Positions 1-39,259 of a stretch of 39,259 nt of DNA are shown piece by piece. The notes under the pieces are model-generated. The model was not told where the DNA came from. It did not search any database and worked only from the letters and a program-made list of their open reading frames with translations. A program made the translations under genes and the position numbers. Source of the stretch: a virus. The stretch lies in the IMG/VR virus record IMGVR_UViG_3300032217_000432, positions 1-39,259 of that record; one strand, given 5' to 3'. Position 1 is the stretch's first letter. Each line of letters opens with the position of its first letter.

Positions 1-495
1 GGTTTAGGGTCGCTTCTTCCACTGCTGTTAATGATGCTTGCAGCTAACCAAAGTAAAGGTGGTAGTTCCCCCGCTTCTGCGGCCACTATCCCAGCTTTGA
101 CGGCAACCCAAACGCAGACTCCATATACAGCGCAGACTCAAGACCCTACATATCGTCCGGGTCAGGGTGGAATTAGTTACTTTAATCCTGTACAGTACAC
201 CCCTAAGATGGCCGCTGGTGGTATTGCTGGGCTTGGTGCAGCAAGTGGGCGGTTTTTAAAGGGCGCGGGGGATGGCGTATCTGACTCCATCCCAGCTACA
301 ATAGGGTCTAACCAACCAGCTAGATTAGCTCGTGGGGAGTTTGTCGTAGACGCTCGAACTGTATCGGAGTTAGGCAATGGATCTAGCGAAGCGGGTGCAG
401 ATAAGCTGCTCAAAATGATGGAGCGCGTACACCAAGCCCGTAAAAAAGCAGGTCGAGGCAAAGACTCCCACGCCGACCAGCACCTGCCAGCGTAA
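1..495 (+). CDS. Virion-associated protein, 5' end cut by window edge
   Basis: The reading frame is open from base 1, so the gene begins upstream of the window; the first ATG (31) lies inside a hydrophobic stretch (GLGSLLPLLLMMLAAN) and is probably not the start. The visible 165 residues are Ala/Gly/Thr/Gln-rich, then carry a segment (DSIPATIG ... ARLARGEFVVDARTV ... LGNGSSEAGADKLLKMMERV) that I recognise from hypothetical structural proteins near the tail and internal-virion genes of marine podovirus-like phages. The stop TAA is followed after 8 nt by the next late gene. It is probably a virion or tail-assembly component; the exact role is unknown. The call rests on remembered family resemblance and position. 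Confidence 0.6.
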   Translation, partial: GLGSLLPLLLMMLAANQSKGGSSPASAATIPALTATQTQTPYTAQTQDPTYRPGQGGISYFNPVQYTPKMAAGGIAGLGAASGRFLKGAGDGVSDSIPATIGSNQPARLARGEFVVDARTVSELGNGSSEAGADKLLKMMERVHQARKKAGRGKDSHADQHLPA

Positions 496-503
496 GGATT
501 ATC

Positions 504-1535
504 ATGGGTACAGATGTTGCAGCTACTGGCGGAACGGCGGGTTCATCACTCCCAGCAGTGGGAGGAACTTCTACGCAAGGGTTGGCTCCTTGGGCTGCGG
601 GGTACATCACCGACTACCTTGGTAAAGCGCAAGCTCTAGCCAACACACCATATCAGACGTACAAAGGCCCACTAACGGCTGGTGCGTCAGACCTACAAAC
701 TAAAGCGTTCCAAGGTATTGGTAATTTAAGTGTTCCTAATAACGGGATGTACACATCTGTCGGTGGTACGTTTGCTTCGCCCGGAACTATAACGGTTGGT
801 GGTGCTGACTACGGAGCAGGGGGCCAAGGGTCAAGTCAGGTTCAGCAGTACATGAACCCATACCTAGAGGCTGTCCTTAATCCACAGCTAGATGCGCTTC
901 GCCGACAGAATCAAATTGATCAAAATGTAATTGGGGCTAAGTTCGCTGGCTCAGGTGCTTTTGGTGGCGGTCGGCAGGCAATTGGTCAGGCTCAGTCCAA
1001 TGCGGAATTGGCTAGGAACCTAAACCAGACAGTTGGTAAAGGGTATGCAAGTGCCTTTGATGCAGCGCAGCAACAGTTCAATACTGAGCAGCAGCGCAAG
1101 ATTCAAGAAGCCCAGTTTGGCGCTGACTTTGGTTTGAAAGGGCTTGCAGCTAATCGAGCGTTATTAGAGCAAATGGCAGGTATGGGTGAGACCCAGCGTG
1201 GTATTACCTCTGAAGGGATTGCTGCGGACAAAGCTGAGTTTGAGAAACAGCGCGAATATCCATTCAAACAAATTCAGTTCCAACAGAACGCTTTGTCGGG
1301 CCTGCCAGCGGCTTCAGTCAGTAATACTCCAGCTCAACTAAGTGGGATTGCTCAACTACTTGCTTCCTTGGGTGGTGTTGATAAGCTGCTAGGGGTAACA
1401 GGGCAGGGTAGTCTGGCGGACATCTTTAAGTCATCAGGGCTTGGGGATTTGTTCAAGGGATTGTTTAATACTAGCGATACTGCGGCTACAGTTACTGGCA
1501 CTGGGGCTGGAACCGGGACTGGAGGTATTAAATGA
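504..1535 (+). CDS. Putative internal virion / structural protein (343 aa)
   Basis: A late-strand gene with ATG at 504 preceded by an AAGGA Shine-Dalgarno. The N-terminus is low in complexity and Gly/Ala/Thr-rich. The middle (YMNPYLEAVLNPQLDALRRQ, then GAFGGGRQAIGQAQSNAELAR) is helical and Gln-rich and looks like the pre-tail or ejection-type proteins of marine podovirus-like phages. A long Gln/Ala helix follows (QQFNTEQQRKIQEAQFGADF). There are no transmembrane segments or catalytic motifs. Its stop overlaps the next start (ATGA at 1532-1535), so translation is probably coupled. The function is inferred from composition and its place before the giant virion protein. Confidence 0.6.
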   Translation: MGTDVAATGGTAGSSLPAVGGTSTQGLAPWAAGYITDYLGKAQALANTPYQTYKGPLTAGASDLQTKAFQGIGNLSVPNNGMYTSVGGTFASPGTITVGGADYGAGGQGSSQVQQYMNPYLEAVLNPQLDALRRQNQIDQNVIGAKFAGSGAFGGGRQAIGQAQSNAELARNLNQTVGKGYASAFDAAQQQFNTEQQRKIQEAQFGADFGLKGLAANRALLEQMAGMGETQRGITSEGIAADKAEFEKQREYPFKQIQFQQNALSGLPAASVSNTPAQLSGIAQLLASLGGVDKLLGVTGQGSLADIFKSSGLGDLFKGLFNTSDTAATVTGTGAGTGTGGIK

Positions 1536-3088
1536 ACCTAATTCAAGTTCAAGACGATCTTCGTCAGTTACCTAACACACCCCAAACCCTCCAACTGTTG
1601 GCGCAGTATGCCAACGGTATGAACCCAACTGTGCCACCCTACGTGGCATTAGGAGAACTGCAATACCGCAATAAGCGGATGCAACAGTTAGCGCAACAAC
1701 AGCAAGCTGGTCAACAACCCCAAGGCACAGTTAACGACCAAGTTCAGCAGCAAGCAATGGCTATGGCTGCACCACAACAAGCTCAACAACCACAAGCTCA
1801 ACCTCAGCCCCAGCAGGCTGGTATAGCTGGCCTCCCTGTCCAAGACAACGTGACTAAGTTTGGCTCAGGTGGAATTATTGCCTTTAAAGGGGCTGGTGCA
1901 GTAAACGACGCTGTTGATGACGAAGATGACAGCGATGATGAAGCCACTACTGAGGAATACTTAAAGCCATCCAGAGAAGTACTTGCAAAACTAGAGGCGC
2001 AGGCGGAAAACCTTAGAAGGATAAAAGCGCCTAGCCCCGGTGAAAATCCGGAAGTAGCCCGTGCTCGCTTGGCAAAAGCAAACCCTGATTTGTTTGGGTC
2101 GTTGGTTAAACCAATCGGTGGAGATGTTGAAGCTAGGTTAACGGATCTGCAAAAAGCCCAAACAGCCGAGTATGCTAAGCAGCGCGAAGAAGCTCAGAAG
2201 GCAAAGCCGAGTCTGTTTCAACAGTTGGGTGAGGCTGCGATTGGTAGTCGTGGGCAGTATGGACGTAGTGCGCTAGCCAGTATCCTTGGGGGCTACTCAA
2301 GCATAGCTAACAAGCAAGAGCAGCAGGCACTTGAGCAAGAGCAAGGCTTGCGTATGAAAGAGCTTGGGTTACAGCAAGCTAAGATGGATGTGCTCAATAA
2401 GCTCGACGAAGCCCGACGCGCTCACGCTGAAGGTCGTTTTGATGATGAGCAGAAGTACCAAGTTGAAGCCGCCAAGATTGCTAACACCCACAACACGACC
2501 GTTGCTAACCTCCTCGGCAAATCGCTTACTGCTGCTGGCAGTCTTGCTGGTAGAGAAAGCTCGGCAAATATTGCCGCCGAAGCTAAAGTTAGAGCTGCTA
2601 AAGTTGCTGCAAGCAAAATCCCACGGACGACTGACGCACAAGATCAAATTGCAGCATTGATGGCTGACATCAAGGCAAAGAACCCAAGTATGTCCGACGT
2701 TGCAGCCAAAGCCGAGGCTATCCGTCAACTTAAAGTTGGACTGGCCTCTTCGGGTATTAGCGCTGGGGTTAAGGCAACTAGTGATGCAGTTGAAGCGCTT
2801 GGTAAGTTTGCCCTTCTTAACCAAAAGAAATGGAAAGAGTATTCGGCTAAGTTTGCAAACGAAGATGAAGCCAAGAAAGCTTATATTGCCGACTACAAAC
2901 GCGATGCGCTACCTCCAGAACTACTTCCTTCTACATTCCCCAGTAGACCTACGGCCCCTGCCGCCGCTCCTGCTGCTGGTGATATTAAGGCTAGACTAGA
3001 AGCCGCTGGTCAAACCTACGACCCAAGCAAATACGACTATAGAATATTGCCTGATGGCTCCGTTCAACAAAAGATTAAAGTTAAATAA
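1532..3088 (+). CDS. Gln/Ala-rich putative internal virion protein (518 aa)
   Basis: Starts inside the stop of the previous gene (ATGA overlap). Residues about 50-100 are a Gln/Pro-rich low-complexity tract with runs of QQ. A short Gly-rich segment (AGIAGL...FGSGGIIAFKGAG) resembles the corresponding part of the 1-495 protein, suggesting a shared assembly motif. An acidic patch follows (DDEDDSDDEA). The rest is predominantly helical and charged, and looks able to form coiled coils. It sits directly before the 2,228-residue virion protein with a 2-nt gap. I do not recognise a named family; ejection or internal-core protein is the likeliest role. Confidence 0.55.
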   Translation: MNLIQVQDDLRQLPNTPQTLQLLAQYANGMNPTVPPYVALGELQYRNKRMQQLAQQQQAGQQPQGTVNDQVQQQAMAMAAPQQAQQPQAQPQPQQAGIAGLPVQDNVTKFGSGGIIAFKGAGAVNDAVDDEDDSDDEATTEEYLKPSREVLAKLEAQAENLRRIKAPSPGENPEVARARLAKANPDLFGSLVKPIGGDVEARLTDLQKAQTAEYAKQREEAQKAKPSLFQQLGEAAIGSRGQYGRSALASILGGYSSIANKQEQQALEQEQGLRMKELGLQQAKMDVLNKLDEARRAHAEGRFDDEQKYQVEAAKIANTHNTTVANLLGKSLTAAGSLAGRESSANIAAEAKVRAAKVAASKIPRTTDAQDQIAALMADIKAKNPSMSDVAAKAEAIRQLKVGLASSGISAGVKATSDAVEALGKFALLNQKKWKEYSAKFANEDEAKKAYIADYKRDALPPELLPSTFPSRPTAPAAAPAAGDIKARLEAAGQTYDPSKYDYRILPDGSVQQKIKVK

Positions 3089-3090
3089 CT

Positions 3091-6000
3091 ATGGCGCTAG
3101 ACTCCGAATGGGAAACGATAGTCCCTAGTAGTAAAGTTGCGCCTGTTGAAGACACAGGCGGCTGGGAAACAATCATCCCTAAGAAAGCCGCCGCTCCTAC
3201 CCCTGCGCCTAAACCCGTAGCTACCCCTGCCCCTCAAGCAACGGAACAAGTTCCGTATGCAAACAGACTTCAGGCGTTAGACGACGCAGTAAATATGCTG
3301 GAGGAGAATGCTCCTCAGCAGGGAGTCCGAGATGCGTTTGCCAAAATAGGCATATCGTGGCCCGATATCATTAAGCACGGTCAGTCCCGTGGTAGTGAGT
3401 ACTTCAAACAGCAAGCTGTTCCTGCGGGTATCAAACCCCCGGCTCAGCCAATAACCGGTGAAATTACCCCGGCTGAAAAGACATACACCGAAGGTGTAGT
3501 TAACGTAGGCAAACGCGCCAAAGCTGGATTGCGTGAGGCTACTACTGCATCCTTGTTTCAAGCTGGGGCACTTAAACCTGATCAAGCCGCCAGAGTATTA
3601 GCCCAATCTGCACGTGATCGTGCTGCGGCTGCGCCTTCGGATGACATCCAAGAAGGCATGATGAAGATTGGTAGCGCCGAGACTTTTGGCGATGCTGCAT
3701 ACCAATTAGCTGCAAACCCCCGAGCTACTTTTACGATGCTTGTAGATTCGTTAGCGGTCTCACTGCCGATGATGGCTCCCGCCCTAGCACTTGGCCCCGC
3801 TGGTGCAGTAGCTAGAGGTGCTACTGCTGGTATAGGTTCTGGGGGCCTTGAGTATGGATCGGCTATGGCCGACGTGCTCCAAGAAAAAAAGGTGAACTTA
3901 CTAGACCCTGTTGCTATAGAGAAGGCACTACGCGACCCCAAAATAATGGCCGAAATAAAGGAAGTAGGGGCCAAACGTGGGTTGATTGTTGGTGGGTTTG
4001 ATGCACTTACGGCTGGACTGGCTGGGCGTTTTATGCGCCCCGCGAAAGAGCTAATTAGAGCTGGGCAATTAACTGGGTCCGCTGCGCGTAATGCGACGGT
4101 GTCGGCTTGGGCTAAAGAACTGGGTGTACAAATAGCTGGTGGTGCCGGTGGTGAAGCTGCGGCTCAAAAGGCTACAAAAGGAGAAATTAATAAACCAGCG
4201 GATGTTTTGCTGGAAGGACTTGCTGAAGGGATAAGCTCTCCACTAGAAGTTAGATCCGCACTGCGCGAAGCTAAAAAACTTCAAGCTGGGCGAGTGCCGG
4301 GGATTACACCCCCTGCTGCCCCTACCGAACCTACCGAACCCACAATCGGTGAAGGATGGGAAACGATTGTCCCCGCTGGGCGTAAAGAACCTGTATTCAG
4401 GGAAGAGGGTGCGCCACCGCCCCCTCCGCCACCAGCACCGTCAAGAGATATTGAAGCTGAAGCCGCTCGGCTAAACAAGATGGGCATTCCGATGTCGGAA
4501 GCTCGTCGCATTGCTGAGTCGGTCGGCAGAACTCCTGAGAATGCACTGCCCCCGGTAGACACATGGCCCGACGCTGCGGTGCGTGCTACGTTGGAGTTCC
4601 AACTAAACAAACCGGAAGAAGACCGTAATGTAGAGTTAGTCAATCTACTGGAGGCAGAAGTTGCTAAGCGGGGCCCAGTCTCTGAAGCCCAGAAACGGAT
4701 TGCCGATGTTGCAGATGAGTTCATTGCTGCCGGTGTGCCACCACTCGAAGCTCGCCAACGGGCAGAAGCGCAGATAAAAGAGCAAGACGAAGCCGACGCG
4801 CTTGCTGAAGCGGAAGCTGCCAAAGTTGAAACACCAGCAACTAAACCCCCAAAAAGACGTAGCGCATTTAAATCATCAGAAGATTATCAAGTTGATACAG
4901 AAGACAACGGAACTTTCCCGGTAAGAGTTGCACGGCTTCCTGACGGAGGTGCGCTTATTATTGCCCCCGATGAAGCCCCTAGAGAATTTAAGCCTGAGTT
5001 TGCGAAAGACAAATCTGACGCAGAGTTGTTGGCGTATTCTTTTGAGCCGCTTGGGTATAGAGGGCATTCTTTAGTTGGAGCAGGAGAACAACGTGATACA
5101 GGAACTGTCGTTACCCCAAGTGGAGAGGGCGTTGGCGTGGCTGGCGTCTCCGATACAGGAGTCCCCCCCGGAGGACCTAGTGGAGCTGAGCCAAGCGGAG
5201 TGGTACCTACTTCAGAAGATGCTGGACAGCCTCCTGCTGGAGAAGCAACAGAGCCCACTACACTAGAAGAACCCGTTACTCCTAAGGAAGAAGCTAAAAC
5301 TGAAACCCCCTTTACGTTTTTTAAATCTTTGCTAGGGGCAGATGGAAATGTAACGTCATACAAGCCAACTAAAGATGAACCGTGGCGGTTTACTAAACAA
5401 GCCGTGGGGCAAATAGTTACATTTAAAGATAGTGGAACCGGCAAAACTCACACCGGTACTATTACTGAAATAGAGCAGCTTAGGCTTCCCGGTGCAAGAG
5501 GGACAACGGAACTACTAAAAATAACTGATAATGACCCCGCGTCTGCCCAAGATAATGACGGTAATCCTGTACCTGAACAATGGACTTTGGGTAACGATGA
5601 AATCCTAGATGTAAAAGAAGCCCCCAAAAAACGGGGTCGGCCACCGCTGACTGAAGAGCAAAGAAAGGCTAAAGCTGCAACTCAACAACCTGCGGGCAAA
5701 CGTGGGCGCAAGCCGCTGACTGAAGAAGAGAAAGCGGAAAAGAAAAAACAAAACGCCCCCGAACGGGCTACGCTTGCTCAAATAGTTCGTGCCGTTGATA
5801 AGCTGACTGAGCGGGTAAAGGCCGCGCTTACTCCCGTAAATGAAGATGCGTTTGAGACCGACGAAGAAGTAGCTCAGGCTGAGGAAGATAAACGGGTAGA
5901 AAGAAAAGACGTTATCCGTGAACTACTAAAGCACGAAGCCAACCCAATCGTTCGTGGCCGACCGCTTCACAAGCGGATTAAAGACCTGCTCAACAGCCCC

Positions 6001-9000
6001 GGCATTACTGAGCAGGAGAAGGCTGACATTAAGAAGGGGATGGAGCTTGTCAGCAAAGTAAACCTGCGGGAAGAAACGCTACCCTCGTCTAGGGAAGTTT
6101 CGGTTTCTGGTAGGTTAGATCTTCGCTCGAAGAAACTATTTCTAGATTCTTTATCCGACCCAGCTTACTACGCTTTTGATAACGGCGTAGAAGCAATTAA
6201 CTACATTATTAAAACCGGCAACAAGAAACAAAAAGCTCTTGCTCGCCGACTGCGTAATTATGTAGGTGACGTAAAGATTGTTGTCCTTGATGGGGATGAC
6301 CCCGTCCCTACGCAACTCCTTAGCAAGCGTAATGCTGACGCTTGGGACCGCTCCCGTGCTTTGTACATTGAGAACTACACGACTGGGGAGAAAGTAATCT
6401 TCCTACGGGGTTCCTCTTACGAAGAAAGTTCTAGAGGTATCAACGCCGTTACTGTGCTCCATGAGCTATTCCATGCGGCCACCAACAAAAAAATTATGTT
6501 GGCCCGGCGCTATATTGAGAAGGGGATACACCACAGTTCAGAGCTGGTAAAAGCGTACAAGCGGTTGCGGCGAGTAATGGCTCGGGCTAATGACCACTAC
6601 AACGCGCTGGGAGATGCAAGGAAGTTAACTCCTCACATTTACTCTTTGGCGCAAGACGGGGAAATATTCCAAGACTCCCGCGAGTTCGTTGCATACGGGC
6701 TAACCGACGAAGAGATGCAGGACTTCCTAATGCAGGCTGAGGGGGAGGCAAAACGCCCCGCGTGGACCGACTTTGTTATCAGTTTGCGGAATATGTTTGG
6801 TATTCCTTCGGAGGAAACAAACGCTCTGTCTGACCTTCTTCTAGTCGCCGACTCCCTCCTGATAGCTACCGATCCCGGTGCCACTCAACTTGGTGGTACG
6901 CAAGTATCCGCCCAAGCCAAGCGAAGTGCTGAAGAGATTGATGCTGCGGTTAAGGAAGCGGAGGAAAAGCTGCGGCTATCTAAGCTTGGAGAAGAAGCTA
7001 ATGCAGTAAAGTTAATGCAGCTTGCTACCGACCCTGAAAAAATGCTCGATGTGTTTGTTGGGCTGTGGGAAGGAGCGAAAGATGCCAAACGTGAAGTTTT
7101 AGTTCGCCTACCTACGTTTGATTTCTTGGCTAAGTGGATGGGCAAAGACGTGCCCATGCTCAACGATATGCGCAAGAATCTTCAGCAAATGACGGGGATG
7201 GCGGAGGAGTTTAGAAAAGGCGCATCAGAAATGGTTGCGATCCTACAAAATACATTCAAGGCCGAGCCAGACCAGAGAAGTAAAGTTGGAGATTTAGCAC
7301 TAAAGAGTACGTTGGCACGTATCGACCCATCCATTGTTGCAGCGCAAGAACGCTCACCCACACTTGATGCAGCTTATAGGGCACTAAGCCCCGCTGGTAA
7401 AGAAGCATACAAACTAATGCGGGAGTATTACGAACGGATACATGATTTGTACCGTTTGCTGCTTGATGATCAAGTTAATAACCTAGTAGGTATAAGTGAC
7501 GAAGCAAAAGCCAAATTGATGGCTATGATTCGACTTACTTACGAAGGTAAAGAATCAATTAGACCTTTCTTTCCATTGGTTCGTCGCGGAGACTTTTGGG
7601 TGTCTGTTGGCAGGGGGCCAGATAGAGAGTTCTACATGTTTAAATCTAAAACAAAACGCGATGCGTTTCAAAAACAGTTAAAGAGAGTAAACCCAAATAG
7701 TACAATTGGGTCTGGGAACTCAATAGATAAAAAGTTGCGCGATGAATCCTACAATTCAAGCGCTATGCTCAAAGAGTTGTTTGAAGCAATTGATAAGCAG
7801 GACTTGACCGAGCCTGACGTTAAGGAAGGACTGAAGGACGCTGTATATCAGATCTACTTGCAAACCATGCCTGAGCAATCTTTCCGTAAGATGTTCAAGC
7901 ATCGTGAAGATATTACCGGCTTCAGTACCGACTTGATTAGGAACACGGCTACCACTGCATCAAAAATGGCGTTGCAACTTGCTCGTCTTAAATATGCTCC
8001 GATTCTACGTAATGACTTAATTGCGGCTAAATCTTTACTGGCGGACCGCCCAGAGCTAACTCCTATCGTCAACGAAGCTAGCCGTAGGGTTGAGTCGGCT
8101 TTGTCCGGACGTCAAGATGGAATTTGGGAAGCTGCGGCAGGTGTTGCCAATAAAATTTCTTACGTTTGGTATCTATCTAGCTTCTCAACAGCACTGATAC
8201 AACCGTTTAGTCCAATTATTTCTGGTATACCGGTGCTTGGCGCTAGCCACGGGAATGTGACTGGGGCTGCGCTAGAACTTGGTAGAGCTATGACGTTCAT
8301 CAACCAGTACGGGATTACCCGACGTAATCTTGATGGAAGTCTTTCTTATCGTCCGCCAAGCCTAGCCAACAATACCAAACTACCTGCGGATGAACGTGAA
8401 GCAATCCGCCAAATGACCTCGCGGGGTGTACAAGATTCTACGTACACTTCTTTGGTTTATGGATATTCTAGTTCGCCCAGCGTTGATTTAGACAGTGTGT
8501 CTACTAAAGTTAAAGGCGGGATCAATTTGCTAGTCGGCGGGTTGATGCACCATACCGAACGGCTTTCGCGTGAGGCTTTGTACCTTGCCTCCTATCGATT
8601 GGGTCGGCAACGTGGGCTTACTCTTGATGAGGCAATTGACCAAGCAGTCTCGGACGTAAACGAAGCGCTTGGTGACTACAACATTGAAAACCGCCCACGG
8701 TGGATGCAAAAGGGGCTTGGAAGAATTGCCTTCCAGTTCAAGATGTACCCACTGCAAATGGTCTTACTCGCGTTAACTAGCTTTAAGCAGATGCTGCCTT
8801 TCTTAAATGCGGAAGGTAAAAAGGAAGCCGCAACCAAGTTCTTTGGACTTATGGCTACTTCTGCCGTAATGGGTGGGGCGTCTAACATGCTTCTTTTTAG
8901 CCCCATCATGGGGCTGCTTGGTTGGGCATGGAAGCAGATGGGTGACGACGGTGACTTACCTGACGAACTGAAGGATAAAGACTTTTCACTTTGGTTCCGT

Positions 9001-9777
9001 ACTGTATGTTTGCCTGAAGTTTTTGGGCATATATCCGTTGGAGGTGTGAGCTTAGCCGACATTATCGACCGAGGATTGATTAACGCCCTTACTGGTGAAG
9101 ATATTGGATCGCGTATTGGCTTAGATGACTTTTTAGGTCACGCCCCAAAAGAACTGAAAACAGCGCGTGAAAATGCAATTGCTTTTGTAATTGATTACTT
9201 TGGAGGCCCATCGCTTAGTTTAGGTCTATCCATAGCTGACGCGATTGAAGCATTTAGGCAAGGGGATATTCAAAAAGGGATTGAAAAATTAAATCCTTCT
9301 TTTACACGAAACGTTTTAATTGCGTATCGATACGCTACTGAAGGAGTTAAAAGCTCCCGTGGGTCTGTGCTTGTCCCTAAAGAAGCGTTAACCAACGGCG
9401 AATTGTTTGGTCAGGCTATTGGGTTCCGCCCCGACCGTGTTGCTGCTGCTCAAGCTGCTGCGTTTAAACTGACTGGGATAGAACAGCGAGTGCAGAACGA
9501 ACGCGCCCGCTTGCTTACGCGCTTAAACAATGCGCACAAAGACGCGCAAAAGACCAACAACTACAGCCGGTTTGACGCAATAATTGCTGACGAACTCCCC
9601 AAGTTCAACAGCAAAAACCCCGAGAACGCTATTGATTCAGATGACATTTACAACTCAATCCTTAAACGGGCTGAGCTACAAGCATCTGAGCGTGCTGGTG
9701 TTGCGCTTACTGAGAAAAACGCTAGAGTGATGCGCGATGCGCTCGACAACCTAGAAAAGACACTCGAACGTAAATAA
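3091..9777 (+). CDS. Giant polyvalent virion protein with HExxH and PLxRFG-like motifs (2,228 aa)
   Basis: Probably an injected internal-virion 'polyvalent' protein. Visible parts in order: three copies of a (G/E)WETI(V/I)P motif near residues 6, 24 and 422; hydrophobic helical segments around residues 210-260 (SLPMMAPALALGPAGAVA); a poly-Pro stretch; Glu/Ala-rich helices; two AT-hook-like motifs (RGRPPL near 848, RGRKPL near 871); a zinc-metallopeptidase signature HELFH at about 1124-1128 (VLHELFHA); and FFPLVRRGDFWVSV near residue 1490, a close variant of the PLxRFG motif of large polyvalent proteins. The C-terminal third is helical with further hydrophobic stretches around 1690 and 1910. 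Such proteins in podoviruses are ejected with the DNA and may cut or modify host targets. It is the last late gene before the convergent terminator. Family-level call is firm; individual activities are inferred. Confidence 0.7.
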   Translation: MALDSEWETIVPSSKVAPVEDTGGWETIIPKKAAAPTPAPKPVATPAPQATEQVPYANRLQALDDAVNMLEENAPQQGVRDAFAKIGISWPDIIKHGQSRGSEYFKQQAVPAGIKPPAQPITGEITPAEKTYTEGVVNVGKRAKAGLREATTASLFQAGALKPDQAARVLAQSARDRAAAAPSDDIQEGMMKIGSAETFGDAAYQLAANPRATFTMLVDSLAVSLPMMAPALALGPAGAVARGATAGIGSGGLEYGSAMADVLQEKKVNLLDPVAIEKALRDPKIMAEIKEVGAKRGLIVGGFDALTAGLAGRFMRPAKELIRAGQLTGSAARNATVSAWAKELGVQIAGGAGGEAAAQKATKGEINKPADVLLEGLAEGISSPLEVRSALREAKKLQAGRVPGITPPAAPTEPTEPTIGEGWETIVPAGRKEPVFREEGAPPPPPPPAPSRDIEAEAARLNKMGIPMSEARRIAESVGRTPENALPPVDTWPDAAVRATLEFQLNKPEEDRNVELVNLLEAEVAKRGPVSEAQKRIADVADEFIAAGVPPLEARQRAEAQIKEQDEADALAEAEAAKVETPATKPPKRRSAFKSSEDYQVDTEDNGTFPVRVARLPDGGALIIAPDEAPREFKPEFAKDKSDAELLAYSFEPLGYRGHSLVGAGEQRDTGTVVTPSGEGVGVAGVSDTGVPPGGPSGAEPSGVVPTSEDAGQPPAGEATEPTTLEEPVTPKEEAKTETPFTFFKSLLGADGNVTSYKPTKDEPWRFTKQAVGQIVTFKDSGTGKTHTGTITEIEQLRLPGARGTTELLKITDNDPASAQDNDGNPVPEQWTLGNDEILDVKEAPKKRGRPPLTEEQRKAKAATQQPAGKRGRKPLTEEEKAEKKKQNAPERATLAQIVRAVDKLTERVKAALTPVNEDAFETDEEVAQAEEDKRVERKDVIRELLKHEANPIVRGRPLHKRIKDLLNSPGITEQEKADIKKGMELVSKVNLREETLPSSREVSVSGRLDLRSKKLFLDSLSDPAYYAFDNGVEAINYIIKTGNKKQKALARRLRNYVGDVKIVVLDGDDPVPTQLLSKRNADAWDRSRALYIENYTTGEKVIFLRGSSYEESSRGINAVTVLHELFHAATNKKIMLARRYIEKGIHHSSELVKAYKRLRRVMARANDHYNALGDARKLTPHIYSLAQDGEIFQDSREFVAYGLTDEEMQDFLMQAEGEAKRPAWTDFVISLRNMFGIPSEETNALSDLLLVADSLLIATDPGATQLGGTQVSAQAKRSAEEIDAAVKEAEEKLRLSKLGEEANAVKLMQLATDPEKMLDVFVGLWEGAKDAKREVLVRLPTFDFLAKWMGKDVPMLNDMRKNLQQMTGMAEEFRKGASEMVAILQNTFKAEPDQRSKVGDLALKSTLARIDPSIVAAQERSPTLDAAYRALSPAGKEAYKLMREYYERIHDLYRLLLDDQVNNLVGISDEAKAKLMAMIRLTYEGKESIRPFFPLVRRGDFWVSVGRGPDREFYMFKSKTKRDAFQKQLKRVNPNSTIGSGNSIDKKLRDESYNSSAMLKELFEAIDKQDLTEPDVKEGLKDAVYQIYLQTMPEQSFRKMFKHREDITGFSTDLIRNTATTASKMALQLARLKYAPILRNDLIAAKSLLADRPELTPIVNEASRRVESALSGRQDGIWEAAAGVANKISYVWYLSSFSTALIQPFSPIISGIPVLGASHGNVTGAALELGRAMTFINQYGITRRNLDGSLSYRPPSLANNTKLPADEREAIRQMTSRGVQDSTYTSLVYGYSSSPSVDLDSVSTKVKGGINLLVGGLMHHTERLSREALYLASYRLGRQRGLTLDEAIDQAVSDVNEALGDYNIENRPRWMQKGLGRIAFQFKMYPLQMVLLALTSFKQMLPFLNAEGKKEAATKFFGLMATSAVMGGASNMLLFSPIMGLLGWAWKQMGDDGDLPDELKDKDFSLWFRTVCLPEVFGHISVGGVSLADIIDRGLINALTGEDIGSRIGLDDFLGHAPKELKTARENAIAFVIDYFGGPSLSLGLSIADAIEAFRQGDIQKGIEKLNPSFTRNVLIAYRYATEGVKSSRGSVLVPKEALTNGELFGQAIGFRPDRVAAAQAAAFKLTGIEQRVQNERARLLTRLNNAHKDAQKTNNYSRFDAIIADELPKFNSKNPENAIDSDDIYNSILKRAELQASERAGVALTEKNARVMRDALDNLEKTLERK

Positions 9778-9803
9778 AAAAACTCCCGGTCCAGCCGGGA
9801 GTT
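9771..9803 (-). terminator. Intrinsic terminator of the leftward gene block
   Basis: A perfect 9-bp stem (9781-9789 with 9795-9803, AACTCCCGG/CCGGGAGTT) with a 5-nt loop. Read on the minus strand it is followed at once by a T-rich tail (TTTTTATTTA, 9780-9771). The tail overlaps the stop codon of the convergent + gene. On the + strand no T tract follows, so it acts mainly on the minus-strand operon, though the hairpin may also slow late transcripts. Confidence 0.85.
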
Positions 9804-9852
9804 GAAGGTGGCACACCCCACCGAGGAGAGCACACAAGCACCGAAAAACCAA

Positions 9853-10050
9853 TCATACCACGCGCCAGACCCGCAGCCCCTTCACACCTTCGTTGATAAC
9901 TAATTTAGTTATCACATCTATTTTGTAGGGCTTAAAGTGTGCCTCAATTAAAGCGCGTGCGGCGGCGTGGTTAATACACGGTACAAAAAAAGATGTTCCG
10001 GGCCTAAACTTAGCCCAGTTAATCCTGTACAGAACTGTCTCTATCTCCAT
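9853..10050 (-). CDS. Small conserved phage protein (65 aa)
   Basis: The last gene of the leftward block, ending about 50 nt before the terminator. The ATG lies inside the 3' end of the primase-helicase gene (32-nt overlap, different frame), so it is probably translationally coupled. The sequence (FRPGTSFFVPCINHAAARALIEAHFKPYKIDV...GVKGLRVWRVV) is balanced, soluble and codon-like. It resembles short hypothetical proteins that follow replication genes in related phages. No catalytic motif is visible and the function is unknown. Confidence 0.6.
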   Translation of the reverse strand: MEIETVLYRINWAKFRPGTSFFVPCINHAAARALIEAHFKPYKIDVITKLVINEGVKGLRVWRVV

Positions 10051-12862
10051 GCTCGGCTTTTACGAAGTCGTCCATACGAAGATACTCATCCTTAGTCGTA
10101 TCTAGCTCAATAGCCCGAACCGCTGGGGCTACAATTCGCATCCCTTTTGATAGCCGTTTGTTGGCTATAGCGGTCAAAACCCCTTTCTTGGTAAGCTGGT
10201 CTACAAAATCCCGGTAGCCAATCTGCCGCATAGCGCAGTACTTCCTGAACGCCTGTACACTCACGTACATCTTTTTGGTGTCGGGTTCGTAGCGAATGTG
10301 TAGCTCGCCCCTCGGTTCAAGGATTGGTGCTGCTTCCATACTGGTACGAGCGTCTATGTCACCGTTGACCACAACCACATTATTGATGTGAGAGTTTACA
10401 AACTCACCAAGTACAGCGGTCATTTCTGGTGGGGGAGCCGCAATGTTCTCGCGCATACGTTTGAGCATTTCGACCATCCATTTATACACGGCCTTCATAT
10501 CGTAGTCGTGTAAGCCTAGCGCCTTGGAGATCAGACCGCCGGTGATGTTAGCCGCTGCTGTAGCTGACCAAAACCGCTCACGGCTAGTGAACTGTACGTC
10601 CCTGTCGATCCTAGCCTGTATCTCACGAAGGGTACGGATGGCTTCTTCCTTGTTCTTGACCAACCACGTAGCGTAAATATCTCCAGCGTGCCCGTAGTTC
10701 CCCATCAACTGATGGTCAAACATTTCTTTGCCCTCGGCGGTGCCGATTATGCTGTTTGGGCTGATGTGATACTCAAGTAAGCGCATCGACTCACCGTCGG
10801 GAGAGTCCTTAGCGATCCCCATCTTCTCGTAGAAGCTAGCGTTTGATGAACACAGGGTGATGCCCTGCCAGCTAGTCAGGTTGACTCGTTGCTCGTTAAC
10901 TTGGGACTTCATCTTATTCTTGCCGCGCCCTTGGCTGATGCTGTATGCCAAGTCAGAAAACTCCATCGGCGAAGTATTCGTAATCTCGTCAAGCGTATTG
11001 GCAAAGTTGTTAAGCACGCCGAGCCGGTGGATCTTGGCGTTAAACGTATCCTTAAATATAGAAGTCAGATCCTGCGGGTGCCCAATTACGCTGTTACACA
11101 TATATAGAACTGTGGTTTTACCCGTACCCGACACAGGGTGGATCAAGTTAATGATCGCGCCCTTCATCCCGGTGAACTTCAACAACGGCGACCCAAACGA
11201 AGTTAACGCACCGAACGCTTGTGCCTCAAGCCCCGGCTTGCTGTACATGTTGAAGACTTCTTTCCACTTCTCAAGCGACCCAGTCGGCACCATCATCTCC
11301 GCCACATCTCGGGTTACTGTAGATGGGGGACTGTAGAACGTACCTTCAATAGTAATTTCACGATCACCAAGAATGATCTTTGTATCGTTTTCGGCCCAAC
11401 CAAATTGTGTTCTCATCGTTTCCGCCTTATCAGTTACTTGTAAATTTTTAACGTACGTAATTAAGTACGCCATCAGTGCCTTCATCTGCGCGTCACCAGC
11501 CGCCACCCCGTGTTTGGCTAGCTCCTCCCTCAGTCGCTCCTTCACTACTACGGAAGCTAAAGGAATAGGAAACTCCTTCACCCCGTCACGTGGTAGGTGC
11601 AACCTTATTAGTGCGACTTCTCCCAAATTGGGATCTTTCATCCGCTTTACTACGTAAATGAAGTTCTCGTAGACCAACCTTGGTCCTTCCTCATCGTCAG
11701 AGGGGACGTTGTAGTAAAGTGCTCCGTTCTTAGCTCGAAAGTATGGTTCTGGTAGATTCTTTGGATACGTGCTGACATCTTCGTCAGCTTCCTCAGCAGC
11801 ATCACCATCATCGAAGTCCTCAGCCTTGGCTATCTCAGCCCCAAGCATGATTGGGGATTTGAACTTGCCTCTATGCTGACAACCATCACAACCACCGGGG
11901 TTCTCGTTCTCAAACGTTGAGCAGTGGTGCGGCCCGCCAATATCTTCTGCCTTTTCTTCCGTCTCCCCCGGATGGTAACTAGGGTGCTTGGAAGACATCT
12001 TATGGATAGCAGACTCTCGGTCAACGCAATGAGTAGCAATCGACAGGGCGGACCGCCACAAATTGTAACCAATGCTATCTTGGTTCTGGTAACAGTAAAG
12101 TAGTTGTTTACACCCATCCCCAGTAGCCGACTTCATCATGATGGTCTTGAACCGCTTGACACGGTTTTCCATCATTGATTCCATCAAAGGACTTAGCCGA
12201 CGCGGTACGTAAGCGCGTTCCTCATTAGGCTCGGGGGCGTTAATTAACGCTTTCCATGTATCGTATGGTGTTACATCGTGTTCCTCAATCAGCACCTCGA
12301 CGGGTGCTTGTTGATTGTTTTTAAAATTGTATGTGCCGGGGATACGGAGTACACGTGACGCTTCAAATACTGAAGTGTCCACAATCAAACAAGCTTCTAA
12401 CGCAAGGTCACGTAGCCTATGGGCTACAGCTTCCCACTCATTCCGCTTAACTACCTTGTCTAGCGGCCAATAGAAATGGAGCCCGTACCCCGAGTTGACC
12501 ACGATGGGCCGGGGTAAAGAATATTTCTTAATGAACGCTTTGACTGCTTTGAACCCAGTCGGCTGGTCAATATAGCCCCTAATCTTGCCGTCTTTGTCTG
12601 GCTCGGCTTTATCCGCACCGCAATCTATGTCCATCCATATCGACTTAAAATAAAGCGCGTTGGACTGTCTGCGGTTATCAGCCTCACCATACTTGGCACA
12701 ACCAAAGTAGGCATCAAAGTTGTTATCAACTAGCCATTTGATGTTCTCGTCAAACTCTGTGCGGGATGTAAAAAACTTTTGACTTATGTATCTTCCGTTT
12801 CCCCAAGCGCAGTACCGACCTTCAGGGGGCAGTACGGCATCGAGCAAGTTAAAACTTGTCAT
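10019..12862 (-). CDS. Primase-helicase (AEP-like primase plus P-loop helicase, 947 aa)
   Basis: A replicative primase and helicase in one chain. The N-terminal third looks like an archaeo-eukaryotic-type primase: WMDIDCG near residue 75-80 supplies the acidic metal-binding pair, GYGLHFYWPL follows, and RVLRIPGTYNFKN near 170 is typical of these primases. A Cys cluster (HHC near 311, then GGCDGCQH near 325) may bind zinc. The C-terminal half has Walker A GTGKTT near residue 577, a Walker B-like TLDEI near 625 and a sensor-like LCSSNAS further on, as in DUF927/SF3-type phage helicases. I chose ATG 12862 over an upstream TTG (12898), which lacks a clear Shine-Dalgarno; the difference is 12 residues. 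It follows the HTH gene. Confidence 0.8.
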   Translation of the reverse strand: MTSFNLLDAVLPPEGRYCAWGNGRYISQKFFTSRTEFDENIKWLVDNNFDAYFGCAKYGEADNRRQSNALYFKSIWMDIDCGADKAEPDKDGKIRGYIDQPTGFKAVKAFIKKYSLPRPIVVNSGYGLHFYWPLDKVVKRNEWEAVAHRLRDLALEACLIVDTSVFEASRVLRIPGTYNFKNNQQAPVEVLIEEHDVTPYDTWKALINAPEPNEERAYVPRRLSPLMESMMENRVKRFKTIMMKSATGDGCKQLLYCYQNQDSIGYNLWRSALSIATHCVDRESAIHKMSSKHPSYHPGETEEKAEDIGGPHHCSTFENENPGGCDGCQHRGKFKSPIMLGAEIAKAEDFDDGDAAEEADEDVSTYPKNLPEPYFRAKNGALYYNVPSDDEEGPRLVYENFIYVVKRMKDPNLGEVALIRLHLPRDGVKEFPIPLASVVVKERLREELAKHGVAAGDAQMKALMAYLITYVKNLQVTDKAETMRTQFGWAENDTKIILGDREITIEGTFYSPPSTVTRDVAEMMVPTGSLEKWKEVFNMYSKPGLEAQAFGALTSFGSPLLKFTGMKGAIINLIHPVSGTGKTTVLYMCNSVIGHPQDLTSIFKDTFNAKIHRLGVLNNFANTLDEITNTSPMEFSDLAYSISQGRGKNKMKSQVNEQRVNLTSWQGITLCSSNASFYEKMGIAKDSPDGESMRLLEYHISPNSIIGTAEGKEMFDHQLMGNYGHAGDIYATWLVKNKEEAIRTLREIQARIDRDVQFTSRERFWSATAAANITGGLISKALGLHDYDMKAVYKWMVEMLKRMRENIAAPPPEMTAVLGEFVNSHINNVVVVNGDIDARTSMEAAPILEPRGELHIRYEPDTKKMYVSVQAFRKYCAMRQIGYRDFVDQLTKKGVLTAIANKRLSKGMRIVAPAVRAIELDTTKDEYLRMDDFVKAEHGDRDSSVQD

Positions 12863-12916
12863 ATCTTCAGGTGGGGAGAGAGAAGAAGCGGGGCGCAAAC
12901 CCCGCCACCCGGATTA

Positions 12917-13156
12917 CTACGTACGCTTGCTTAGCTGTTCGATGAACAGGAGTATCTGTTCTTTAAGCGAAGCCTTGGGTTTATGTACCCCCCAGAACCA
13001 GTTGTAAACTGTACTTCGGGATACGGCAAACTTTTTTGCTACGTCATTAACAGGAACACCGTGTTCAATGCACAGACGCCCAAGCATTATGCCAACGGAG
13101 TCGGATCCCGCCTTGTTACAGGCATCGGCTAGTCGTTGGCTGTATCCGTAACTCAT
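12917..13156 (-). CDS. Small helix-turn-helix DNA-binding protein (79 aa)
   Basis: Residues about 42-64 (VNDVAKKFAVSRSTVYNWFWG) form a clear helix-turn-helix of the Cro/XRE or transposase-like type, with a basic C-terminus. The ATG at 13156 has a GAGGA Shine-Dalgarno and lies 2 nt after the stop of the upstream gene. A longer GTG start would overlap that gene and lacks a ribosome site. It is the best free-standing candidate in the window for a phage transcription regulator, and hence a possible binder of the palindromes at 20.8-31.4 kb; that link is inference only. Confidence 0.75.
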   Translation of the reverse strand: MSYGYSQRLADACNKAGSDSVGIMLGRLCIEHGVPVNDVAKKFAVSRSTVYNWFWGVHKPKASLKEQILLFIEQLSKRT

Positions 13157-13158
13157 AC

Positions 13159-14028
13159 TTAGTCCTCGTCGCTCCACGCGCTGATGACGTCAGCTAACTT
13201 CTTTTTCTCGACTGGTGGTTCTTCAGTCTTCTTAGAAGCTCGCTTGACTGGCTCATCAATCTCCGCAGCTTTCGGTGCGGCTAACGTAGCTGGTTTCTTA
13301 ACAACACCGTCGGCTTGGGAGGGTGTCATGATGACAAGCGACTTAGTTTTTTCAGTATTGGCAACCTTCTGAACAACTTCAAATTCAGGGCGGTTGATAT
13401 ACCGAGCAGGGCTAAACAGTACCGACTGGTTATCGTTGTTCTCGTTGAAAGAAACCTGACTAACCATGAAGTCGATGCTCTTGCCGTTGCTACTAAGGTA
13501 CTTGGTGTAGTTCTCAAAGGTGTACGTCCCATCACCACCGTCGCCAAACAGCGACTTGGAAGCTAGGTTCAGTTGATACACCTCACCCTCAAGATTAGTA
13601 CCAAAGTCCTGTTCAAGCAACACCGCGATACGACGGGAGTACCGGCAAGCCTTTGAGTTACCCTGACCCGAACCCTTGATGTTGTTGGGGCAGTCATCGC
13701 AGTTCGCCGACTGGGGATTTTCTGCCTTGGCATCAGGGGCCTTGCCATCGTTTGAGAAGCAATCTGGCGATGTCGGTTCAGCGTCGGCGCTCCACGCCTT
13801 AGCGTAGAAGATACGCCCTACCTTAGGTGCCGCGTTAACAATGACCACACTTAGGTCACCCTTAACTTTGCCCATCTCTTCGCCGCCGACTACCAAGCGG
13901 AAGATCCCGTTCTTGGGCACGATACGCTTAACACCCGAACGACCAGCGAGGGTCTTTGTAAGATCACTAACACCCGCCGTCTGGAGGAAGTCGGGCAGTG
14001 CTTGATTCATAACTTGCAAATTAGCCAT
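13159..14028 (-). CDS. Putative zinc-containing ssDNA-binding protein (289 aa)
   Basis: The N-terminal region looks like a beta-rich fold. Four Cys residues (C90, C110, C113, C128) are placed like a zinc site. The Lys/Pro/Glu-rich linker ends in an acidic tail (ISAWSDED), the hallmark of phage and bacterial single-strand-binding proteins that use it to recruit partners. It lies in the replication block between a coiled-coil protein and the HTH gene. ATG at 14028 with AAGG upstream. The role is inferred from architecture and neighbours; no OB-fold motif can be proven by eye. An alternative is a conserved phage nucleoprotein of other function. Confidence 0.5.
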   Translation of the reverse strand: MANLQVMNQALPDFLQTAGVSDLTKTLAGRSGVKRIVPKNGIFRLVVGGEEMGKVKGDLSVVIVNAAPKVGRIFYAKAWSADAEPTSPDCFSNDGKAPDAKAENPQSANCDDCPNNIKGSGQGNSKACRYSRRIAVLLEQDFGTNLEGEVYQLNLASKSLFGDGGDGTYTFENYTKYLSSNGKSIDFMVSQVSFNENNDNQSVLFSPARYINRPEFEVVQKVANTEKTKSLVIMTPSQADGVVKKPATLAAPKAAEIDEPVKRASKKTEEPPVEKKKLADVISAWSDED

Positions 14029-14031
14029 TTT

Positions 14032-14466
14032 CTAACCTTCTTTAGAACGTCTAACAACCACGGTGTACTCCCTATCCACATTGAGTCCAATGGGGCTAAG
14101 GTCTGGATTCTCTTCAAGAAACTGCTTCATGTGTGTTTGATGAAGCCTCTTCTCTAGCAGGGCGAATGCACTGTTTTCACGGATGAATTGGTACATAGAA
14201 TCCCAATCGTTCGTCCAGTACCGTGACTTGACTGAGCGAATGATTGTCCCTGCTTCTGTCTTGATGCTGCTAGCGTTGAACTTCTTGCAGACGTCCAGCA
14301 TCTGCTCTTCAATCACTTGCATCTGCTCGCGCAACTTATCGTCCTCGGCCTTGAACTCCTGCTCAAGCTGCCTACGACTGTCACGGATTTTGATGTATGC
14401 CTTGGTCAACTGTTCCAAGGTCGGTGCGCCATCTTCGACGGCTAGCTCGTCGGCTTCGATTTCCAT
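14032..14466 (-). CDS. Coiled-coil phage protein of replication block (144 aa)
   Basis: The first gene after the promoter at 14507-14534. The N-terminal half (residues 15-60) is a strongly charged heptad-like helix (IKIRDSRRQLEQEFKAEDDKLREQM), followed by a compact domain containing SVKSRYWTNDWDSMYQFI and FLEENPDLSPIGLNVDREYTVVVRR. This arrangement is common among phages next to SSB or recombination genes. ATG 14466 has GGAG 8 nt upstream; a GTG at 14499 would start almost at the predicted transcription start, so I rejected it. It has a 3-nt gap to the ssDNA-binding-like gene. The function is unknown; host-nuclease inhibition or DNA processing is possible. Confidence 0.65.
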   Translation of the reverse strand: MEIEADELAVEDGAPTLEQLTKAYIKIRDSRRQLEQEFKAEDDKLREQMQVIEEQMLDVCKKFNASSIKTEAGTIIRSVKSRYWTNDWDSMYQFIRENSAFALLEKRLHQTHMKQFLEENPDLSPIGLNVDREYTVVVRRSKEG

Positions 14467-14483
14467 CTGATGCTCCAATAATT

Positions 14484-14500
14484 CGTGGGTGGACCCCACG
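14484..14500 (-). promoter_or_regulatory. Small inverted repeat at transcript start
   Basis: CGTGGG (14484-14489) and CCCACG (14495-14500) form a 6-bp stem at the very 5' end of the transcript predicted from the promoter at 14507-14534, upstream of the 14466 start. It could stabilise the mRNA or be an operator. Confidence 0.4.
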
Positions 14501-14506
14501 ACCTCT

Positions 14507-14534
14507 AATATACACTAACTCTGAACAATGTCAA
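14507..14534 (-). promoter_or_regulatory. Sigma70-type promoter for the ssDNA-binding operon
   Basis: Minus-strand -35 TTGACA (14529-14534, consensus), 16-nt spacer, -10 TATATT (14507-14512). The -35 box overlaps the stop codon of the SNF2 helicase gene. Transcription would start near 14500, about 35 nt before the ATG at 14466. Confidence 0.75.
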
Positions 14535-15922
14535 GCAGTGTCATCGATCTCGTGACGGTAAAGCTCGATAATTTTCTGATGGTTGACGATGTTGTTGCGC
14601 AGCATCCCGTACAGTTCGCCCTCTATCGGCGAGCCTTTGATGTGTACCACGGTCATTGTGTTCTTCTGACCGGGGCGGTTGATACGGGCGTTTGCTTGTA
14701 GATACGTTTCTACACTGGTCACCGGGGCATACCAAACTATTGTGTCTGCTGCGGTAAGGGTTAGTCCGTGAGAAGCGGCTTGTGGTTGAATGATCAACAC
14801 GTGGGGGTTGGTCTTCTCTTGGAAGTTCTTGATAATCTGACTGCGCTTGGACACCGGCACGTCACCGTTGATGATCTCGCACTCGATGCCGTGCTTGGTC
14901 AGGTACTGATTGATAATGTGTATGGTGTGGGTAAACGGCACGAACACTAGTACTTTGTGTGATGCCTCTTCGATCACTTCCTTGACTGCTTGCAGTCGGT
15001 TCTTGGCGTCGAAGTCCAATACTTCTTTGTTGTCGGTGTATACCGCACCACACGCAATCTGGAGCAGCTTGTTCAACTTAACTGCGGCGTTAACTGCTGT
15101 AATCTCCTCACCCGCTGCCTCGATTAGCATTTCCTGCTTTAGCTCCTTATAGTACTTGGCCTGTTGCGGCGTCATAGGAGCGTCACGGTCTGTGTAAATA
15201 ACATCGGGCAAATCGAGGCAGTCGGCTTTGGCGAACCTAATCGCTGGTTGAAGCACCTTGTGGACTATCGCCGTTGCTTCCGGTTTGGGGACCCATCTGT
15301 ACTCACTCACCGGAAACATAACTTGGTTCTTAAACTCAGCGAAGAACATCGGCAAGTTAGTCGGGCTGACTAGTTTAGCTAGCCCATAAGCATCCACGGG
15401 TGACTGCGCAGCAGGTGTACCCGTCAACATCCACAGTCCTTTGACCTTCTTCATGATGTCGCGCAGGGTCTTCCACCTAACTGTCTGTGCGTTTTTGTAG
15501 GCTGACGCCTCGTCCACTACGATCAAGTCAAACCCACCGTTGATGATCTCCTGCTTGACGATCTCAACCCCATCGAAGTTGATAACGACGTACTCGGCGA
15601 TGCCCTTGATTACTTCCTTGCGTTTGCTAGAACTACCGTAAGCTACATCCACTCGGCGATGTACGGCAAACTTAAATAGGTCTTGCTGCCAAGCGGAGTG
15701 CATGATTGAAAGAGGGCAGATCACCAGCACGCGCCGTATCAACTGCTTCTTCATGAGGTAGTCGGTAGCCCATATAACCGACGCGGTCTTGCCTGTACCT
15801 TGCTCGTTGAAACAAAAAGCTTTCTTGTGCGAGGCTAGAAATGCCGCTGTCTCTTTCTGGTGGTTAAATGGCAGTAGTCCGGGCGGGCAGGGCCAGTTGT
15901 AGCCCGATAAATAATCTTGCAT
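14531..15922 (-). CDS. SNF2/DEAD-like superfamily 2 helicase (463 aa)
   Basis: An ATP-dependent DNA helicase or translocase. Motifs in order: N39-E-Q-G-T-G-K-T (Walker A, residues 39-46), LVICPLS (motif Ia), VDEAS near 138 (Walker B), LTGTPA near 165 (motif III), then in the second RecA domain VLVFVPF, LTLTAADTIVWYAP and QANARINRPGQ (motif VI with arginine fingers). The order and the RxxRxGQ ending match SNF2-like phage helicases. I prefer ATG 15922; a TTG two codons upstream is possible because the AGAAG tract could serve either. It starts 6 nt after the HNH-like gene and probably acts in replication or recombination with the neighbouring nucleases. Confidence 0.88.
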   Translation of the reverse strand: MQDYLSGYNWPCPPGLLPFNHQKETAAFLASHKKAFCFNEQGTGKTASVIWATDYLMKKQLIRRVLVICPLSIMHSAWQQDLFKFAVHRRVDVAYGSSSKRKEVIKGIAEYVVINFDGVEIVKQEIINGGFDLIVVDEASAYKNAQTVRWKTLRDIMKKVKGLWMLTGTPAAQSPVDAYGLAKLVSPTNLPMFFAEFKNQVMFPVSEYRWVPKPEATAIVHKVLQPAIRFAKADCLDLPDVIYTDRDAPMTPQQAKYYKELKQEMLIEAAGEEITAVNAAVKLNKLLQIACGAVYTDNKEVLDFDAKNRLQAVKEVIEEASHKVLVFVPFTHTIHIINQYLTKHGIECEIINGDVPVSKRSQIIKNFQEKTNPHVLIIQPQAASHGLTLTAADTIVWYAPVTSVETYLQANARINRPGQKNTMTVVHIKGSPIEGELYGMLRNNIVNHQKIIELYRHEIDDTA

Positions 15923-15928
15923 TTCCAA

Positions 15929-16183
15929 TTACTTCTTCTCACCTTTGTGGTGCAGATTCCGACTACGGTTTTTGCTTGGGCTTTCTAGCTTGTAGCCATC
16001 AGCGTTGGTGCCACCTTTAGCCAAAGCCTTCACATGCGATACATCTTTACCTGCACGGTTTACCCCTTTCTGATCGAGTTTATTCCGAGCGCGTTGGCGC
16101 TCCATCCGATCCTCATGTTCGCCCCGTTTCAGTTCCATCTGGTACTCATGCTTGTACGGACGGGGGGTCTTGGTGTATGGCAC
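15929..16183 (-). CDS. HNH-like endonuclease domain protein (84 aa), GTG start
   Basis: The C-terminal part (GKDVSHVKALAKGGTNADGYKLESPSKNRS) follows the HNH pattern of small phage nucleases (usually DH...GG.N..NL....N), but the Asp before the first His is Ser here, so activity is uncertain. The N-terminus is basic (RMERQRARNK). I chose the GTG at 16183 because it has AGGAG 7 nt upstream and lies 2 nt after the TAG of the Cas4-like gene; an upstream GTG at 16255 would overlap that gene by 70 nt. The neighbours are a helicase and a PD-(D/E)XK nuclease, suggesting a DNA-processing role. Confidence 0.65.
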   Translation of the reverse strand: MPYTKTPRPYKHEYQMELKRGEHEDRMERQRARNKLDQKGVNRAGKDVSHVKALAKGGTNADGYKLESPSKNRSRNLHHKGEKK

Positions 16184-16185
16184 GA

Positions 16186-16848
16186 CTAACTCCTGTTGTG
16201 TTCGCAGGTTTTGACGGGGCAGAATCGGCAAAGGGGGCCGCTGATTGGGTTCCACACGCCACTAACAAACGCAGAACTCAGCCGTTGTAGGTCGGGCATC
16301 ACCCCTTCCATGTAGCGTTCGCGGTCCTTGGCGTAGTGATCTTTGCTTACAAATTCGTTGCTAACCACAAACAACAAAGCCGACTTAATTTTTTGTACGA
16401 CCGGAAACTTAGCGAACACGGCTACTGCCATGAGGTCTAACTGTTGCGTGTCAGCGTAGCGGGCGTTCTTGCTGGTCTTGTAGTCAACCATATGCGCTAA
16501 GCCTGTAGAAGAATCTACAATCAGCAGGTCAACGATACCGTGCCACCAAACGTTACTCGCATCAAAATCGCAGTACTCCAAGTCTCGGGTCAGCCCAAGC
16601 TTTATTTCGCAGTACTTCTCACCCTCAATCTTGTTAAGCGAGTCAAGAATGGGGTTCATGTAGCTGTACTTGTTTGGCACAGGCTTGCCATCTCGAACGT
16701 GCTCCTCCGCTGCTAGGTGTACGGCAGAGCCGTATAACGCCGACTCATGCGGGGTGTCAACAATGTCTTTAGCTACCTTTAAGTGGTAGTACTTCTTGGG
16801 GCATTGCTGAAACGTCTTCAGACTGCTGTGCGACCAAACGAAATCCAT
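16186..16848 (-). CDS. Cas4/RecB-like PD-(D/E)XK nuclease with Fe-S cysteines (220 aa)
   Basis: The N-terminal SHSSLKTFQQCPKKYYH motif, YGSAVHLAAEEH (residues 39-50), GIVDLLIVD then MVDYKTSK (Asp and Lys of the nuclease core, about 108-127) and QLDLMAVAVF match the RecB/Cas4 exonuclease fold. Cys16 plus a C-terminal cluster (CRFCPVKTCEH) are placed as the four ligands of a 4Fe-4S cluster. It likely resects DNA ends in phage recombination or replication. Its ATG directly follows the TAA of the upstream small gene, and its TAG stop is 2 nt before the HNH-like start. It is not CRISPR-associated here; no array or other cas gene is visible. Confidence 0.85.
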   Translation of the reverse strand: MDFVWSHSSLKTFQQCPKKYYHLKVAKDIVDTPHESALYGSAVHLAAEEHVRDGKPVPNKYSYMNPILDSLNKIEGEKYCEIKLGLTRDLEYCDFDASNVWWHGIVDLLIVDSSTGLAHMVDYKTSKNARYADTQQLDLMAVAVFAKFPVVQKIKSALLFVVSNEFVSKDHYAKDRERYMEGVMPDLQRLSSAFVSGVWNPISGPLCRFCPVKTCEHNRS

Positions 16849-17037
16849 TTAGTTCTCTTGTAGCTGGTACTTGCGTTGATCCACTAGGTCTTTAATCAGA
16901 GCGCAAGTTAGTTTGGTTTCCGCTAGTGCGTCGTATGCTTGCTTGAGTGCCGCATCGTAATCCTTGCTCTGCATAGCCTCGTGTAGCAATCGTAGTGCGT
17001 TCTGAGCCATCAGCATAGGGTAGGTGTAGTCAGCCAT
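16849..17037 (-). CDS. Small helical phage protein (62 aa)
   Basis: ATG at 17037 with AGGA 6 nt upstream; the longer TTG form (17061) has no ribosome site. The protein is mostly helical (MLMAQNALRLLHEAMQSKDYDAALKQAYDALAETKLT) and acidic, with a TPR-like feel in its Ala/Leu spacing. The stop codon abuts the ATG of the Cas4-like gene (TAA then ATG), so they are likely co-translated. The function is not recognised. Confidence 0.6.
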   Translation of the reverse strand: MADYTYPMLMAQNALRLLHEAMQSKDYDAALKQAYDALAETKLTCALIKDLVDQRKYQLQEN

Positions 17038-17089
17038 TTGGTTCCTAAAAGGGGAGTGCAAAGTCGGTACTTTACACCCCCCGACCTAC

Positions 17090-17353
17090 TTACTGATCGG
17101 TCTGTTCGTCAGTTTCTTCAGCTTCTTCAGCTTCTTCAGCTTCTTCAGCTTCTTCGTCCTCGTACTCTTCCTCAGCTTCTTCCTCAGCTTCTTCAGCTTC
17201 GTCGGCGAAGATGATTAATTCGGACTCGGACTCGGACTCGTAAACAGATTCGCTAGCAGCGGCTTCGCCATCAGCAATAGCGTCCACAAACGGTTGCATA
17301 GCGGACATATCCAACTCGGCCACATCGGCCTCAAACGTGATCGTTACTTTCAT
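17090..17353 (-). CDS. Acidic-tail protein with Glu-rich repeats (87 aa)
   Basis: ATG 17353 has TTGGAG 6 nt upstream. Residues 1-30 form a short beta-like start (MKVTITFEADVAELDMS); the rest is dominated by Asp/Glu and Ser, ending in an EEAEEAEE-type tail. The tail is encoded by a near-perfect 9-bp tandem repeat (TTCTTCAGC on the + strand, about 17111-17150) and a 6-bp repeat (GGACTC at 17221-17238). Such tails can mimic DNA or shield nucleic-acid binding sites, but no function is proven. The repeats make the length prone to slippage. Confidence 0.55.
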   Translation of the reverse strand: MKVTITFEADVAELDMSAMQPFVDAIADGEAAASESVYESESESELIIFADEAEEAEEEAEEEYEDEEAEEAEEAEEAEETDEQTDQ

Positions 17354-17402
17354 GACTGACTCCAAAAGTTATGCCGAGGTTCGGCTCGTCGATTGTACTT
17401 GG

Positions 17403-17666
17403 TCAATGTTTCGGAATTATGGCCTCGTTCTTTAGCCGCTTAACCTCTTGCGCTGACCGTCGCCCGTGTAAACCTTCGTCGGACTTCATGTAAAACGTGG
17501 TACCGGGAAATTCACAGCGGTACTCAATGATCATTCTTGATTGATATTGCGGCGTACAGTCTTCGCAGTAGCTATGCCCCGGAGATGGGTAACAGGACCG
17601 AGCGGCTTGCCGCCAAGCAGCGTATTGCTTAGCACTATCAAAGCATCGTGGGTAGGGTTCTTTCAT
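17403..17666 (-). CDS. Small Cys-rich phage protein (87 aa)
   Basis: ATG 17666. It contains SCYPSPGHSYCEDCTPQYQSRM (residues about 24-45), a Cys/His arrangement I recognise from small hypothetical phage proteins and which may bind zinc. The C-terminal half is basic (GLHGRRSAQEVKRLKNEA). It ends 49 nt before the acidic-tail gene and starts 3 nt after the upstream gene. The function is unknown; probably an early host-interaction protein. Confidence 0.6.
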   Translation of the reverse strand: MKEPYPRCFDSAKQYAAWRQAARSCYPSPGHSYCEDCTPQYQSRMIIEYRCEFPGTTFYMKSDEGLHGRRSAQEVKRLKNEAIIPKH

Positions 17667-17669
17667 TGC

Positions 17670-17933
17670 TTATCCAGTTGTTCTTTCCAGTTGTTCTTTA
17701 AGGCGATTGTGGAATGTATTTTCGGAGTCATCACCGCTTATCAGCCAATCAATGCGTTGCACATAAACGTAGGCTTCGCGTAGTAAATTTATGGCCTTGT
17801 TAAATTTCTCAATAGTTTCGTATTTGTACCTACAGTCCCAATCTTGATCTGCGTTTTCTAAAACTATTTGCTCAATGTTGTCGGCAATCTGTTGTAGTTC
17901 AAATTGCTTGTAATCAAAATATCCACCACTCAT
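17670..17933 (-). CDS. Conserved small phage protein, MSGGYFDY type (87 aa)
   Basis: ATG 17933 with a strong AGGAGG Shine-Dalgarno. The sequence begins MSGGYFDYKQFELQQIADNI and includes AYVYVQRIDWLISGDDSENTFHNRL, a pattern I know from many hypothetical phage and prophage proteins. It is soluble and helical with a conserved Trp/Asp-rich core. No enzyme motif is visible. It belongs to the train of small coupled genes between the polymerase and the Cas4-like nuclease. Confidence 0.7.
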   Translation of the reverse strand: MSGGYFDYKQFELQQIADNIEQIVLENADQDWDCRYKYETIEKFNKAINLLREAYVYVQRIDWLISGDDSENTFHNRLKEQLERTTG

Positions 17934-17941
17934 ACAACCTC

Positions 17942-18088
17942 CTAAAATAATGCGTCAGGAACTTGGGACAAATCCAACTTGGGTTTACGTTTGCGCTTGA
18001 TGCGCTCGACTATGTGAGGGTAGGGCGGCACGGTCCACACCCACCGGATCACTTGCCCTTCATCGTCAAGGATTCCGTATCTTTTCAT
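17942..18088 (-). CDS. Very small conserved phage protein (48 aa)
   Basis: Found by reading the gap: ATG 18088, stop TAG 17942-17944. The peptide MKRYGILDDEGQVIRWVW, then PPYPHIVERIKRKRK and a final QVPDALF, has the pattern of tiny phage proteins (start M-x-x-x-x-I-D-x-x-G-x-V-x-R, basic middle, hydrophobic end). GGAAGAT lies just upstream as a ribosome site, and the start overlaps the upstream gene by 23 nt. The function is unknown. Confidence 0.6.
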   Translation of the reverse strand: MKRYGILDDEGQVIRWVWTVPPYPHIVERIKRKRKPKLDLSQVPDALF

Positions 18089-18431
18089 CCGGATCTTCCA
18101 TAGCTTCAAAAAGCGCCGACTGCACGTTGTGTGATAAATCTTCTAGCTGATCATGGCGTAGAACTTCAAACCCTAAGTCGTTGTCACAAGCCCTTCGGCG
18201 CATTGTGTTTTCAGCGTCGGCCCATACTTTTTTCCAACCTTCATTCCAATCGGTCATGTCATACCAACCAAGATAAGCCGATGCTCCTTCGGCCCTTCCA
18301 ATCACGTAAAACCGGACCATGCCGTTTTTGTTTGGTATTCCGTTCATGGGTTTTTCTCTTTCATCTAAGCATTTCTGCCAAGTTTCGTTGACTTCATCTT
18401 TCATCTCAGCGCGGGATATTGGTCTGCTCAT
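18066..18431 (-). CDS. Hypothetical phage protein (121 aa)
   Basis: I chose ATG 18431 because it overlaps the upstream stop as ATGA and has a GGGGAAG ribosome site; an ATG nine codons upstream lacks one. The protein is acidic with many Trp (ETWQKCL, YLGWYDMTDWNEGWKKVWADAE), resembling hypothetical phage proteins that carry Trp-rich helices. There are no membrane or metal motifs. The function is not recognised. Confidence 0.6.
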   Translation of the reverse strand: MSRPISRAEMKDEVNETWQKCLDEREKPMNGIPNKNGMVRFYVIGRAEGASAYLGWYDMTDWNEGWKKVWADAENTMRRRACDNDLGFEVLRHDQLEDLSHNVQSALFEAMEDPDEKIRNP

Positions 18432-18658
18432 TCTTCCCCCCAAGTTCCGTCGAGCCATTGGTCAAGCATCTTGTGAAGCTCTGCCCGTTGGCGTTCTCCG
18501 ACCGTCCGCCCATCATCGGTCACAAGGTCATTCCGGACGATCATCTGAAAGTCGCCCCCGCCAGTGAACTCGATGAAGTGACCGGATGTCCGAATGCCAA
18601 TCGACCTCAGTGGATTTTCAAGGCCGCCCCAAAGGACTGTACTAGTCTCTCGTATCAT
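18428..18658 (-). CDS. Hypothetical phage protein (76 aa)
   Basis: ATG 18658 preceded by AAGGAGAG at good spacing. The sequence looks beta-rich at the start (ETSTVLWGGLENPLRSIGIRTSGHFIEF) and ends in a helix with Trp (LHKMLDQWLDGTW). The stop overlaps the next start (ATGA). I do not recognise the family. Confidence 0.6.
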   Translation of the reverse strand: MIRETSTVLWGGLENPLRSIGIRTSGHFIEFTGGGDFQMIVRNDLVTDDGRTVGERQRAELHKMLDQWLDGTWGEE

Positions 18659-18679
18659 TTCTCTCTCCTTGTTGCTTCT

Positions 18680-18949
18680 TTAAACCTCATAAGTATTTCC
18701 TGTCCAATTTACATCCCAAGTTATTTTCTCTTTGACCAACACAACCCCGGAACGCAACAGTCTGTCGAAGTGGTCATCCGTTGAAGGGATGCACTCGGCG
18801 TAATGCGTCCAGTCAGGGCGGGTGATGAGCTTTACATCATCAAAGGTGCGTCTGTCCGGAGGCTCAAATGGGGTGGACATAACATCCCCCGCATAAGCAA
18901 TAGCATTTGCCCATTGCCATCCATTTGATTTACCCCGTTTGCGTCCCAT
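18680..18949 (-). CDS. Hypothetical phage protein with basic N-terminus (89 aa)
   Basis: ATG 18949 shares its A with the TGA stop of the upstream zinc-ribbon gene (TGATG), so translation is coupled. The start is basic (MGRKRGKSNGWQWANAIAYAG) and the remainder contains RPDWTHYAECIPSTDDHF. The family is unknown. A GTG one codon upstream exists, but the TGATG overlap favours the ATG. Confidence 0.55.
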   Translation of the reverse strand: MGRKRGKSNGWQWANAIAYAGDVMSTPFEPPDRRTFDDVKLITRPDWTHYAECIPSTDDHFDRLLRSGVVLVKEKITWDVNWTGNTYEV

Positions 18950-19089
18950 CACGCCACTTTGTCCTTGAAACCACTTGGGGCTAGTCGTTTATGGCAAGCC
19001 TCGCATTTCCAGCGAAACCCGTTACCCTTTGATGTTGGGACTTTATGGACCGCTGGATTTACTCGGCACTGCTGGCAGTTGTGGGTCAT
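18949..19089 (-). CDS. Mini zinc-ribbon protein (46 aa)
   Basis: Found by reading the gap. ATG 19089, TGA 18949-18951. It has two CxxC pairs (CQQC at residues 5-8 and CEAC near 29-32) with a His next to the second, a compact zinc-ribbon. It overlaps the upstream stop (ATGA) and the downstream start (TGATG), so three genes are stitched together. Such mini zinc ribbons in phages may bind nucleic acid or host proteins; the function is unknown. Confidence 0.65.
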   Translation of the reverse strand: MTHNCQQCRVNPAVHKVPTSKGNGFRWKCEACHKRLAPSGFKDKVA

Positions 19090-19385
19090 TCTGTTTCCGG
19101 TGGGATAACGTAATTAGGTTTATTACCAGAAAAGGTTTTGACCGGCCTAGACATCTGACCAGCTAGGAACGCAGCCTTGTACGCACCATCGTTGGTATTA
19201 GCTCGCATCAATTGTTCCTTGAGGTGGTTAATCTCAAACTGAGATTGTTCATTTGCCGCATCCCATGCCGCAACCCATGCCTCGTACATGTGTGCTTCTA
19301 ACGGGTTGTAGCTACCAGCCGGGGTGTTTTTACCGTGAACGATTGACCACCACTCACGCCAAGCCTCAGACATTTTGTTCTTCAT
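19086..19385 (-). CDS. Hypothetical phage protein (99 aa)
   Basis: ATG 19385 with GGAAGG 6 nt upstream; the start lies within the end of the upstream zinc-ribbon gene. Trp- and Ala-rich helices (SEAWREWWSIVHGKN, YEAWVAAWDAANEQSQFEINHLKEQL) suggest a helical bundle or coiled coil, then an unstructured Pro-rich end. A start at the fifth residue (MSEAW) is an alternative. Similar MYEAW...AAW...A proteins occur widely as hypothetical phage proteins. The function is unknown. Confidence 0.6.
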   Translation of the reverse strand: MKNKMSEAWREWWSIVHGKNTPAGSYNPLEAHMYEAWVAAWDAANEQSQFEINHLKEQLMRANTNDGAYKAAFLAGQMSRPVKTFSGNKPNYVIPPETE

Positions 19386-19560
19386 TTGTACCTTCCGTAT
19401 ATTTAGCCCAAACTTCTTTGGGCAGTTCAATTGTCATTACGCGATAATTGCAAAATTCGCACACTCTGCGACGTTCAACCCAGTCAAAATCTCTAGCGGT
19501 ATCTTTCCATTGCCGAGTATCTTTGGTCTTCATTGGCTCTAAGCATTCAGGACATTTCAA
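19366..19560 (-). CDS. NrdR-like zinc-ribbon protein with TTG start (64 aa)
   Basis: The sequence MKCPECLEPM...RRRVCEFCNYRVMTIE copies the layout of the NrdR zinc ribbon (CPxC, basic R-R-x-C-x-x-C, then a short strand). Only the TTG at 19560 keeps the first CxxC at residues 3-6; the first in-frame ATG would delete it. GGGGAG lies 7 nt upstream of the TTG, overlapping the end of the polymerase gene. It lacks the ATP-cone of true NrdR, so it is probably a small DNA- or protein-binding factor. Confidence 0.65.
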   Translation of the reverse strand: MKCPECLEPMKTKDTRQWKDTARDFDWVERRRVCEFCNYRVMTIELPKEVWAKYTEGTNEEQNV

Positions 19561-21393
19561 TTAACACTCCCCATAACTATGGCCGTAGCCCGATTCACAA
19601 TTAAGCGGTAGATCTTGCGCCCACTCCGGACGTAAGCGCATACATAATTCAACGTATTCCTTAGCTAGTTCTGCTTCCCCCTCTGGAACAATGCACGCCA
19701 CGGCGTCATGCACAGTCATGACCACGCGGTACTTCTTAGCAATCATTAGCATCTGCCCGCCGATTACGATACGGGCGAGTGCTTGGCATAGGTTCTCAAC
19801 TACTTTCCCACCGTATATCCGTGTAGGTATAGCCGCCTTGCCTTTCTTGGTGTCGTAAAGCAGTTCGCTTTTGCCGTCTTCCTGCTGTACTTTGCGAATG
19901 TTGGGGTACTTAATAAGAAGATCGTTGGGCAACCTGATTCCGTTTTTGCCTTCAATTTTAAGTAGCCCGTCGCGGCCTAGGGCCGAAACTTTATTACCCA
20001 TCATGTCCGTCAGCGCGTCGTGAGCGTCACCCCATAGCTCAGGGATCTTGGGGTAGGTCTTACGGTATACGTCAATAATGCGTTTACATTCCTCAATGGG
20101 CGTATCAACACCAAAGTTTTTAAGTTGGGTTTGGAACTTCGTAGCCCCCATTCCGTACCCCGCACCGAGAATTGTGGTCTTGCCTACGAACCGCTCTTGC
20201 TTGGTGATATCTCCAATTGGCTTGTCATATATAGAAGAGGCCATGATTTTGTACACGTCCTCGCCATTAGTAAACGCAGTTAACAGATCCTCCTGACCAG
20301 CCAGCCACGCAACGATCCGCGCCTCGATCTGGGCTGAGTCCGCGTCCAATATGACATAGCCGACTGGGGCAACGATTGCATGTTTTAACGGGCTGTTGCG
20401 GGGAAGGTTCTGAAGGTTGAGCTTGTCGTCACCACCCCACCGTCCGGTATGGGCGGCGTAGTATCGGAGGGGAACTGGCATAGGCCCACGTTGAGCGATG
20501 GCAATGAACCGCTCGGTCCGGGTCTCTTCAAGCGTGGACTTCACACCAAGCCTTGCGGCTACGATATTTTGCACAACCGTAAGTGGATGCTCAAGTAGGG
20601 CTTTGAACTTCTCGTCGGTCTTGGAGAACGCCCAAGTTTGTTTATCAGTAGCAGCACTAATCTTAGTTGGTGGTACTACGCCTACCTTAGTTAAAATCTC
20701 AGCGAGCTTTGGGTTGCTCATCAAGTCGTCTCGCGCATACCCCGACCTTTCCAAAACCTCCATTAACGTATCTTTAGAAGCCCTAACATTTGTTAGGTGT
20801 TCCTCAAGTAGATTGGAGTTGAGCTGCAACACAGGCTCGGAGAACATCTTGATCGTCAGGTCAATCAAGCGAAGCTCGACCTTTGGGAACCCGTCGGCCA
20901 TACATTGGAAGAGCTTGTAGGTGAGCGCGGTGTCGTTCTTGCAATACTCACCGTACCGAGCGAGTTCAGCGTCGGTGAAGTCCACCCTACGTTTGCCTTG
21001 TGCCGCAACAACCTCGTTACCCTTAACTCCGATATCGTAGTAGTCGGCTAGTACTTTAAGACTCCCGCCCACCTCAATACCGTGTATAGCGCGAGCCATA
21101 CTAAGAGTATCGAGCCAACCCCTAGGGTTAACACCAAAGCTCCAGCCCAAGATAGCAGCATCGAACATAGCGTTGTGGGCGAGCGCCAAGTTCTCTTCAA
21201 AGTTGTATTGCTCAAGGAAAGCCTTTGTCTGCGCGTGCGTACCTGAAAACCACTGCGGCTCATCGGTGTCCACTTGCACCGACACACCGATCACCTCAAA
21301 CTGCTCGTCCCTTACGTATTCTTCCGTAGTCAGTTTGCTCAGCGAAAACTTGTTATCGTAATAGGTTTCAAAATCGATGGTGAGGATTTTCAT
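19561..21393 (-). CDS. DNA polymerase, family A, with 3'-5' exonuclease (610 aa)
   Basis: The phage replicative polymerase. Exonuclease motifs: D7-F-E9-T, H73-N-A-M-F-D78, and Y150-x3-D154. Polymerase motif A: D352 in DADSAQIEAR; motif B (O-helix): R401-x3-K405-T-T-I-L409-G-x2-Y413-G; motif C: V561-H562-D563 followed by Ala rather than the usual Glu. By alignment K405 equals T7 K522, so L409 falls at the position of T7 Tyr526 / E. coli Phe762. The ATG at 21393 overlaps the upstream stop as ATGA and has little Shine-Dalgarno, suggesting coupling. Residues 200-205 (LTNVRA) are encoded by one of the 16-bp palindromes. There is no 5'-nuclease domain. Confidence 0.95.
   Translation of the reverse strand: MKILTIDFETYYDNKFSLSKLTTEEYVRDEQFEVIGVSVQVDTDEPQWFSGTHAQTKAFLEQYNFEENLALAHNAMFDAAILGWSFGVNPRGWLDTLSMARAIHGIEVGGSLKVLADYYDIGVKGNEVVAAQGKRRVDFTDAELARYGEYCKNDTALTYKLFQCMADGFPKVELRLIDLTIKMFSEPVLQLNSNLLEEHLTNVRASKDTLMEVLERSGYARDDLMSNPKLAEILTKVGVVPPTKISAATDKQTWAFSKTDEKFKALLEHPLTVVQNIVAARLGVKSTLEETRTERFIAIAQRGPMPVPLRYYAAHTGRWGGDDKLNLQNLPRNSPLKHAIVAPVGYVILDADSAQIEARIVAWLAGQEDLLTAFTNGEDVYKIMASSIYDKPIGDITKQERFVGKTTILGAGYGMGATKFQTQLKNFGVDTPIEECKRIIDVYRKTYPKIPELWGDAHDALTDMMGNKVSALGRDGLLKIEGKNGIRLPNDLLIKYPNIRKVQQEDGKSELLYDTKKGKAAIPTRIYGGKVVENLCQALARIVIGGQMLMIAKKYRVVMTVHDAVACIVPEGEAELAKEYVELCMRLRPEWAQDLPLNCESGYGHSYGEC
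20782..20797. repeat. Palindrome site 1 (inside DNA polymerase gene)
   Basis: CCTAACATTTGTTAGG. The outermost copy on the left side of the array; read on the minus strand it encodes L-T-N-V-R in the polymerase frame. Confidence 0.85.
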
Positions 21394-21701
21394 TTGGTTA
21401 GTTTTTTAAAATTAGGAATCCTAGGGTCCCTGCCTTTACCTGCTTGATAGCCGCGTTCTGATTCCTCGTCCGTATCATCTTCTTGGTCTTGTACTAGCAG
21501 CGTAGTCATAACTAGCGTCTCAAACTGCTGACGCCGCACCTGCTTAAGCGCGTCGTACATAGCGGCCTTCTCAGGCTCGGTCATGATGTCCTTGAAGTTT
21601 TCCTTGAAGATAAAATTCCATCGTCCCGCGTCCCCAAAGAACTCCTCTGGGTGTGACGTCATACGGTTAACAATTGCTTGAACTCCGCTCGAAATGCTCA
21701 T
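21390..21701 (-). CDS. Hypothetical phage protein upstream of polymerase (103 aa)
   Basis: ATG 21701 has GGAG 6 nt upstream and overlaps the TAA of the VRR-NUC gene (TAATG); a longer ATG start at 21770 would run through that gene. The protein is helical and acidic, with a C-terminal charged tail (DQEDDTDEESERGYQAGKGRDPRIPNFKKLTK). The stop overlaps the polymerase start. It may be a polymerase accessory, judged only by position. Confidence 0.6.
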   Translation of the reverse strand: MSISSGVQAIVNRMTSHPEEFFGDAGRWNFIFKENFKDIMTEPEKAAMYDALKQVRRQQFETLVMTTLLVQDQEDDTDEESERGYQAGKGRDPRIPNFKKLTK

Positions 21702-21988
21702 TACGGCTCCAGTATTTGGGCTAAGTCGTTTAGGTTGCTCTCGTTGATCACCAGCGCCATGCCCCCGCATTCGCGGATTGTGCGTAGGTGTTTGTCTTGC
21801 AGGGCTGTCGTTGTGCCCTTACCCGCCTTGGCTTCGATAGCTAGGAACTGACCCCGCATACAGCAGAGAAAGTCAGGCACGCCGCTATTGCCGTACATAG
21901 TTCCAATAGGCATAGCGTAGTACACACTGTGCTTCTCAAGGAGAGCTTTGATCTTAGCTTTGACCTTGGACTCGGGGGTTGACGCCAT
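21701..21988 (-). CDS. VRR-NUC nuclease (95 aa)
   Basis: A stand-alone VRR-NUC (PD-(D/E)XK) domain: E6 in an N-terminal helix, GVPD39FLCC, then AIE52AK54 and a downstream Q (TTALQ). This is the full catalytic set at the usual length for phage Holliday-junction or flap-type nucleases. ATG 21988 with AGAGGAG upstream, 18 nt after the predicted transcription start. It is the first gene of the polymerase transcript. Confidence 0.88.
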   Translation of the reverse strand: MASTPESKVKAKIKALLEKHSVYYAMPIGTMYGNSGVPDFLCCMRGQFLAIEAKAGKGTTTALQDKHLRTIRECGGMALVINESNLNDLAQILEP

Positions 21989-22012
21989 GTAAACTCCTCT
22001 TCAGACCCACCT

Positions 22013-22040
22013 ACTATACCACACAACTGGACAATGTAAA
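22013..22040 (-). promoter_or_regulatory. Sigma70-type promoter for the polymerase operon
   Basis: Minus-strand -35 TTTACA (22035-22040), 16-nt spacer, -10 TATAGT (22013-22018). It shares the TGTGG-TATA junction with the promoters at 27.5 and 29.8 kb. The start would be near 22006, just before the VRR-NUC ribosome site. Confidence 0.65.
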
Positions 22041-22043
22041 GAA

Positions 22044-22068
22044 GAGCGGGAACTGGTTTAGCCCGCTC
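22044..22068. repeat. Hairpin carrying the GGGAACTGGTTTAG motif
   Basis: GAGCGGG (22044-22050) and CCCGCTC (22062-22068) form a 7-bp perfect stem. The arm and loop together hold GGGAACTGGTTTAG (22048-22061), which recurs exactly at 30200-30213 and 30393-30406 in the non-coding hub. It lies between the terminator and the promoter. Confidence 0.6.
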
Positions 22069-22077
22069 AGCGCGGAC

Positions 22078-22105
22078 AAAAAAAGACCGAGCACTTGGCT
22101 CGGCC
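22078..22105 (-). terminator. Intrinsic terminator after the HTH-DUF3310 gene
   Basis: Read on the minus strand: GGCCGAGC, 5-nt loop, GCTCGGTC, then seven Ts (22084-22078). The single non-Watson-Crick pair is a G-U wobble only on this strand, confirming its direction. It separates the accessory/AAA transcript from the polymerase promoter about 40 nt downstream. Confidence 0.85.
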
Positions 22106-22116
22106 TTCAAGGGGAA

Positions 22117-22132
22117 CCTAACAAATGTTAGG
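22117..22132. repeat. Palindrome site 2 (stop codon of DUF3310 gene inside)
   Basis: CCTAACAAATGTTAGG. On the minus strand its TAA (22128-22130) is the stop codon of the HTH-DUF3310 gene; it sits just ahead of the terminator. Confidence 0.85.
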
Positions 22133-22592
22133 GCGAGGTGCTCAAAACATCCTGCAATTTAGCGGCGTACCAAGCCAGCTTACCGGCATCAAGGACTGCG
22201 GCCCCCTTGCTACCAATACGTGAGCCGTACTTAAGTACGTTGCCCTTCAAGTAACCAACAAACTCATCGCGGGTGAGCTTGGCTTGGATGAAGTCAATCG
22301 TCTCGATCCCACCCACCATGTAGTGAGGAGGATGATCGACCATGTTGACCGCCAACGGCTTGACCTTGGGCAGTGTATCGGGACGCTGGAGCATCTCGGT
22401 GATCTTGTCGTACACAGTAGGGGCTTTACTTACTGCCGCTTTTTTCTTCTTGGCCTTGAGCCTATACATACGATCTTTATCGTACTTCTTGACTGCATAT
22501 ATCAAAGAAACCTTTACCCCCAACGCTTCGGCTACCTTAGCGGCCTTCTCTTTAGGGTTAGTACGGAGGTATTCACGGATCTTCGCGCTCAT
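22128..22592 (-). CDS. HTH plus DUF3310 protein (154 aa)
   Basis: The N-terminal 45 residues (SAKIREYLRTNPKEKAAKVAEALGVKVSLIYAVKK) form a helix-turn-helix-like domain with a basic linker. The C-terminal 70 residues (VDHPPHYMVGGIETIDFIQAKLTRDEFVGYLKGNVLKY ... DAGKLAWYAAKLQ) are a clear DUF3310, a domain found in phage proteins and related to T7 gp1.7-type nucleotide kinases. ATG 22592 was preferred because the longer frame runs through the neighbouring gene. It is the last gene before the 22.08-kb terminator, and its stop codon is part of a palindrome. Confidence 0.75.
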   Translation of the reverse strand: MSAKIREYLRTNPKEKAAKVAEALGVKVSLIYAVKKYDKDRMYRLKAKKKKAAVSKAPTVYDKITEMLQRPDTLPKVKPLAVNMVDHPPHYMVGGIETIDFIQAKLTRDEFVGYLKGNVLKYGSRIGSKGAAVLDAGKLAWYAAKLQDVLSTSP

Positions 22593-22608
22593 CGAGAGCT
22601 TTTTAGGT

Positions 22609-22812
22609 TCAATATTCGGTACCACTTGGGACTCCACTAGTTTGGTTACGGACGTAGTCGGCAAGAATTTCACGCATCTTGGCTTGCTTGCTGGTAGGGT
22701 GGTGCAGAGCAAAGTACTCCACAATCTCCCTACTCAGACGCAGGCTCGTGCTAAAGAGGGCTGGCTTCTTGCCAAGACCACGCCCCTTTCGCTTTGGTTT
22801 ATCAGGCTCCAT
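22609..22812 (-). CDS. Small basic helical protein (67 aa)
   Basis: ATG 22812 with AGGAAGGA upstream, which lies in the tail of the 22802-22972 gene. The start is Lys/Arg-rich (MEPDKPKRKGRGLGKKPALF), followed by a helix pair (TSLRLSREIVEYFALHHPTSKQAKMREILADYVRNQ). This looks like a ribbon-helix-helix or other small DNA-binding fold, but I cannot assign it. It ends 17 nt before the HTH-DUF3310 gene. Confidence 0.6.
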   Translation of the reverse strand: MEPDKPKRKGRGLGKKPALFSTSLRLSREIVEYFALHHPTSKQAKMREILADYVRNQTSGVPSGTEY

Positions 22813-22972
22813 AAGGTTCCTTCCTCTTCTGGATGTGAGTGGCTAAGATCCATCGGTCACCCAATTGACGAACCGATTTCACCCATTGCTTTTGATTGTG
22901 GCGTTGCGTGTGCATGGGAACATAGTCCACGGCAAACAACTCCCGAACGTGCTTTAGCATCCGTATATCCAT
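22802..22972 (-). CDS. Small basic phage protein (56 aa)
   Basis: Found by reading the gap. ATG 22972, TGA 22802-22804. The sequence MDIRMLKHVRELFAVDYVP, then QKQWVKSVRQLGDRWILATHIQKRKEP, is basic and aromatic. Its ribosome site TTAGGAGAGAG begins with the last bases of the palindrome at 22981-22996. It overlaps the next gene start by 11 nt. The function is unknown. Confidence 0.6.
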   Translation of the reverse strand: MDIRMLKHVRELFAVDYVPMHTQRHNQKQWVKSVRQLGDRWILATHIQKRKEPYGA

Positions 22973-22980
22973 GACTCTCT

Positions 22981-22996
22981 CCTAACATTTGTTAGC
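22981..22996. repeat. Palindrome site 3 (feeds a ribosome site)
   Basis: CCTAACATTTGTTAGC. On the minus strand its last bases TTAGG run into AG to make TTAGGAG, the Shine-Dalgarno of the 22972 start. It begins 1 nt after the stop of the upstream 291-aa gene. Confidence 0.85.
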
Positions 22997-22997
22997 G

Positions 22998-23873
22998 TTA
23001 TTGGGCGACTTCGGGCGTGATGATGAAGGTTGTATCGCTAGCTCGAAACCCCATGCCTTCGATACATTGGCCTTCGTCCACTAGCTTGAGCATACCTAGC
23101 TTGCGGCGTATGTCCTCGGACAGGTCTTCATCTGTTGAAGTTGATATTGTATCACCAACCTTGACAATGTAGTGTGTATCTTCTTTGATGATAAAAATAG
23201 TTTTCCTAGACTCGTGCAGATCACAGACAAACTTGAAGGTGCTATGGTCGAGGTTGTGCTTATCCACGATGTTCCGAGCAGTTAGTGCTGAAGGAAATTG
23301 CCCTACGTACAAGTCCATGTTAGCTAGTATGAAGTCCTCGGCTTTGTCGAAGAACTTCTTCTTGGCTTTTTGGAGTTCGCCAACCACGTTCCAGTTGGCA
23401 GTCATAAGGCTGTTAGCCGCAGCAACCCCCAGCTTCTCAACCTTCTCGGCGTCGGGCATACGATAGAAGTTCTTGCGTATCATCATCGTAGCTTTCTTGA
23501 CATCCTCAGTACGATACGAACGCCCGCTCTTGCGACCCGCCGATACCCTGTCGTTCTCTACATAGACCTTGTAGCTACGGCCAACGTAAGTAATACCAAC
23601 GCTACCAAGACACTCGTTGCCTTCGTAGATAAAGAAGTCGGTGATGATCCGAACATCTTTACCATCCTCAGTCTGGCTAAGCCCCCTTGTGTGTTGCGGT
23701 ACGAACGTCCAAGGCTTGTCTTTCAACGGGAACAGAACTTCGTAGACTGCCAAGTTAGTCTGGTAACTGTAGTCCTTCATGTTCAGGGGCTTCTTATCTA
23801 TCGCTAGCTGTACGTTGGGTAGGCTAAGTAGATTGTGATTGACGTTGTATCCGCATTGAGAAATTGCCATCAT
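22998..23873 (-). CDS. Conserved hypothetical protein of AAA/VWA block (291 aa)
   Basis: ATG 23873 (a second ATG follows at once) with AAGGAG made by a degenerate palindrome 7 nt upstream. The protein is soluble, with a beta-rich first half (VYEVLFPLKDKPWTFVPQHTRG, RIITDFFIYEGNECLGSVGITYVGRSYKVYV) and a helical middle (ELQKAKKKFFDKAEDFILANMD). The C-terminus looks beta-rich again. I see no catalytic motif and do not recognise the family. It is co-transcribed with the DUF3150-like, VWA and AAA genes and may belong to the same machine. Confidence 0.6.
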   Translation of the reverse strand: MMAISQCGYNVNHNLLSLPNVQLAIDKKPLNMKDYSYQTNLAVYEVLFPLKDKPWTFVPQHTRGLSQTEDGKDVRIITDFFIYEGNECLGSVGITYVGRSYKVYVENDRVSAGRKSGRSYRTEDVKKATMMIRKNFYRMPDAEKVEKLGVAAANSLMTANWNVVGELQKAKKKFFDKAEDFILANMDLYVGQFPSALTARNIVDKHNLDHSTFKFVCDLHESRKTIFIIKEDTHYIVKVGDTISTSTDEDLSEDIRRKLGMLKLVDEGQCIEGMGFRASDTTFIITPEVAQ

Positions 23874-23880
23874 GCTGACT

Positions 23881-23896
23881 CCTTACATTTGTTAGG
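23881..23896. repeat. Palindrome site 4 (degenerate, creates a Shine-Dalgarno)
   Basis: CCTTACATTTGTTAGG. The one changed base turns the minus-strand arm GTTAGG into GTAAGG, giving TAAGGAG ahead of the ATG at 23873. It also replaces the TTAG half-site. Confidence 0.75.
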
Positions 23897-23915
23897 TCTG
23901 GGTGGACTTGTGAAC

Positions 23916-24779
23916 TTACCAATCAAACTTGCTGAGGATCGAATCGACCTTGGCCTTCATCGACTCACGCACCATCGGTGATTCTTTGATCACTTCAATA
24001 TCTGCACCGACCAACGTAACCTCTAGCTGACGTCGAGCGTCCTCCAGCTTTGGATCATTAGTGATGTTGAGCTTGGTCAAGAGGCCACACAGTTCTTGGG
24101 CGTTAGTGATCAGCGACTCGTGATACCGCCGCTTCGGACCATCATCGTCGGTGACAGGCTCATCCGTTAGCTTCTCGCTAATACCTACCAACGTAGAGTG
24201 AAGTCGCTCCCACGGCTCACGCATCGCATCGACCATGCGGCTATTGAAGTCTTGCTCATACGTAGCTTTGATGGACTCCAACTCCTCGTTGTTAACGTCC
24301 AGTCGGAAGTCGCCCGCCTCTGGCAGAGGTGAGTACACGTAGCGGAACCCAAACTTCGCACGCACTTCTTCAAGCGATGGGTAGTCTTCGGGTTTGTGCA
24401 GCTTGCCCAACCTAGTCGGCGCGTCGATCACAAGTTGCGGGTACGCAGTAAAGAACATGTTGCACAACCCGTTGAACTCGGCCTCGGCTTGGTTGATAAA
24501 GGACTTGTGCTCCATGAACAACTTGGTTGCAAGCAAGCGATCACCCTTGTCTGCCCACGGTAGGGTCAGCTTGAGATTGGTGACACGGCACTTGGCCGCG
24601 AACTTTTCGATGTTCTTACGTAAGTGCGTACCTGCAAACAGGTTCTTCTTGGTCTGTGACGCATCGTGTGTAGCCAAGGCGTCGTTGTTAACTTGGTCGG
24701 TGACCTCACGGTCGATCTTCGATGCGGGCCACACGCTGATGTTGAGGCTTACCAATACTGCTGATGATGCAATGCTCAT
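23916..24779 (-). CDS. DUF3150-like protein (287 aa)
   Basis: ATG 24779 with AAGGAG upstream. It begins with a strand-rich region (SSAVLVSLNISVWPASKIDREVTDQV), then LTLPWADKGDRLLATKLFMEHKSFI, AYPQLVIDAPTRLGKLHKPEDYPSLEEVRAKFGFRYVYSPLPEAGDFRLDV, and a helical end. This series matches my memory of DUF3150, a family found in phages and integrative elements near MoxR-type AAA ATPases and VWA proteins. Exactly those two genes lie just upstream here. The molecular role is unknown; it may be the substrate, adaptor or structural partner of the AAA/VWA pair. Confidence 0.65.
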   Translation of the reverse strand: MSIASSAVLVSLNISVWPASKIDREVTDQVNNDALATHDASQTKKNLFAGTHLRKNIEKFAAKCRVTNLKLTLPWADKGDRLLATKLFMEHKSFINQAEAEFNGLCNMFFTAYPQLVIDAPTRLGKLHKPEDYPSLEEVRAKFGFRYVYSPLPEAGDFRLDVNNEELESIKATYEQDFNSRMVDAMREPWERLHSTLVGISEKLTDEPVTDDDGPKRRYHESLITNAQELCGLLTKLNITNDPKLEDARRQLEVTLVGADIEVIKESPMVRESMKAKVDSILSKFDW

Positions 24780-24810
24780 GCTCTACTCCTTAGGTTTAAT
24801 TACGAACACG

Positions 24811-24826
24811 ACTAACAATTGTTAGG
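24811..24826. repeat. Palindrome site 5 (stop codon of 77-aa gene inside)
   Basis: ACTAACAATTGTTAGG. The symmetric AATT form. The TAA stop (24822-24824) of the upstream gene lies in it, and it is 32 nt before the ATG of the DUF3150-like gene. Confidence 0.85.
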
Positions 24827-25055
24827 ACTTCTCGGGTTTACCAGCCAGCTTCGCCATGTTGTACAGCGAGTCGGGCAAGACGCGAATATTGAAACGTTCA
24901 TCATTGTTGTACACGTGGTGCGTGTTGTCCTGCCCACCACCGTGGTACTTCTCCTCATACATCTCTGCCCTACTGACAATCTCAGCAAGGATAAGAGCGT
25001 CCTTAACGTCCACCACGTAGGACTTGTAGCCCATCTCAAAAGTTACCTTCGCCAT
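24822..25055 (-). CDS. Small hypothetical protein between VWA and DUF3150 genes (77 aa)
   Basis: ATG 25055 has GGAG 8 nt upstream and begins 1 nt after the VWA-gene stop; a much longer in-frame start would run inside the VWA gene. Sequence: MAKVTFEMGYKSYVVDVKDALILAEIVSRAEMYEEKY, then GGGQDNTHHVYNNDERFNIRVLP. It is a small alpha/beta protein with no known motif. It lies inside the AAA/VWA cassette, and its TAA stop sits in a palindrome. Confidence 0.65.
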   Translation of the reverse strand: MAKVTFEMGYKSYVVDVKDALILAEIVSRAEMYEEKYHGGGQDNTHHVYNNDERFNIRVLPDSLYNMAKLAGKPEKS

Positions 25056-25056
25056 T

Positions 25057-26280
25057 TCAGTTCTCCACGTGAACAGTTTTACCAATAGGAGAAACCACTT
25101 GGTTGCCCCCAACGATGCACCACAGAACCGGACACGGCCATGCACCACCCCAATCAGAACCAACGTAGCCATCGGTCAGAACCACGGCGCATTCAGGTTC
25201 GATGCGATGCTTACCCATATACTTGGTGATGCAAGACGGTGAAGTACCTCCTCCACCTTTCGGTCGAGTTGATTGAATAAGATTAGAAGAATCAGTGCCG
25301 GTATAAGTTTCATGTGCCGCTACCTCAGAGTCCCAGTAAATAAGATCAATCACTTCAGGGCTAACCAAATCACAGATAGAACTAACTTCTGTTAGGAAGC
25401 CGTTAAGCTCCGGACCCCCGATAGACCCGCTTGTGTCTACTGCGATAAGGATTCGACCAACCCGCTCCGAGATCATCGTCGGCAGATATACGTCCGAGCC
25501 AATGAATCTACGGTTGGGGCGTCGCCAGCTTGAGTTGTCCTTACCAGCACACACGGAACGGACGAACTCGGCCAAGACCTCACGCCAGTTAACCTGAGGT
25601 TTGAGCATCTCGCCTAAGTCACGCGCCAGTCCACCTGCCCCTTCACCGTTGAGCTTGCGATCATTGATGATCCCTTGACGGATGGCTTGGTCAATCTCAC
25701 GCTCAAGCTCCTTAGCTTCGTCCTCGCTAAGTTCTTCAGCTTCGTCCCACCCATGCTCATCGAACCCCTCCTCGTTGGGGTTACGCTCGTCCCCACCTTC
25801 GCCGACTCCCTCTTCTTTGAGAATGTCGAACACCTGCTTGGAGTTCATCCCACGGAACCGCTCATCGACCAGCCCCATGATTTTCCCCTTCATCGGCCCA
25901 TCCTTGTATCTAGGCATGGCGATGTGCTCCTCGATTGGGTCGAGGTCACGCAACATGATGTTAATGACGTAGTCACACGCCATATTCGCCAGCTTGTGAT
26001 TCTCCTTGTGCAGCTTGCGCCACGTAGTGAGGTGCCGATACATCTTGTGGCCCACCTCGTGCAGTCGCACAAACGCCAACTCCTTCTCGTCTAAGCTCTT
26101 CACAAACGCACGCCCATACATCTCGTCGCGCCCGTTGGTCTTGGCAGTTGGGACGTTGTCGGCGATGTAGGTTTTCCCAACCATCAATAGGCCGCTCAAC
26201 AATGCGAACTTAGGGTTACGTATGAGAGTGATAGTCACTCGCTGGAGCTTGCGCTCCTCGGTCATGGCGTTAGCTAACAT
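25057..26280 (-). CDS. Metallopeptidase-like / VWA protein, DUF2201 type (407 aa)
   Basis: Two parts. N-terminal: zinc-protease-like helix H74-E-V-G-H78 and ACDYVINIMLRDLDPIEEHI, as in the putative metallopeptidase domain paired with DUF2201. An acidic linker follows (about 160-200, rich in Glu/Asp). C-terminal: a VWA domain with a MIDAS motif D-T-S-G-S near 282-286, then SICDLVSPEVIDLIYWDSEV, KGGGGTSPS and VVLTDGYVGS, giving the Thr and Asp metal contacts. VWA proteins of this kind work with MoxR/CobS-like AAA ATPases, and such a gene lies 24 nt upstream. The ATG at 26280 sits inside a palindrome, with GGAG about 9 nt before it. Catalysis by the HExxH is possible but unproven. Confidence 0.85.
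   Translation of the reverse strand: MLANAMTEERKLQRVTITLIRNPKFALLSGLLMVGKTYIADNVPTAKTNGRDEMYGRAFVKSLDEKELAFVRLHEVGHKMYRHLTTWRKLHKENHKLANMACDYVINIMLRDLDPIEEHIAMPRYKDGPMKGKIMGLVDERFRGMNSKQVFDILKEEGVGEGGDERNPNEEGFDEHGWDEAEELSEDEAKELEREIDQAIRQGIINDRKLNGEGAGGLARDLGEMLKPQVNWREVLAEFVRSVCAGKDNSSWRRPNRRFIGSDVYLPTMISERVGRILIAVDTSGSIGGPELNGFLTEVSSICDLVSPEVIDLIYWDSEVAAHETYTGTDSSNLIQSTRPKGGGGTSPSCITKYMGKHRIEPECAVVLTDGYVGSDWGGAWPCPVLWCIVGGNQVVSPIGKTVHVEN
25381..25396. repeat. Palindrome site 6 (degenerate, inside VWA gene)
   Basis: ACTAACTTCTGTTAGG. Arms kept, centre changed; it encodes L-T-E-V-S in the VWA domain, in the same phase as the other intragenic copies. Confidence 0.55.
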
Positions 26281-26288
26281 TTGTTAGT
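26273..26288. repeat. Palindrome site 7 (start codon of VWA gene inside)
   Basis: GCTAACATTTGTTAGT. On the minus strand the central ATG (26280-26278) is the start codon of the metallopeptidase/VWA gene. Confidence 0.85.
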
Positions 26289-26304
26289 TCTCCGGTTGTG
26301 TTGA

Positions 26305-27378
26305 TTACAGAAGGTCTTGGTTGGCAGCGACCCAATCACTAAAGGCTTTGTTGCCAAACGCAATGCTCTGCTTGGCTTTGTTCTTGGCAATGTTGATTGC
26401 GAACGATGCTTGCCACTCGGGACTGAAGCGACCCAAGTACTCCATGAACGCAGTCATCGTCTCTCGCTGAACCTTAGCGATAGCACCGTACACGGTAACT
26501 GCACATGCACCGGGCATGTCAGGTACGTTCGCCCCCTTGGGATTGGCAATGATCGACTCCCACGCTGGTAGCTGGTCGGCGTAGGCAATGAAGGCTTGAA
26601 GATCACGAGCAGCAGACTCACCCACCGTACCCGTAAGGGCAGCAATCGTTGCGTCTACGGAATTGTTCGCACGTTCAACCACGATATTGCTCGCCAGCTC
26701 AAGTGTGCGTGGACATACGTACGCAGACTGAACGGACTTAGGATTGAAGATGTACGGGTTGTCCCCTGCACCACCATCGAGGTAACTCGCCAACACCTGC
26801 GGATACCGATGCACCCAAGCACACACCTCGGGAGCGATACCACCTTTACCCTGCGCCCAGTCGAGCCATTCTTCTGATGAAGGTTTACGCACCACAACCC
26901 GAGTAACACGTGCCCGAGTATGGGCAGGGAGCGAGTCATTAACACCATCGGATTCAAGGTTACCAGTCAAGAAGATGATCGACCCAGTCGGCACCGACAC
27001 ATCACCGAGTCGAGGGTTCACCACCTCAAGTAGTGGGTGGAGCATGTTCTTCACCGGGGTCGCACCCTTGCTGAACTCGTCGAGCATGATGCACACGGGC
27101 TTGCCCGCTTCTAGCTTGAACCTACTGTTGGGGTAGTACTTGGTTGTCTTGGTGGTGTGATCGACCACCGGCATGGCGATGTCACCCAAGTCCATGTTAG
27201 GCACATCAATGTAGGCATAGTCCATGCCGACCCGCTCGGCGAGACGCTTGAGCATTGAGGACTTACCGATCCCCGGCTCACCGGCCAGAAGGAAACGGTT
27301 ACTGCGGATACTTGCGATGAGGCTCTCGGCCTCGGACAGGGTTACGGTCTTACCAAAGTTGACTTCTTGCTTAGCCAT
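26305..27378 (-). CDS. MoxR/CobS-like AAA+ ATPase (357 aa)
   Basis: A phage AAA+ ATPase. Walker A is G33-E-P-G-I-G-K-S40, Walker B is CIMLD100-E101, sensor 1 is FLTGN140, and HTRARVTRV (about 153-161) supplies arginine-finger candidates. The insert MDLGDIAMPVVDHTTK between Walker A and B and the DEFSKGATPVKNMLHPLLE segment are typical of MoxR/CbbQ-type ATPases that load or remodel VWA-bearing partners. ATG 27378 has TAGGAG upstream. It is the first gene after the promoter at 27479-27507, with a palindrome in its leader, followed by the VWA, 77-aa and DUF3150-like genes. Confidence 0.88.
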   Translation of the reverse strand: MAKQEVNFGKTVTLSEAESLIASIRSNRFLLAGEPGIGKSSMLKRLAERVGMDYAYIDVPNMDLGDIAMPVVDHTTKTTKYYPNSRFKLEAGKPVCIMLDEFSKGATPVKNMLHPLLEVVNPRLGDVSVPTGSIIFLTGNLESDGVNDSLPAHTRARVTRVVVRKPSSEEWLDWAQGKGGIAPEVCAWVHRYPQVLASYLDGGAGDNPYIFNPKSVQSAYVCPRTLELASNIVVERANNSVDATIAALTGTVGESAARDLQAFIAYADQLPAWESIIANPKGANVPDMPGACAVTVYGAIAKVQRETMTAFMEYLGRFSPEWQASFAINIAKNKAKQSIAFGNKAFSDWVAANQDLL

Positions 27379-27395
27379 GATGAACTCCTAATTAA

Positions 27396-27458
27396 CTAAC
27401 GACACTAACGAACATCTAACAATTGTTAGGTAAGGGCTAACCCCTACCTGCTTCTAAC
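27396..27458. promoter_or_regulatory. Array of CTAAC half-sites in the AAA gene leader
   Basis: CTAAC occurs at 27396, 27405, 27416 (part of palindrome 8), 27437 and 27454 within 63 bp of the leader between the promoter and the AAA start. This is a local excess of the palindrome half-site, suggesting cooperative protein binding. Confidence 0.45.
27415..27430. repeat. Palindrome site 8 (leader of AAA ATPase transcript)
   Basis: TCTAACAATTGTTAGG. It lies 48 bp downstream of the -10 box of the 27.5-kb promoter, the same distance as site 13 from the 29.8-kb promoter. Confidence 0.88.
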
Positions 27459-27478
27459 GAATTCCCACTCAAGTATAT

Positions 27479-27507
27479 ATTATACCACAAAGTTATCCCA
27501 ATGTCAA
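27479..27507 (-). promoter_or_regulatory. Consensus sigma70-type promoter for the AAA/VWA transcript
   Basis: Minus-strand -35 TTGACA (27502-27507), 17-nt spacer, -10 TATAAT (27479-27484): a full consensus match. The surrounding block is nearly identical to the promoter at 29759-29787 (AACTTTGTGG before the -10). It lies directly after the stop of the 350-aa gene. Confidence 0.92.
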
Positions 27508-27511
27508 GTTT

Positions 27512-28564
27512 TTAGCCATGCTCTCTGTCCAACCACTGGGTGTAGTTCCAATTGGGCACCTGCCCCTGCTTGAATGTGACTAACTCAAACACCTCCTTGC
27601 TATGCCATTGAAAGAGCAGTCGGTCCAAGGTCTTTGAGAAGTCGGTTGGTACGCAGCGTATGTACTTCTCACCACCTACCGTAGCTCCAACACCGCAGCT
27701 ATATGCAACCAACAGGAACCCCATGTGGAAGCTCTCGTGCTTCTCTCCCTCACCCCTAACAAATGTTAGGAGCCGCTCCATGTTTGCAACCCACTCGGCG
27801 TGGCGGTTACGTGTGACCTTCTTGACCTCGCCCCCGCTCCAGTCGTTCTCCTCCGTCACACCAATCGGTGGCTTAAAGAGCAGGAACTTACTGCGTTGGG
27901 GTGCGTACATCTCGCCGGTCTTTGGGTGTATTGGCACTACAACTAGATCCATCTCTGACAGTGGGATGTCGATTACTTTGGCTGTGCGCACGTTGTGGTA
28001 AGCCCGCTCGTAAAGCTCCTCTGTACGCAACGACACCATCGCCTTCACGTACCTGTAGAACTCACCGTACTGCTTACGTATGGCGTTAGTAGCTTTACGA
28101 TTAAGCCGCCACCCCTGCATAGCCGCTTCGCTAACAATTGTTAGGGCTCCATCCTCTGGCTTGACGACCAACGGCACACCTACTGTGAGCGCAACTTTCT
28201 CACCACTTTTGAACGTCAACCTCAACGCACGTTTGTGCATGTCTGCGTCGGCGAGGTAGTTCCACAGCAGGTTCCTAATGAAGTACGCCTCGGTTACGTC
28301 CCCCCACCGCAGGGCTTTGCCCGACGGACCCATGCCAGACACAAGCTCGATAGTGCCGTCGGGTTTGTACGTAACGATTGGTCTGTCGTACAGGTAAGCT
28401 ACGATGTTCTCGCCTTGCTTACGTATGTCGAACGCGAGGTGGTAGCGCCGCTCACCCAACGGAATACGCTTAGTACCTCTTATAGGCAGAGTTAGGTTGA
28501 TGTACCTGACCGCGCTCTCGTAGCTATCTAGTGGCTGGATTGAGTCATAGCTTCTGTAACTCAT
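27512..28564 (-). CDS. Large hypothetical early protein (350 aa)
   Basis: ATG 28564 overlaps the stop of a tiny membrane-protein gene (ATGA) and has a GGGGGTG ribosome site; an upstream in-frame start would run through that gene. The protein is soluble and basic, with repeated beta-like patches (RYHLAFDIRKQGENIVAYLYDRP, LRLTFKSGEKVALTVGVPLVV) and a helical region (NAIRKQYGEFYRYVKAMVSLRTEELYERAYHNV). Two palindromes lie inside it, encoding LTFVR and LTIVS. I recognise no family. It ends exactly where the AAA promoter begins. Confidence 0.65.
   Translation of the reverse strand: MSYRSYDSIQPLDSYESAVRYINLTLPIRGTKRIPLGERRYHLAFDIRKQGENIVAYLYDRPIVTYKPDGTIELVSGMGPSGKALRWGDVTEAYFIRNLLWNYLADADMHKRALRLTFKSGEKVALTVGVPLVVKPEDGALTIVSEAAMQGWRLNRKATNAIRKQYGEFYRYVKAMVSLRTEELYERAYHNVRTAKVIDIPLSEMDLVVVPIHPKTGEMYAPQRSKFLLFKPPIGVTEENDWSGGEVKKVTRNRHAEWVANMERLLTFVRGEGEKHESFHMGFLLVAYSCGVGATVGGEKYIRCVPTDFSKTLDRLLFQWHSKEVFELVTFKQGQVPNWNYTQWLDREHG
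27755..27770. repeat. Palindrome site 9 (inside 350-aa gene)
   Basis: CCTAACAAATGTTAGG, encoding L-T-F-V-R. Confidence 0.85.
28130..28145. repeat. Palindrome site 10 (inside 350-aa gene)
   Basis: GCTAACAATTGTTAGG, encoding L-T-I-V-S. Confidence 0.85.
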
Positions 28565-28653
28565 AGCACCCCCGACACAACAAGAGTTAATAAAACAACC
28601 AGCCCCACGGCTGAGATGACACCAATCACGGTGTCCCACTTGTCACTGCTCAT
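28561..28653 (-). CDS. Single-span membrane microprotein (30 aa)
   Basis: Found by reading the gap. ATG 28653 (another ATG one codon earlier at 28656), TGA 28561-28563. The peptide MSSDKWDTVIGVIS, then AVGLVVLLTLVVSGVL, has a short charged start and about 20 hydrophobic residues, i.e. one membrane span ending at the C-terminus. GAGGAG lies just upstream. It overlaps the coiled-coil gene upstream and the 350-aa gene downstream (ATGA), so it is locked between them by coupling. Possible roles are membrane targeting, superinfection exclusion or inhibition of a host membrane protein; none is proven. Confidence 0.6.
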   Translation of the reverse strand: MSSDKWDTVIGVISAVGLVVLLTLVVSGVL

Positions 28654-28918
28654 CATCAAACTCCTCTATTTCGTTTTGGACTTGATTTAGTTTGTCTACC
28701 AATGCTTGTAGCTGTTGCACGTCTGCGAGTAACTCCGCTCGCCTCTCGTCCCTGTAGTCTTTGGGCTTCATCTCGTCAACCAGATCCCGTACCTCCTGCT
28801 CCAACTCAGCCCTAACATTTGTTAGGTCCTCAATCATCACGGCACGCTTGTCGCTGTGTTTACCTGCGTTGCGCCTAGGCTTGGTTATCAAATCACGCAC
28901 CACGGGATTCCTTTTCAT
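28643..28918 (-). CDS. Coiled-coil protein (91 aa)
   Basis: ATG 28918 with GAGGAAG upstream, overlapping the upstream stop (ATGA). It has a basic start (MKRNPVVRDLITKPRRNAGKHSDKR) and then a long charged helix with heptad spacing (IEDLTNVRAELEQEVRDLVDEM, LLADVQQLQALVDKLNQVQNEIEEF). It is probably a dimeric coiled coil. A palindrome inside it encodes DLTNVR. The function is unknown. Confidence 0.65.
   Translation of the reverse strand: MKRNPVVRDLITKPRRNAGKHSDKRAVMIEDLTNVRAELEQEVRDLVDEMKPKDYRDERRAELLADVQQLQALVDKLNQVQNEIEEFDDEQ
28811..28826. repeat. Palindrome site 11 (inside coiled-coil gene)
   Basis: CCTAACATTTGTTAGG, encoding L-T-N-V-R, the same pentapeptide as site 1 in the polymerase. Confidence 0.85.
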
Positions 28919-29100
28919 ACTTCCTCCACCTCTTGTTGCACCTCGATTAAATAACCCAGTCGGCGAATACCATCTAGCGTCGCACGTGTAAGCGTGCTGT
29001 GGCCTGCTATGTCGGCGAAGATTTGGGCTCTTGGGCAGGCTGGATACACGGTCTTATTGCCGTATATATTTCTAACCCGTACGGTAATTTTTAGTTCCAT
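28915..29100 (-). CDS. Small conserved phage protein (61 aa)
   Basis: ATG 29100 with AGAGGAAG upstream. The sequence MELKITVRVRNIYGNKTVYPACPRAQIFADIAGHSTLT ... IRRLGYLIEVQQ matches a short phage family I recall only as hypothetical. It is small, alpha/beta, and has no metal motif beyond a single Cys. The first gene after palindrome 12. Confidence 0.65.
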   Translation of the reverse strand: MELKITVRVRNIYGNKTVYPACPRAQIFADIAGHSTLTRATLDGIRRLGYLIEVQQEVEEV

Positions 29101-29112
29101 GCTTCCTCTTAC

Positions 29113-29144
29113 GTTGGTTGGTACAGACTAACAATTGTTAGGTT
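29113..29144. repeat. 32-nt leader repeat, copy A
   Basis: GTTGGTTGGT, a short variable part, then palindrome 12 and TT. A near-identical unit is at 30703-30734. Both sit ahead of small minus-strand genes. Confidence 0.65.
29127..29142. repeat. Palindrome site 12 (between 72-aa and 61-aa genes)
   Basis: ACTAACAATTGTTAGG, in the leader before the ATG at 29100. Confidence 0.88.
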
Positions 29145-29146
29145 TT

Positions 29147-29365
29147 TTACGCGGTCCTTACTTCCTTGGGGTTCGTTTGCTTGAGCGTTGCAAAAGCGGA
29201 TTCAGCAGACACATACATATACCCGCCCTTGCTGTACTCCTGAATAACGGTCCATGACTTGCGCTCGATCTTGGCTTGCTCTTCACCGCACCAAAGGCAG
29301 AGGGTTTTGATCTCGGCACGCGCAGGGGGTTCGATCTCTTCACCACATAGTCGGCAGTCGCTCAT
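29147..29365 (-). CDS. Zinc-ribbon protein (72 aa)
   Basis: ATG 29365 overlaps the upstream stop (ATGA) with GGAG 9 nt before it; a longer in-frame start falls within the upstream gene. CxxC pairs at C4-C7 and C23-C26 (MSDCRLCGEEI ... LCLWCGEE) make a zinc ribbon of the DksA/TraR-like general style, followed by a helical end with many Lys. It might bind RNA polymerase or nucleic acid, but key DksA residues cannot be checked by eye. Confidence 0.65.
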   Translation of the reverse strand: MSDCRLCGEEIEPPARAEIKTLCLWCGEEQAKIERKSWTVIQEYSKGGYMYVSAESAFATLKQTNPKEVRTA

Positions 29366-29703
29366 GATTGTGCTCCGGCTCCAAATAGTTTTCTGACTTC
29401 CACAGTACCCATAGAGGTGTAACCCCATTTGCTGAACTCACCGTCGATCAGCGTGAAGAAGCACGCCCAGTGAGAGGGATCTAAGTGATTGGTCTTGGCG
29501 GCTTTGAGTAGGTAGAGCATTTTGGTCTCGGCTTGCTGGCCTATCGGTGTCATGGTGAGTTGGGGTCGGTGGGCGGTGTGCAGGTTGCAAAAGCGAAAGA
29601 AGGTGTGCGGGTCGTGTTGGAGTGCGTCTAGTTTGTTACGTCTAACGGCAGGTTTGGGCAGGGGTTTGGGTTGAACTTTCGGTGGTGCTTTGTTATCTAA
29701 CAT
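29362..29703 (-). CDS. First gene of the 29.8-kb transcript, hypothetical (113 aa)
   Basis: The start ATG (29703) is the ATG inside palindrome 13, with GGAG about 9 nt upstream. It has a Pro/Lys-rich start (MLDNKAPPKVQPKPLPKP), then a folded part (LQHDPHTFFRFCNLHTAHRPQLTMTPIGQQAETKMLYLLKAAKTNHLDPSHWACFF). No known motif. Being the first gene after a consensus promoter, it is probably expressed very early. Confidence 0.6.
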   Translation of the reverse strand: MLDNKAPPKVQPKPLPKPAVRRNKLDALQHDPHTFFRFCNLHTAHRPQLTMTPIGQQAETKMLYLLKAAKTNHLDPSHWACFFTLIDGEFSKWGYTSMGTVEVRKLFGAGAQS

Positions 29704-29711
29704 TTGTTAGG
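29696..29711. repeat. Palindrome site 13 (start codon of 113-aa gene inside)
   Basis: TCTAACATTTGTTAGG. It contains the start codon of the 29703 gene and lies 47-48 bp downstream of the -10 box. Confidence 0.9.
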
Positions 29712-29758
29712 CTCCGGTGAGGGTTGGTGACTTCGGGACAAACTTTTACTATACCTAT

Positions 29759-29787
29759 ATTATACCACAAAGTTATGCTTATGTCAA
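29759..29787 (-). promoter_or_regulatory. Consensus sigma70-type early promoter
   Basis: Minus-strand -35 TTGACA (29782-29787), 17-nt spacer, -10 TATAAT (29759-29764). Full consensus, and a sister copy of the promoter at 27479-27507. It drives the genes from 29703 leftward. Confidence 0.92.
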
Positions 29788-29902
29788 GTTTTTAGGGAAG
29801 CAGGGAGCTGAGTGTTTTCGGCAGGGATGTTATGGATGTTATGGAAAGTGATGAAATGTTACGTAAAGTTACGAAAATAAAAAAACTCGTAACACGAAAA
29901 TT

Positions 29903-30093
29903 TGGCTCAACCATGCGGGTTTGAGGGTATATGTTATATAAATAGTGAAAAAACGAAAAAGAGGGTACGTAGGAGTTATTTAAAAGAGAATGACCTGCTG
30001 AGGGGTGTGCTCGAACACGAAAATTTCACGCTCTCTCAATCGTAAAACAGCGTAACATATAACAGATGGCTGGAAACCCGCATGGTTGAGCCA
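29903..30093. repeat. Perfect 20-nt inverted repeat
   Basis: Left arm 29903-29922 (TGGCTCAACCATGCGGGTTT) and right arm 30074-30093 are exact reverse complements, 151 nt apart. The inner region is AT-rich and also has a shorter inverted match (TATATGTTA). It could form a cruciform, a structured RNA or a boundary of a mobile segment. Confidence 0.8.
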
Positions 30094-30159
30094 TTCTTGG
30101 TCCATTACGTACATAACTTTAGTATGATCTGGGCATAACTCGTAACATCGCCCCCTGCA

Positions 30160-30175
30160 ACTAACAAAAGTTAGG
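30160..30175. repeat. Palindrome site 14 (AAAA variant)
   Basis: ACTAACAAAAGTTAGG. In the hub; the right arm is shortened to AGTTAG. Confidence 0.7.
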
Positions 30176-30179
30176 ACGA

Positions 30180-30406
30180 CTTGGGGCTACCGCCGCACAG
30201 GGAACTGGTTTAGTTACGTTTTTTACCCCTGTTTTTCGCTTAACAAGTCGAAAAACGTTCTTTATACTCTGCTACGCAGAGCCGGTTGAACGAAAACGAA
30301 GCAAAACCAACCAAACGTAACATTGGCATATGCCAACTTGGGACTACCGCCCTCGTGCTGGCTAAAGCCATCCTTGGGACTACCGCCGCACAGGGAACTG
30401 GTTTAG
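30180..30406. repeat. 34-nt direct repeats with third partial copy
   Basis: Copies at 30180-30213 and 30373-30406 differ at one base; a 15-nt partial copy (CTTGGGACTACCGCC) is at 30337-30351. The shared 3' part GGGAACTGGTTTAG is also in the hairpin at 22044-22068. Confidence 0.75.
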
Positions 30407-30423
30407 CTGGTATCTCAGCAAGA

Positions 30424-30439
30424 CCTAACAAAAGTTAGG
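30424..30439. repeat. Palindrome site 15 (AAAA variant)
   Basis: CCTAACAAAAGTTAGG, 20 bp from site 16. Confidence 0.75.
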
Positions 30440-30459
30440 ATGGACGCAAAAAAGCCCAA

Positions 30460-30475
30460 CCTAACAAATGTTAGG
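30460..30475. repeat. Palindrome site 16
   Basis: CCTAACAAATGTTAGG, just past the terminator of the 30.5-31.2 kb transcript. Confidence 0.88.
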
Positions 30476-30483
30476 TCAGGCCG

Positions 30484-30507
30484 AAAAAAAGCCCCGCAAT
30501 GCGGGGC
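30484..30507 (-). terminator. Intrinsic terminator of the right-hand leftward transcript
   Basis: Minus-strand GCCCCGC, 3-nt loop, GCGGGGC, then seven Ts (30490-30484). A strong G/C stem directly after the 53-aa gene. Confidence 0.9.
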
Positions 30508-30526
30508 CGAGTAGGTCAGGGTTGGG

Positions 30527-30688
30527 TTAGCGGCGGGGTTGCCCCCAAGTTACCTTTACGAAAGTGTCGTAATCCTTTCCAACCCTTGCGGGCATGATCC
30601 AGAGCGGGATCAGACTTGGAAGCCGCTCGGATGGACTTGCGATGAAAAGCAGAACCTTGAGCAGAAAAGAATCGGCGCGGACTAGCAT
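30527..30688 (-). CDS. Small protein with hydrophobic N-terminus (53 aa)
   Basis: ATG 30688 with AAGGGG 7 nt upstream; the ATG inside palindrome 17 (30724) is in frame but has no ribosome site, so I did not use it. The N-terminal stretch FLLKVLLFIAS and PSLIPLWIM are hydrophobic but short, followed by a basic end (KDYDTFVKVTWGQPRR). It could be a membrane-peripheral peptide. The last gene before the 30.49-kb terminator; function unknown. Confidence 0.5.
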   Translation of the reverse strand: MLVRADSFLLKVLLFIASPSERLPSLIPLWIMPARVGKDYDTFVKVTWGQPRR

Positions 30689-30702
30689 GATGTTCCCCTT
30701 AT

Positions 30703-30734
30703 GTTGGTTGGTGCAATCTAACATTTGTTAGGTT
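30703..30734. repeat. 32-nt leader repeat, copy B
   Basis: The partner of 29113-29144: same GTTGGTTGGT block and spacing to a palindrome, with only a few differences. It precedes the 30688 gene. Confidence 0.65.
30717..30732. repeat. Palindrome site 17
   Basis: TCTAACATTTGTTAGG, in the leader of the 53-aa gene and 3 nt from a G/C hairpin. Confidence 0.88.
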
Positions 30735-30755
30735 CGGGGGGCTCGCAACCCCCCG
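30735..30755 (-). promoter_or_regulatory. G/C hairpin after the 162-aa gene
   Basis: CGGGGGG / CCCCCCG, a 7-bp stem with a 7-nt loop, 6 nt after the stop at 30762. No T tract follows, so it is more likely an mRNA stability or attenuation element than a full terminator. Confidence 0.5.
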
Positions 30756-30761
30756 CCCTAC

Positions 30762-31250
30762 TTAGCCGAGTGTGTCGGTATCGCCGCCCATCTGCTCGAA
30801 CGCATCCATCAGGGCCTCTTTGACGTTCGACCATGGGGTGTCGATGTCAGCCTCCTCAGCCTTGAAGATCCGATTGATGATCGTCTTGAGATCCGCAAGG
30901 TTCTGCGCATCGACTTGCGCCCCCCCCGTGACACGGTTCTGAGTCTTGACGCGCCCGGAGGCATCCTTGACGCGCCCCCAGTAGACGTCAATCGTAGGTT
31001 TGTCGAGCCCCCGCTGAGAAAAGGCATCGACAAACTTCGCACGCTCGCCCTTGACGCCCTTGGCGAGTGCGCCCTTGAGATCGAACCAAGGCGTTGTGAT
31101 CTCGCCCTGAGGGTTGACCAGATTAAACTCACGGCACATGGCCGAGGCATAGTTACGGATTAGATCGCCCGTACCCTTGACGCCTGAGGCGAGTGCATCG
31201 CGGGTTGCGTCGAGGCTGAGGACGGGGGCGGTGGTGGTGGTTACGTTCAC
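30762..31250 (-). CDS. Hypothetical early protein, GTG start (162 aa)
   Basis: GTG 31250 has GGAG 6 nt upstream; the open frame extends to 31379, but only through leader sequence and a palindrome with no ribosome site. The sequence (SLDATRDALASGVKGTGDLIRNYASAMCREFNL ... TTPWFDLKGALAKGVKGERAKFVDAF ... KPTIDVYWGRVKDASG) has an internal echo (ALASGVKG / ALAKGVKG, DTPWSNVKEAL) and a helical, soluble character. It is the gene nearest the divergent switch region on the leftward side, so a regulator is plausible, but no DNA-binding motif is certain. Confidence 0.6.
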   Translation of the reverse strand: MNVTTTTAPVLSLDATRDALASGVKGTGDLIRNYASAMCREFNLVNPQGEITTPWFDLKGALAKGVKGERAKFVDAFSQRGLDKPTIDVYWGRVKDASGRVKTQNRVTGGAQVDAQNLADLKTIINRIFKAEEADIDTPWSNVKEALMDAFEQMGGDTDTLG

Positions 31251-31371
31251 GTGGAACTCCTGAAAAACAACCCGGAGGACTGCGCCGGGGAATCGCAATC
31301 GACTCACAATCGATGGATGCATTAGACCATATCGCACCACAAAAAGCAAATATTTCGTGATCGAAATTAAA

Positions 31372-31387
31372 CCTAACAAATGTTAGG
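31372..31387. repeat. Palindrome site 18 (rightmost copy)
   Basis: CCTAACAAATGTTAGG, extended to a 20-bp perfect palindrome (31370-31389, AACC...GGTT). It is the last copy before the late genes. Confidence 0.9.
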
Positions 31388-31429
31388 TTCTGGCTGAAAC
31401 AATGGGGGAAAAAATCGGCTCAAACCGAA

Positions 31430-31451
31430 CCCCACCCATCCCCCACCCCCC
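31430..31451 (-). promoter_or_regulatory. G-quadruplex-type motif on minus strand
   Basis: Four C-runs of 4, 3, 5 and 6 bases separated by 1-2 nt on the + strand, so the minus strand fits the G3+N1-7 quadruplex rule. Further C-runs follow at 31524-31529, 31547-31551, 31557-31560, 31562-31566 and 31583-31588. Confidence 0.55.
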
Positions 31452-31649
31452 AAAGAGGCCAGATCGGAGTCCCGTTTCCCCTCACACTGTGTTCCGTACA
31501 TTCGATTACCTTTTTTAAAAACACCCCCCACTAAAAATATTTAGTACCCCCAAATACCCCACCCCCTTTCTACAGGGAAACACCCCCCTTTGGAGTCCCA
31601 TATACTTGTGCTAGACTAAGTATAGTTTTTCATTGGTGCTACTTTCCCG

Positions 31650-32246
31650 ATGATTGAGTTACAGCCAGAATCCAACCATCCAATTCCGTTTGACCTTTCC
31701 GATGAGCAGCCCAAGACGCATAAAGATGCGGTTGCGGTAGCTGTAAACACGGCATCTCTGCTTGAGCAACTCGGCGGAGATATCCACTATTCGGATGATG
31801 ATTTACACAAAGCCGCCGCATTAATTAACGGGGTGGATAAGTCCCCCGTGCCTAGGCATTTGACTGTGCCTGCGGAAGCAAAAGCAGTATCCCTGCTGAT
31901 TAAACAGTTTGATTTCCAAGCGTTTGCTGACGCACAGCAAGCACGCAACTACATCACTAACAAGCTATTGAAGCTAAGTGACTGCGGTGATCCTAAGCTG
32001 GAATTGAAAGCGTTGGAGCTGCTAGGCAAGCACAGCGATGTGGGTCTGTTTACAGAACGCAGCGAGATTACTGTGATGCACAGCACGAGCAAAACGCTGG
32101 AAGACAGTATTAAAGATAGGATTAGGCGGCTCCTTAACGCAGATGTAATTGATGTGCCGCCCCTCACCGCCGAGCTAGACGAGCCCGAGCCTGAACTAGA
32201 GCTTGAGTTAGAGCAAACTCAGGAGGAAGAAGATGGGGCGGATTGA
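31650..32246 (+). CDS. Terminase small subunit (198 aa)
   Basis: The first late gene, placed directly before and overlapping the large terminase by 14 nt. The middle (IKQFDFQAFADAQQARNYITNKLLKLSDCGDPKLELKALELLGKHSDVGLFTERSEITV) resembles small-terminase proteins of marine and freshwater podovirus-like phages. The tail is very acidic (DEPEPELELELEQTQEEED). It recognises the packaging site and activates the large subunit. ATG 31650 has only a weak ribosome site. The call rests on position and remembered similarity. Confidence 0.75.
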   Translation: MIELQPESNHPIPFDLSDEQPKTHKDAVAVAVNTASLLEQLGGDIHYSDDDLHKAAALINGVDKSPVPRHLTVPAEAKAVSLLIKQFDFQAFADAQQARNYITNKLLKLSDCGDPKLELKALELLGKHSDVGLFTERSEITVMHSTSKTLEDSIKDRIRRLLNADVIDVPPLTAELDEPEPELELELEQTQEEEDGAD

Positions 32247-33753
32247 CGAAGTGACACTGCGGGACATCCCTAGCGTGCTCGGCAAGCTGTCGGATTCGGA
32301 CTTGCGCGTGCTTGAAGCTCAGCTAACTAAGCTTGAGAAGCTAAAAGAGCGCGACCTTTGCCAAGATAAGTTCATCAAGTTCGTAGAAAAGGTGTGGCCC
32401 ACGTTCATTTCCGGTCGGCACCATAAGATTATGGCTGCTGCCTTCGAGCGAGTGGCCAAGGGGGAGCTAAAACGGCTGATTATTAATATGCCGCCCCGCC
32501 ATACTAAGAGTGAGTTCGCCTCTTACCTGCTCCCTGCTTGGTTTTTGGGCAAATACCCAGACAAAAAGGTGATCCAAACATCTCACACCGCTGAATTAGC
32601 TGTCGGCTTCGGTCGAAAAGTGCGAAATTTGGTGGATTCCGACGTTTACGGCAACATTTTCCCCCACCTTAGCCTGCAAGTGGACTCAAAAGCCGCTGGT
32701 AGATGGAACACCAGCAAGGGTGGTGACTATTTTGCTATTGGTGTGGGGGGTGCAGTGACTGGTAAGGGTGCTGACCTACTAATAATAGATGACCCACACA
32801 GCGAGCAAGAGGCTGCACTAGCTGCTACCAACCCTGAAGTCTACGATAAGGTGTATGAGTGGTACACCTCTGGGCCAAGGCAGCGTTTGCAGCCGGGGGG
32901 AGCTATTGTTGTGGTGATGACACGCTGGGCTCAGCGTGATCTAACGGGCCAAGTGATTAAATCCAGCGCCCAGCGCGGGGGTGAAGAGTGGGAGGTGATT
33001 GAGTTCCCTGCCATTATGCCCTCGGGTAAACCCTTATGGCCTGAGTTCTGGTCCCTTGATGAGCTGTCTGCACTCAAGGAGGAGCTACCTAATAGTAAGT
33101 GGCAAGCGCAGTACCAGCAGAACCCTGTTGGCAACGAGTCGGCTATTGTTAAGCGGGACTGGTGGAAGATTTGGGAGAAGGATGAGCCTCCTCCGTGTGA
33201 CTACATCCTTCAGACGTGGGATACGGCGTTTGAAAAGCACCAGCGTGCTGACTATTCCGCAGGCACAACGTGGGGTATTTTTTACAACCCAGAGGACAAC
33301 AACCGCCCAAATATCATTCTGTTAGACACGTACAAAAAGCGTGTTGAGTGGGTTGAGCTAAAGCGCGATGTGTTGGAGCAGTACAACCAGTGGGAGCCAG
33401 ATGGGATGCTGATTGAGAAAAAGGCTACCGGCGCTCCATTGATATATGAACTACGAGCAATGGGTATTCCCGTGCAGGAATACACACCGAGTAAAGGACA
33501 AGATAAGATTGCCCGGTTAAACTCAGTAAGCGACATAATTGCATCAGGTAAGGTTTGGGTGCCACAGACTCGTTGGGCAGAAGAGCTGGTCGATGAGATT
33601 GCGGCTTTTCCTTCAGGCGAACACGACGACTTAGTGGACGCCACTACTTTGGCTTTGATGCGCTTCCGACAAGGTGGTTTTCTGCGGCTACCTACAGATG
33701 AACCGGAAGAAATTAGGTTGTTTAAGGGTTCCCGCAGGACTTCTTTCTACTAA
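32233..33753 (+). CDS. terL: Terminase large subunit (506 aa)
   Basis: The ATP-driven DNA packaging motor and nuclease. Walker A-like PPRHTKSE (residues 87-94), Walker B LLIIDDP (D186-D187), the coupling-type VVMTRW, and RNase H-like nuclease acidic residues in QTWDTAF near 330 and SGEHDDLVDA near 462-470. The length is normal for the family. ATG 32233 has AGGAGGAAGAAG upstream, within the end of the small terminase gene. It docks on the portal encoded next. Confidence 0.95.
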   Translation: MGRIDEVTLRDIPSVLGKLSDSDLRVLEAQLTKLEKLKERDLCQDKFIKFVEKVWPTFISGRHHKIMAAAFERVAKGELKRLIINMPPRHTKSEFASYLLPAWFLGKYPDKKVIQTSHTAELAVGFGRKVRNLVDSDVYGNIFPHLSLQVDSKAAGRWNTSKGGDYFAIGVGGAVTGKGADLLIIDDPHSEQEAALAATNPEVYDKVYEWYTSGPRQRLQPGGAIVVVMTRWAQRDLTGQVIKSSAQRGGEEWEVIEFPAIMPSGKPLWPEFWSLDELSALKEELPNSKWQAQYQQNPVGNESAIVKRDWWKIWEKDEPPPCDYILQTWDTAFEKHQRADYSAGTTWGIFYNPEDNNRPNIILLDTYKKRVEWVELKRDVLEQYNQWEPDGMLIEKKATGAPLIYELRAMGIPVQEYTPSKGQDKIARLNSVSDIIASGKVWVPQTRWAEELVDEIAAFPSGEHDDLVDATTLALMRFRQGGFLRLPTDEPEEIRLFKGSRRTSFY

Positions 33754-33768
33754 GGACTACAGATCAAT

Positions 33769-35475
33769 ATGGCTTCCAATTCAATGATGCCTTCTATTTC
33801 CCAAGCTCCTATGGGCCTTGATAACTTGGAAATGGATGATGCTCCTGCTATTGAGATCGAGATTGAGGACCCGCAAGGGCTAAAAGTGGGTGTTGATGGG
33901 GTTGAAATTGACCTTATGCCCGACACAGGCGAGGCTGGGGATGATGAATTTGACGACAACCTAGCTGAATATATTGATGAGGGCGAGCTAGGGAAGATTG
34001 GTTCTGAGATTACCGCTTTGATTGAGGCCGACATAACCAGCCGTAAAGACTGGACAGATATGTTTGTGCGGGGCTTGGAAGTGCTGGGGATGCGCTATGA
34101 AGAGCGCACGGAACCTTGGAATGGCGCATGTGGTGTGTACTCCACCATCCTGACTGAGGCTGCTGTACGGTTTCAGTCCGAGACGATCATTGAGACGTTC
34201 CCTGCTGCTGGCCCAGTTAAGACCGAGATCATTGGGCAAGTGGATAAAGCCAAGGAAGATGCGGCTGAGCGTGTCCGTGCTGACATGAACTACCAACTGA
34301 CTGAGGTGATGGTCGAGTACCGCCCAGAGCATGAGCGGATGCTGTTTAACTTAGGTCTGATCGGGTCGGCGTTTAAGAAGGTTTACTTTGACCCGACGCT
34401 TGGGCGGCAGGTGTCGATGTTTGTGCCTGCTGAGGATGTAGTTATTCCTTACGGTTCGAGCGGTGCTCGCAGTGCCGAGCGGGTTACGCATGTGATGCGT
34501 AAGACTGAGAATGACATCAAGAAGCTACAAGTAGCTGGGTTCTACGTTGATATTGACTTGGGTGAGCCAATTCGTACGTACACGGACGTAGAAAAGAAAA
34601 AGGCTGATGAGCAGGGGTATAGCCTAACTGAAGATGATCGGTACCAGATCTACGAAGTGCAGATTGACTATGACCTGCCGGGGTATGAGAACGAAGATGG
34701 TATAGCCCTGCCGTACATCATCACGATTGACAAGGGCACGAGTAAGGTCCTATCCATCTACCGTAACTGGAGGGATGGGGATGATAAACACCAGAAGCGT
34801 CAACACTTCGTGCAATATGACTATGTTCCGGGCTTTGGTGCGTATGGCTTTGGGTACATACATTTAATTGGTGGGTACGCACGCGCAGGCACGTCTCTTA
34901 TTCGCCAGCTTGTTGACGCCGGTACGCTGTCAAACCTACCGGGGGGACTGAAGTCTCGTGGGCTGCGGATCAAAGGCGATGACACACCAATTGCTCCGGG
35001 TGAATTCCGCGATGTAGATATTCCTAGTGGGTCGGTCAGGGACAACATAATGCCCCTGCCATATAAAGAACCAAGTCAGGTTTTGGCTGGTCTGCTGGAT
35101 AAGATTACGGAAGAAGGGCGCAGGCTTGGGTCTATTGCTGACATGAAAGTCAGCGACATGAGCGCTAATTCCCCGGTCGGTACCACATTGGCTATTCTTG
35201 AGCGTCAACTCAAGACCATGTCGGCTGTGCAGGCCCGTGTGCATTTCTCAATGAAGCAGGAGTTCAAGCTCCTTAAAGCCATTATTAGGGATTACACCCC
35301 TACCGCATACGAATACAAGCCAGAAACAGGTGATCGTAAAGCCAAGCAAGAAGATTACGACATGGTGGAAGTTATTCCCGTGTCTGATCCCAATAGCGCG
35401 ACGATGGCTCAGCGCATTATGCAGTACCAAGCTGTTATTCAGCTTGCTGCGCAAGCCCCTCAGATTTACAACTAG
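33769..35475 (+). CDS. Portal protein, first part, ending at in-frame TAG (568 aa)
   Basis: The ring at the capsid vertex through which DNA passes. It has an acidic N-terminus, then KDWTDMFVRGLEVLGMRYEERTEPWNGACGVYSTILTEAAVRF, EYRPEHERMLFNLGLIGSAFKKVYFDPTLGR, PAEDVVIPYG and GAYGFGYIHLIGGYARAGTSLIRQLVDAGTLSNLP, the core of portals in this phage group. ATG 33769 with AAGGA upstream. The frame stops at TAG (35473-35475) after AQAPQIYN, then continues in the same frame with matching portal-type sequence to 36261, giving 830 residues if read through. TAG is also a normal stop for other genes here. Confidence 0.9.
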   Translation: MASNSMMPSISQAPMGLDNLEMDDAPAIEIEIEDPQGLKVGVDGVEIDLMPDTGEAGDDEFDDNLAEYIDEGELGKIGSEITALIEADITSRKDWTDMFVRGLEVLGMRYEERTEPWNGACGVYSTILTEAAVRFQSETIIETFPAAGPVKTEIIGQVDKAKEDAAERVRADMNYQLTEVMVEYRPEHERMLFNLGLIGSAFKKVYFDPTLGRQVSMFVPAEDVVIPYGSSGARSAERVTHVMRKTENDIKKLQVAGFYVDIDLGEPIRTYTDVEKKKADEQGYSLTEDDRYQIYEVQIDYDLPGYENEDGIALPYIITIDKGTSKVLSIYRNWRDGDDKHQKRQHFVQYDYVPGFGAYGFGYIHLIGGYARAGTSLIRQLVDAGTLSNLPGGLKSRGLRIKGDDTPIAPGEFRDVDIPSGSVRDNIMPLPYKEPSQVLAGLLDKITEEGRRLGSIADMKVSDMSANSPVGTTLAILERQLKTMSAVQARVHFSMKQEFKLLKAIIRDYTPTAYEYKPETGDRKAKQEDYDMVEVIPVSDPNSATMAQRIMQYQAVIQLAAQAPQIYN

Positions 35476-36261
35476 CCTGTTTTGCATAGGCAGATGATTG
35501 AGGTTTTGGGGGTTAAAAACGCCGATAAATTGGTTCCAGTTGAAGATGACCAACAACCTAAAGACCCGATCAGCGAGAACATGGGATTCCTTAAAGGAAC
35601 CCCTACAAAAGCGTTTATATACCAAGATCATGATGCTCATATTGCAGCGCATCAATCATTTATGCAAGACCCAATGATTGCGCAAACGGTTGGACAAAAT
35701 CCTATGGCGCAACAGATGTCTGCTGCTATGCAAGCGCATATAGCTGAGCACTTGGCGTTTCTTTATCGTAAGAAGATTGAAGAGCAGATGGGAATCCCAC
35801 TGCCACCGCCAGAAGCTAAGCTGCCTGAGGATATTGAGGTCAACCTGTCTAGGCTCGTGGCTCAGGCTAGTACTCAGCTTATGCAGAAGAACATGGCCCA
35901 AGCACAACAGCAGCAAGCTCAGCAGCAGATGCAGGACCCAATTATGCAGATGCAGCAGGCTGAACTTAAGATTAAAGCCCAAGATAGCCAGACTAAAGCC
36001 CAGAAAGTACAGGGTGATTTGGCTATTAAACAGCAGGAGTTGCAGCTTAAAGCTCAAGAACTATCTGCCAAACAGGGTGAAGATCCTAGGATTACGGCCC
36101 TTAAAGCCCAGATGGACATGCAGCAAGCCGCTCAATCCCACGCTCAGCAGCTAGCTCACACAGACCAAGCTCATCAACAGAAGCTGACCCATGCCCAACA
36201 GCAGATGATGCTCAAAGCACAGCAGATGCAAACTAATAAACCAACTACGCCTAAGGAGTAG
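35476..36261 (+). pseudogene. Portal C-terminal part beyond the TAG
   Basis: In frame with the portal: P-V-L-HRQMIEVLGVKNADKLVPVEDD, then ENMGFLKGTPTKAFIYQDHDAHIAAHQSFM and a long Gln-rich helix (QQQQAQQQMQDPIMQMQQAELKIKAQDS) typical of portal tails. It has no convincing start of its own: the first ATG (35494) has only AGG close by. It may be joined to the portal by TAG read-through, be expressed separately, or be the debris of a nonsense mutation or sequencing error. Stop TAG 36259-36261 precedes the next gene by 2 nt. Confidence 0.75.
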
Positions 36262-36263
36262 AG

Positions 36264-36461
36264 ATGGCGACCACTGCGTTTTCCGTGGTTTTAAAAGAGA
36301 TTGAAGACCGGCAACATACTTTAATAGGGGCCCTTAGCTCAGGGGCCGCTAAAGATTACGCCGAGTACAAGCATATGTGTGGAGAAATCCGGGGTCTTTC
36401 TTTTGCGCATTCTTATGTAACCGACCTCGTGCGACGATTGGAGCAAGACGACGATGAGTGA
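36264..36461 (+). CDS. Small conserved head-block protein (65 aa)
   Basis: ATG 36264 with AAGGAG upstream inside the portal-tail end. Sequence: FSVVLKEIEDRQHTLIGALSSGAAKDYAEYKHMCGEIRGLSFAHSYVTDLVRRLEQ, a helical hairpin that I recognise from short genes between portal and scaffold in related phages. It overlaps the GroES-like gene by 8 nt. Probably an assembly helper; function unknown. Confidence 0.7.
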   Translation: MATTAFSVVLKEIEDRQHTLIGALSSGAAKDYAEYKHMCGEIRGLSFAHSYVTDLVRRLEQDDDE

Positions 36462-36855
36462 CATTCTTATTAGCCAAAATGGGCAAACCGCTACAACACT
36501 TCCGGAGTCCCCGGAGGAGAAAGCGCGGCAGATACCTGATCCAGCTACTTTCCATTTGCTTTGCGTACTTCCTGAGATTGAGGATGAGTACGATAGTGGA
36601 TTGGTTAAAGCTAGTCAGACTATGCACTTTGAAGAAGTCCTATCACCCGTGCTGTTTGTGGTGAGAATGGGCCCTGATGCGTATAAAGATGAGAAGCGAT
36701 TTCCATCTGGACCGTCATGTAAGGTGGGTGATTTTGTAATTGTTCGCCCTAATACCGGCACGCGCATCAAAATTCACGGTAAAGAATTCCGCATTATCAA
36801 TGATGATTCGGTTGAAGCCGTTGTCCAAGACCCCCGTGGTCTGTCCCGTGCATAA
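36454..36855 (+). CDS. GroES-like co-chaperonin (133 aa)
   Basis: Residues 28-130 follow the GroES/Cpn10 beta-barrel pattern: FHLLCVLPEIEDEYDSGLVKASQT (first strands and a mobile-loop-like part), SPVLFVVRMGPDAYKDEKRF (the 'V..G.G' strand), CKVGDFVIVRPNTG (the V-x-x-G-D-x-V signature) and KEFRIINDDSVEAVV. Phages use such proteins with host GroEL to fold the major capsid protein, as T4 gp31 does, and it lies in the capsid block just before the scaffold. The start overlaps the previous gene. Confidence 0.8.
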   Translation: MSDILISQNGQTATTLPESPEEKARQIPDPATFHLLCVLPEIEDEYDSGLVKASQTMHFEEVLSPVLFVVRMGPDAYKDEKRFPSGPSCKVGDFVIVRPNTGTRIKIHGKEFRIINDDSVEAVVQDPRGLSRA

Positions 36856-36865
36856 GGAGTGACTC

Positions 36866-37798
36866 GTGGATAAAGAAGCGTTTAAATTTCCGGACGAGAA
36901 AGAGCCGGATGATGACAAAGTGGACTTTGCTATTGAAGGCGAAGCCGCTGATGTTGAGGTAGTTGACGACACTCCGGAGCCAGATCGCGGGCGTAAACCC
37001 ATGACTGAGCCGCCCAAAGAGTTTGCCGACGATGAACTGGCTAAGTACGACGAAAGTGTACGTAAGCGTATCCAGCACTTCACCAAGGGCTACCATGAGG
37101 AGCGGCGGGCTAAAGAAGCTGCCCTGCGAGAGCGCGAGGAAGCGCTCAAAGTTGCTCAAACTATTGTTGAAGAGAACAAAAAGTTAAAGGGCTCCCTAGG
37201 CCAAAACCAAGCTTTTGCCATCGACAACATGAAGAAGTTGGCGGCGAATGAGCTTGAAACGGCTAAGAAGCAATACAAGGAGGCATACGAAGCAGGCGAT
37301 GCCGACGCCCTTGTAGATGCGCAAGAAGCTATTACTACTGCGAAGTTAAAGGCCGAACGTGCCAATAACTTTAAACCTCCTGTACAAGAGGAAAAAAGTA
37401 GTGTAAAAGACGAACCAACTACTCCCGTTGCTGCTCCTCCTGATTACAGAGCGCAAGAATGGCAGCGGAAGAATACGTGGTTTGGGAATGATGAGGAAAT
37501 GACTAGCTTCGCCTTAGGGCTACATACAAAGCTGGTTAATTCCGGAGTTGATCCCAAGTCAGATGAGTACTACGACAGGTTGAATTCTCGCCTTCGTCAA
37601 GTGTTTCCCGAGTCGTTTGAATCGGAGAAACCCGTGGATGCGCCCCCTCCACGCTCTAAATCGAACGTTGCTCCTGCGACTCGTAGCACAGCGCCTAAAA
37701 AGATCGTGCTTACACAAACGCAGGTAAACATCGCCAAAAAGCTAGGCGTTCCTTTGGAACTCTATGCTCGTAAGGTTGCGGAAGAATTGAGGAAATAA
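36866..37798 (+). CDS. Capsid scaffolding protein, GTG start (310 aa)
   Basis: GTG 36866 with AAGGAG 7 nt upstream. It has an acidic disordered N-terminus (DEKEPDDDKVDFAIEGEA), long coiled-coil helices (RRAKEAALREREEALKVAQTIVEENKKLKGSL, DNMKKLAANELETAKKQYKEAYEAGDADALVDAQEAITTAKLKAERA), a Pro-rich hinge, and a short basic C-terminal domain that would contact the capsid protein. Composition and place between the co-chaperonin and capsid genes fit a scaffold. It is removed or recycled during capsid maturation. Confidence 0.8.
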   Translation: MDKEAFKFPDEKEPDDDKVDFAIEGEAADVEVVDDTPEPDRGRKPMTEPPKEFADDELAKYDESVRKRIQHFTKGYHEERRAKEAALREREEALKVAQTIVEENKKLKGSLGQNQAFAIDNMKKLAANELETAKKQYKEAYEAGDADALVDAQEAITTAKLKAERANNFKPPVQEEKSSVKDEPTTPVAAPPDYRAQEWQRKNTWFGNDEEMTSFALGLHTKLVNSGVDPKSDEYYDRLNSRLRQVFPESFESEKPVDAPPPRSKSNVAPATRSTAPKKIVLTQTQVNIAKKLGVPLELYARKVAEELRK

Positions 37799-37800
37799 TC

Positions 37801-38259
37801 ATGACTGAATCTAATCGTTTGACAAGAGAACTTGAATCCCGCGAAAGCGCCGCACGTCCTAAAAAGATGTGGACGCCACCCCAACTATTGCCGGAACCTG
37901 ATCCGGAGCCGGGGTATACGTTCCGTTGGATTCGCCTTAGTACCCTAAACAATCCAGATGCAATCAATATCTCCTCGAAACTTCGGGAAGGTTGGGAGCC
38001 AGTAAAGGCGTCTAGCCAGCCCAAATTGTTTTCCGTCTCTGACCCCAAAAGCCGTTTTCCTGATGGCATTGAGGTTGGCGGACTGCTTTTGTGCAAAATT
38101 CCGTCTGAATTTATGGAACAGCGCGAAGCCTACTATCAACAACAGGCTGATGCGCAGATTAATTCCGTAGATAATAATTTCATGCGCGAGAATGATCCTC
38201 GGATGCCGCTATTTACAAGCAAGCAATCTAAGGTTACATTCGGACGTGGTACAACTTAA
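37801..38259 (+). CDS. Conserved head-block protein (152 aa)
   Basis: ATG 37801 with GAGGAA upstream, 2 nt after the scaffold stop. The core FRWIRLSTLNNPDAINISSKLREGWEPVKASSQPKLFSV then GGLLLCKIPSEFMEQREAYYQQQ is well known to me as a conserved hypothetical of marine and freshwater podovirus-like phages, next to the capsid gene. It is probably a virion-associated or capsid-assembly protein; no catalytic motif. Confidence 0.7.
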   Translation: MTESNRLTRELESRESAARPKKMWTPPQLLPEPDPEPGYTFRWIRLSTLNNPDAINISSKLREGWEPVKASSQPKLFSVSDPKSRFPDGIEVGGLLLCKIPSEFMEQREAYYQQQADAQINSVDNNFMRENDPRMPLFTSKQSKVTFGRGTT

Positions 38260-38272
38260 TTAGGAGTCTTAA

Positions 38273-39136
38273 ATGGCTTATCCCACTGTTAGCGGCCCTT
38301 ATGGGCTACTTCCGCAGAACTTGATCGGTGGTCAAGTTTTTGCGGGATCCACTCGGATGATTCCGATTGCGAGCGGGTACAGTACTGGCCTTTACTACGG
38401 TGACGTAGTTCAGTTTGGTACGACTGGCAACGCAGGCGCGATCATTCAATCCACGATGACCTACAACACCACTTCGGCTGTTGCTGGCACGGTCGGTATC
38501 TTCTTGGGTTGTGAATACACCCCCGGTAGCACGCTGACTGTGACTGGCTCTGGTCCGATCTATGGTAAGACTCGCGCTCAGTACTGGCCTGCCAGCACGG
38601 TCGCAATCGACGCTCAAGCCTACGTTCTGGACGATCCGGACGTTGTGATGAAAGCGGTGGTTGTTGCCAACAATGGCACGACCAGCAGCACGACTCAGCT
38701 AAACCTCGGTCCAGCATGGGTTGGTTCCAACCTGTTCTTGGTTCGTAACGCTGGTAACGCAACGACTGGCAATTCGGCATTTGCCCTGTGCGCTGGTTCT
38801 AGCGATGCTCGTACTGCTTCGACGGCTCCGTTCCGGATCGTTGGTATTGTTCCGGAAAGCGCGATTTCGGTTGCTCAAAACGCAACCACGGCAACCAGCT
38901 CAACCATGACCTTGTCGGCAGCTAACAGCAACATCGTTGTTGGTATGAACGTGTACGGTTCTGGTGTTCCTACTGGAACGTATGTGTCGGCAATTTCGGG
39001 TACCTCGGTTACTCTGTCCCAAGCAACTACGACGACTATCAGCACTGCTGTTAGCTTTACGTTTGTTGGCTCGCCAGAGGTTCTGGTCAAGTGGAACTTC
39101 GGTTACCACGGCTACTACAACGCTACTGGCGTCTAA
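38273..39136 (+). CDS. Putative capsid decoration / structural protein (287 aa)
   Basis: ATG 38273 with AGGAG upstream. It begins AYPTVSGPYGLLPQNLIGGQVFAGSTRMIPIASGY, a pattern I recall from structural proteins placed just before the major capsid gene. The rest is beta-rich and Gly/Ser/Thr-rich, with an Ig-like or decoration-domain-type segment (SAANSNIVVGMNVYGSGVPTGTYVSAISGTSVTLSQ). It ends VLVKWNFGYHGYYNATGV. Probably a head decoration or minor capsid protein. Confidence 0.65.
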   Translation: MAYPTVSGPYGLLPQNLIGGQVFAGSTRMIPIASGYSTGLYYGDVVQFGTTGNAGAIIQSTMTYNTTSAVAGTVGIFLGCEYTPGSTLTVTGSGPIYGKTRAQYWPASTVAIDAQAYVLDDPDVVMKAVVVANNGTTSSTTQLNLGPAWVGSNLFLVRNAGNATTGNSAFALCAGSSDARTASTAPFRIVGIVPESAISVAQNATTATSSTMTLSAANSNIVVGMNVYGSGVPTGTYVSAISGTSVTLSQATTTTISTAVSFTFVGSPEVLVKWNFGYHGYYNATGV

Positions 39137-39146
39137 GGAGTAAATC

Positions 39147-39259
39147 ATGGCTATTTCACGCGCCCAACTACTTAAAGAACTGCTTCCGGGCCTCAACGCC
39201 CTGTTCGGTCTTGAGTATGCTCGCTATGGCGAGGAACACAAAGAGATCTACGAAACCGA
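39147..39259 (+). CDS. Major capsid protein, 3' end cut by window edge
   Basis: ATG 39147 with AAGGAG upstream. The visible 37 residues (AISRAQLLKELLPGLNALFGLEYARYGEEHKEIYET) match the start of major capsid proteins in this phage group, and the place after scaffold and decoration genes agrees. It runs off the right edge, so length and fold cannot be checked. Confidence 0.8.
   Translation, partial: MAISRAQLLKELLPGLNALFGLEYARYGEEHKEIYET

Follow-up and report, generated by a model that had tools for sequence, protein, structure and literature searches.

What does a virus do with a MoxR-type AAA+ ATPase encoded next to a VWA-domain protein? The question is raised by 39,259 nucleotides of DNA from an uncultivated phage (the window), in which these two genes lie on one strand, 24 nt apart, within a cassette of closely spaced genes. 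The cassette is real, and its conservation exceeds what could have been known to the preliminary description, which was made from the letters of the window. The five genes are found on the minus strand exactly where that description had put them:

26305..27378, minus strand: AAA+ ATPase of the AAA_5/MoxR-midasin type, 357 aa; profile matches, phrog_1297, N4 gp24-like
25057..26280, minus strand: HExxH (putative metallopeptidase, DUF2201_N) and VWA (DUF2201) protein, 407 aa; phrog_1314, N4 gp25-like
24822..25055, minus strand: 77-aa gene, lineage-restricted
23916..24779, minus strand: DUF3150-like protein, 287 aa; third conserved member
22998..23873, minus strand: 291-aa protein, conserved phage neighbour

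The DNA polymerase, SNF2 helicase and nucleases of the window are encoded on the strand of the cassette, and the terminase and portal on the opposite strand.

Protein families of the cassette

The AAA protein shows the traits of a MoxR AAA+ ATPase (helix-2-insert clade) in sequence comparison, with Walker A and B motifs, sensor 1 and relatives of the midasin/MoxR type. It matches phrog_1297 over its full length (E 4e-48) and Pfam AAA_5 (E 3e-6), its best PDB sequence relatives are the AAA modules of midasin (E 2.5e-34), and P35, G36, G38 and K39 of Walker A, together with D100, N140 and R157, are invariant among 8 AAA sequences. Membership of a MoxR-vWA-beta-propeller ternary system was considered and rejected, as the bpMoxR profile score of 12.7 bits falls under the cut-off of 27.

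The VWA protein joins a putative metallopeptidase domain (DUF2201_N, E 2e-26) to a VWA-like domain (DUF2201, E 3e-15) and matches phrog_1314 over its full length (E 1e-85). H74, E75 and H78 of the HExxH motif and D282, S284, S286, T346 and D370 of the MIDAS are invariant in two alignments, one of 16 members and one of 53 proteins from the window and viral contigs; in the latter, the conserved H83 or D103 is a candidate third zinc ligand of the putative metallopeptidase. The top Foldseek match of the VWA model in the PDB is the MIDAS domain of human MDN1 (E 1.5e-4), a partial match with a TMq of 0.28. On plasmid pIII of Paraburkholderia dioscoreae the three genes are kept and the HExxH of the VWA protein is lost, so that either proteolysis is not universal or the pIII copy has decayed.

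An AAA protein with a VWA partner is also the general architecture of CobST-like cobaltochelatase, and the cassette could in principle supply part of such an enzyme. Viral cobST clusters have been described and argued to raise host cobalamin synthesis (PMC8651126). For the present cassette this reading is hardly credible: the VWA protein matches DUF2201 rather than CobT; for the AAA protein the match is to AAA_5, and neither Pfam nor NCBIfam gives a CobS family for it. Moreover, we know of no cobaltochelatase that includes an HExxH domain or a DUF3150 partner. CobN is absent among the proteins scanned, which represent part of the ORFs of a window that may be a fragment. The preliminary description had already remarked that no cobalamin genes lie nearby, and we find no evidence for a cobalamin role.

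The third protein has no match in Pfam, PHROG or NCBIfam, and the Pfam search is empty even at E 10. Calling it DUF3150-like (DUF3150 presumably being PF11348) was a good guess all the same, one that rests on fold and sequence similarity to proteins bearing that name and not on a Pfam profile. Its AlphaFold model, predicted confidently with a pLDDT of 91, matches the viral “DUF3150 domain-containing protein” A0A6J7WV52 in BFVD with a TM of 0.86 (E 1e-19), and the DUF3150 protein of cyanophage MinM2 matches it in sequence with an E of 3e-25. The MinM2 protein, annotated as DUF3150, has no Pfam DUF3150 match at E 1 either. No solved relative of the fold was found. Bacterial and archaeal genomes, scanned with a single viral protein of the DUF3150-like kind as query, gave no relative, a scan of this type reaching close relatives only.

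Linkage in phages and plasmids

The preliminary description saw a MoxR-type AAA+ gene, a VWA gene and a DUF3150-like gene in one cassette and took a lack of conserved linkage as grounds for refutation. It passes this check in the loci where all three genes are complete: a MoxR/midasin-type AAA+ and VWA pair is linked, with a conserved DUF3150-like third member. The three lie on one strand in 83 of 83 such loci, with a median span of about 3.5 kb and in three orders, AAA-VWA-DUF (56 loci), AAA-DUF-VWA (18) and DUF-AAA-VWA (9). The DUF protein as sole query retrieved the adjoining AAA and VWA genes, and wherever a DUF locus has no copy of one or both partners, a contig end is close by in the direction in which the partner should lie. 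The distance matrices of the three proteins are correlated (r 0.93-0.96, with 0 of 500 permutations as high), a result that shared ancestry alone could also yield.

Four of the 83 loci are plasmids, with no phage genes around the trio. These trios, from Burkholderia, Paraburkholderia, Rhodovastum and Simplicispira, have the order AAA-DUF-VWA, and two of them directly precede conjugation (T4SS) genes. The AAA, VWA and DUF3150-like genes are the only cassette genes of the window to recur in these plasmids. Among the loci examined, just 6 have a homologue of the 77-aa gene, which had been counted as a member. The 291-aa gene, put forward earlier as a possible fifth member, is a phage neighbour in 87 loci, yet neither the plasmid loci nor MinM2 have it, which makes core membership improbable.

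Within the phage lineage the neighbourhood is conserved as a whole, including the DNA polymerase, a VRR-NUC-like gene and the 291-aa gene, and the linkage there is therefore partly inherited. This leaves room for a reading in which three independently useful early genes are together merely through a shared operon in one phage lineage. We consider it improbable, given that the linkage survives three gene orders and spans both phages and plasmids, and that the plasmids share just these three genes with the cassette.

The N4-like, jumbo and RHph_TM3_14A phages possess the AAA-VWA pair with no detectable third protein, which indicates that the third subunit is not always needed. Among isolated phages, the trio occurs in the group of MinM2, Pag-Yong1 and Pra-JY27, and the pair in Rhizobium phage RHph_TM3_14A. 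No DUF match was obtained in the whole RHph_TM3_14A genome, nor in the stretches fetched from N4, LIT1, At2, PA5oct and phage G. A 257-aa gene of RHph_TM3_14A was rejected as a hidden third member, having no match to the DUF3150 profile. Dylan gp94, which adjoins an AAA gene in a Cluster O phage, is kept as a lead, its weak fold match (E 0.011) being unsupported by profile comparison.

Promoter and dispersed palindromes

Upstream of and between the genes are the following sites, the palindromes having no strand:

27479..27507, minus strand: consensus sigma-70 promoter with extended -10 (TTGACA-17-TATAAT with TG)
27416..27429: palindrome CTAACAATTGTTAG, situated in the leader 37-50 nt upstream of the AAA gene
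26274..26287: palindrome CTAACAAATGTTAG, which includes the start codon of the VWA gene
24812..24825: palindrome overlapping the end of the 77-aa gene at its stop codon, 32 nt upstream of the DUF3150-like gene
23882..23895: palindrome copy with 2 mismatches, 8 nt upstream of the 291-aa gene
20783..31386: region of the whole dispersed CTAAC-N4-GTTAG array, 17 copies

The consensus promoter reported before the AAA gene is a perfect 12/12 sigma-70 match; four further sites were found at 9/12 each, and the total of five equals the shuffle mean. At up to two mismatches, CTAACAATTGTTAG occurs 17 times in the window against 0.09 expected, and while CTAAC-N4-GTTAG has 17 copies, all other spacers from 0 to 12 have none. 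A general repeat search listed a single inverted repeat for the cassette and did not register the palindromes. The palindromes described at every step of the cassette are thus present, but they are not specific to it, since the array spans 20.8-31.4 kb. We accordingly rejected them as a cassette feature; they are spread all over the early region and lie within genes as well as at gene boundaries.

Relatives bear other palindromes at similar places, and no comparable dispersed array is found in the four plasmid trios. The palindromes do not track the DUF3150 gene, as RHph_TM3_14A, in which no DUF3150 gene was detectable, contains its own palindrome 26 times. A role as phage RNA-polymerase promoters was set aside because the flanks, judged by eye in the printed contexts, look mostly unconserved. 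The sites, being palindromes, also differ from Cluster A (L5-type) stoperators, which are asymmetric sites oriented with transcription (PMC4351075). Repeats of the phiC31 type are bound by a phage repressor; no regulator gene or binding protein for the array was identified in the window. Dispersed palindromes are a known type of feature: the inverted repeats of phiC31, which the same palindrome scan recovered, and the 17-bp repeats of Cluster O mycobacteriophages are likewise many exact copies of one palindrome, many intergenic and some intragenic (PMC4351075), with sequences unlike CTAAC-N4-GTTAG.

A proposed machine and its relation to known systems

We propose, with a probability of about 0.5, that the cassette encodes one three-subunit AAA+ remodelling or proteolysis machine that acts early inside the cell and not in the virion in particular. 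The AAA protein would form a ring of the MoxR/midasin type, and the VWA protein, with its metalloprotease-like N-terminal domain, may dock on this ring through its VWA/MIDAS part by analogy with NorD on NorQ. The DUF3150-like protein would be the third subunit, probably an adaptor or target-recognition part. Driven by ATP hydrolysis, the machine would pull or twist a target and so remodel it, and the HExxH domain might also cut it. Action early, in the intracellular replication phase, is suggested by the location of the cassette on the replication-gene strand and by the middle, not late, transcription of N4 gp24 and gp25 (PMC4193335). The target would be a complex, encoded by the host or by the element, that matters to phages as well as to conjugative plasmids. 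It is a more speculative proposition, and one that we doubt in its full extent, that phages and conjugative plasmids share a hitherto unrecognised three-component AAA+ remodelling/protease complex, with the DUF3150-like protein as its third subunit, directed at a host complex that threatens any incoming replicon.

As a special case, the machine could serve counter-defence or host takeover by dismantling a host defence or complex after DNA entry. Phages and conjugative plasmids, to which the trio is common, both need to survive entry into a new cell, and AAA-driven remodelling fits such a task; however, the cassette proteins have no PADLOC relative, nothing convincing emerging from the defence-system profiles, and in phages the cassette adjoins replication genes, so that a replication role suits equally well. 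Counter-defence is possible rather than expected. Among the roles listed in the preliminary description, virion maturation is the least fitting, given that the trio occurs complete on plasmids. As an assembly chaperone-protease, the AAA-VWA pair would aid virion assembly while the HExxH domain trims structural proteins. This role has been proposed for the pair of group 2.2 jumbo phages, an archaeal virus serving as the precedent (PMC7824862). An “ESI-MS/MS” note on the AAA homologue of jumbo phage PA5oct may mean presence in particles, and N4-like roseophages have a second structural module in the vicinity of gp24/gp25 (PMC4193335). Against this, the plasmid regions that hold the trio are free of virion genes, the trio of the window shares the strand of the replication genes and follows a promoter of host type, and N4 gp24/gp25 are middle genes, all of which makes an assembly role unlikely.

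The AAA and VWA genes belong to the core of N4-like phages and are functionally uncharacterised. That a three-part version occurs in phages as well as conjugative plasmids limits what the pair may do and argues against a purely virion role. The trio would be a defined complex to purify, and the third protein, with its fold of no solved relative found, gains a probable partner. If the three-subunit machine is confirmed, the long-open role of gp24/gp25 becomes testable.

The pair itself is not new, being known already as N4 gp24/gp25 and as a jumbo-phage pair (PMC4193335, PMC7824862); the DUF3150-like member is the part for which no description was found. N4 gp24/gp25 are full-length homologues of the AAA and HExxH-VWA proteins, adjacent or nearly so on one strand of the middle/replication region (PMC4193335), whereas in the stretches examined of N4, LIT1 and At2 neither a DUF3150-like gene nor a comparable palindrome in dispersed copies was detected. 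Group 2.2 jumbo phages encode a MoxR ATPase chaperone and a vWA co-chaperone with an N-terminal metallopeptidase domain, as in the window, and the passage that describes them mentions no DUF3150 member (PMC7824862). The clusters of Burkholderiales and other plasmids contain the same three families, contiguous in 3 of the 4 plasmids examined, and differ from the window in the order AAA-DUF-VWA, in PRTRC and T4SS neighbours in two, and in having no comparable dispersed palindromes. To our knowledge, the VWA partners in NorQ-NorD, CbbQ-CbbO and RavA-ViaA come without a DUF2201 HExxH domain and without a DUF3150 protein. These systems likewise combine a MoxR-type AAA protein with a VWA partner, and structures of NorQ-NorD provide an AAA-VWA docking mode, together with the proposal that the VWA protein is twisted at the expense of ATP (PMC13036017).

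Linkage of the three genes

The window is a virus record of 39,259 bases whose completeness is not stated, and linear-classed records of this kind are often fragments. Terminase and portal genes lie on its rightward strand, and the leftward strand encodes a family A DNA polymerase, an SNF2-type helicase, a RecB-like exonuclease, a DUF3310 protein, a weak VRR-NUC match and the three-gene cassette, whose coordinates in the preliminary description proved correct on an ORF check.

26305-27378, minus strand: AAA ATPase
25057-26280, minus strand: VWA protein
23916-24779, minus strand: DUF3150-like protein
14531-15928, minus strand: SNF2-type helicase with strong matches to the ZorD and DpdE defence helicases
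3091-9777, plus strand: 2228-aa protein

Given the phage replication module, the SNF2-type protein is more likely a replication helicase than a defence protein. The 2228-aa protein contains an LPD39 domain and a DarB-like antirestriction match at its C-terminus (phrog_10089, E 3e-61), and a short stretch of it matches the virion RNA polymerase family (phrog_2206, E 2e-12). About 100 to 130 nt upstream of the AAA start lies a sigma-70 promoter that agrees perfectly with the consensus and has an extended -10; it comes from a promoter scan that returned the chance number of sites in total and in which the remaining sites reach only 9/12.

Viral loci were fetched independently by VWA queries and by DUF3150-like queries, and profiles of the three families were run against all ORFs of the fetched loci. 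The three complete genes lie on one strand in 83/83 loci, many of them closely related and not independent events, with a median span of 3,540 bases and the orders AAA-VWA-DUF (56), AAA-DUF-VWA (18) and DUF-AAA-VWA (9). Where a partner is lacking, a contig end lies close by on the side where it would be expected. Moreover, plasmid records contain the DUF3150-like protein (41 records) and the VWA protein (87), and all four plasmids opened carry the three genes on the same strand; small genes separate AAA from DUF in the Simplicispira plasmid, and the other three have the genes contiguous. The three gene orders and the plasmid occurrence show that the association survives rearrangement. The AAA-VWA pair was found with no detectable third gene in the whole genome of Rhizobium phage RHph_TM3_14A and in the fetched stretches of N4, LIT1, At2, PA5oct and phage G.

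A tblastn search of the phage collection gave 779 matches to the VWA protein, every one below 60% identity; those listed come mostly from jumbo phages or from phages of 73-80 kb, several of which are N4-like. For the AAA protein there are 289 matches. Matches to the DUF3150-like protein number only three and come from a single group of cyanophages that share the same genome length; the one record of that group opened has a MoxR ATPase, a DUF3150-annotated gene and a VWA gene together. The 75-kb Acinetobacter 'plasmid' record NZ_CP110465.1, whose AAA and VWA matches resemble those of a similar-sized phage record, may be an N4-like phage.

Motifs and predicted folds

The AAA protein aligns with phrog_1297 along its whole length and also matches Pfam AAA_5. 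It retains Walker A, Walker B, sensor 1 and one conserved arginine, and has midasins as its best solved relatives by sequence profile. In the VWA protein Pfam recognizes two domains, DUF2201_N (putative metallopeptidase) and the VWA-like DUF2201, and the protein also matches phrog_1314. That family bears the name 'HNH endonuclease' in PHROGs, as do many phage records; for the protein at 25057-26280 the Pfam match and the motifs contradict this name. H74, E75, H78 and H83, together with the MIDAS residues D282, S284, S286, T346 and D370, are invariant in a first alignment of 16 proteins, phage and plasmid ones among them, and all except the nearly invariant H83 are also invariant among 53 proteins from the window and viral contigs. 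Outside both alignments, the VWA protein of Paraburkholderia dioscoreae plasmid pIII (L030:15896-17191) has lost HExxH while retaining the MIDAS motif and the three-gene context.

The VWA model has two good domains joined by a weaker stretch (pLDDT 84, pTM 0.60); among PDB structures the human MDN1 MIDAS domain ranks first, with a partial alignment (TMq 0.28) and with many VWA domains nearly equal in score. The AAA and VWA matches agree with a MoxR/midasin-type prediction, that of an AAA ring acting on a target held by the VWA/MIDAS part. The DUF3150-like protein has no match in Pfam, PHROGs or NCBIfam, and its confident model (mean pLDDT 91, pTM 0.82) has none in the PDB at E <0.001. Its viral structure matches are clear, and since the best is named DUF3150 domain-containing protein, the name DUF3150-like is apt for a predicted fold for which no solved relative was found. 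A weak match to this fold adjoins an AAA ATPase in Mycobacterium phage Dylan (gp94-gp95, L136:10933-13525), a Cluster O phage with dispersed palindromes; profile comparison does not support homology.

Dispersed palindromes

CTAAC-N4-GTTAG occurs 17 times within 20,783-31,386 of the window, at gene starts, at stops and within genes, and the same half-sites occur at no other spacing from 0 to 12; 0.09 copies of the 14-base motif would be expected at up to two mismatches, against 17 observed. Close relatives share this palindrome, and more distant phages with the three genes have their own, different in sequence and similar in position, such as TTATG-N7-CATAA (17 copies in locus L017) and GTTCA-N3-TGAAC (11 in cyanophage MinM2).

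Own dispersed palindromes: window 20783-31386; comparison loci L017, L034, L002, L068, L097, L009, L013, L020, L003, L025, L123

Among DUF-bearing viral loci of at least 8 kb, 64/97 beat all 105 first-order Markov shuffles, and at 97/189 starts of the three genes a copy lies in the interval from 70 nt upstream to 20 nt inside the gene, where site density would predict ~5%; both figures are descriptive, because the best-scoring word was chosen per locus and starts were estimated from profile alignments. The same scan recovered the phiC31 repeat (14 copies) and found no comparable repeat in T7, lambda, KPP25 or Rollin, in the retrieved stretches of N4, LIT1, At2, PA5oct and phage G, or in the four plasmids. 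The palindromes first noted at the cassette are real, and they characterize this kind of phage rather than the cassette itself. They look like candidate sites for a dimeric DNA-binding protein, for which no gene was identifiable; 34 sites of this kind, whose function is not known, are present in Cluster O mycobacteriophage Corndog (PMC4351075).

A putative remodelling machine and its known relatives

We favor, at a probability of about 0.5, a three-subunit AAA+ remodelling machine, putatively with protease activity, that would act inside the cell during replication. This value covers the intracellular machine as a whole and overlaps with that for counter-defence, one form of it to which we give a lower probability; the data on the three genes are compatible with counter-defence and with replication support and do not separate the two. 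A purely virion role would follow the published jumbo-phage proposal, which concerns the AAA-VWA pair in phages (PMC7824862). The main argument against it is the plasmid copies, which lie in regions without virion genes. The intracellular reading also agrees with N4, where the pair, gp24/gp25, are middle genes (PMC4193335).

We found no literature naming DUF3150, weak evidence from a search that reached few subscription journals, and on this basis the three-part unit may be undescribed so far. The AAA-VWA pair is already known, and in NorQ-NorD a finger of the VWA protein inserts into the pore of the ring, with twisting of the VWA protein by ATP use proposed (PMC13036017).
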